The notes under the pieces were generated by a model. That model had not been told where the DNA came from, did not search any database, and worked only from the letters and a program-made list of their open reading frames with translations. A stretch of DNA of 41,356 nucleotides from Rickettsiales bacterium (GTDB lineage: Bacteria > Bacteroidota > Bacteroidia > Cytophagales > Cyclobacteriaceae): contig PBTY01000064.1 in assembly GCA_002729235.1 (NCBI GenBank), positions 1 through 41,356 on the forward strand. The letters run 5' to 3'. Below are positions 1 to 41,356 of the stretch, piece after piece (the first letter of the stretch is position 1; each line of letters begins with the position of its first letter). A program made the position numbers and the translations under genes.

Positions 1-175
1 ATTCCCTTAGAATTGCTGACAAATCCATTATATAAATCATAAGGCAAAGCAATTCAGGGAATGACGCTCAATTCGTCACTCCCCGAATTCTTACTGAGGA
101 TAAGCTAATATTGGATTCATATGATGAATTCTAGGGAAGTCTTTAACCTGAGCAATAGATTCCCTTAGAATCACT
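1..175. repeat. Intergenic palindromic repeat cluster
   Basis: No gene is seen before the first CDS. The stretch holds nested inverted repeats. Bases 51-66 (AATTCAGGGAATGACG) pair with 74-89 (CGTCACTCCCCGAATT) over 16 positions with two mismatches and a 7-base loop. ATTCTAGGGAA near 129-139 is the complement, with one base inserted, of TTCCCTTAGAAT at 161-172. The same TTCCCTTAGAAT core also occurs at bases 2-13. Related sequences lie at 23875-23944, so this is a dispersed family. It probably forms hairpins in RNA or single-stranded DNA. Function is unknown. Confidence 0.65.
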
Positions 176-303
176 TTAATAATTTACCGGATTGATAGTT
201 GGCATAGAAATTCAGGGGTGCCCGACTAGGGATGCCCGATCAGGGAATGACCTTAAACCTACATTCCTTATGTTTGCCGCCTAATTCATCAAAGACAAAG
301 GGT

Positions 304-918
304 TTGAAGAAATTCTACATCGTCCGACACGGGGAGACAGAGTACAACAGAAAGGGTATGGTTCAAGGAAGTGGTATTAACGCACCACTCAATGATACAG
401 GTCAACAACAAGCAAATGCTTTTTATAATCGGTACAAGGACATAGCGTTCGATAAAATATACGTTTCCAACCTCATTCGTACGGAACAATCCGTTCAGCA
501 ATTCATCGATTTGGGTATTCCTTTTGAAGCTTTAGAAGATCTTCGTGAAATCAGTTGGGGTAAGCAGGAGGGTGTAGCCTTTACTCCAGAGACATCCACT
601 GTGTATCAGCAAACCACTAAGCGCTGGTCAGAGGGTGAAGTGAATGTACGTATTGAAGGAGGAGAGACACCTGTAGAAGTAGCCGAGCGACAGCAAAAGG
701 CTTTTGATTACATGCTCAGTAAGCCAGATGAAGAGGAACAAACCATCTTGGTTTGTATCCATGGACGAGCCATTCGGATTCTACTATGCTGGATGCTTAA
801 TTATCCTCTAAGCTACATGGACAATTTTCCTCACAACAATCTTGGATTGTATGTAGTCAATCACGCTGGCGATCAGTACTCCATTGAAGTGTTCAATGAA
901 GTGAGCCATTTGAGTTAG
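304..918 (+). CDS. Histidine phosphatase family protein (phosphoglycerate mutase-like)
   Basis: The branch-1 signature YIVRHGETEYN places the phospho-accepting histidine at residue 9, counted from a TTG start at 304. The second catalytic histidine lies in VCIHGRAIR (His153), followed by a short C-terminal region. The family transfers phosphate from sugar phosphates, nucleotides or other small metabolites through a phosphohistidine; the substrate cannot be read from sequence. An upstream in-frame ATG at 232 would add 24 residues of low-complexity sequence that lies within repeat-rich intergenic DNA. The TTG start, giving MKKFYIVRHGE, fits the family better. The gene converges on the barrel gene at 930, and the two 3' ends share a stem-loop. 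It is cytoplasmic by lack of a signal peptide. Confidence 0.85.
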   Translation: MKKFYIVRHGETEYNRKGMVQGSGINAPLNDTGQQQANAFYNRYKDIAFDKIYVSNLIRTEQSVQQFIDLGIPFEALEDLREISWGKQEGVAFTPETSTVYQQTTKRWSEGEVNVRIEGGETPVEVAERQQKAFDYMLSKPDEEEQTILVCIHGRAIRILLCWMLNYPLSYMDNFPHNNLGLYVVNHAGDQYSIEVFNEVSHLS

Positions 919-936
919 TTCTGACAACATCAGAAC
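918..936. terminator. Stem-loop between convergent genes
   Basis: GTTCTGA (918-924) and TCAGAAC (930-936) form a perfect 7-bp stem with a 5-base loop. The stem covers the last base of one stop codon and the stop codon of the opposing gene. No T-tract follows on either strand, so it is at best a weak bidirectional terminator. Confidence 0.35.
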
Positions 937-1511
937 ACCTGAAAACCCACATTAAAGTACCACAGATAGTTTCTGACTTCAAATGGATCCTGGGTGATGC
1001 TAGGCGCAATGTCGAAGTTCATGCCTGCCTCCAGGTTTAGTCGATCTATCCAGTAGCCCACGGCTGCAACTCCACCAAAACTCCATTTTTCATAGGTGCC
1101 GGAAATGATCTCTTCGGTTTCATTGTGGTCAATGATCACGTTGGCCAGATGCTTTTTTACCAGTCGCTGATTCGCTATTCCGAGGGAAAGGTATGCGTCT
1201 GGCAGTTTGGATGGGAGTGGAGTAATTTGCAGATGTTGCTGTAAGCCCAGGTAGTGCAGGGTATTGTTTCTTCCCTCATATCCTTTTTGTGTGTATTCTA
1301 ATCGGTAATTGACACTAAGGAGCTCGTTGAGTTTATGTGAGTAACCCAACCCGCCTTGAAAACCGCTTCTGGAGCTGTAAGCATAATGAGTATCCGAATT
1401 GCTGTCGTCAATCCAATGACTGGAGGCATTTAAGCCAAAGTAGGGAGTGAGTTTTTGGGCACTGGCAGAGAAGGTGATTAACAAGGAGATCAAGGTGATG
1501 TATTTCATCAT
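930..1511 (-). CDS. Outer-membrane beta-barrel protein (small porin-like)
   Basis: The 193-residue product starts with a clear signal peptide (about residues 1-18, ending SASAQ). It continues as alternating hydrophobic/polar strands rich in Gly, Tyr, Trp and Asn (YFGLNAS, GLGYSHK, VNYRLEYTQKG, GLGIANQ-like segments). It ends in a phenylalanine after an aromatic strand (WYFNVGFQVF), the usual C-terminal signal for outer-membrane barrel assembly. The length fits an eight-strand barrel of the type often annotated 'outer membrane beta-barrel protein' in Bacteroidota. No catalytic motif is visible and the ligand is unknown. It is convergent with the phosphatase and divergent from the DUF72 gene. 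Confidence 0.7.
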   Translation of the reverse strand: MMKYITLISLLITFSASAQKLTPYFGLNASSHWIDDSNSDTHYAYSSRSGFQGGLGYSHKLNELLSVNYRLEYTQKGYEGRNNTLHYLGLQQHLQITPLPSKLPDAYLSLGIANQRLVKKHLANVIIDHNETEEIISGTYEKWSFGGVAAVGYWIDRLNLEAGMNFDIAPSITQDPFEVRNYLWYFNVGFQVF

Positions 1512-1601
1512 GGTATAGTAGTTAGGTGTAAATGGGTCAATAACGGGCTATGATAAGATTCCGTATATTTCTGTTTAAATTCTGCTAATAAATAGTGTGC
1601 T

Positions 1602-2486
1602 ATGAAATTTGGAGCTCCTGAGAATCTTGAAGATCTGGATAGTCTGGATCTTAGTTTGCCACCCGATCATCCGGATAATCAAAAGGTTTTGAGTGGAAAA
1701 GCTGCTAATCCTAAAATATTAGTAGGATGCAGTGTTTGGGGAGAGGATGCCTGGGTGGGTGATTTATATCCTGAAGGAACAAATAAAAAGGACTATTTAA
1801 ACGAATACATTAAACGAATGTCTTGTATTGAGCTTAATAGCACATTCTACAATGTGAAAAAGGCCAACATGCAAGCCTGGGCTGAAGCAGCTAAGGGTCA
1901 TGATTTTAAGTTCTGCCCAAAATTCAATCGAAAGATCAGCCATATCAAACGGCTCAAAGATGAGATCTTCGATATCACCGATTATTTCGTAGAGATGTGT
2001 CAAAACTTTGGAGAAAATCTGGGGATGACATTTCTGCAAATGCCAGAGAACTTTATGCCTAAATGGTTTGACAGGTTAAGAGAATTTCTGGAACATCTAC
2101 CAAATGATTTTCCGGTTGCTGTAGAATTGCGACATCAAGACTGGTATGAAGGTTCTGTTGTTGATGAGTTCTTTGACCTGTTAAAGGCTACTAATAAAAC
2201 GGCAGTCATCACAGATACAGCACTCAAAAGAGAAATCATTCATCAACGTTTTTCCAATAACAAAGTATTCATTCGATTTGGCGCATACGAGCAGCATCCA
2301 ACCAATCTAAAACGAATGGATGAATGGGCAATTCGCTTGGCAGAATGGATCAATCAAGGAGTGGAGGAGATCTACTTTTTTAGCAAGCAGGAGGATGAGA
2401 CTTACGCACCACGCCAGGCAGAGTACATGATTGGTAAGCTGAGAGAATCCACAGGATTAGATATAAAGTCTCCATATCAATCCTAG
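1602..2486 (+). CDS. DUF72 domain-containing protein (YecE-like)
   Basis: The 294-residue protein has the DUF72 pattern: GCSVWGEDAW near residue 43, IELNSTFYNVKK, FKFCPKFNRKISH, FLQMPENFMP, VAVELRHQDWY and a C-terminal IYFFSKQEDE. DUF72 proteins adopt a TIM-barrel-like fold and their biochemical role is not settled. Here the gene ends only three bases before ligD, so the two are probably co-transcribed, which suggests a link to DNA repair. It has about 40 extra residues before the DUF72 core, mostly acidic. The start is the ATG at 1602; no strong Shine-Dalgarno is seen, as is usual in this phylum. Confidence 0.85.
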   Translation: MKFGAPENLEDLDSLDLSLPPDHPDNQKVLSGKAANPKILVGCSVWGEDAWVGDLYPEGTNKKDYLNEYIKRMSCIELNSTFYNVKKANMQAWAEAAKGHDFKFCPKFNRKISHIKRLKDEIFDITDYFVEMCQNFGENLGMTFLQMPENFMPKWFDRLREFLEHLPNDFPVAVELRHQDWYEGSVVDEFFDLLKATNKTAVITDTALKREIIHQRFSNNKVFIRFGAYEQHPTNLKRMDEWAIRLAEWINQGVEEIYFFSKQEDETYAPRQAEYMIGKLRESTGLDIKSPYQS

Positions 2487-2489
2487 TCA

Positions 2490-4802
2490 ATGGCTAAACC
2501 AAAAATTCACGTAGAGGTTGGAAAACGGAAGTTGGAGTTATCCAATCTTGACAAGCTCTTGTATCCTGATGATGGGGTGGTTAAAGCACAGATCATTGAA
2601 TACTACCTCACCCTCGCACCAACCATTTTAAGGCATATCAAAGGGAGACCTCTTTCTTTGGTTAGGTTTCCTGATGGGATATATGGGGAGCAATTCTTTC
2701 AGAAGAATCGTCCTGATTGGACACCGGATTGGATTGATTATATCCGTTTGGGAAAGGAGCGTAAGAAAGAATACATTGTAGCGAAGGAAGAAGCCACGCT
2801 GGTGTGGTTAGCTAATTTAGCTTGCCTGGAGCTTCATCAAATCCATAGTTTTAGTGAGTATGCTGATAAGCCAGATTACATCGTATATGATCTGGACCCA
2901 CCAGAAGGCAAAGATGATTTTGAAGAAGTAAAGGATCTGGCATTTAAGCTTAAGGAGGAGCTAGAGAATTATGATTACCACGTTTTTGTGAAAACCACTG
3001 GAGGTAAAGGTCTACATCTTTTAACACCTCTTGATCCAAATTACACGTTTGATGAATGTTTTGAAACGGCAAAGAAGATTGTTGATACCTTCATTAAAAA
3101 GAATAAGAATACCACGTTGCACCTCAATAAGGAGGCTCGGAAAGGGCGTGTCCTGATTGATATATTTAGGAATAAGTCCTCACAAACGATCGTCAGCCCT
3201 TACAGCATGAGAGGACGAGCAGGAGCACCAATTTCTACCCCAATCACCTGGGAGCACCTGGAACGCGTTTCTTCGCCTAAGGAATTCACTATTGAAGCGG
3301 TGAAAGACATGGTATTAGAGGAAGGAGATCCGTGGGAAGCAATTCGTAGCTGGGCGGTACCATTACATACTGATACCAAGCGTCGAGCTCAGTACAAAGA
3401 ACTTCCGCAAAACAAACGGCATAAGAGCCCAGAGCAACTTGCTGAGTACGAGAAGAAACGAGATTTTTCCAAAACTCCAGAGCCCTACGTTCCTGAGGAT
3501 GATGGCCGAGGCAATCGTTTTGTAATTCAAAGGCATCATGCATCTCATCTACATTATGATTTGAGATTGGAGCAGGATGGTGTGCTTAAATCATGGGCAG
3601 TACCCAGAGGAATGCCTCCGAAACCAGGTGTGAAGCGACTAGCCGTCCAAACGGAGGATCATCCATTAGAGTACCTGGCTTTCGAAGCGGAAATCCCTAA
3701 AGGTCAGTATGGTGGAGGCATGATGTGGATTTATGCTTCTGGGCGATATGAAATCACCAAAACCAAAAAGAACGGATTCTATTTTCGGTTGTCAGGACCT
3801 TTGATCAATGCGGAATATCGGATGCATTTGATGAAGGATAAAGAGTGGTTATTAGAACGAGTGGATAGTCCCCAGATCAATATGCTGGATCAGGAAGTCA
3901 AACCGATGATGGCTGATGCGTTGAAGAAACCTCCAAAGGGAGATTATCGATACGAGGTAAAGTGGGATGGTATCAGAGTAATGATCACCTTGAATGAAGG
4001 TGAATTGACGATTAGAAGTCGCAATATGAATATCATTACTGATCAATTTCCAGAGCTTAATATTCCTGAAGAGGCTTTTCGAGTGAATAATGGAGTTTTT
4101 GATGGCGAGATCGTTTGTCTGGATCAGTCTGGTAAGGCTGATTTTAAAAAGGTAATCAAACGGTTGATGACCAAGAAGCAAATGGAAATAGACTATCAGA
4201 TGAAGAAATATCCTGTTTATTGTTACCTGTTCGATGTGCCGTATTTGGATGGACGTTCATTGGTTAATGATCCTTGGTTACGAAGACGGGAGTGGCTAAA
4301 AGATTCGTTTCGTAAAAATACCCCTTATCGACTGAGTGAAGATATTGAGGATGGGGAGGCTTTGTTTTCTGCCGCAAAACAGATGGGCGTAGAGGGAGTA
4401 ATGGCAAAAGATCCTCTTGGTAAATACTATCCTGGAAAGCGATCTGATGTTTGGTACAAAATCAAGGTGAAGAACTATGCAGATGTCTGGATTGTTGGAT
4501 ATACTGAGGGTCAAGGTGATCGACAGCTATACTTCGGGGCTTTGCATGTGGTGGAGAAGGAAGAGGATCAATTGATCTATCGAGGCAAGGTAGGAACTGG
4601 TTTCTCAGATAAGTTGATGAAGGAGCTAAAGAAAGAACTAGACCAACGGGTAGGAGAGATCAAGCCAATTGAAGATAAAGTGTTGGATACTAGTTTTTGG
4701 TTGGCTGAATTTATACCCTGTGAAGTGGAATACAGTGAGCTTACTCAGGACGGCAATTATCGTGATCCAGTATTTAAAAAAGCTCGATTTGATCAGTTAT
4801 AA
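2490..4802 (+). CDS. ligD: Multifunctional ATP-dependent DNA ligase LigD (Pol-PE-Lig)
   Basis: The 770-residue protein has three NHEJ domains in the order polymerase/primase, 3'-phosphoesterase, ligase. The Pol domain (about 1-290) shows IVYDLDPPEG with metal-binding Asp134 and Asp136. The phosphoesterase domain (about 325-470) has RHHASHLHYDLRLE and SWAVPRGMP. The ligase domain (about 475-770) has motif I KWDGIR with the adenylated lysine at 491, followed by DGEI, GVEGVMAKD and WYKIKVK-type motifs. This Pol-PE-Lig order is that of the mycobacterial enzyme; the Pseudomonas enzyme is PE-Lig-Pol. It seals Ku-bound double-strand ends after trimming or filling. The gene follows the DUF72 gene by three bases and precedes ku, so all NHEJ core parts are together. 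Confidence 0.96.
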   Translation: MAKPKIHVEVGKRKLELSNLDKLLYPDDGVVKAQIIEYYLTLAPTILRHIKGRPLSLVRFPDGIYGEQFFQKNRPDWTPDWIDYIRLGKERKKEYIVAKEEATLVWLANLACLELHQIHSFSEYADKPDYIVYDLDPPEGKDDFEEVKDLAFKLKEELENYDYHVFVKTTGGKGLHLLTPLDPNYTFDECFETAKKIVDTFIKKNKNTTLHLNKEARKGRVLIDIFRNKSSQTIVSPYSMRGRAGAPISTPITWEHLERVSSPKEFTIEAVKDMVLEEGDPWEAIRSWAVPLHTDTKRRAQYKELPQNKRHKSPEQLAEYEKKRDFSKTPEPYVPEDDGRGNRFVIQRHHASHLHYDLRLEQDGVLKSWAVPRGMPPKPGVKRLAVQTEDHPLEYLAFEAEIPKGQYGGGMMWIYASGRYEITKTKKNGFYFRLSGPLINAEYRMHLMKDKEWLLERVDSPQINMLDQEVKPMMADALKKPPKGDYRYEVKWDGIRVMITLNEGELTIRSRNMNIITDQFPELNIPEEAFRVNNGVFDGEIVCLDQSGKADFKKVIKRLMTKKQMEIDYQMKKYPVYCYLFDVPYLDGRSLVNDPWLRRREWLKDSFRKNTPYRLSEDIEDGEALFSAAKQMGVEGVMAKDPLGKYYPGKRSDVWYKIKVKNYADVWIVGYTEGQGDRQLYFGALHVVEKEEDQLIYRGKVGTGFSDKLMKELKKELDQRVGEIKPIEDKVLDTSFWLAEFIPCEVEYSELTQDGNYRDPVFKKARFDQL

Positions 4803-4857
4803 ATAATTGATAAACAGTATTTTAATAGCATTTACTTGTAGTTATGGTTGATTGTTG

Positions 4858-4882
4858 ATTAACTTTCTAGTCGAAAGTTAAT
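4858..4882 (+). promoter_or_regulatory. Perfect inverted repeat in the ku leader
   Basis: ATTAACTTTC (4858-4867) and GAAAGTTAAT (4873-4882) are perfect 10-bp arms around a 5-base spacer. The right arm ends 10 bases before the ku ATG. It lies in the 90-bp gap between ligD and ku. It could be a dimeric repressor operator or an RNA hairpin limiting ku translation. There is no T-tract, so a terminator is unlikely. Confidence 0.55.
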
Positions 4883-4892
4883 GAGATAAGCT

Positions 4893-5732
4893 ATGAGAGC
4901 AATCTGGAAAGGTCATATTCGGTTTTCGTTAGTTACTATTCCAATACGGATCTATAACGCTATTGACAATCAGCAGTCTGTGAAATTTAACCTACTCGCT
5001 AGAGAAACCAATAATCCGGTGAAGTACGAGAAGAAGGATAAAGTGACGGGTGAGACGCTCAGAGCTGAAGATATTGTAAAAGGATATCAATACGAACCAG
5101 GGCAGTTTGTGATCGTTGATAACGATGATTTCGACAAGGTGAAATTGAAGAGTACCAAGGTGATCGAGATAGAAGGATTTGTGGATGCTTCAGAGGTTCA
5201 TCATACATTGTTTGATTCTCCGTACTTCGCAGGGCCAGATGGAGATGTAGCTGCTAAGACTTATCAATTGTTATCCGAGGCACTTCGTGAATCTGGTAAG
5301 GTTGGTGTTGGTAAAGTGGTGCTGCGTGATCGTGAAAATGTTGTGTTGTTAACACCTCATGAAAAAGGTATTTTATTATACAAACTCCGATACCCCGAAG
5401 AAGTAAGGAGTATACACGATGTTCCAAATACTGATAAAGATCTGGAGCTTGAACCTGAGCAATTGAAGATGGCCAACACCCTAATTGATTCTATGACCAA
5501 GAGCTTTGAAGATATGAAGCTTGAAGATAGATATAACGGTGCTTTGAAGGAAATGATTGAGAGCAAGATAGAGGGTAAAGAGGTTGTTTCATTTACCGAG
5601 GAGGAGCCAGAAGTTATCGATATCATGACTGCTCTCAAAGCAAGTATTGAGCAGGCTAAAGCTGAGAAGAAGCCAATGAAAAAGGCGAAGAAGGAAGAGG
5701 CCGAAACCAAGAAGAAACGAAAAGCTAGTTAA
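4893..5732 (+). CDS. ku: Ku protein, NHEJ DNA-end binding
   Basis: The protein opens with MRAIWKGHIRFSLVTIPIRIY, the standard bacterial Ku N-terminus. It keeps the core through residue ~250, including FVIVDNDDFDKVK, AAKTYQLLSEAL and GVGKVVLRDRENVVLL. Its 279 residues are normal for bacterial Ku. The last ~30 residues are a Lys/Glu-rich tail, as in homologues where the tail contacts DNA. Ku homodimers ring double-strand ends and recruit LigD. The stop overlaps the next start by one base (TAATG), indicating translational coupling to the TPR gene. The inverted repeat at 4858-4882 probably gives ku expression partly independent of ligD. Confidence 0.95.
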   Translation: MRAIWKGHIRFSLVTIPIRIYNAIDNQQSVKFNLLARETNNPVKYEKKDKVTGETLRAEDIVKGYQYEPGQFVIVDNDDFDKVKLKSTKVIEIEGFVDASEVHHTLFDSPYFAGPDGDVAAKTYQLLSEALRESGKVGVGKVVLRDRENVVLLTPHEKGILLYKLRYPEEVRSIHDVPNTDKDLELEPEQLKMANTLIDSMTKSFEDMKLEDRYNGALKEMIESKIEGKEVVSFTEEEPEVIDIMTALKASIEQAKAEKKPMKKAKKEEAETKKKRKAS

Positions 5733-6346
5733 TGACTAGAATTGTCAAATTTCCGGTAGCTACTCCTGAAAAGCTTGGACCCAAGAAAGTCAGGAAGAAC
5801 AGGCGCAGAAAGCCTGATCCGGAGGATTTTGGCCAATTGAATTTGTTTGCTCAACCTGAAAAAGAAGGTCGAGTCGTTTCACTTCCACAATCAGACAGTT
5901 TTTTCGAAGAGGCACTAGCCCTGGATGAACAGGGTAATCCTGAAGCTGAGAAGTATTACCTCCTTGCTATCCAAAACAAGGAATCTGAGGTTGATGCATA
6001 TTGCAATCTTGGCATTCTGAAATCCCAACAAAACGATTTAGCTAAAAGTATCGATTACCTAACAAAGTGTTTGGAATTGGATCCAAGACATTTTGAAGCA
6101 CATTACAATTTAGCGAATGTTTATTCCGAGATGGGTAATTTCAAATTAGCTAAAACCCATTACGAAGTATCTATCAATATAGATCCCGACTTTCCCAATA
6201 GCTATTATAACCTTGGGCTAGTGATGATTTCACTGAAGCAATACAAGGAAGCTATTGAAGTCATCGATAAATACATTTATTTATCTCCTGATACAGATCT
6301 TCAGGTCGCCAATGAATTAATCAAAACCTTAAAATCTTTTGCCTAA
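5732..6346 (+). CDS. TPR-repeat protein coupled to Ku
   Basis: The 204-residue protein has a basic N-terminal segment (residues ~15-35, KKVRKNRRRKPDPED) with a DFGQLNLFAQ motif. Then come at least three tetratricopeptide units, about residues 50-190 (for example AYCNLGILKSQQNDLAKSI, AHYNLANVYSEMGNFKLAK, SYYNLGLVMISLKQYKEAI). TPR arrays bind protein partners. No signal peptide is present, so it acts in the cytoplasm. Its start codon overlaps the ku stop, and its stop overlaps the next start, both as TAATG. This places it firmly in the NHEJ transcript. An accessory or scaffold role in end joining is an inference from this coupling; the family itself is only 'TPR protein'. Confidence 0.8.
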   Translation: MTRIVKFPVATPEKLGPKKVRKNRRRKPDPEDFGQLNLFAQPEKEGRVVSLPQSDSFFEEALALDEQGNPEAEKYYLLAIQNKESEVDAYCNLGILKSQQNDLAKSIDYLTKCLELDPRHFEAHYNLANVYSEMGNFKLAKTHYEVSINIDPDFPNSYYNLGLVMISLKQYKEAIEVIDKYIYLSPDTDLQVANELIKTLKSFA

Positions 6347-6705
6347 TGACCAAAAAGAATGAAATCCTGAGCGCTCATTTTGAGCAATTGAAAGCCCTTA
6401 TTCCAGAAGTGTACAAGCATGAACCTGAAGCGGACAATGATCGTGCATTTAAACTGTATGAACTTTTAAAGCGTTCACTAGGCATTATTGAGGCTGTTTA
6501 TCTACAACATGGCGAAGACTTCAAAGGTGTCCGAATGGAGGAATACGGCAAACTCATTCGTGATTTGAAGAGTCTGGGATATGAGTATCAAGGCAATGAA
6601 GAGTTGATTGAAAAAGCTGCTGGTTATCTAATCCTTCAGAATAAGAAGCCAATGGAAAAAGCAAAAGGATCTAAAAAGTCTGGACAGGGAAGGAAAGCTG
6701 TGTAG
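6346..6705 (+). CDS. Small basic helical protein at end of NHEJ operon
   Basis: I do not recognise this 119-residue protein. It is predicted largely helical (HFEQLKALIPEVYK, RAFKLYELLKRSLGIIEAVYL, YGKLIRDLKSLGYEY). It ends in a Lys/Gly/Ser-rich basic tail (MEKAKGSKKSGQGRKAV) that could contact nucleic acid. It is translationally coupled to the TPR gene through a TAATG overlap and is the last gene of the ku cluster. There is no signal peptide or membrane segment. Confidence 0.65.
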   Translation: MTKKNEILSAHFEQLKALIPEVYKHEPEADNDRAFKLYELLKRSLGIIEAVYLQHGEDFKGVRMEEYGKLIRDLKSLGYEYQGNEELIEKAAGYLILQNKKPMEKAKGSKKSGQGRKAV

Positions 6706-6797
6706 TTAAACTTTAATGGCAGGATATTTGATCAATTGATAACAACACTGAAAATTTGCAGTTATACACTAAGTTAGAGCAAAGTAAAGGCTACTCC

Positions 6798-7004
6798 ATG
6801 ATCAAAAAACTACGACTACCACTATTCTTACTAGCAATTATCACATTACTAGCTTTCAATCACTGTACTGAGGACGACCTGTTCACAGAGTGCGCCGGTT
6901 GCCCATCAGACTCACCATGGTCGGTTCCCGGATCTACCAACTGTTACCAGTCATTTGATGATTGTGATGCCTCGGAGCGTGGGGATTGTACTATTTGTGA
7001 TTGA
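6798..7004 (+). CDS. Six-cysteine mini-lipoprotein, copy 1
   Basis: The start is placed at the ATG at 6798 because it gives a standard signal sequence (MIKKLRLPLFLLAII...). An upstream in-frame ATG at 6756 would add 14 polar residues. The signal ends at FNHC, a weak lipobox with an unusual His before the Cys. The mature ~45-residue domain has the pattern CxGCP-x-D-x-P...CY...C...E-x-GxCxIC. It shares this with the next gene in conserved order and spacing. Six cysteines in so small an exported domain suggest three disulfides or a metal site. Function is unknown; the cell-surface or periplasmic location is inferred from the lipoprotein signal. Confidence 0.6.
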   Translation: MIKKLRLPLFLLAIITLLAFNHCTEDDLFTECAGCPSDSPWSVPGSTNCYQSFDDCDASERGDCTICD

Positions 7005-7098
7005 GTGATTCTTCAAGATCATCTGGTCTCGCATCTCAGATTGGATAAAGTACAGAATTTGGATTAAATTAGTGACTCAAACATGAGTACCTAAGTTC

Positions 7099-7299
7099 AT
7101 GAAGAAATCGCTAACCTCTCTTTTATTTTTTGCTTTACTCATTTCATTCGCAGCTTTAGTTTCATGCGGAGAAGATGGCTTTGGTTCTTGCACTGGATGT
7201 CCAGATGATGCACCTTACGGTGCAAAAGGAGGCGATTGCTACGCTACCCTTAGTGCTTGTGAGAGCAATGAGTCAGGTAGCTGTGGTATCTGTCAATAA
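7099..7299 (+). CDS. Six-cysteine mini-lipoprotein, copy 2
   Basis: The 66-residue paralogue of the preceding gene has a clean lipoprotein signal (MKKSLTSLLFFALLIS... ending LVSC, the lipidated Cys at about residue 23). The mature part keeps CTGCPDDAPY, CYATLSAC and GSCGICQ, aligning cysteine for cysteine with copy 1. The two genes are 94 bp apart and look like a tandem duplication that has since diverged. The 3' end overlaps the 3' end of the opposing WD40-caspase gene by 7 bp. No function is recognised. Confidence 0.65.
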   Translation: MKKSLTSLLFFALLISFAALVSCGEDGFGSCTGCPDDAPYGAKGGDCYATLSACESNESGSCGICQ

Positions 7300-10200
7300 T
7301 CCAGTTCTTTCAAAATAGCTTCAGCCAATAGCTCTGCATTCACTGCTTCCACAGTTACTTGTTTGGAAACGGCATTGTTGCTCACAAAGGTAACCTGAGC
7401 CTTTAGCAATCCATTATCCTCTGAATATCGGCCGTTGATGATTGTGGCTCCACTAAAGTTCTTATCATCCACGAAGGCAATAGGTGCATCATCCACCTTG
7501 CTTAGTTCAATAAGTTTCTGATCCAATAACTCATTCAGGTTCAATCTGTCGAAGATCGCAGATTCATCCTGGAATCGGGTGTGTACATAAACAGGTTTTG
7601 GAGCTGCTAGGCTGATGGCATCCCTATCAGCTGGTTCTAGTCGACCAATATCAAAGCTCTTGCCATCCTCTGGAACACGTATCTCAGGCTTCTGGATACC
7701 ACCGATCTCAGCAGCAAGTTCTGGAACTTTATTCGCCGCAAACTGGAACAGATCCAAAACGTCTATGAACTCATCATCTCTCAGCGCAGCACCTTTCATA
7801 CCGAATAGTAGGGAGTAGGTCAGTAGGCCTTGTCCATAAAGCGTGGTTTCATAGCTTACGGCGTCTGCTGCTGATCCAGCTAGTACAAATAGGCCGGTTC
7901 GGTCTTTCATGCGCTCCAGAGCTCTGATTTGAGTAGAACTCATGGCGCTTCTGCTAGAAGCCAGGGAGGAGGCCAATCTACCCGAATGACATGCGTCAAT
8001 AATCAGAATTTGCTTGAGTGCTGGCACTGCTTTGATGTATTCGGTAAACTCAGCACTTGATATGGCGTCCTTTTCTCGGGCTACACTGTTGTTCATATCT
8101 CCATTAGATGCTGAACTAGTCAGATAATAAAAGTCGCTCATGTCTCCGCTATGGTTGACTCCATGGCCTGATAAGTAGACAAATAGAATGTCATTGGCTT
8201 TGGCTTGAGATTGAAACTCCCTGAAAGCCTTTTCAATGTTTGCTTTGGTTGGCCAGTTGGATTTATCCTGATCTGTCGTCAACAGTTTGATATTGGTTTT
8301 CTCGACACCCAGGTACTTGGTGGCACTCAGCTTTAAAGCATTAGCCAGGTCAGTGGCATCTTTTGCTGCGTACTTGAGATCCAGCGCATCACCTTCATAA
8401 TCAGAGGTGCCAGCAATCACCGCATAGATACTAGGAGCCTCTAGTGTTTTTTCTTCTCCAAATACATACAAGCTTTTGGCATCACTACTCAAGGTACCAT
8501 CGGTATTATACGCTTTAATGGTGATTTTATTGACACGATCATTGTACAGAAATGGATGATTCGTAATGTCGTAATCGATTTCCAAAGAGCTGGCATCAGG
8601 TGTGCCGGATGCGCTTCGTACATCGCTACTCACTTCTTTTCCATTGATCAGGATAATTACACGCCCAATACCCCCACCATTGTTACTCAAGTTGATGCCT
8701 AGTTTTCCTTCGTTTTTCAGTGGGTGCTTCAGAGACAACTCAGGATAAAGCGACTCATTTGCCAGATCATTAGATGATCTGATAGGCTCCGAATTGAGTT
8801 CCAAAAGCTTGGATAGGAGCATTGGTTCGTAGTAGTTGTCCTTGATTTGCTCCAGATTGATGATTTTTCCTTTTTTCACATAGTGGATTTGCTCCATGGC
8901 TGCTGGTGTGGCATCAAATAAGCCTTTTGGAGTGGTCACCACATACTGATCACTGTCCATTGGGATTAGGGTTCCTTTTGGGTCAGTTGCAGAGCCACTG
9001 ATTTGCCAGATTTTAACCGTTCCATCAATGGAGGCCGTCAGCATTTTGCCATTCACAAACTCAATGTCGTACGTGAACCCCGAGTGTCCTGGTAATGTCT
9101 TCAGTAGTTTTCCATTGGATGCATCAAAAATATAAATCGAGTAGTCAGCGCCGGACTCTCCACGCTTTATGGAGTTTCGTACGCCGATAAGTTCCTTTCC
9201 AGAAGGAGACCAATAGAGTTTATCAGCAGGTTTAGCCAATGTGATTTGACCATTTTTAGTTAGCTGATTTGTTTGATACATTTCTGCTGTCAGATCGTCC
9301 TTAAGTAGCACCGCTAATGTTCCATTAGATCCAATGGTAATTCCTTGCGCATTCTCTAAACTGACGTCTTTGACTTTTTGGAAGGAGATAGGGTCATATA
9401 CGGTCAGACCTTTATTCGTAAGGAAGACTAGCTGTCTGCCGTCTGGTGTAAATACATAATCCTTCCCATTTTTAACTTTAAGGTTTTGCGGTTGACTGGT
9501 GCTGAAGTTGTAGAGATCAAAGTCTTCTTCACTGCTCTTGCGAATGACGTATCGCCCGGAGATGTCAAAGGTGATGGGAGTGGTGCTGTAGTCGCCTTTT
9601 GCTTTTAGGGTGAAGAGTTCTTTTTGGTTAATGAGATTGGTTACCCGAATTTGTTCATCCAGTCCATAGCTAGCTATCACAGGATTAACCGGGTGAAAAG
9701 AAACTGCTCTGGATCCTAACCTGCTTCCTGGCAATATAATGTCAGTATCAGTTCCGGTTAAGTCTAGTACCTGGATTGAGGACTGTCCGGCAGCAATAGC
9801 CAGCTTTGTCCCGCTACGATCTACCGACAGGTCATAAATTGGAGATGCATGCCCTTTAAATGTCTTGACCCAGGCATTATTTTTGAAATCATATTCTTTT
9901 ATAATGTTCTGATAATCAGCTAGTAATAGTGTGGTATCTGAAGTGGTTACTACAACTCGTAAGCCCAAATTGAATGCTTCAGTTCCAACTGGCTCATTCC
10001 ACTCAAAAGGAAGAGCTTTCTCGTTCATTGAAAGGTCGAAAGCCTTCAGATTTTGTTTGCTATCACGTCCACATGTAAGTATGAGATTCTTAAATGGGAT
10101 GTATGCGATATCCAGTGTTCGCAATGAAAAGGCATTAATGCTTTTACTTGAATATTCACCTGAGTTGACTTGAATGAGTTCCCCTTTCTGAGTAGCAACT

Positions 10201-10802
10201 AGCCAACCCTCATTGCCTTCACTTATTGATGTAATAGCTGCATCCGAAAGGCTAAGTTGATTTGTTGATTTAAGGTCGGAGCTGAAGACTTCTAATGAAC
10301 CATCATTTCCTCCAATCACGATGTTTGGCCCTACTTTGTAAACGGCTGTAATGCTTTCTACTTTTGATTTGGACGAGTTAATGGCCTTGCCTTTAAAAAA
10401 CCATTTTAACTCATGTTCACCAACCGCTAAAACAGAGTCTGCTGATTCAGCAAACAGTCCCAAAACGGAGAACTCTGTTGAAATGGATTGTTGGACTTTT
10501 CCATCCAGGGTGTATTGCAGAATGGTTCCGTTTTTATCTGCACTGAAGAGGTAATTACTACCAAACGCGATGTTGGTGATAGGGGCACTAGCTGTGAAAT
10601 GATAGGTTTCCATCCCTGATTCATAATTCCAAATAGTAATTTGAGAGGAACCATCAATAGAAGCTAACCACTGGTGATCAGAGGATACTTTCATGTCTAA
10701 TACGCGTCGACTGTGACCGATAGGAATGATCATATCCATCTGTGCTACAGCCAAATGGGTGGCAAATAACAGCGTCACTATTGCGGTTAACTTGTTGTTC
10801 AT
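7293..10802 (-). CDS. Exported WD40-repeat caspase-family (C14) peptidase
   Basis: The 1169-residue protein begins with a signal peptide (about 1-20, ending LAVAQ). Residues ~25-610 are WD40-type repeats forming one or two propellers (for example ISIDG-like turns and ASIDGTVKIWQIS). A ~180-residue linker with a beta-sandwich look follows. Residues ~790-1010 form a caspase-like peptidase: YAVIAGTSDYEG, catalytic His880 in FVYLSGHGV, and catalytic Cys938 in ILIIDACHSGR. The C-terminal ~150 residues are unassigned. Propeller-caspase fusions are known in bacteria; the propeller usually senses partners and the caspase cleaves after basic or acidic residues. Export to the periplasm is inferred from the signal. 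It overlaps the tail of the opposing lipoprotein gene. Confidence 0.88.
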   Translation of the reverse strand: MNNKLTAIVTLLFATHLAVAQMDMIIPIGHSRRVLDMKVSSDHQWLASIDGSSQITIWNYESGMETYHFTASAPITNIAFGSNYLFSADKNGTILQYTLDGKVQQSISTEFSVLGLFAESADSVLAVGEHELKWFFKGKAINSSKSKVESITAVYKVGPNIVIGGNDGSLEVFSSDLKSTNQLSLSDAAITSISEGNEGWLVATQKGELIQVNSGEYSSKSINAFSLRTLDIAYIPFKNLILTCGRDSKQNLKAFDLSMNEKALPFEWNEPVGTEAFNLGLRVVVTTSDTTLLLADYQNIIKEYDFKNNAWVKTFKGHASPIYDLSVDRSGTKLAIAAGQSSIQVLDLTGTDTDIILPGSRLGSRAVSFHPVNPVIASYGLDEQIRVTNLINQKELFTLKAKGDYSTTPITFDISGRYVIRKSSEEDFDLYNFSTSQPQNLKVKNGKDYVFTPDGRQLVFLTNKGLTVYDPISFQKVKDVSLENAQGITIGSNGTLAVLLKDDLTAEMYQTNQLTKNGQITLAKPADKLYWSPSGKELIGVRNSIKRGESGADYSIYIFDASNGKLLKTLPGHSGFTYDIEFVNGKMLTASIDGTVKIWQISGSATDPKGTLIPMDSDQYVVTTPKGLFDATPAAMEQIHYVKKGKIINLEQIKDNYYEPMLLSKLLELNSEPIRSSNDLANESLYPELSLKHPLKNEGKLGINLSNNGGGIGRVIILINGKEVSSDVRSASGTPDASSLEIDYDITNHPFLYNDRVNKITIKAYNTDGTLSSDAKSLYVFGEEKTLEAPSIYAVIAGTSDYEGDALDLKYAAKDATDLANALKLSATKYLGVEKTNIKLLTTDQDKSNWPTKANIEKAFREFQSQAKANDILFVYLSGHGVNHSGDMSDFYYLTSSASNGDMNNSVAREKDAISSAEFTEYIKAVPALKQILIIDACHSGRLASSLASSRSAMSSTQIRALERMKDRTGLFVLAGSAADAVSYETTLYGQGLLTYSLLFGMKGAALRDDEFIDVLDLFQFAANKVPELAAEIGGIQKPEIRVPEDGKSFDIGRLEPADRDAISLAAPKPVYVHTRFQDESAIFDRLNLNELLDQKLIELSKVDDAPIAFVDDKNFSGATIINGRYSEDNGLLKAQVTFVSNNAVSKQVTVEAVNAELLAEAILKELDY

Positions 10803-10903
10803 GGTGGTAAGAATGATTTATTGATAAAGATAGAAGCTTCCTGCGATTGCACCACGAATTGAAGTCTTTTTAAGATATCCCTCGAAAGACGCGATTAATT
10901 CTC

Positions 10904-10911
10904 TATCTTTG
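10904..10911 (+). promoter_or_regulatory. Bacteroidota -7 promoter box TATCTTTG
   Basis: TATCTTTG matches the TAnnTTTG -7 consensus of Bacteroidota housekeeping sigma factors and is followed by CAAAG. No clear TTG is found 19-20 bases upstream. Transcription toward the right would begin near 10917, giving about 210 bases before the ATG at 11131. Confidence 0.5.
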
Positions 10912-10916
10912 CAAAG

Positions 10917-11110
10917 TCAGAAAGCGGTTACAGCCACTCTGCATTTAGCCTACAGTAATTCCCAGGCACCTTCTAAGTAGTCCAGGTTTCAGTCTTTGGA
11001 AGCCTCCCCAACACCAGTTGGTAATCGTGCCTTGATAGTGGTCTCCTGACCATCAACAAAATGAACTCTAGGTTAAAGTCATACCAATGACCAGTGGTTG
11101 TTTTTTATTC
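10917..11110 (+). ncRNA. Candidate structured leader or small RNA
   Basis: This is an unusual non-coding stretch between a promoter box and the MGRSQ-type gene. It is less A+T-rich than the neighbouring spacers. It contains short hairpins such as CCAAC-ACCA-GTTGG and GGTC-TCCT-GACC. A T6 run near 11101-11106 follows CCAGTGGTTG. It could be a long 5' untranslated region, possibly temperature-responsive as for cold-shock genes, or a separate RNA of about 190 nt ending at the T-run. I could not match it to tmRNA, RNase P RNA or SRP RNA. The identity is inference. Confidence 0.35.
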
Positions 11111-11130
11111 ATCTTAATTGATAATTATAT

Positions 11131-11340
11131 ATGGGAAGATCACAAAATACGTTCATGAAAAAGCAGAGAGAGAAGAAGAAGGCGATGAAGAAGAAGGAGA
11201 AGTTTGAGAAGAAAATGGAGCGTAAAGAAGATAATAACAAAGGAGGAAGCTTGGATGACATGATCGCCTGGGTAGATGAATTTGGAAATATCGTTGATGA
11301 GAAACCTGAACCAGTCGTAGAGGACAAAAAAAAGAAATAA
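11131..11340 (+). CDS. MGRSQ-type small charged protein (N-terminal part of cold-shock-like family)
   Basis: The 69-residue protein starts MGRSQNTFMKKQREKKKAMK. It has a highly basic helix (residues ~8-38) and then SLDDMIAWVDEFGNIVDEKPEP. From memory, this is the leader module that in many Bacteroidota precedes a cold-shock domain in proteins of about 150 residues. Here the protein stops after a Lys-rich tail without the OB-fold domain. RNA binding through the basic helix is plausible but inferred. It has a long leader upstream and a strong terminator nine bases after its stop. Confidence 0.7.
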   Translation: MGRSQNTFMKKQREKKKAMKKKEKFEKKMERKEDNNKGGSLDDMIAWVDEFGNIVDEKPEPVVEDKKKK

Positions 11341-11347
11341 AAAATAG

Positions 11348-11374
11348 AGGCTGACAGCAATGTCAGCCTTTTTT
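11348..11374. terminator. Bidirectional rho-independent terminator
   Basis: GGCTGAC (11349-11355) pairs perfectly with GTCAGCC (11362-11368) around a 6-base loop, and six T follow. On the opposite strand the stem is followed by an A-rich region, giving T's for the leftward gene, whose stop codon lies inside the stem. It serves both convergent genes. Confidence 0.85.
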
Positions 11375-11572
11375 GTTATTTCTCAACTGATCTAAGGCTA
11401 GTCCAAAACCCAGCAGTGAGACTCCTGAAACCACGCCAGAGAAGTTACTCGGCTCCAATCCGTCTGTCCAAAGTGTAAAACAGGATGCAAGGATAGCTAG
11501 TGTTCCTATCGTCACTAGAATGGATTTGATGGCTGTCTTTTGAGAGTCTGTTAATTCTTGCTTTGATGTCAT
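11363..11572 (-). CDS. Small two-helix membrane protein
   Basis: The 69-residue protein has two hydrophobic segments: about 18-35 (ILVTIGTLAILASCFTLW) and about 43-58 (FSGVVSGVSLLGFGLAL). They are separated by a short polar turn, and short charged ends flank them. It is probably an inner-membrane hairpin. No family is recognised. The stop codon falls inside the terminator stem shared with the opposing gene. Confidence 0.55.
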   Translation of the reverse strand: MTSKQELTDSQKTAIKSILVTIGTLAILASCFTLWTDGLEPSNFSGVVSGVSLLGFGLALDQLRNNKKG

Positions 11573-11795
11573 AATTTCTTTATTTACTTAGTTAGTATCA
11601 ACCGAGCTTCACACATTACATAGTACCTAAATATTTCTACAAGATTAAATTCCCATGGATTACCTAAATATGACCATTATGAGGGTTGTTACGGGTAAAT
11701 AGGGTGTTTTAGATACTATTCTCTTATTTTATCTTATTCCTCAAATCATTTTTCCTGCCTGAAGAGTTATCTAATAGAACCAACAATCATCCATT

Positions 11796-13433
11796 TTGAA
11801 GCATCTCAAAAAATACAAAGACATTGTCCTATTCTTATGGAAATATGGTGATCGAAAAGCCATTCAAGAATCAGGTATGATGGTGGGTGTAGATGTCAAA
11901 GAAAGCGAGCATAAAGCACTAAAATTTGATAAGTCCAATTTCATAAAGGATATTCAGGATTTGGGCCCGACATTTATTAAGCTGGGTCAGCTATTGTCAA
12001 CTCGTCCAGACTTGCTGTCTGCTGAGTATATAGAGTTGCTGAGTCAACTTCAGGATGATCTGGATCACTTTCCATATGAAGAGGTTGAGGAGATTGTTAA
12101 AGACGAATTAGGCGTTCGAATTTCCAAGGCCTATGCAGAGTTTGACAAAAAGCCATTGGCAGCTGCATCTCTTGGACAAGTCCACAAAGCAAAACTCAGG
12201 GATGGGCGAGAAGTGGTGGTGAAAATCCAACGACCAGGTATTCGAAAGAGAGTAGTTGAAGAGTTAGAAATTCTGGAAGAGGTTTCCTCTTTCCTCGAAA
12301 AGAATACTGACCTTGGAAAGCGGTTTGATGTGAATAAACTGTTCCTCAATTTCAAAGGGACGTTGCTTCGAGAGTTGGATTACCACAAAGAAGCTCAGCA
12401 CATGAACCAGCTTCATGAAAACCTGAAAGGCTTCGAATCTATTGTTATTGCCACCTCCATTGATGATTATTCATCCAGTAGGGTGCTGACTATGGAGTTT
12501 ATCAAAGGGCAGAATATCACCAAAATATCTCCACTAAGGAAGTTGGAAATTGATGGTGAGAAGATTTGTGAGGATTTGTTTGAAGCGTACTTACAGCAAA
12601 TCGTAGTGGATGGGTTTATGCATGCAGATCCACACCCGGGTAATGTGTACCTCACCGAAGACAATAAAGTGGCGCTTTTGGATTTGGGTATGGTAGCTCA
12701 TATCTCCAATGAACTCAGACAGAACTACCTGAAGCTTATCCTACATATCAGCGAAGGCAGAACATCGAACGCAATTGAGTTGCTCGCTCAGATAAGTAGA
12801 AAGGGACCAGAAGCCGACGAAGAGCGGTTCAGGATGCTGATTTCTGACCTTATTCAGGAAAATCAGAATGCTTCAGTTGATGAGATAGATACCGGAAAAG
12901 TAATGTTCGGACTAATTACTGCCGCAGGTCAGTGTGATTTTCATATGCCGCTTGAACTGAGCCTGGTGGGTAAGGCGTTGCTAAATTTGGATTTGGTTGC
13001 ACACACTCTTGCTCCTGGTTTCAACCCCAATAAGGCCATTCGCAAAAATGCCATGTCCTTGATGAATAAGATCATGTACAAGGAGCTTAAGCCACAGCAC
13101 TTTTTCTCAGCACTTTTAGAAGGGAAGGAGCTTCTAGAGAAAATGCCTGAGCGACTTAACAAAATCATAGGAAATGTTGCCGACAACAACATCAAGGTAA
13201 AGGTAGATGCATTTGACGAGCGTCAAATGATGAAGGGCTTTCAGAAAGTTGCCAACCGCATCACCGTAGGGTTGATTTTAGCAGCATTGGTGATTGGTTC
13301 TGCTTTGATGATGAATGTACAGACGGACTTCACCTTATTCGGCTATCCGGGGATTGCAATAGTCAGCTTTTTACTGGCAACTACTGGTGCTATTGCCCTG
13401 GCTATTCATATTTTCTTTTATGACGAGTCTTAG
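11796..13433 (+). CDS. ABC1/UbiB/AarF-family atypical kinase
   Basis: The 545-residue protein starts at a TTG. It carries the family hallmark KxGQ (KLGQ, residues 62-65, in [11 protein letters not shown]), the Ala-rich nucleotide loop [11 protein letters not shown], and HADPHPGN starting at His276 with LLDLGMVA after it. The last ~50 residues hold two transmembrane helices ([14 protein letters not shown] and [18 protein letters not shown]), which anchor the protein. UbiB/ADCK proteins are atypical ATPases/kinases that support quinone or other isoprenoid-lipid metabolism. In a menaquinone-using Bacteroidota the exact role is uncertain. The 3' end overlaps the opposing chemoreceptor-like gene by four bases. 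Confidence 0.9.
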
Positions 13434-16400
13434 GACGATAATTTAAACTGATTTACCTTTTCTGTTAGTTCATCTGTGATAGCCGTAACATCTCTGTTTT
13501 TCTGAATATAGCTTTCCATACCTACAGCTAGCTCTGCTGAGCTACTAGCTACCTGCTCCGTACCCGCAGCAGTCTCCTCTGCAATGACTACTATGCTATT
13601 CATGAGATCCACAATGTTACTTACGTCCTCACTCTGCTGTTCCGTCGCTTTTAAGATCTGGTCGGATTGATTCAGCGTGTCACCATATTTAGTGGAAATG
13701 GATTGGAAGGCACGTAATGACGTTTTAGTTGCTGCTCCGCCATCTTTGATTTTATTACCCATGGAAACTACCAGGTTAGCGGTCTCGGAGGTTTCCTTTT
13801 GTACGGTAGAAATCAATTCTTCAATGTCACCGACAGATCGTTTGGAGTCCTCAGCTAGTTTACGAATCTCCTCAGCAACCACAGAGAAACCTCGGCCTGC
13901 ATCTCCGGCTTGCGCGGCCTCAATGGCGGCATTAAGTGCCAGTAAATTGGCTTGTGCGGCTATTTCTTTAATGATACGTAGGACAGAAGTAATGTCTTGT
14001 GAGCTTTTACTCAAAGACTCAATGGACCTGTTGGTTTGCTCAGAATAGTTTAGAATCTCCTGCATGGAGTCATCCAAACGACTAATAGAATTCATTCCTT
14101 CGTTGCTTTCATCAACACCCTGTTTGGCGGCATCATGGATGGAGACTGCCTGGTCCCGCATGCTGGCAGCAAATTTCATAACCGCTTCTATCAGAGCCGA
14201 AGCTTGATCCACTTTTACCAGTTGATCCTGAGAACCTCGGTTCATCTCAGATATAGAAGTGGCGATTTCCCCTGTACTCACGTTCATTTCCTCACTGGTC
14301 ATGAGCATGTCAGTAGAAGAGGATTTTATGACTAACACCTGGTTGGTTACTTCAGTAAGAAGTGATGATAGATTGTCAATCGCATGATTAAGATTGTTTG
14401 CCAGTCTCTCTACGTCACCTTTAGCCTCAGCATCATAACGTTGGGTTAGGTCGCCAATGGATAGATGATCCACGATCTTATTGATTTCCTGGAATGGCTC
14501 CAAAATGGATTCGAATAGTTGATTGACGGATTCCCCAAGATTCTTCCATTCACCTTCCTTGTTTTGTATTTCTATTCTAGCCTGATAGTTACCTGAATTA
14601 ACAGCTTCTTTTACTATGAAGTTGGTTTCAGCGATTGCCTCACTAAGTTTAGCGCTTTGTTCTTGAAGAACATCGTTCTGAGATTTTACCTGATCAGTTG
14701 CCTCTCTTACCCTCTCTTGAAGAATGCGTTTTTGCTCTTTGATCTTTTCAGAACGATTCTTATAAATCCAATAGATAAAGAATGCTATAATAAGTGCACT
14801 CAAACTTCTAAACCACCATGTAGCCCAAAATGGAGGATTGATAGTAATGTTCAGAATGGCTGGTTGATCACTCCAGACACCATCATTATTTGACGCATTT
14901 ATTTTTAATGTGTAATGTCCTGGCTCAAGATTCATAAAGGAAACTTTGCGTTCAGTTCCATTATCGATCCAGTCATCGTGCAAGCCTTCGAGCATGTATT
15001 TGTATTGATTTTTGGATGCGTTTTGAAAGCTTAATCCGATGTATTCAAAAGTGAAGACATTTTGATCGTAATCCAGTATAATGTCCTTGGTGAAAGTGGT
15101 GCTTTCTGAAAGAGGAGAGCCGGGACCCGGTAGTAACTTCTCGTTATACAATGACATGGATGTGACGAATACCTTGGGTGCAATGGTGTTGGTTTTCATT
15201 TTGGATGGATCAAACATATTGAACCCGCCTACACCTCCAAAGAGCAGCTTTCCAGTAGATGTTTTTAGGGCACTTCTAGTCATGAATTGATTATCCTGTA
15301 AACCATCTTGCCTGTAAAAATTCGTAAAGGCTTCAGAGGCATGATCGAATCTGGACATTCCTCGATTGGTTGTTATCCAATAGATGCCCTGATCATCTTC
15401 AAGAATATTGTGAACGGTATTGTTAGCCAATCCATCTGCAGTAGTATATGTTTTGAACTGGTATGTTTCTTTATTAAGAATACAAAAACCCATACCATTA
15501 GTGCCTACCCATACCTGATCCTTGCTGTCAATAAACAACTCAAGTATTCCATTGGCTGGAAGGCCGGAGCCATCTCCAACTCTAAATAGTTTAACCGTTT
15601 TAAAATTCTGATTGAGTTTGGCCAGGCCATCTCTGTCAGAGCCAATCCATAGGTTACCAGCTTTATCTTCTGCAAACAATGCTATTGTTCCATTAGGAAT
15701 GGATTTAGGATCCTCTGGATTGAATAGGATGTTTTTGAAATTGTCAGTAGATGGCTGATATACTCCAAATCCATTGTTCCAATTTCCAATTAGAACTCTG
15801 TCTTGCCGGTCTTGATAGACAGTGAATATGTTATCACCTATCAAACTGTTTGGGTTGGAGTCTGAGTGTCTATACCTTCTGAATAAACCAGTTTGAGGAT
15901 TGTATCGAGATACGCCTCCATTCCACATTCCGGTCCAAACTTGCTGGTTTTTATCAACCAATACGCTTAATACTTTGTTGCCTCCAATTGAGTTTCGGTT
16001 TTTAGGGTCGAATACAAAGTGTTGGAAAGTTCCATTTTTAACATTCATGTAATTCAATCCGCCACCATCAGTAGATACATATATATTACCGTATTGGTCC
16101 TCATCAAATCCTGTAACCTGGTTGCTATTGAGTCCATCCGAGTTGTTACCCTGAGCCTCATAAGTGTCGAAACTAAATTTGGATGGATCATAATAAGAAG
16201 CACCACCATTGCGTGTACCCAACCACAATCGATTTTGATCATCTACATCGAGAGTTAAGGAAATGCTACTACTAATACTCGATTTGACATTTGGGTTGTG
16301 TTGATGGATTTCGAATTGATTATTGCCAATATATTTGGCGATTCCATCGTCTGTACCAACCCATACCATGTTTTGCTTATCTAATATTATAGACGTAATC

Positions 16401-17236
16401 AGACTATTGGGTAAAGAGTTTGGGTCTGAGGGGTTGTATGTAAAAAGTGTATGTTTTCTGTTAGAAGTATTGGACATGATCAATCCAAATCGACCACCGA
16501 TCCATAATTGATTTTGATTATCAATAAGAATACTACTTATATCTCCAATGCTTTGTAAGTCTCTTTGAAATTGTTCGGTGGGGTTGTAGGTCTCTATCTT
16601 TGAAGAACCTATACTAAGTGTGGCTATTCTACGGTTATTGGCTACCCAAGTGTTGTGTTTAGAATCTTCTGTTATTGAAATGATGCCCGAGGGAAGACCT
16701 ATTTCCGAGTTTGCTGAATTGGTGAAATGGTTATTGATTGAATCATTTGAGTCAATCTTGGTCAATGAATAATCAGTAGCTACCCATACATTTTGAGAAC
16801 GATCACGATATAGTGACCGAACAGGTCCGGTTGGAATACTAGTACTATTTATTGAGTCAGCTGTATTTAAGTGTTGAAACGAGTGCGTGTCGTACTTATA
16901 TAGGATCAGACCCGTGGTGGTGCCAATGTATAGATCACCATTCTGACCAGCAGCCAGACTTCCTATTCGATTGTCGGGGAGAGAAAGTGAATCATTGCTG
17001 TCCTTGAGAAATGTTTCTAACTCATACCCATTATATCGATTAAGTCCATCTTCTGTACCTAACCAGATGTATCCTAAATCATCTTGTTCAATTGCTGTGA
17101 CATTCGCTTGAGTTAGTCCTTTATCTGTGCCAATCCGATCAAACTTTACATCTTGAGAAGTGGCAATTAAGTGTGGGCATAATGCAATAAGCATCAGACG
17201 AACTATCGTCTTAGTCAGATCAGTCGAGGTGTACAT
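13430..17236 (-). CDS. Propeller/Y_Y_Y sensor fused to methyl-accepting chemotaxis signalling domain
   Basis: The 1268-residue protein begins with an export signal. Residues ~30-700 are regulator-propeller repeats ([36 protein letters not shown] and many more), forming two seven-bladed propellers as in hybrid two-component sensors. A Y_Y_Y-type domain (about 705-790; [36 protein letters not shown]) precedes one membrane helix at about 800-820. The cytoplasmic part has a coiled coil, a HAMP-like segment ([17 protein letters not shown]) and an MCP domain (about 970-1268). The MCP tip is [20 protein letters not shown] near residues 1097-1116. There is no histidine kinase or receiver domain. It should sense a periplasmic, probably glycan-type, ligand and signal to CheA/CheW, which are not in this window. 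Confidence 0.92.
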
Positions 17237-17342
17237 AGGTTAATGTTGCTTGGGTTACCTATGTTAATTAAACTAATATTCCCTAGATGTACTTATTAAA
17301 TGTCGATAAAACACTAATTATAGCGCACTAAAATACATATGA

Positions 17343-17361
17343 TATGGTCAAAATGACCATA
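17343..17361. promoter_or_regulatory. Perfect inverted repeat upstream of propeller-MCP gene
   Basis: TATGGTCA (17343-17350) and TGACCATA (17354-17361) are perfect 8-bp arms with a 3-base spacer, about 107 bp upstream of the start of the leftward propeller-MCP gene. The symmetry and size fit a dimeric transcription-factor site. A half-site, ATGACCAT, also lies near 11669-11676 upstream of the UbiB-like gene. Confidence 0.4.
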
Positions 17362-17431
17362 ATTATGTTTCGCAATAGCTGAAAGTGATTTTTTCTTTGT
17401 GCAAAGAATACATTGCTTAGATATAAACGAT

Positions 17432-17453
17432 AAAGGCTCCAAGTGGAGCCTTT
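17432..17453 (-). terminator. Terminator of the ABC-F gene
   Basis: AAAGGCTCC (17432-17440) and GGAGCCTTT (17445-17453) form a perfect 9-bp stem with a 4-base loop, directly after the stop codon of the leftward ABC-F gene. The stem itself supplies the short T-run on the minus strand. Confidence 0.7.
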
Positions 17454-17456
17454 AAT

Positions 17457-19111
<1,655 letters not shown>

Positions 19112-19195
19112 GGATACCTTAATATGATCTCAGTTTTTTACGGAATGTTGATTTATCAAATGTGTAGTACAAACTCGGATAATCTCCCAAATAGG

Positions 19196-19374
19196 GGCAT
19201 ACCTGTGCAGGACGAGCGATGAAGTTTGCAGAAGACGCAAAAGCTGGTCGACTTATACTACCCCACCATCATCCAGATCACGATGATGTGTTCTTGCAAA
19301 ACTTAGAAAATCACTGTCAGCTTGAATTTAACAAGACCGTATTAGCTCGGGAAGGTATGATTATTGAACTTTAA
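19196..19374 (+). pseudogene. Remnant C-terminus of an MBL-fold metallohydrolase
   Basis: Reading in frame from 19195, after a TAG at 19192, the DNA encodes GHTCAGRAMKFAEDAKAGRL. It continues with ILPHHHPDHDDVFL and ends TVLAREGMIIEL before a TAA at 19372. This matches, by memory, the tail of metallo-beta-lactamase-fold phosphodiesterases: a GH(S/T) metal ligand, then a helix, then a (F/P)HHDPxHDD segment, ending EGMxI. The first ~200 residues, including HxHxDH, are absent. Further upstream the frame has stops (a G-stop-SPK-stop pattern). A 51-residue ORF from the ATG at 19219 remains open, so it may still be predicted as a gene. Confidence 0.5.
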
Positions 19375-19376
19375 TC

Positions 19377-20729
19377 TCACTTATTTGGAGGTAAGGGTCT
19401 TGGAATCAACAACAATTCAGTTTGTCTTCCATCAATGTATTTGACATCATTTCCATCAAAGAATGCATCCTCTTCCAGCATGATTCGAATTTCCTTATCC
19501 CATTCCTCAATGAAAATAGCATTGTTGAGTTCAATGGAATAAGCTGTATTTGGAAAGAGCGGATAATCACCAGCTCCAGGGACACCACCTTGTTGGTCCC
19601 ACAGACCAATGGTAGGTCCGGCTGCATGACCATGATATCCAATAGGATGGGTGTAAATGGTCGGCTTGAGATCGGCTTCTTTCGCATCGGATAATGATTT
19701 GGCTAAGACTTCATTTCCAGTCATACCGGTTTTGAAGTTGGCAGTGAAGACATCTTGCAGTTGATTGCCGGTAGTAAATGCGTCATTGAGATAGTCTGGA
19801 GCCTTCATTTCCCCAGGTTTCAGGACATAAGCATGTTGTTGTGTGTCTGTATTGAGTCGGAGGTAGGTGATGCCAAAATCAACATGTAGTAGATCTCCGG
19901 GTATGATCACCTGGTCTTCCGGTCTGTCTGAGAATGCACGAAGATGCTCAAAGCTTTCCGGATCCTTGCGCTGAATGGCTACACTAGGGTGAAACCAGGC
20001 TGTGAACCCTAATTCTCGGATGCGATCTCTGTACCACCACACTGCATCATCTGTTGTAGTAACTCCAGGCTGTATTACCTTCTCAGAAAAACCCTCGGCG
20101 ATGATCTGATGAGCCATTCGGACAATATTTTGATAGACCATCATTTCGGAAGGCGTTCTGGTTTCCAGCCAGCCGATTGCCAGGTTTTCAGCACTAACCA
20201 CACGTTTCTGGAAGGGAGAGGGTAATGCTTCCATCAATTGATCATAATGTGTGCTAGAGATGCCATCCGCCAGGGCAAAGGTTTTGGATTTGTTGATGCC
20301 AATCTTCTTAGGGTTCTTTTGCTGAATCAATTCTGCTAATGCTTTCCATTGATCAGGCTGTGTTTCTTTATCCCAAACTTTTTTGAACGTTTTACCGACT
20401 CCATATCTTGCCATAGCCATGGTTTCTAACGGTTGATTGCTCCCAGGGTCGTAAATGACCAGAATGGTTGTCCGACGAGCACTTTGCCAGGTAGCGGGGA
20501 GCATGGTTTTGATCACCGGATCTTCGTTGTATTCTCGCGCGATGATTACCCACATGTCAATACCGGTCCGTTTCATCAATTCTGGTAATACGGTTTGTAC
20601 CCGTTCTTCCATCCATTGATCGATTACCTCAGCTCGTTCTTGCATATTCAGCGTTTTCGGAAAATAGGGGTTTTGCGCATGGAGACTGGCAATCAGTAAG
20701 AGTAAGAAGATGGTAAGTGTATGTTTCAT
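19377..20729 (-). CDS. Exported M24-family metallopeptidase (Xaa-Pro aminopeptidase-like)
   Basis: The start is set at the ATG at 20729, which opens a signal peptide (MKHTLTIFLLLLIASLHAQ). An upstream in-frame ATG at 20777 would put 16 polar residues in front of it. The ~450-residue protein has a creatinase-type N-terminal half (about 25-215). Its M24 'pita-bread' half has metal-ligand motifs: LLHVDFGITY (first Asp), HPIGYHGHAAGP (His) and SIELNNAIF, with a further acidic ligand in IMLEEDAFF. Such enzymes release N-terminal residues preceding proline or related dipeptides. The signal peptide points to the periplasm or outer membrane. It is divergent from the DnaJ-like gene. Confidence 0.88.
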   Translation of the reverse strand: MKHTLTIFLLLLIASLHAQNPYFPKTLNMQERAEVIDQWMEERVQTVLPELMKRTGIDMWVIIAREYNEDPVIKTMLPATWQSARRTTILVIYDPGSNQPLETMAMARYGVGKTFKKVWDKETQPDQWKALAELIQQKNPKKIGINKSKTFALADGISSTHYDQLMEALPSPFQKRVVSAENLAIGWLETRTPSEMMVYQNIVRMAHQIIAEGFSEKVIQPGVTTTDDAVWWYRDRIRELGFTAWFHPSVAIQRKDPESFEHLRAFSDRPEDQVIIPGDLLHVDFGITYLRLNTDTQQHAYVLKPGEMKAPDYLNDAFTTGNQLQDVFTANFKTGMTGNEVLAKSLSDAKEADLKPTIYTHPIGYHGHAAGPTIGLWDQQGGVPGAGDYPLFPNTAYSIELNNAIFIEEWDKEIRIMLEEDAFFDGNDVKYIDGRQTELLLIPRPLPPNK

Positions 20730-20800
20730 AATCGGAAAATAATTGACTCTAATATAGGTCATAGCCAACCATTGCATGAGGCAATTTTGATGGATGGTTA

Positions 20801-20808
20801 TATCTTTG
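20801..20808 (+). promoter_or_regulatory. -7 box TATCTTTG of the DnaJ-like gene
   Basis: TATCTTTG fits the Bacteroidota TAnnTTTG box and lies 20 bases before the TTG start of the DnaJ-like gene. A TTG at the ideal upstream distance is not present. Confidence 0.45.
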
Positions 20809-20827
20809 GCTTAAACCTGTAGCCATT

Positions 20828-21628
20828 TTGACCTACTACGATATACTAGAAGTCCATCAAGGAGCCACTTATGCTGAGATCAAGAGCAGTTATAGACGAC
20901 TGGTGAAGATCTACCACCCGGATGTGAACCCATCCGCACTTGCCGCTGAGAAAATCACGCAGATAACTAACGCCTATGAGGTATTGAGTGATCCTAACGC
21001 AAGAGCAAATTATGACTGGCAGATATCTCTCGGTGCTAGCGACACTTCATTCACTTATCAGGCACCCCAACCAGAACCGGTAGTTGACGAGCGGGAGCAA
21101 AAGAGGAGGGAGTATGTGAAGTGGCGAAGAAAACGTGATGAGGAGCTCTGGCAGAAGCGCTTTCATATGAAAGTGATGTTCTACAAGTATCAGCGATACT
21201 TTGCTTATTTGTTCTTGCTGGTAGGAGTGATTTTTACTTTTGATCACTATACTCATGGAGATAAACAACCGATCAAAATCCAACGAGTGATTCTGCTGAA
21301 GTGGGGAAATACCGGAGTAGTGGTGAATGGCATCCGATATGAGACCTCTGGCGCTATGTATCGCGAAAAGGCTGTTCAACCCGATTTGTCAGGTTATTTT
21401 TATCATTCAGGTGTTTTTGGGAAGAATTCACAAATTGGGTTTGCCAATGGGGGTAAGTACACGATTTATGGTTCATTGTACCAGTTTGGTAACCTGTTTG
21501 CCTACTTGATACTGATTATTTCAGCAGCACTTATTGCCGTAAAGAAATACAACGACTTCATGCTGACCATTGGTTTGATCCCGATCTTCTTAACCTGGTT
21601 TTTGATGGTGTTTGTGTTATTTACTTAG
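20828..21628 (+). CDS. Membrane-anchored DnaJ-domain protein
   Basis: The 266-residue protein starts at a TTG. Residues 1-65 are a J-domain (YYDILEVHQGATYAEIKSSY) with the HPD motif at 30-32 that stimulates DnaK ATPase. A charged linker (about 85-115) follows. Three or so membrane segments come next: about 122-140 (YFAYLFLLVGVIFTFDHY), about 217-235 (LFAYLILIISAALIAVKKY) and about 243-265. About 75 residues between the first two may form a small exposed domain. It lacks the Gly/Phe and zinc regions of true DnaJ, so it is a specialised membrane co-chaperone rather than the housekeeping one. Confidence 0.82.
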   Translation: MTYYDILEVHQGATYAEIKSSYRRLVKIYHPDVNPSALAAEKITQITNAYEVLSDPNARANYDWQISLGASDTSFTYQAPQPEPVVDEREQKRREYVKWRRKRDEELWQKRFHMKVMFYKYQRYFAYLFLLVGVIFTFDHYTHGDKQPIKIQRVILLKWGNTGVVVNGIRYETSGAMYREKAVQPDLSGYFYHSGVFGKNSQIGFANGGKYTIYGSLYQFGNLFAYLILIISAALIAVKKYNDFMLTIGLIPIFLTWFLMVFVLFT

Positions 21629-21648
21629 TGGGGCAGCTTGTTCCATTT

Positions 21649-22605
21649 TTATCCACGGAGTACCAGATAAGTGAGGTATGATATGTAGGTTAGTATAAAG
21701 ATGGTTCCCATTACCCTTCCTATGCTCGCTTTTCTACCAACGACAATTGCTAGAATTAAAAGGGTACTGGAAGCAATAACCATAAGAATGTCCGAGTTGG
21801 AGACAATGTCAAATGGAAGAGGTCTGATGATGGAACTTAATCCTAAAATCCATAAGATATTGAATATGTTGGATCCCACCACATTACCCACGGCCATATC
21901 AGATTGACCTTTACGAGCTGCAACGGCAGAGGTCACAAGTTCCGGCAGTGATGTACCGATAGCTACTACCGTAAGTCCAATAAATGTCTCAGAAAGACCA
22001 AATAATAGGGCAATTTCAAATGCTCCATCGACTACCCATTTTCCACCCAGGAACAAACCAAATGATCCACCTGCGATAAACAGCATGGATTTCAGCTGGG
22101 ACATCATATTTGTTTGATCTGACTCGTCTATTTCATCTTTGGATTGAGCTACCACGTAGATGTAGGTCATAAATAGCCCAAAAAAGAAAAGAAGTATAAT
22201 GCCATCGTACCGGCTAAGGGTTAATCCTTTGACATCTACGAACAAATCGGCATTGGCCAGGAAACCAAGTAAAACGGTCGCGAAAAGAGATATAGGCACT
22301 TCTGTGAAATAGATACTTTTGTGTATCGGTAGCGGTTTGATGATGGCTGCCACACCTAAAATAAGCAGTACGTTGGCAATATTACTTCCAAGAACGTTGC
22401 CAATTGCCAGTTCAGAGCTTCCATCAAAGCTTGCCAGGAGATTGACAATGAGCTCTGGCATGCTCGTACCGAAAGACACAATGGTTAAACCGATGACGAT
22501 TTCCGGAATATTGTTTCGTTTGGCTATTGATGAGGCTCCCTCTACTAAGAAATCTGCACCTTTGATTAAAAGAGCAAATCCAATTACAAACAGGATGTAA
22601 ACCAC
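21649..22605 (-). CDS. Calcium/sodium antiporter, CaCA family (YrbG-like)
   Basis: The 318-residue integral membrane protein has about ten helices and the two inverted alpha-repeats of the CaCA family. Repeat 1 has [18 protein letters not shown] and [16 protein letters not shown]. Repeat 2 has [18 protein letters not shown] and [16 protein letters not shown]. The glutamates of the GTS(M/L)PE motifs coordinate the transported cation. It exchanges Na+ (or H+) for Ca2+ across the inner membrane. Its length is normal for YrbG-type proteins. It stands alone, convergent with the DnaJ-like gene. Confidence 0.93.
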
Positions 22606-22697
22606 TTCGTACCCATTTTAATGTTTCTTGAATTATTTGGATTAAATCTAGATAGATTCCAAATATTATAATCTTAGAAGTGAAATTATCTTGTTTT

Positions 22698-22825
22698 TTA
22701 GAAATTCAGAAATAGTTGATCTCTTAACTCTTTGACTCCCTCCTCGATTTCTTTTTTTACTTCTTTGGTAGCGTGGTTTTTGATGGTGTTTTTGATTTTT
22801 GCCTGACTGGTAATCAGTGATTAGT
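22698..22825 (-). pseudogene. Possible C-terminal gene remnant
   Basis: On the minus strand an open frame without a start codon ends QAKIKNTIKNHATKEVKK, then EIEEGVKELRDQLFLNF, then TAA. The composition is that of a real amphipathic helix, and the DNA just upstream dissolves into the degenerate repeat tract. It may be a decayed gene end, but it is short and I recognise no family. Confidence 0.25.
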
Positions 22826-22957
22826 GAATTCGTAATCAGTATGTCAGTGATCAGTAATTAATCGGTTAGTCGGTCATCAGTGTGTCAATTTATCAGTAAA
22901 CAGTGGACTGTCAACTGAAAGCTGTCTAGTGACAACTAATCCCTATTATCCAACACC
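22808..22957. repeat. Degenerate short-repeat tract, block 1
   Basis: The gap 22606-22968 has no intact gene. This part is built of loosely repeated words such as GTAATCAGTGATTAGTG, TCAGTGATCAGTAA, TCAGTAAACAGT and ACTGAAAGCTGTC. The same words recur at 23813-23850 and in 34735-35165. The units are too irregular for a tandem-repeat period and show no coding frame. Confidence 0.6.
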
Positions 22958-22968
22958 ATGGTACCTTT

Positions 22969-23757
22969 TCAAAGCTTAAAGGTTACTGGAAAGATCATTT
23001 TGCTTCGAACTGCGATACCATTTTGTGTTCCAGGTTTCCATTTGGGCATTGTTTCCAACACTCTGATCACTTCAGCGTCAAAGTTTTTCGCTTGTTCCAC
23101 AGATTTGACCACATGAATGTTGGTAATACTTCCATCTTTTTCAATCACAAACTCTACATAGACCTTTCCAGTGATGTGCTTTTTTAGTTCCCACTCAGGG
23201 TAGGTGAGTTTTTTTTCAATGTATTTAAATAGCTCTTCATACCCGCCATTGAATTCTGGCATTGACTCTGGAAAGTTGAAGATATAGTTGGGCTCATCAT
23301 TCAAGTCAACTTCCTCCACCAAGACGATATCTCCCATGAGTATTTCCTCAACTGGAATATCTATGGAGGGAGGGATTTCTTCAGAGTCGATAGTTTCTGC
23401 CAGTTCAGTAGCTGGTTTCTTTATGTTCGGAAATTCATCTGTGCAGCCAGATAATATCAATGAACTTACCACCAATGCAAAGAAGAGCATATTCTGGTTT
23501 TTGGATGAATAGGATGTTTTTCTTACGACCAAAAGTAATTCTTGAGAGGTATGAGCTAAATCTGATTTACGGATTCTACCACATACCCGATCGTTGCGAT
23601 GATCCAGTAGGTATTGAATGATGTTTGTTCGATCCATAGTCGTAAAGTCAATAACAGCTTTATCACATTGTTCGCAATGTCTGGAAATACAGCCTATTTT
23701 CATGTCATTCCAGGAAGCGCTGCATGGTGCTTTAATGGATTTTTGTAGCAGTGTCAT
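22969..23757 (-). CDS. TonB C-terminal domain protein with N-terminal CxxC module
   Basis: From the ATG at 23757 (another lies at 23781) the product is ~262 residues. Residues ~10-60 form a Bacteroidota module with a conserved Cys, then ISRHCEQCDKAVIDFTTM and a later VCGR, probably a small metal-binding domain. A membrane segment (about 88-105, MLFFALVVSSLILSG) is followed by an acidic, Pro-rich spacer. The C-terminal ~90 residues are a TonB-type domain (MPEFNGGYEELFKYIEKKL, GKVYVEFVIEKDGSI, MPKWKPGTQNG, FPVTFKL). Such proteins transmit proton-motive energy or take part in signalling through outer-membrane receptors. No ExbB/ExbD is nearby, so it is a stand-alone paralogue. Confidence 0.82.
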   Translation of the reverse strand: MTLLQKSIKAPCSASWNDMKIGCISRHCEQCDKAVIDFTTMDRTNIIQYLLDHRNDRVCGRIRKSDLAHTSQELLLVVRKTSYSSKNQNMLFFALVVSSLILSGCTDEFPNIKKPATELAETIDSEEIPPSIDIPVEEILMGDIVLVEEVDLNDEPNYIFNFPESMPEFNGGYEELFKYIEKKLTYPEWELKKHITGKVYVEFVIEKDGSITNIHVVKSVEQAKNFDAEVIRVLETMPKWKPGTQNGIAVRSKMIFPVTFKL

Positions 23758-23812
23758 AGATATTGGATTTATTAGGTACAATCCAGTTTGACGAAATAGT
23801 CACATTTAATTT

Positions 23813-23850
23813 TAGTGAATTAGTGAGTCAGTAATCAGTGATTGGGAGGT
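23813..23850. repeat. Degenerate short-repeat tract, block 2a
   Basis: GTGAATTAGTGAGTCAGTAATCAGTGATTGGG-type words, the same family as the tract at 22808-22957. It lies upstream of the TonB-like gene, in the gap 23782-24145, which contains no gene. Confidence 0.5.
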
Positions 23851-23874
23851 AGGGTACTTGTTTGTTATGAAATG

Positions 23875-23944
23875 CGTCATTCCCCGAATGTGTGACGAAC
23901 ATGATCAATTAAGTTTTGCTTAAGTCATTCTAGGGGAATCTGAC
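23875..23944. repeat. Palindromic intergenic repeat, second locus
   Basis: CGTCATTCCCCGAATGTG followed by TGACG forms an imperfect hairpin with CGTCA/TGACG ends. About 27 bases later GTCATTCTAGGGGAATCTGAC is a second near-palindrome. Both cores, TCATTCCCCGAAT and ATTCTAGGGGAAT, match the cluster at 1-175, so the two loci hold members of one dispersed family. Confidence 0.6.
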
Positions 23945-24085
23945 CTTTCTAACACCCGACATTCAATACCCAACTACGGTCTCTGGTTTATCGAATGAAA
24001 GCTATCAGGCCATTAACACCCAACCTAAAGCCCAAAACTCAAGAACTTTGTCCAACATCAAACCTCCCGCAATTTCCCCAAAATC
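23944..24085. repeat. Degenerate short-repeat tract, block 2b
   Basis: Words such as CACCCGACATTCAATACCCAAC, TACGGTCTCTGGTTTATCGA, ATGAAAGCTATC and AACACCCAACC resemble those in 34735-34925. No gene is seen; the next start is at 24146. Confidence 0.45.
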
Positions 24086-24145
24086 TGGTATTGCTAAAAA
24101 CGGTACAATCACATAATTTGAATTCTTTTAACTAATAACGCCATT

Positions 24146-24847
24146 ATGAGTAAATCAAATTATGATGCGCTGCTGGCTGAGATAGAAGCTATCCCAGAAG
24201 CAGAAGTAAAACAACCCAACATGCCTATTGATGCCTTTTTGCAGGAAGCTGCAGATCTGGAAGTCTGGTGCAAAGAGGACATCCCGAAGCTCACCGCTGT
24301 AGGCATTCCCAAAGCTGTTTTTGATTCACTTCCTGTCCGAACAGGCGCATTGCGCTATGCACAGAGTGTGTGGAGCAAAGACCGCTACTCGCAGGAGGAA
24401 GCACGGCAGGAGTGGGATCAGAAAAGTCCTATTGCCATTGGACTGAAGGATGAGCTGGAGCATGCGTATCGCTTTGCCTTCCGTAAGCGACCGGACTTGC
24501 TCAGCAAAGTACAGGCCATAGAAGAGGGCACAGGCAATGCAGACCTGGTACAGGACCTCAGTGATTTGGCTGTGCTGGGCAAGGCCAATCTACCGCTAGT
24601 GAAAGTGGTAGGGATCAATGCCGCAAAGCTCGCTGAAGCAGAAACCATGAGTACCGAAATGAGCGGACTCCTAGCTGCAATGAATGGTGAACGTGCCGAG
24701 AGTGGTGAGGGCAAGATCATTCGTGACAAGGCCTACACGCTACTGAAAAATGCCGTGGATGAAATCCGTGAAGCTGGCAAGTTTGTCTTCTGGAAGGACT
24801 CCAATAAGCTGAAGGGGTACAAGAGTGCCTATTTTAGGAACCGCTAA
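24146..24847 (+). CDS. Unknown helical protein preceding the 21-bp array
   Basis: I do not recognise a named family. The 233-residue product is soluble, predicted almost all helical and rich in Ala, Glu and Lys. Distinct stretches are ADLEVWCKEDIPKLTAVGIP, VRTGALRYAQSVWSKDRYS, HAYRFAFRKRPDLLSKVQAI, NADLVQDLSDLAVLGKANLP and a C-terminal FVFWKDSNKLKGYKSAYFRN. The segments at ~34-64 and ~133-160 look alike ('DL..L..LGK.NLP.V..VGI' against 'DLEVW.KEDIPKL.AVGIP'), suggesting an internal duplication. The G+C content is visibly higher than in the following Kiwa-like genes. It lies at the left edge of the accessory block. Its stop is followed within 5 bases by the periodic array at 24852-25033. Confidence 0.7.
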   Translation: MSKSNYDALLAEIEAIPEAEVKQPNMPIDAFLQEAADLEVWCKEDIPKLTAVGIPKAVFDSLPVRTGALRYAQSVWSKDRYSQEEARQEWDQKSPIAIGLKDELEHAYRFAFRKRPDLLSKVQAIEEGTGNADLVQDLSDLAVLGKANLPLVKVVGINAAKLAEAETMSTEMSGLLAAMNGERAESGEGKIIRDKAYTLLKNAVDEIREAGKFVFWKDSNKLKGYKSAYFRNR

Positions 24848-24851
24848 GTAT

Positions 24852-25033
24852 TCCTGCGGCGCAGGATGGAATGAAAATCCCGCAGGACAATAGAAAGTTT
24901 CGCAGGACGCCTTGAAGGTCTTGCAGGACAGGGTCAACCTCTCGCAGGATTACCCATAAGTCTCGCAGGAAGGGGTTAAACTCCTGCAGGGTTGGCAAAA
25001 GCCTTGCAGTAAGCTTTTAAATTCTCGCAGGAC
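24852..25033 (+). repeat. Nine-copy GCAGGA array with ~21-bp period
   Basis: The core GCAGG(A/G), with GCAGT in one copy, starts at 24861, 24882, 24902, 24923, 24944, 24965, 24986, 25006 and 25027. Spacings are 21, 20, 21, 21, 21, 21, 20 and 21 bases. The core is usually preceded by CTC or TTC, followed by AC or AT, and an AA doublet sits about 13-15 bases later; the other positions vary. The left end is a perfect palindrome, TCCTGCG-G-CGCAGGA (24852-24866), giving one inverted copy. The two 20-bp units break any reading frame, so it is not coding. The spacing equals two DNA helical turns. Confidence 0.85.
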
Positions 25034-25039
25034 TATTAT

Positions 25040-25075
25040 AAAACCCGTCTATCGTGTAGGCGGGTTTTGTTTTGT
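25040..25075 (+). terminator. Strong rho-independent terminator after the array
   Basis: AAAACCCGTCTA (25040-25051) pairs with TAGGCGGGTTTT (25057-25068), twelve pairs with one G-T wobble and a 5-base loop, followed by GTTTTGTT. It lies after the last array unit, so the array is probably transcribed as the 3' end of the upstream mRNA or as its own RNA. Confidence 0.85.
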
Positions 25076-25132
25076 TGATAAAATGCAATTAATACTTTGA
25101 ATTATATCATTTAAAAAAGGTCCAACTGGATT

Positions 25133-25154
25133 AAATACCATATTTAGGGTATTT
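25133..25154. promoter_or_regulatory. Inverted repeat upstream of the Kiwa-like operon
   Basis: AAATACC (25133-25139) and GGTATTT (25148-25154) are perfect 7-bp arms. They lie just upstream of a weak -7-like box TTAATTTG (25174-25181) and about 55 bases before the first Kiwa-like start. It is a possible operator. Confidence 0.35.
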
Positions 25155-25207
25155 TGGTAGATACCGTATTAGGTTAATTTGCAGTTATTCAATAAGCACA
25201 CCTTTCG

Positions 25208-25819
25208 ATGAGTAATAAATCAAATGCAGGACTAACCTATCTGGCAAGATTTGTCCTTTTTGTCTCATCTTACCTGCCGCTTTTCATTTTACTGATTAGT
25301 CAGCAATTATATCAAAACAAAGAATTTCTTAATTATGGAGGCATTTCGTTGGAGACTCTTATCTGCTGGTTATCCAACTTCGGCCTTAGTTGTATACTTC
25401 TGCTGGTATCGGTTATTGGATATGTAGGTTACCGATATACCTTCCAAAACCTTAAAAGTAACGCACCGAATGGAGATCCTGCTACAATCATTGACATCAA
25501 GAATAAGAACAGCGAAGCAATAGGATATATTGGTACATACATTTTGCCTTTTTTATTTCAGGACCTCAATAATCCGGTTCAGTCATTTTCCATTTTGTTC
25601 TTGCTCTTTATCATTTACCGGATCTATATCAATTCATCATTGATGTTAATCAATCCGGTATTGTCAATGAAGTATACTCTTTATGAAGTGACTTATGCTG
25701 AAAATGAAAAAAACAATAAAACCGCTCTAATTCTTAGTGAAAATGATGATATGCAAGAAGAGGATCAAATTCAAATTACACAATTAGGCCATAAATTATT
25801 TTTCGCCATAGACCTGTAA
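25208..25819 (+). CDS. kwaA: KwaA-like four-helix membrane protein (Kiwa-type defence)
   Basis: The 203-residue protein has four hydrophobic segments: about 12-30 (FVLFVSSYLPLFILLIS), 50-70 (LICWLSNFGLSCILLLVSVIGY), 104-115 (AIGYIGTYILPFLF) and 123-140 (FSILFLLFIIYRIYINS). A cytoplasmic-looking C-terminal tail (about 150-203) is rich in Asp/Glu and beta-prone. The size, topology and position six bases before a DUF4868 gene match Kiwa, in which membrane KwaA senses phage attack and KwaB (DUF4868) acts with it. The call rests mainly on the partner gene; sequence similarity to KwaA could not be tested. It is visibly A+T-rich compared with the genes on both sides. Confidence 0.6.
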   Translation: MSNKSNAGLTYLARFVLFVSSYLPLFILLISQQLYQNKEFLNYGGISLETLICWLSNFGLSCILLLVSVIGYVGYRYTFQNLKSNAPNGDPATIIDIKNKNSEAIGYIGTYILPFLFQDLNNPVQSFSILFLLFIIYRIYINSSLMLINPVLSMKYTLYEVTYAENEKNNKTALILSENDDMQEEDQIQITQLGHKLFFAIDL

Positions 25820-25825
25820 CTAACC

Positions 25826-26845
25826 ATGATTTTAAAAACCATTTCTGAACAAATAGAAGATTCTTCAATAATCCACTTGTTTTTTATTACACGGAAATTA
25901 AAGGACAACACAAAAAAGACTGATAGAGTATTAGATAAGTTTGATTTTACAGCTTATCAAGTGGATGTGAATGATGAAATTAGAAAATACTTAAGAGAGC
26001 TAACTGAAAAACATCTTTCTAAGATGGTGAAGTCTGACTATGATATGGAAGACTATGATGTATTAACTGATGATTCGCATAAGGTGCTGACCTATCAAAT
26101 GGAAAATAAGAAAATGTCATTTGCCAACGTGGTTACTGAGCAGTTATTAAATAAGCCTTCCAAAATTAAGGATGTAGTAGATCTTGTAGCTAAAGGTGAG
26201 GAAATATGGGCCTATAGCGTAGGGTTTTACTCTAAAAAAGAGACCAATCAGTGGATATATACCTTTAGAAAAGTACTGTCAGGCAAAGTTGCTGTTGATG
26301 CTAAATCGAATCCTGAGACCTCAAAAATGGATAAAACCATTAGAACAGTCTTCAATACACAAACTCAAAAACTAGAATTGCTAAAAGGTCAAACAATAAA
26401 TCTTGATACAACGGTTGACTGTATTTACTTCAATGATACTTTTTATATCAAAAACAAACGACAGTTTGAGCAGATCATTGGTTTAGAGGAAGAATTCAAG
26501 GAAGAAGCAAGACAAGTGGTGACTAAACTGCAAGAGCTTGATGTTATTGAAGGGCTTGACTTAATTAGTGAACAAATAGAAGATCATCCACCGATCCATA
26601 AAAAGCTAGTAAGGATATCGAAAATCGGAAATTACCGAGACATCAATAGAGCGACACTAAATAAAATGAAGGCCGTTTCAAAAGCCTATGGAAGTAACCT
26701 TAAAGTCAAGAATAACAAGTTGGTAATTGAAGATAAGAATGATATTGAATTGGTACTTAAGATGCTCTCTGATTATTATAAAAGAGGGGAAGTCTCTGGT
26801 AAACCTTATGGCACTTATGCTGGAAAGCAAATTGAACAATCTTAA
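25826..26845 (+). CDS. kwaB: KwaB-like DUF4868 protein (Kiwa-type defence)
   Basis: The 339-residue soluble protein shows what I take to be the DUF4868 pattern. Its central part reads EEIWAYSVGFYSKKETNQW, then a variable stretch, then TTVDCIYFNDTFYIKNKRQF and EQIIGLEEEFKEEARQVV (about residues 190-240). A helical C-terminal region with LVIEDKNDIELVLKMLSDYY and a conserved-looking GKPYGTYAGK end follows. DUF4868 is the KwaB domain of Kiwa; published work describes it as the effector/DNA-binding partner of membrane KwaA. It is co-transcribed with the upstream membrane gene and ends in a perfect terminator hairpin, making a self-contained two-gene unit. Confidence 0.65.
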   Translation: MILKTISEQIEDSSIIHLFFITRKLKDNTKKTDRVLDKFDFTAYQVDVNDEIRKYLRELTEKHLSKMVKSDYDMEDYDVLTDDSHKVLTYQMENKKMSFANVVTEQLLNKPSKIKDVVDLVAKGEEIWAYSVGFYSKKETNQWIYTFRKVLSGKVAVDAKSNPETSKMDKTIRTVFNTQTQKLELLKGQTINLDTTVDCIYFNDTFYIKNKRQFEQIIGLEEEFKEEARQVVTKLQELDVIEGLDLISEQIEDHPPIHKKLVRISKIGNYRDINRATLNKMKAVSKAYGSNLKVKNNKLVIEDKNDIELVLKMLSDYYKRGEVSGKPYGTYAGKQIEQS

Positions 26846-26866
26846 AAAATTGAAAACTACCTAACT

Positions 26867-26895
26867 AAAATCGCCCGCTCAGGCGATTTTCTTAT
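26867..26895 (+). terminator. Terminator of the Kiwa-like operon
   Basis: AAAATCGCC (26867-26875) and GGCGATTTT (26882-26890) form a perfect 9-bp stem with a 6-base loop, followed by CTTATTTT, 21 bases after the kwaB-like stop. Confidence 0.8.
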
Positions 26896-26995
26896 TTTCA
26901 TACTATCCCTAACTTCAGTACCATAAGGCAATCATGACAGCTGTGCTGAATTATAACTTGAGGAAATTAATATCTTGTAGTCTGAATAAGTAGCC

Positions 26996-27346
26996 ATGAC
27001 AACATTTATCGGAGTAGACACCTATTATGCCAATGGCGATACCGGCGTTACCTGGTTTTATAATGATTTGAAACTGACAGAAGAGGCGTTTAAAAATCGT
27101 CTGGATCATATTACCAACAATGAACAAAGAGAAATCATCCAAAATGATGACGGTCAGTATGTGTTCTATGATTCACAGCAAAGGAACGAGAACGAGCGTC
27201 ATGACTTCTACGGTACATTTGTGTGGAGTGACACTTCTGGAGGATATCCATGGGATAAGGAAGATATACCAGTAGATGAATTGCCTGAATATGGAATCAT
27301 TCCGGTGAGTGAATTTCTAAATCAATTATTAAAACTGATCCAATAA
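26996..27346 (+). CDS. Small acidic orphan protein between Kiwa-like and hsd genes
   Basis: The 116-residue protein is not recognised. It is acidic and aromatic-rich (FIGVDTYYANGDTGVTWFYN, DDGQYVFYDSQQ, DFYGTFVWSDTSGGYPWDKE) with a short hydrophobic C-terminal helix (VSEFLNQLLKLIQ). It has no signal peptide or membrane span. It sits alone between the terminator of the Kiwa-like operon and hsdM, 88 bp ahead of hsdM, in the same direction. The compact, acidic make-up would fit a regulatory, immunity or DNA-mimic type protein, but nothing in the sequence proves this. Confidence 0.55.
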   Translation: MTTFIGVDTYYANGDTGVTWFYNDLKLTEEAFKNRLDHITNNEQREIIQNDDGQYVFYDSQQRNENERHDFYGTFVWSDTSGGYPWDKEDIPVDELPEYGIIPVSEFLNQLLKLIQ

Positions 27347-27434
27347 ATCATAACCAGTAATGGTGCTAATTTTAAGTTCAAAATCTAATGGTTATAGATT
27401 CGTCTAGTAGGGTGGAATCAAGAATAAAAGCAAA

Positions 27435-28982
27435 ATGACAAGTATCAACCAAAGAGCGGAATTACAAGCTAAAATATGGAGAATAGCCAACGATGTACGT
27501 GGCTCAGTAGATGGATGGGATTTCAAACAGTTTGTATTAGGGACGCTTTTCTATCGATTCATTAGCGAGAATTTCACGGATTACATTCAGGGCGGTGATG
27601 ATAGCGTGAATTACCCAGAGATGGCGGATAATGTGATCACACCCGAAATCAAAGATGATGCGGTGAAGACCAAGGGGTATTTCATTTATCCGAGTCAGCT
27701 TTTTGTGAATGTTGCCAAAACAGCCAATACAAACCCTAACCTCAATACCGATCTCAAAGCCATCTTTGACGCGATAGAAAGTTCTGCCAATGGTTATGCT
27801 TCGGAAGAATCCATCAAAGGATTGTTTGCGGATTTTGATACGACCAGCTCCCGACTTGGCAATACCGTGGAAGGCAAAAATGACCGCTTAGCTAAGGTTA
27901 TAAAAGGCGTGGAAGAGTTGAATTTCTCGAGTTTTGAGGAAAGCGAAATAGACTTATTTGGGGATGCGTATGAGTTTCTGATCTCGAACTATGCCGCCAA
28001 TGCCGGCAAGTCTGGTGGCGAGTACTTTACTCCACAGCACGTGTCCAAACTCATAGCCCAGCTAGCCATGCACGGCCAGAAGGAAGTCAATAAAATCTAT
28101 GATCCGGCAGCTGGTTCTGGCTCCTTGTTGCTACAAGCAAAAAAACACTTTGATAGCCACATCATTGAAGAAGGTTTCTTTGGGCAAGAGGTGAACCATA
28201 CCACTTACAACCTTGCTCGTATGAACATGTTTTTGCACAACATAAATTACGACAAGTTTCATATAGTACTAGGAGATACGCTGCGTGATCCTCACTTAGG
28301 AGATGAAAAGCCTTTTGATGCGATCGTTTCCAATCCGCCCTATTCGGTGAAATGGATCGGTGATGATGATCCCACTCTGATCAATGACGACCGTTTTGCT
28401 CCTGCGGGGGTGCTGGCTCCCAAGTCCAAGGCTGACTTTGCCTTTGTACTCCATGCACTCAGCTATCTCTCCAGTAGAGGGCGGGCGGCACTCGTTTGTT
28501 TCCCGGGCATCTTTTACCGCGGTGGTGCAGAGATGAAGATCCGGAAATACCTGGTGGACAACAACTTTGTGGAGTCAGTGATCTCCCTGGCGCCTAACCT
28601 GTTTTATGGTACGTCCATAGCCGTGAACCTGCTGGTGCTGTCTAAACACAAGACCGACACCAAAACGCAGTTTATTGATGCTAGTGGTGACGACTTCTTC
28701 AAGAAAGTGACCAACAACAATGTGATGACCGATGCGCACATAGCGGAGGTGATCCAGCTATTTTCTGAGAAAAAAGAAGTGGCCCATGTAGCCACCTCAA
28801 TAGACAATAGCAAGATTGCTGATAATGAATACAACCTCTCTGTAAGCTCCTATGTGGAAGCCAAGGACAATCGAGAGAAAATTGATATTGCTAAGCTTAA
28901 TAGAGAAGTGTCTGAAACCGTAGAGAAAATCAATTTACTCCGTGCAGACATTGATGAAATCATTAAAGAGATCGAAGCATGA
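27435..28982 (+). CDS. hsdM: Type I restriction-modification DNA methyltransferase subunit HsdM
   Basis: The 515-residue protein has the HsdM N-terminal helical domain (about 1-150, with [20 protein letters not shown]). Its adenine methyltransferase domain has SAM motif YDPAAGSG (DPAAGSG at 223-229) and catalytic NPPY at 300-303 ([13 protein letters not shown]). The [14 protein letters not shown] segment before motif I is typical. The C-terminal ~50 residues are a coiled coil that docks on HsdS. It methylates adenine in the target of the complex and is needed for restriction too. The stop overlaps the hsdS start by four bases (ATGA). Length is normal and all motifs are intact. Confidence 0.96.
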
Positions 28983-30250
28983 GTAGTCTGGATGAATTAT
29001 TAAGGGGTATTGAATTTGAGTGGTTGAGTCTTGGGGAGATTTCAACATTTAGAAGAGGTTCATTCCCTCAACCCTACGGAAATAGTGAGTGGTATGATGG
29101 AGAAGGCGCAATGCCCTTCGTCCAAGTTGTTGATGTTGGTACTGATTTGCAACTTGTTCAGGACACAAAAAAGAAGATTTCAAAATTAGCTCAACCAAAG
29201 AGTGTATTTGTACCAAAAGGCACTGTGATTGTAACTCTACAGGGTAGTATTGGAAGAGTTGCGATAACACAATATGATTCCTACGTTGACAGAACTTTAG
29301 CAATATTTGAGCGGTTCGAAATTGAATTGAACAAAAAGTATTTTGCTTATCAACTTGAAGAAATATTCAAAAAAGAAAAGGAAACAGCACGTGGAAATAT
29401 AATTAAGACCATAACAAAAGATGATTTCAAGAGTTTTCCGGTTCCAATACCTTGTCCAGATAATCCTAAAAAATCACTGGAGGTCCAAAAAGAAATTGTT
29501 CGTATTCTAGATTCTTTAACTGACCATATTAAAGAGCTTTCAACAAAGCTTTCAACAGAGCTTTCAGCACGTAAACAGCAGTACAGCTATTACAGGGATC
29601 AGTTATTTAGGTTTAATGAAGATGATATTGACTTAAAGAATTTAGGTGAAGTTGGGGAATTAGTTAGGGGGAATGGATTACCCAAAACAGACTTTACCAA
29701 TACAGGTGTTCCTGCAATCCATTATGGTCAAATATATACTTACTACGGTACTCAGACTTCAAAAACAATTTCTTTTGTTTCAGCTGAAACGGCTAAGAAA
29801 TTACGCAAGGTAGATTTGGGTGATGTCGTTATAACAAATACAAGTGAAAACATAGAGGATGTGGGGAAAGCTGTTGTTTATCTTGGTGAAGAACAAGCAG
29901 TGACTGGCGGACACGCCACAATATTTAAACCTTCAAAGAAAATTACTGGTAAGTACTTCGCTTATTTTAGCCAAACGACTCTTTTTTCAAATCAAAAAAG
30001 AAAGCTTGCAAAGGGTACAAAGGTCATGGATGTTTCCACATCAGACATGGCTAAGATAGTAATACCCATTCCTTCCAAGGAGGAACAGGAACGCATCGTC
30101 ACAGTCCTCGACAAATTCGAAACGATCGCCACTTCAATTAGTGTAGAATTATCGAAAGAAATAGATCTGAGGCAACAGCAGTATAAATACTACAGGGATT
30201 TGTTGTTGACATTTCCTGAGAAAGAATCAAATGAAAAATCATTAGATTGA
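28979..30250 (+). CDS. hsdS: Type I restriction-modification specificity subunit HsdS
   Basis: The 423-residue protein has two target-recognition domains. TRD1 covers about residues 10-160 ([19 protein letters not shown]). TRD2 covers about 212-385 ([19 protein letters not shown]). Each is followed by the conserved long helix: [20 protein letters not shown] ... [13 protein letters not shown] and [20 protein letters not shown] ... [13 protein letters not shown]. Each TRD reads one half of a split DNA site, and the helices set the distance. The first helix carries a 3 x 12-bp DNA repeat (residues 186-197: [12 protein letters not shown]). It is coupled to hsdM. hsdR is separated from it by a transposase gene. 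Confidence 0.95.
29534..29569 (+). repeat. 3 x 12-bp in-frame repeat in the hsdS spacer helix
   Basis: GAGCTTTCAACA (29534-29545), AAGCTTTCAACA (29546-29557) and GAGCTTTCAGCA (29558-29569) are adjacent 12-bp units differing at one or two bases. They encode ELST, KLST and ELSA between the two recognition domains. In EcoR124-type enzymes a 4-residue repeat at this place varies in copy number and changes the spacer length of the DNA target. Confidence 0.85.
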
Positions 30251-30252
30251 AC

Positions 30253-30274
30253 GGGGCAACCACCATTGGTTGCC
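30253..30274. repeat. REP-like palindrome before the transposase gene
   Basis: GGCAACCA (30255-30262) and TGGTTGCC (30267-30274) are perfect 8-bp arms with a 4-base loop, preceded by GG. It begins three bases after the hsdS stop and lies just upstream of the RAYT start, the usual place for a REP element. Confidence 0.6.
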
Positions 30275-30291
30275 AAACCAACCAATTGAAT

Positions 30292-31110
30292 ATGACATAT
30301 AATCCGAAAATTCATGATCGTAAATCCATTCGGTTAAAGGGATATGATTATTCGCGAGAAGGATTGTATTTTCTGACCATATGTACACAAAACCGCGCCT
30401 GTTTATTTGGTGAAATTGTGGGTGGTAAAATGATATTGAATGATGCCGGCAACATGGTGGTCAATGAATGGGCCCAATTACCCCATAGGTTCACCAATAT
30501 CCGATTGCATGAATACGTGACAATGCCCAATCATTTCCACGCCATATTAGAAATCGTAGGGGCGACCCTTGTGGTCGCCCCAAATGATAAAACGGTCGCC
30601 CCAAATGATAAAACGGTCGCCCCGGATAACGAAACGGTCGCCCCGGATAACAAAATGGTCGCCCCCAATGACCAAACAATCACCCAAAATGATGACCATA
30701 ATCAAAAGAATGAGGTTCCCCAAAATGAAGAGGTCGCCCGAAAGAACCGTGACCCCAAAACGAATAATGGGCAACCACAAGGGATTGCCCCAACGATTGC
30801 CCCAACGATTGCCCCAACGATTGCCCCAACGGGGAAAACCGTTGGTGACATGATGGCGGCATTCAAATCCATCACCACCGTAAAATACATTCATGGCGTT
30901 AAATCATCCCATTGGCCACCATTTGATGGGAAATTGTGGCAAAGAAATTATTGGGAACATATCATTCGCAACGAAAATGAATACCAGCGCATCAGTCAGT
31001 ATATCATTGACAACCCGAAAAAATGGAAAAATGATCAATTAAATCATGGAAATGGCAACAAGGTATTGGAACCAGAAGTGCCATACAACCATGAACCCTG
31101 GATGATATGA
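30292..31110 (+). CDS. REP-associated tyrosine transposase (RAYT, IS200/Y1 type) with repeat insertion
   Basis: The start is set at the ATG at 30292, giving MTYNPKIHDRKSIRLKGYDY. An in-frame ATG at 30247 would overlap hsdS and translate the REP palindrome. The 272-residue protein has the RAYT N-terminus (YFLTICTQNRACLFG), the HUH motif in MPNHFHAIL (His81, His83) and, after a long insert, the C-terminal part with WQRNYWEHIIRNENEYQRIS and candidate nucleophile Tyr237. Residues ~90-183 are a low-complexity insert of VAPNDKT heptads, a charged stretch and four IAPT units. Without it the length is about 177, normal for RAYTs. It cuts and joins single-stranded REP DNA. It splits the type I RM operon. 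Confidence 0.85.
   Translation: MTYNPKIHDRKSIRLKGYDYSREGLYFLTICTQNRACLFGEIVGGKMILNDAGNMVVNEWAQLPHRFTNIRLHEYVTMPNHFHAILEIVGATLVVAPNDKTVAPNDKTVAPDNETVAPDNKMVAPNDQTITQNDDHNQKNEVPQNEEVARKNRDPKTNNGQPQGIAPTIAPTIAPTIAPTGKTVGDMMAAFKSITTVKYIHGVKSSHWPPFDGKLWQRNYWEHIIRNENEYQRISQYIIDNPKKWKNDQLNHGNGNKVLEPEVPYNHEPWMI
30559..30581. repeat. REP-like palindrome inside the transposase CDS
   Basis: GGGGCGACC (30559-30567) and GGTCGCCCC (30573-30581) are perfect 9-bp arms with a 5-base loop, preceded by GTA. They lie eight codons after the HUH motif. The sequence resembles stand-alone REP elements more than transposase coding DNA. Confidence 0.75.
30573..30677 (+). repeat. Tandem 21-bp in-frame repeat in the RAYT gene
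   Basis: Units start at 30573, 30594, 30615, 30636 and 30657, exactly 21 bp apart, each opening GGTCGCCCC, the right arm of the REP palindrome. The rest is AAATGATAAAAC or GGATAACGAAAC-like. They encode V-A-P-(N/D)-(D/N)-K-T heptads. Because 21 is a multiple of 3, neighbouring frames stay open too. Confidence 0.9.
30769..30831 (+). repeat. REP variant plus 4 x 12-bp repeat in the RAYT gene
   Basis: GGGCAACC (30769-30776), then ACAAG and GGATTGCCCC form a second REP-like hairpin with one bulge. ATTGCCCCAACG is then repeated exactly four times (30784, 30796, 30808, 30820), encoding IAPT x4. Again the unit reuses a REP arm (ATTGCCCC). Confidence 0.85.
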
Positions 31111-31157
31111 TCTGCTCGTAACCTGGCAGGCCTAATTGGAATTAGAATAACTGAAAA

Positions 31158-34100
31158 ATGACTAACTACAAAACCATAGCCGAATCCAATAACTTCATTG
31201 TATTAGATAAATACATCAAACACTCGGAGGTAAACGAAGCGCCTGTAGGCTATCAGACCGAGTCAGCTCTGGAGCGGGAGTTCATCCAGGATTTAGTTAA
31301 TCAGGGCTATGAACATGCCGCCGGTCTCAATACCATGGCAGCCATGCTGGCCAATGTGAGAGAGCAGCTTCAGACACTTAATGACATGGTCTTTATCGAT
31401 AGTGAGTGGGCACGTTTTGTAGAGGAGTATCTGGACAAACCGGGGGACAACATTGTAGACAAGACCAGAAAAATTCACGACAACTATATCTATGATTTTG
31501 TATTTGATGATGGCCATATCCAAAACATCTACCTGGTAGATAAGAAGAACGTCATTAGAAACAAAGTGCAGGTCATCTCCCAGTTTGAGCAAACAGGAAC
31601 CCATGCCAACCGCTATGATGTCACCATCTTAGTGAATGGTCTGCCACTGGTACAGGTAGAGCTGAAAAAGCGTGGGGTAGCCATCCGAGAAGCTTTCAAT
31701 CAGGTGCATCGCTACAGCAAGGAGAGTTTCAATAGTGAGAATTCCCTGTTCAAGTATTTGCAGCTATTCGTTATTTCCAACGGAACGGACTGCCGCTATT
31801 TTGCCAACACGGTCAAGCGAAACAAAAACAGCTTTGACTTCACCATGAACTGGGCAAAAGCGGATAATACCTTGATCAAAGATCTAAAGGATTTCACTGC
31901 TACGTTCTTCCAGAAGCATACACTGCTCAATGTACTATTGACCTATTCGGTATTTGATATTAGCGATACGCTACTCATCATGAGGCCATACCAAATTGCC
32001 GCTACCGAGCGGATTTTGTGGAAGGTCAGGAGTTCGTTTGAAGCCAAAAAATGGTCTAATACAGAAAGTGGTGGCTACATCTGGCATACTACCGGTTCAG
32101 GTAAAACCCTGACCAGCTTCAAAGCGGCGCGGCTGGCTACACAGCTTGATTTTATTGATAAGGTCTTCTTTGTGGTAGACAGAAAGGATCTGGACTACCA
32201 GACCATGAAGGAGTATCAGCGGTTCTCACCGGATAGTGTAAATGGCTCGGATAGCACGGCTGGCCTTAAGCGCAACATCGAGAAGGAGGACAATAAGATC
32301 ATTGTCACCACCATTCAGAAGCTCAACAACCTGATGAAGAATGAAGCGGACTTGCCGGTTTATCAAAAGCAGGTGATGTTCATTTTTGATGAGGCACACC
32401 GCTCACAGTTTGGCGAAGCGCAGAAGAACCTTAAAAAGAAGTTTAAGAAATTCTATCAGTTTGGTTTTACAGGAACGCCAATCTTCCCGGAAAATGCTCT
32501 GGGAGCAGACACCACACAAGGTGTTTTTGGAAGAGAATTGCACTCTTATGTGATCACCGATGCGATCCGGGATGAAAAGGTACTCAAGTTCAAAGTAGAC
32601 TACAACGACGTTCGTCCGCAGTTCAAAGTCGTAGAAACAGAAGTGGATGAGAAAAAGCTAAGTGCTGCTGAGAACAAACAGGCATTGCTCCATCCAGTAC
32701 GCATCAAAGAGATATCTAGCTATTTGCTAAAGCATTTCAGGCAAAAAACGCATCGAACTAAAGGTAGCAACAGTGGGTTCAATGCGATGTTTGCCGTGAG
32801 TAGTGTAGATGCAGCCAAGTGCTACTATGAGGAGCTGACCCATCAGCAAAAAGACAGTGACAAGCCGCTGAAGATCGCGACGATCTTCTCCTTTGCCGCC
32901 AATGAAGAGCAAAATGCCATTGGTGAAATAGTGGATGAAACTTTTGAGCCATCAGCCATGGATCAGAGCGCCAAGGAGTTTTTGACCAAAGCAATTGCTG
33001 ACTACAATGCCCTGTTCAAAACCAGCTATGGAGTGGACAGTAAGGAATTTCAAAACTACTACCGCGACCTTGCAAAGCGAGTGAAGAGTAAAGAAGTAGA
33101 CCTTCTTATTGTGGTGGGCATGTTTTTAACAGGATTTGATGCGCCTACACTCAATACACTTTTTGTGGATAAGAACCTGCGGTATCATGGGCTCATGCAG
33201 GCCTTCTCTCGTACCAATCGTATTTATGATGCTACCAAGACCTTTGGAAACATCATTACCTTCCGTGATCTGGAAAAGCCTACGATTGATGCCATTACGC
33301 TTTTTGGAGATAGCAAAACCAAGAATGTGGTATTGGAGAAGAGCTATAAGGAATACCTTCAAGGCTTTACGGACATTGTCACTGGTGAGGCTCGGAGAGG
33401 TTATATAGAGGTTGTAACAGATCTGAATGCAAGGTTTCCTAACCCGGATGAGATTGAAACAGAAAAGGATAAAAAGGACTTTGCTAAGCTATTTGGTGAA
33501 TACCTACGCGTAGAAAACATCCTTCAGAACTATGATGAATTTACTAATCTTAAGGAGTTTCAGCTAGTCGATAGCGATGATCCGGAGGCTGTTGAGGCAT
33601 TTAAAGATGCTCATTTTGTTACGGATGAAGACATAGCCACCATGCAGCAGATAGAGCTGCCTGCAGACCGTGTTATTCAGGATTATCGCTCCACTTACAA
33701 TGATATTCGCGATTGGCTGAGAAAAGAAAGAAATGGTAAGGAAGCTGAAGAGTCTACCATCGATTGGGATGATGTGGTCTTTGAAGTAGACTTGCTCAAA
33801 TCACAGGAAATCAACCTTGATTACATCCTGGAGCTCATTTTTGAGCACAACAAAAAGACCAAAGACAAGGCATCTTTAATCGAGGAGATCCGCCGGGTCA
33901 TCAGAGCGAGCATTGGCAACAGAGCTAAAGAAAGTTTAGTGGTGGACTTTATCAATGAAACCGAGCTGGACAGCATAGAAGATAAGGCGAGCGTAATAGA
34001 TTCCTTCTTTACTTACGCGCAAGGCAAGCAAAAGGCAGAAGCTACGGAGCTCATCACAGACGAAAATCTAAATGAGGAAGCAGCCAAACGCTACATAGCC

Positions 34101-34265
34101 ACATCATTGAGACGAGAGTTTGCCAGTGAAAACGGAACAGAACTCAATGCGCTATTGCCCAAGATGAGTCCGCTAAATCCTCAGTACCTCACTAAAAAGC
34201 GAACGGTCTTCCAGAAGATCGCCTTGTTTGTAGATAAGTTTAAGGGAGTTGGGGGTGACCTCTAA
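31158..34265 (+). CDS. hsdR: Type I restriction enzyme R subunit HsdR
   Basis: The 1035-residue protein has the full HsdR plan. The N-terminal PD-(D/E)xK nuclease has Asp154 and Glu168-Leu-Lys170 (YDVTILVNG ... VQVELKKRG). The superfamily 2 translocase has Walker A TTGSGKT (311-317), DEAH-type FDEAHRS (Asp411), motif III FTGTPIF and motif VI-like [14 protein letters not shown]-terminal helical region (about 830-1035) binds HsdM/HsdS. The complex translocates unmethylated DNA with ATP and cuts at a distance. All motifs look intact, so the enzyme should work despite the transposase between it and hsdS. It starts 47 bp after the RAYT stop and may need its own promoter or read-through. Confidence 0.96.
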
Positions 34266-34316
34266 AGAACAGATTACATCAAAAATGTATTCTAATAAAA
34301 AAAATAAGATTAACAA

Positions 34317-34688
34317 ATGATGAAAATATTTATTGTACTAATTCTTTTATTCTGTTTCGTTTCACAATCAACAGCTAAGTGTGTAGAGAAATCAAGAGTA
34401 AAATACAAGACCAACACAGGGTGGTCCAAAAACTATTATGTGGATGTTACTTTTATGAGCGGTAGTGAGTTGAACACTGCCACCAATTCATATAAATATA
34501 CTGGAGCAGGATATGCTATAATTTTCTGGAGTCAAGAGCAGGTTACAATTATTAAACTTAACATGCTACATTTTGCAGGAGAAATGTCTTGCTCATTTGT
34601 CAATGGATTGTTCGATATAAAAGGTGTAGATCAAGATGGCGATGAATGGGATATTTGTGCAAATAGCGATTATGTGTTTTGTGATTAG
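34317..34688 (+). CDS. Small exported protein of unknown function
   Basis: The 123-residue protein has a signal peptide (about 1-19, MMKIFIVLILLFCFVSQSTA). The mature part is a small beta-rich domain with four cysteines: one at the mature N-terminus (KCVEKS), one in EMSCSFVNG, and two at the end (DICANSDYVFCD). They are likely paired as two disulfides. I recognise no family. It follows hsdR by 51 bp in the same direction, with A+T-rich spacing, and is the last gene before the repeat tract that closes the accessory block. Confidence 0.55.
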   Translation: MMKIFIVLILLFCFVSQSTAKCVEKSRVKYKTNTGWSKNYYVDVTFMSGSELNTATNSYKYTGAGYAIIFWSQEQVTIIKLNMLHFAGEMSCSFVNGLFDIKGVDQDGDEWDICANSDYVFCD

Positions 34689-34734
34689 TTCTGAAATCCA
34701 TAAAAGACTAGTCACTATTATCTAATAATCCAAA

Positions 34735-35165
34735 CCAACACCAAACATCCAACACCCAGCACCCAGCTTTCTCTAAGTGATCAGTGACTAGTAATTAGTA
34801 AGTCTGTTGTCTGAAAGCTATCGTCTACGGTCTATCGACTGAAAACTATTGACTATGGTCTGTCGACTAAAAACTTTTGACTAAACACCAAACATCCAGC
34901 ATCTGACACCCAACACCTGACATCAAGCTTTCACTTTGCCTATTGAGTAGTTGTCTCTTGCTGTTTGTTTGTTAGTAATTGGTATATCAGTAAACAGTAT
35001 GTCGGTGATCAGTAAACAGTAAGTCGGTAATCGCTGGCTGCAAACTGAAGATTGAAAACTGGCCGCTGTTCTCTTATCACCATCATCTAACAACCATCCT
35101 CTAACTTGCTCCATCCAACATCAAGCACCCAGCATCTGACAGCTAACATCCATCACTCCAATTTA
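34735..35165. repeat. Degenerate short-repeat tract, block 3
   Basis: The gene-free gap 34689-35233 is filled with two kinds of degenerate words. The first is CAGTAATCAGT-like: GATCAGTGACTAGTAATTAG, TATATCAGTAAACAGTATG, GGTGATCAGTAAACAGTAAG. The second is GACTGAAAACTATTGACTATG and ACACCAAACATCCAGCATCTGACACCC-like sequence, which continues to about 35160 as CATCAAGCACCCAGCATC. Both kinds recur at 22808-22957 and 23813-24085. No coding frame or hairpin is convincing. Confidence 0.65.
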
Positions 35166-35205
35166 CCACTCATAAATACACTTAAATCGCAGTGAATCAT
35201 ATCCT

Positions 35206-35213
35206 TATATTTG
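35206..35213 (+). promoter_or_regulatory. -7 box TATATTTG of the M13 peptidase gene
   Basis: TATATTTG matches TAnnTTTG and lies 21 bases before the ATG at 35234. It falls inside the 5' extension that an upstream ATG at 35192 would require, so it supports 35234 as the true start. Confidence 0.6.
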
Positions 35214-35233
35214 CCATTCAATCCTTAAATAAC

Positions 35234-37294
35234 ATGAAGAAGATTTTTATTACCCCATTAGCACTAGCGGTCTTGTTTAGTGCTTGCAACCCTCCCAAAG
35301 AGGAAGCAAAAAGCGACATGCCTCCAGGTTTGGACATGGCCATGATGAACAAAGAAGTAAGTCCCAAAGAAGATTTCTACCAGTTTGCCAATGGTGGTTG
35401 GTTAGAAACTACTGAGATCCCAGAAGATGAAGGAAGATGGGGTGGATTTGGCGAGCTTCGTGATAAGAATGACAAGATTATGTTGGACATCATGGATAAA
35501 GCTGCTCAAAATCCAGATTTCAAAGAAGGTAGTGATGAGCGCAAGGCAATCTCTTTCTTCTCTGTTGGAATGGACTCTGCTCTCGCTGAGAAAGTAGGAG
35601 TGGTAGCTCTTAACAAATGGATGAATGACATCAATGGTGTTGCTAATACCGATGAATTACAAGCGCTGATTGCTAAAATGCATTTGAATGGATATGGCCC
35701 TTTTTTCAGTGTAAGTTCATTTGCTAATTTGATGGATAGCAAGGTAAATGCTTTGTATGTAGGTGCAGGTGGACTTGGTTTACCAAACAGAGACTACTAC
35801 ACAAAAGAGGATGCTAAGTCTAAGGAAATTAGAGAAAAGTATGTGGCACATGTTGCCAAAATGCTTACGGTAGCTAAAGTAGAAGGCGATCAGCAGTCTA
35901 TGGCCAATGATGTGATGGATATTGAAAATCGTTTGGCTCTTGCCTCACTAACACCAATTGAGTCTAGAAATATTCCTGCTTTGTACAATCCGATGACCGT
36001 TGAAGGTTTACAAGGAATGGCTTCTAACATCGAGTGGAACACTTACTTCAAAACAGTTGGTGTGGATATGAGTAAAGTAGATACTTTGATTGTTACTCAG
36101 CCCAAGTTTGTCAAAGAAGTAAATGAGTTGATCGTAGATACTGATCTTGCGGCAATTCAAGCATACTTAAAGTGGAATGTCGTTAACAGAGCTGCCAACT
36201 TCCTGAACAATGAGATGGTACAAACCAACTTTGATTTCTATGGAAAGGTTATACGTGGTACTGAACAAATGCGTCCTAGAGAAGAACGTGTTCTGTCTAC
36301 TACCAATGGTGTGATTGGTGAAGCGATTGGTAAAGTATATGTAGCGGAGACCTTCCCTCCAGAAGCTAAAGCAAGTGCTGAAGAAATGGTTGCGAACCTG
36401 ATGAAAGCATTTGATCAGAGAATCAAAGATTTGCCATGGATGTCAGATTCATCTAAGATTCAGGCTTTGAAAAAACTGAATAGTCTTACTGTTAAAATCG
36501 GTTATCCCGATAAATGGAGAGACTATTCTTCATTGAATGTGGAAAGTAGTGGTGAGTCTTATAGCTACCTGTCCAATATGGAAAATGCCTGGAGATGGGA
36601 GTTTGCTGAAAACATTAAAGAAGTGGGTGAGCCTGTAGACAAGTCTAGATGGGGAATGAATCCTCAGACTGTGAATGCATACTTCAATCCGTTGAACAAT
36701 GAAATTGTATTTCCTGCAGCTATTTTGCAGCCTCCCTTCTATAACTACACAGCGGATGCCGCTGTAAACTATGGTGGAATGGGAGCTGTGATCGGACACG
36801 AGATTTCTCACGGTTTTGATGATCAGGGAAGTCGTTTCGATTGGGAAGGTAACATGGTCAACTGGTGGACCGAAGGAGATCGCGAGCGCTTTACAGAGCG
36901 TACGGATAAGCTTGTAGCTCAGTTTGATGCCTATGAAGCGCTTGACTCTGTAAATGTACAAGGTAAACTGACACTTGGTGAGAATATTGGCGATTTGGGA
37001 GGTCTGAATGCAGCCTATGACGCACTTCAAATCTATTTAGCAGAAAATGGCAATCCTGGTCTGATCGATGGCTTCACTCCAGAACAAAGATTGTTCATTA
37101 GCTGGGCTACTATCTGGAGAACGAAATATAGAGATGAAACCTTGAGAACTCAGGTTTTGACAGATCCACATTCTCCTGGTATGTTTAGAGCTATTGGTCC
37201 TTTGACGAATATGGAAACATTCTATCAGGCATTTGATCTTCAGGAAGGTGATGAACTTTGGAGACCTGAAGAAGAGCGTGTGAAAATCTGGTAA
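35234..37294 (+). CDS. M13-family zinc metallopeptidase (neprilysin/PepO-like) lipoprotein
   Basis: From the ATG at 35234 the 686-residue product has a lipoprotein signal (MKKIFITPLALAVLFSAC, lipidated Cys18). Residues ~30-420 form the M13 N-terminal domain (DFYQFANGGWLE near the front). The peptidase domain holds VIGHEISHGFDDQG with zinc ligands His522 and His526, the third ligand Glu583 in ENIGDLGG, NAYFNPLNNEIVFPA, and a C-terminal RAIGPLTNMETF. M13 enzymes cleave small peptides on the hydrophobic side of residues. Here the enzyme sits on a membrane facing the periplasm or outside. The start is chosen because a -7 promoter box lies between it and the further upstream ATG. A strong terminator follows. 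Confidence 0.93.
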   Translation: MKKIFITPLALAVLFSACNPPKEEAKSDMPPGLDMAMMNKEVSPKEDFYQFANGGWLETTEIPEDEGRWGGFGELRDKNDKIMLDIMDKAAQNPDFKEGSDERKAISFFSVGMDSALAEKVGVVALNKWMNDINGVANTDELQALIAKMHLNGYGPFFSVSSFANLMDSKVNALYVGAGGLGLPNRDYYTKEDAKSKEIREKYVAHVAKMLTVAKVEGDQQSMANDVMDIENRLALASLTPIESRNIPALYNPMTVEGLQGMASNIEWNTYFKTVGVDMSKVDTLIVTQPKFVKEVNELIVDTDLAAIQAYLKWNVVNRAANFLNNEMVQTNFDFYGKVIRGTEQMRPREERVLSTTNGVIGEAIGKVYVAETFPPEAKASAEEMVANLMKAFDQRIKDLPWMSDSSKIQALKKLNSLTVKIGYPDKWRDYSSLNVESSGESYSYLSNMENAWRWEFAENIKEVGEPVDKSRWGMNPQTVNAYFNPLNNEIVFPAAILQPPFYNYTADAAVNYGGMGAVIGHEISHGFDDQGSRFDWEGNMVNWWTEGDRERFTERTDKLVAQFDAYEALDSVNVQGKLTLGENIGDLGGLNAAYDALQIYLAENGNPGLIDGFTPEQRLFISWATIWRTKYRDETLRTQVLTDPHSPGMFRAIGPLTNMETFYQAFDLQEGDELWRPEEERVKIW

Positions 37295-37325
37295 GAAGTT
37301 TTTTTTTAAAAGACTGATTCAAAAT

Positions 37326-37375
37326 AGCATCTTGTCTTCCTGAACTTGTTTCAGGATCTTCAAGATGCTTTTTTT
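37326..37375 (+). terminator. Rho-independent terminator of the M13 peptidase gene
   Basis: AGCATCTTG (37326-37334) pairs with CAAGATGCT (37361-37369), and inside it CCTGAA pairs with TTCAGG. The stem is followed by seven T. It lies about 30 bases after the stop. Confidence 0.85.
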
Positions 37376-37459
37376 ATCACCGAAAGGATTTTGAAATAAA
37401 CCTGTCAGCCAATGCGCAGGTTCGGAAAACGATGAAATATTTTTTGAATATGTCTTTTT

Positions 37460-38239
37460 TTATTGAAAGGTAATCTTATGCAATCTAAGCCCTGATGCCG
37501 GAGCGACCCATGGGAGCGATTCCTCCTTGTCAGGTAGCAGTGAGGCTTCGACATCCTCTATTGTCCATTCACCTTTGCCAACAGCAACTATGGTGCCCGC
37601 CATCAATCGAACCTGATAACGCATAAAGCCATTTCCGCTGACTTTGAACACGCAGTGAGGCAAGGTGCCTAGTCGCTCATTTGCTACTTCTATTTCTTCC
37701 AATTCAGCCATCAATATCTCTCGTTCGAATTGGATATCCCCAGAAGGTTTATTGACGTAGCGGCGAAAGTTGTGAACACCAGTAAAGAGTCTGGCAGCTT
37801 CCATCATTTGATCAATATCCAGAAGTTCTGGAAAAATGGCCATTTCGGAAGCCAAAAATGGATGAGGCTTACCACCGAAAGTGAAGTGGTAATGGTATTC
37901 TTTTACCTTGGCATCCTGAATGATATTAAAGAAAGAGTCAATACGGTCAATAGAAAGCCCACGAATGTCTCCAGGCAGATTTTGATTGAACGCAATAAGA
38001 AAGTTGTTTGGATTAATATCCTCGGTCAGAAACAATTCGAAAGCATAATCCTCCGCTGACACTTTGGCATCCGTGCGACTACATCCGAGAGTTTTATATT
38101 CTTGAACACCCAGAACATAGCGTATGGTATTGTCTACCATGCCATGGATTGTCTTTACTCCTGGTTGTTTTTGCCAGCCTGAGTATCGAAATCCCAAAAA
38201 CTGTATGCGTACTAAATAATGGATGGTCCATTTAGACAT
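37460..38239 (-). CDS. truA: TruA-like tRNA pseudouridine synthase
   Basis: The 259-residue protein begins with the TruA pattern FLGFRYSGWQKQPGVKTIHG. The catalytic aspartate is Asp57 in CSRTDAKVSAEDYAF. Later motifs include YHYHFTFGG, FTGVHNFRRYVN and FKVSGNGFMRYQVRLMAGTI, all in family order. TruA converts uridines 38-40 of tRNA anticodon stems to pseudouridine. The catalytic loop differs from the usual GRTDAGVHA: Ser for Gly, Lys for Gly and Ser for His. It may therefore be a divergent paralogue with another substrate. It lies nine bases after the esterase gene in the same direction, so the two are probably one transcript. Confidence 0.85.
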   Translation of the reverse strand: MSKWTIHYLVRIQFLGFRYSGWQKQPGVKTIHGMVDNTIRYVLGVQEYKTLGCSRTDAKVSAEDYAFELFLTEDINPNNFLIAFNQNLPGDIRGLSIDRIDSFFNIIQDAKVKEYHYHFTFGGKPHPFLASEMAIFPELLDIDQMMEAARLFTGVHNFRRYVNKPSGDIQFEREILMAELEEIEVANERLGTLPHCVFKVSGNGFMRYQVRLMAGTIVAVGKGEWTIEDVEASLLPDKEESLPWVAPASGLRLHKITFQ

Positions 38240-38248
38240 AAGGCAATG

Positions 38249-39223
38249 CTACTTGGAGTAATGTTCTTTCACAAAAGTACTTAACCATGTTTGTACATCC
38301 TGTCGTTGGTTTTTGTTGGCCTTGATAAACCCATGGTCAACACCGTCTAATTCATGATACTCGTTAGAAACTCCCAATTCATCCAACTTTTTCTTTAACT
38401 GTATTGATTGATCCACTGGGACGACCCTGTCCGCATTGCCATGGATAAGCAATGTAGGAGGTACATCGGAGGATAAGTAGGTTGCGGGGGAGTATAGTTT
38501 CATAAACTCCTCTGCTTTTACTGAATCAGTCTTGGGATCGAAACCAAATAGTTTTTTGGAAAGGTCCAGACGGGCCTGAACGGAAGATGGTAATTTGTTG
38601 AGATAGGAATTGATAGTGTCCAGAGTAGGTCCGTGATACAACATGTCCATATCCGCAGGTCCGTAGATGTCAACGAGGTACTTAAATTTAATGGGTGTTG
38701 GCTTTGCACCAAACTGTTCTGCGGGAGCAAAGGCCAGCATCATGGCAATATGAGCTCCAGCGGATTCGCCAAACATACCGACATTGGATAGGTCCAGGTT
38801 GTATTCCTCAGCATGCTGATATAGCCAATAGATGGCATCATAGCCGTCTACCAGACAAACCGGAAAAGGAGATTGTCCGTCTTTCGCCAGGGTGTATTCC
38901 GGACTGATTATGCAATACCCTTGCTGTCTTAGTTGATTGATGGCTCCATTAAAGCGATTCATGTTAATGGCTTCTTTTCGCCCTACCACCCACGCGCCTC
39001 CATGGAAATAGAATAGGACAGGAGCCTTTTCATAGACTTGTTGTGTAGGTAAGTACAGGTCTAAGGTCTTACCTTCTTTGTAAGAAATGTGATGTTTTAC
39101 ATTGCCTTGTAGGATAGGAGCTCTATTGGCAACAAAGAAATAGACAATGATGCCGAGAATTATTAGTAATAATATGGCGCTAACAACCGACAAAGTAAGC
39201 ATACGCTTTTTAGTATTAGTCAT
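38249..39223 (-). CDS. Membrane-anchored alpha/beta hydrolase (esterase/lipase)
   Basis: The 324-residue protein starts with a hydrophobic anchor or uncleaved signal (about 9-31, LTLSVVSAILLLIILGIIVYF). The oxyanion-hole motif HGGAW is at 74-78. Nucleophile Ser154 lies in FGESAGAH, the acid Asp265 in GNADRVVPVD and His297 in GVDHGFI. This is the arrangement of hormone-sensitive-lipase/BD-FAE-like esterases acting on small acyl esters or acetylated sugars. The catalytic domain should face the periplasm. It is the first gene of a two-gene unit with the truA-like gene; nothing suggests a shared function. Confidence 0.88.
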   Translation of the reverse strand: MTNTKKRMLTLSVVSAILLLIILGIIVYFFVANRAPILQGNVKHHISYKEGKTLDLYLPTQQVYEKAPVLFYFHGGAWVVGRKEAINMNRFNGAINQLRQQGYCIISPEYTLAKDGQSPFPVCLVDGYDAIYWLYQHAEEYNLDLSNVGMFGESAGAHIAMMLAFAPAEQFGAKPTPIKFKYLVDIYGPADMDMLYHGPTLDTINSYLNKLPSSVQARLDLSKKLFGFDPKTDSVKAEEFMKLYSPATYLSSDVPPTLLIHGNADRVVPVDQSIQLKKKLDELGVSNEYHELDGVDHGFIKANKNQRQDVQTWLSTFVKEHYSK

Positions 39224-39274
39224 TTAAGACAATACTAGTTCATTTGCCTTTTTGTTGTTTAAAAGACTAAAAAA

Positions 39275-39463
39275 TTAATGCGTGTGAACTTGATTCTTTA
39301 AGTGATAGAACTTTGAATGAAGTTGATCAATTAAATATTCCAAATTCTCCACTTCATCATATTTACGTTCTCTACGTTTTTCCAACATTTCGTCTTGTAA
39401 ACGTTGCAGTTCGGATTCAATATGACTGAGACTTTGGCCTGAAGTATAGTAGTTCATTTTCAA
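39275..39463 (-). CDS. Small coiled-coil protein with UVR-like helix
   Basis: The 62-residue protein is mostly one charged amphipathic helix: SHIESELQRLQDEMLEKRRE followed by RKYDEVENLEYLIDQLHSKF. The pattern 'L..EM...R...K.DE.ENLE.LI..L' resembles the UVR motif of UvrB/UvrC and related proteins, a protein-interaction hairpin. The start could also be at the third codon (39457). No partner is nearby. It is a real but unassigned small gene by its codon use and clean frame. Confidence 0.5.
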   Translation of the reverse strand: MKMNYYTSGQSLSHIESELQRLQDEMLEKRRERKYDEVENLEYLIDQLHSKFYHLKNQVHTH

Positions 39464-39820
39464 TGGCGGTTTAAATTTTTACTTAGCTTCTTCCCTTAAG
39501 ACAATTTTGATGCCAATCACCACCAAATTGTCCAAAAGAATTTACATCAATATTTGTCTAATTACAACAGTTAGCTCTCGCCTAATCTCAACTTCATTTA
39601 CGTTCATATGTTGTTTTCTGGATTTGAAATGTTGCAATTTATTTTCCGATGAAATTCATAAAGCTTTGAAATACAATTGTTAAAATTCCGTTAGTTCAAC
39701 AGAAATAGAAGATTGTTTTGATTGGTGAGTTGATAAATTCTTATTCGTCGAAAAATTGAAAATAATTACATTCACTCTAGTAAATATTTTTCTTGTTACT
39801 CCAAACCTAAGCTGATTATC
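39464..39820. other. A+T-rich spacer, nothing recognised
   Basis: This 357-bp gap between two divergent genes is very A+T-rich. I see no ORF of substance, no repeat shared with the other spacers, no tRNA and no clear hairpin. It presumably holds both promoters, but no full TTG/TAnnTTTG pair stands out. Confidence 0.4.
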
Positions 39821-40495
39821 ATGGACAAAGTAGTCTCCGTGGAAAAGATGTTTCTCATTTTTGTCCTATTTCTTGTCATAATGTCATGTGGAGCGGATAA
39901 AGAGAAATTAGTTGGTCTTTACGAATTGAGGGAACTCAATGTGGATGGTTTAAACAAGTATAGAACGCCCGTTTTTATTGAGTTTAAGGATGATCAGACA
40001 TTTGCATTATCTCTGGTAAATGGAGATTTCTTGGGGTTTTATTCTCTTAATGGACCCGTCCTTAAGTTGTCTTCAGAATCAGGTGGTAGGTTTAATGCCA
40101 GCTGGAAAATGACTAATTATAAAGATCGTTTGCTGTTGGAGGGACTGGATGAAGGTTACACCGTGACAAAAATGGTCTTTAATAAAATCAACATTGTTCC
40201 AGCATTCGAGGAGTTTGAATCAAAAATATTGGGGGAGTGGCAGATTTATAAAACCCGGCAGAATGGAAAAATGGAGAGGATAGCTGATACTTATATGAGT
40301 ATCGATAAAAACACCTATGCCATTCGAATGCAGAAAGATACCATAGAGCAAGGTTTGGCTGTCATCAATACCAGGCATCGTAAGATTCTTTTCGAGAATG
40401 AAGACATGCAATGGGAGGCCTGGTTTTATGGTGAAGAGTTGAGGTTGACCAACCCAATTAATGGATTTCAATACGATCTTCGGAAATTAGATTAA
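39821..40495 (+). CDS. Lipoprotein with two lipocalin-like beta domains
   Basis: The 224-residue protein has a signal peptide ending VIMSC, so it is a lipoprotein with Cys at about residue 23. An ATG at codon 10 would give a more usual short n-region. The mature part shows two similar beta-rich halves, each opening with a 'L-G-x-(Y/W)-x' element: KLVGLYELRELNVDG (about 30-44) and KILGEWQIYKTRQNG (about 135-149). Repeated strands (FIEFKDDQTFALSL, YMSIDKNTYAIRM) follow. This is the look of lipocalin-like (DUF4923/DUF5004-type) domains common in Bacteroidota lipoproteins, but I cannot name the family. Ligand and partner are unknown. Confidence 0.65.
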   Translation: MDKVVSVEKMFLIFVLFLVIMSCGADKEKLVGLYELRELNVDGLNKYRTPVFIEFKDDQTFALSLVNGDFLGFYSLNGPVLKLSSESGGRFNASWKMTNYKDRLLLEGLDEGYTVTKMVFNKINIVPAFEEFESKILGEWQIYKTRQNGKMERIADTYMSIDKNTYAIRMQKDTIEQGLAVINTRHRKILFENEDMQWEAWFYGEELRLTNPINGFQYDLRKLD

Positions 40496-40625
40496 ATTGT
40501 CTCATGAAGCGAGTAAATGCATAGTGTTGTAATACAGGTATTTATACGGATATTCATTTCGTGTAAAAACCCTATGAATTATTCAATATTATGCATTAAA
40601 CTTGTGCCTTAAAGGATTCACTGCC

Positions 40626-41356
40626 ATGCACATATTCGACCTAATTGCATCCATTATATTCATTTCTGGGTTGTTTATCTTCATCAACACCTTCTTTTTG
40701 AAGTTGCCTTCATCTTTGGGTTTGATGATTCTGACTATCGTACTTTCATTCATATTAGGCTTGTTGAGTGTGATTTTCCCAAGTTGGGATTTAGTTGGGG
40801 AGATTCGTGGCTTTGATTTTAACCAGGTGCTCAACCAGTTTGTGATCAGTTTTATACTATTCGCAGGCGGGCTGAGCATGGACATCAATAAGTTAGGAAA
40901 GCAAAAGGCAGCCATTATTATTATTTCCATTGCTGGGGCTGTTATATCTACTTTGGTGATAGGTACCATACTCTATTACTTACTGAATGCTGTGGGTATT
41001 GAAATCAACTACATGTATAGCTTGATTTTTGGAGCAGTTATTTCTTCTACTGACCCCATTTCTGCAACCAATACGACTAAAAGATTTGCACTGCCTAACA
41101 TTCTATTGGTGAAGGTAGAGGGTGAGTCTTTGTTCAATGGGGCGTTTTCAGTGGTTCTTGCCTTTGTATTGTATCACCTGGAAATCGTCGCTGAGGCACA
41201 TGAAGTTACGTTCATGGAAATTTCTAAAATCTTGGTATTGGAGTTAATTGGTGGGGTGGCCATAGGTTTTGCATTGGGTTTTCTAGGACATTATTTGCTT
41301 CGTTTCATTGATAATGATGATGTGCATATCGAAGTGTTGATTACCGTTGCTCTTGT
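40626..41356 (+). CDS. CPA1-type cation:proton antiporter (partial, runs off the window)
   Basis: An open frame starts at the ATG at 40626 (MHIFDLIASIIFISGLFIFI) and continues to the window end with 243 full codons and no stop. It is a polytopic membrane protein with helices such as SSLGLMILTIVLSFILGLLS and FVISFILFAGGLSMDI. ISSTDPISATNT carries the family Asp at 143 (the (S/T)DP(V/I) motif of NhaP/NHE proteins), and VEGESLFNGAFSVVL follows. Full-length family members have 400-700 residues, so at least 150 are missing. They exchange Na+ or K+ for H+. The second conserved Asp of the usual ESLxND motif is Gly172 here. Confidence 0.88.
   Translation, partial: MHIFDLIASIIFISGLFIFINTFFLKLPSSLGLMILTIVLSFILGLLSVIFPSWDLVGEIRGFDFNQVLNQFVISFILFAGGLSMDINKLGKQKAAIIIISIAGAVISTLVIGTILYYLLNAVGIEINYMYSLIFGAVISSTDPISATNTTKRFALPNILLVKVEGESLFNGAFSVVLAFVLYHLEIVAEAHEVTFMEISKILVLELIGGVAIGFALGFLGHYLLRFIDNDDVHIEVLITVAL

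Follow-up and report, generated by a model that had tools for sequence, protein, structure and literature searches.

A group of Bacteroidota carries an undescribed helical protein followed by a row of short repeats, and the core of the repeats tends to follow the last residues of the protein. The unit was noticed in a window of 41,356 nucleotides (contig PBTY01000064.1, positions 1 to 41,356), which is the whole stretch of DNA analysed. The gene occupies positions 24146 to 24847 of the forward strand and encodes a 233-residue all-helical protein, as judged from the open reading frame, its homologues, and an AlphaFold2 model. The array lies on the same strand between positions 24861 and 25031 and has nine forward cores, eight GCAGG and one GCAGT, at a spacing of 20 to 21 bp. 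The cores start at positions 24861, 24882, 24902, 24923, 24944, 24965, 24986, 25006 (the GCAGT copy), and 25027, with core-to-core distances of 21, 20, 21, 21, 21, 21, 20, and 21 bp. The eight in-register GCAGG copies compare with a maximum of three in 60 first-order shuffles of 700 nucleotides, and TRF at a score of 30 did not report the window array. The gene end of the array holds a dyad with the center CCTGCggcGCAGG (24853 to 24865), of which CCTGC at 24853 to 24857 is the inverted copy. An intrinsic terminator-like stem with a T tract closes the array on the forward strand (25038 to 25070); its 12-nucleotide arms are 92% complementary, and shuffles yield 1.5 such sites on average. The initial annotation had described the gene, the inverted copy, the nine cores, and the terminator, and direct reading confirmed all of them.

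The array is genuine, and it accompanies the gene. The initial annotation had suggested that the two may be one unit and had proposed a search behind the stops of homologues. This search covered 54 distinct homologues that extend at least to profile column 225, with 400 or more nucleotides available 3’ of the stop and identical entries removed. Loci L003 and L168 (short sequence) and the front halves of L170 and L033 (no tail) were left out; the 54 include the C-terminal parts L033, L159, L170, and L020, and three homologues with unusual C-terminal ends (L158, L171, and L186). Exact 5-mers in a 19–22-bp register were counted within 600 nucleotides after the stop. At least five were present in 41 of the 54 homologues, and at least four in 48. 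Among 94 tail-less paralogues, five of which are fragments under 120 amino acids, none reached five and one reached four, and the same was true of 51 upstream stretches of 400 nucleotides. The unit recurs in homologues, as proposed. Of the 13 homologues below five, L143 has a clear array starting beyond 600 nucleotides, L185 has a weak array, L158 has a degenerate tail (KWKIYARE) and no array, and in the remainder three or four exact 5-mers were counted. Autoregulation through cores upstream of the gene was considered and rejected, the raw counts being 6 seen and 2.3 expected at 22 loci.

The two-turn spacing noted in the window is general across the family. Core-to-core distances in 47 arrays, with 19 to 22 bp allowed, are 21 (233 steps), 20 (85), 22 (10), and 19 (2), for a mean of 20.76 and 318 of 330 steps at 20 to 21 bp; since periodicity guided the choice of the core word, the informative part is the concentration within 19–22. 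When distances up to 70 nucleotides were taken without constraint, 227 of 292 were 20 or 21. In each repeat unit, a locus-specific 6-bp core is joined, one turn away (+12 to +15), by an A-rich spot. The AA doublet at a fixed offset, reported earlier for the window, reappears in the pooled profile of 43 arrays: at +13 and +14, counted from the start of the core, the A frequency is about 0.5, a value that is partly circular because each array had been oriented to match that profile. Automated detection found a dyad in 18 of the 43 arrays, with 1.6 expected from shuffles. A near-constant AT-rich spacer of the AATATTATTTGG type is seen in the downstream arrays of L009, L011, L012, L013, L017, L142, and L166, alongside quite different cores and genomes.

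The AlphaFold2 model of the window protein has a mean pLDDT of 90.7 and a pTM of 0.66 and consists of helices throughout. No Pfam, PHROGs, or PADLOC family matched the protein at E ≤ 0.001, and neither a PDB sequence search nor Foldseek gave an assignment; the Foldseek search with the predicted model returned no solved fold at E ≤ 0.001 (best E 0.038). The last six residues, 228 to 233 (AYFRNR, 24827 to 24844, forward strand), form a variable tail that is MYHSK in a second haplotype (L002), whose body is the same save for two nearby differences, and this tail is proposed as the specificity element. Among 48 members, residues 1–205 are acidic (mean net charge −11.3) and the remainder is basic (mean +4.9). 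PQLLE-type ends have a mean charge of +0.7 (n = 52).

These ends belong to the PQLLE family (NCBIfam NF052641), which, judged by sequence, is a distant relative of the helical body below the curated cut-off. The window protein scores 17.7 bits, and the cut-off is 80. The profile matches 19 of 22 alignment members at E ≤ 0.1 (best 1.6e-8), and a body relative at the 2.9e-46 level (G002) scores 34.1 bits. Of 195 relatives, 28 have a match to the profile, 17 of these above the cut-off; 14 control genomes have none. PQLLE proteins have many paralogues per genome and typically end in PQLLEALGI, whereas the window protein ends in KLKGYKSAYFRNR and has no PQLLE-type end; the 94 paralogues that lacked an array of at least five 5-mers are of this kind. 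Up to 14 copies per genome are listed among the PQLLE-type paralogues L065 to L127 (G094, G101, G016, G029, G075, and G164). The word PQLLE is absent from the open-access literature searched.

Distribution was determined from single-sequence and profile searches. The protein is present in 11 of 195 relatives, in 6 of 390 genomes of the order, and in 1 of 395 genomes of the phylum, which is the window’s own. Within the family it is present in 29 of 295 genomes, and the enlarged sample (n = 400) likewise gave 29 carriers among 390 genomes, none of them new. Two of the 29 (G094 and G873) show PQLLE-type ends and reach only 28–31 bits. The carriers known by name are Reichenbachiella agariperforans, Marinoscillum furvescens, a Prolixibacteraceae MAG, and Labilibacter sediminis; five matches each came from the Prolixibacteraceae MAG and L. 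sediminis. No relative was found in viral contigs, plasmids, or phages, the latter two queried with one sequence. In one genome (L032/L033, G450:C7), approximately 200 nucleotides of unrelated sequence interrupt a gene copy near codon 139, and the tail and array of this copy look intact.

Tails and cores can be sorted into classes. YF(R/K)(N/M)R tails occur with CGCAGGA (L025, L026, L148, and L149), YH(S/N/K) tails with CCGGGA (L002, L139, L163, L028, and L060), YL tails with TCAGGA (L027, L034, L150, L165, L169, and L170), HW tails with CATGG (L030, L055, and L142), and YRK tails with TGGAA (L151 and L182). Bodies less than 65% identical were compared in 672 pairs from 38 arrays, after removal of five near-duplicates. 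The residue after the tyrosine is common to 9 of the 10 and 15 of the 20 most core-similar pairs, against a base rate of 13.7%, and the 92 pairs that share it have a mean core similarity of 0.369 versus 0.248 (p = 0.0005). The tail-nearest distant partner has a mean rank of 0.64 (p = 0.0035). A partial Mantel test over 43 arrays gave r = 0.226 for tail and core given body (p = 0.0005). These permutations ignore the tree, and the tail window was chosen and the tails listed by hand. The corresponding value for body and core given tail is stronger (partial r = 0.483), and the claim that the tail, rather than the body, is what the core follows was abandoned. Pairs with like bodies and different tails are L025/L002 (body 1.00, core 0.36) and L008/L059, which lie in one genome (body 0.98, core 0.19).

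Exceptions to the classes exist. YF tails occur with other cores in L059, L152, L162, L010, and L159; YHKK tails (L009, L061, and L029) occur with CTACAGGG; and L008, with YNRR, has the CCGGGA of the YH class. There is thus a tail–core relation but no one-residue code after the tyrosine. In all 17 pairs of same-class arrays in different bodies, the spacers are no more alike than order-shuffled spacers (lowest p 0.07), and the tails of 15 of the 17 pairs have at least one synonymous difference. A single, recently transferred piece of DNA therefore does not by itself account for the tail–core match. The suggestion that the protein may recognize its own 3’ array is made more likely by the tail–core association.

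The window’s own assembly (G000) contains a second, nearly identical contig (C93) for the same 24.8-kb stretch, window positions 1 to 24826. There is no mismatch between the two over the 7.9 kb from 16791 to 24708. Positions 1 to 8791, the other stretch compared, also match, with 18 mismatches. On the forward strand, the stretch from 24709 to 24826 is diverged in the alignment, with ten mismatches at 24709 to 24820, and the alignment stops at 24826. Past this point C93 has a different tail (MYHSK), a different array (CCGGGA), and different downstream DNA. The pair looks as if the 3’ end of the gene had recently undergone homologous recombination with a diverged donor. A crossover exactly at codon 227 was considered and given up, as the mismatches start at 24709, approximately codon 188. 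The two contigs may represent two strains, a duplication, or a switching population. A second case is the L008/L059 pair, whose bodies are 98% identical and whose tails and cores differ. The haplotypes also bear on CTCGCAGGAGG, to which the initial annotation had drawn attention inside the gene near position 24389. It lies in coding sequence (YSQEEA) and is read here as a probable chance match, because haplotype L002 retains the same body and yet has a CCGGGA array; the earlier suggestion finds no support.

We consider it reasonably probable that the gene makes a sequence-specific DNA-binding protein that coats the array, with the tail reading the core and the tail and array forming one cassette. 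The predicted long acidic helical bundle would carry the basic C-terminal tail, and the covariation suggests that the last five to eight tail residues read the 6-bp core as DNA. Repeats of 20–21 bp place successive cores on one DNA face, and bound copies would spread along this face from the dyad at the gene end of the array. Homologous recombination in the 3’ end of the gene would exchange C-terminus, tail, array, and downstream DNA together; the exchange is visible as sequence in the one haplotype pair, and this mechanism is the one it suggests. Two known systems work in a like manner. In ParR-parC partition, a DNA-binding protein is encoded beside a row of its own sites. Here, the neighbors in the window and 20 proteins picked at other loci showed no ParM/ParA partner, no known DNA-binding fold was recognized, and the unit is chromosomal, has several copies per genome, and has no match in the plasmid collection. 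In type I restriction HsdS proteins and pilin silent cassettes, a conserved body has a variable specificity end that is exchanged by recombination; in the present unit, by contrast, the presumed targets themselves move along with that end.

Arrays also occur without the gene. The GCAGG pattern was found in 7 of 10 genomes and the CCGGGA pattern in 6 of 12, and the control gave no hit in any of these genomes. Nine gene-less places were read (L217 to L220 and L225 to L229). At L226 (G003), about the last 20 codons and the array of L008 are present at 90.9% over 241 bp. At L220 (G938), the array copy starts 3 nucleotides after the parent’s stop and is 93.4% identical over 316 bp, and a near-copy in G450 is 81.5% identical over 238 bp. 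Tail-plus-array fragments without a body are L020, L034, and L226, with a degenerate one in L219, where the tail RIFRMR precedes GCAGGA. Three composite arrays (L217, L219, and L220) join two different cores, one behind the other; each core seems to have a start of its own, as though the arrays had been added in succession. Further pattern hits are scattered singles and hits of period 22 in G900 and G998 C8. The initial annotation had held that the same array at many unrelated sites lacking the gene would count against its reading, and the gene-less arrays in several genomes go part of the way to this. The link between gene and array is not exclusive, which weakens the idea of a strict unit. 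The gene-less arrays may be arrays acting in trans, relics, or donor cassettes.

The gene-less near-copies and the composite arrays, together with IS200-like genes that adjoin some loci, agree with a rather unlikely alternative in which the array is a satellite- or BIME-like 3’-end repeat that disperses in linkage with the tail and is not read by the protein. Against this stand the absence of arrays after the tail-less paralogues of the same superfamily and the pairing of the same tail with the same core across bodies despite diverged spacers and tail codons. In REP/BIME systems with RAYT, an IS200-like transposase gene has its own repeats, copies of which are dispersed in intergenic places. 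RAYT is a Y1_Tnp (HuH) protein, whereas the present protein is predicted to be an all-helical bundle and no Y1_Tnp match was found for it or for 22 members. REPs are single tagged palindromes, and the present arrays are directional with a 21-bp unit.

The initial annotation had left open whether the array acts as DNA or RNA. It is probably read as DNA, which is favored by the two-turn spacing, the mixed orientation, the gene-less arrays, and the terminator-like stem that precedes the array in some members. The contrary reading is judged unlikely; it takes the array for a transcribed 3’ end whose repeated RNA motifs or hairpins are bound by the protein or by some other factor, for autoregulation or mRNA stability. 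The window array does sit between the stop codon and the terminator, and its fold has a z of −2.47 relative to shuffles. A z below −2 was found in 22 of 43 arrays, a number that could come from inverted cores alone. One-arm arrays have a median z of −1.36 (14 of 33 below −2), two-arm arrays have a median of −3.99 (8 of 10 below −2), and some arrays are positive (L149, L151, and L055). The spacing of 20–21 bp fits two turns of B-DNA, against 22 for the A-form. Two arms of opposite orientation are present in 12 of 55 arrays; units opposed within one array cannot show one single-stranded motif, and such arrays fit DNA better than single-stranded RNA. A terminator-like stem stands between gene and array in 6 of 51 cases by a strict rule, with L180 doubtful due to a misplaced first unit. 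No Rfam family reached its gathering score, the matches being two below threshold.

It is improbable that the 3’ end and array are a hot spot for island exchange in which the protein assists or restrains the exchange. The haplotype switch with different DNA downstream, the body-less fragments, and integrase-like neighbors at L014 and L164 would agree with this. Ten mismatches in 118 nucleotides, however, look like homologous recombination and not a fixed crossover site, and no recombinase belongs to the unit. A guide array in the manner of CRISPR or TIGR, with variable spacers as targeting guides, is rejected as scarcely credible: the short cores, variable spacers of approximately 11–15 nucleotides, and end terminator superficially resemble TIGR as described in PMC12045711, but the protein has no Nop or nuclease domain, each unit has a single core and not two alternating repeats, cores vary freely between loci, and spacers within one array are more alike than letter-shuffled spacers in 43 of 43 arrays (0.389 versus 0.281).

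In TIGR-Tas, a protein gene stands beside a short-repeat array with short variable stretches and an end terminator, and the arrays are processed into 36-nucleotide guide RNAs (PMC12045711). The system, in the same account, needs a Nop-domain protein and two alternating 8–12-nucleotide repeats with spacers of approximately 9 nucleotides, neither of which is found here. No Nop family appeared among Pfam matches of the window protein at E ≤ 1 or of 22 members at E ≤ 0.1. CRISPR-Cas has repeats of 25–36 nucleotides with spacers of similar size, whereas the whole unit here is 20–21 bp with a 6-bp core. TIGR-Tas, CRISPR, and RAYT each fail a tested defining feature. The earlier impression that no described system fits agrees with this, in that none of the systems tested fits, and no description of such a unit was found in the open-access literature searched.

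The array had been placed at the edge of a defence island, and the genes downstream bear this out. The first gene after the array is KwaA of the Kiwa system (25208 to 25819, forward strand; PADLOC E = 1.4e-70), and it is followed on the same strand by KwaB (25826 to 26845; PADLOC E = 6.5e-108, Pfam PF16162 E = 2.2e-22). Downstream of these is a type I restriction system with methyltransferase, specificity, and restriction endonuclease proteins. The gene at 30247 to 31110 has a weak IS200-like match below the cut-off (Y1_Tnp, E = 0.004). This IS200-like gene lies between hsdS and hsdR and contains a coding minisatellite with a 21-bp period at 30573 to 30692, the core of which is unrelated to the array. 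Elsewhere in the window, a 1169-residue protein (7293 to 10802) has WD40 propeller repeats and a caspase domain (Peptidase_C14, E = 3.2e-19).

At other loci, 20 neighbor proteins were picked by eye out of 130 neighbor ORFs and then scanned. They include part of a Cas9 (L030), SIR2_2 (L059), Mrr_cat (L008), a DNA methylase (L027), integrase domains (L014 and L164), GIY-YIG (L021), Y1_Tnp (L166), PLDc_2 (L146), and a nucleotidyltransferase (L028), and 8 of the 20 have no family at E ≤ 0.001. That defence genes are typical neighbors is an impression from these 20 eye-picked proteins. The window neighbors are KwaA and a TonB_C protein, and there is no NTPase motor among the 20 picked elsewhere. 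Weak Y1_Tnp-like genes lie directly beyond the array at L022 and L002, and at L022 many repeats of 33–47 nucleotides surround this gene.

As to the role of the unit, the likeliest is a nucleoprotein border or insulator that would separate the gene from changeable downstream DNA, which is often related to defence; this is a guess, and a doubtful one. It is also conceivable, though less likely than not, that the DNA specificity of the helical-bundle protein is set by a C-terminal peptide of five to eight residues that can be exchanged and that moves by recombination together with its own sites, so that each locus re-marks itself. Loci at the border of changeable, defence-rich DNA would then be re-marked with new protein–site pairs. 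If the association alone holds, the tail, core, and array still define a testable family without a described function. If the exchangeable tail is true, the family would offer many parallel natural experiments in which a very short peptide tail chooses a 6-bp DNA core, a recognition-code data set with the answer written beside each gene, and the unit would represent a type of locus, new to biology, that marks itself where defence islands begin or end.
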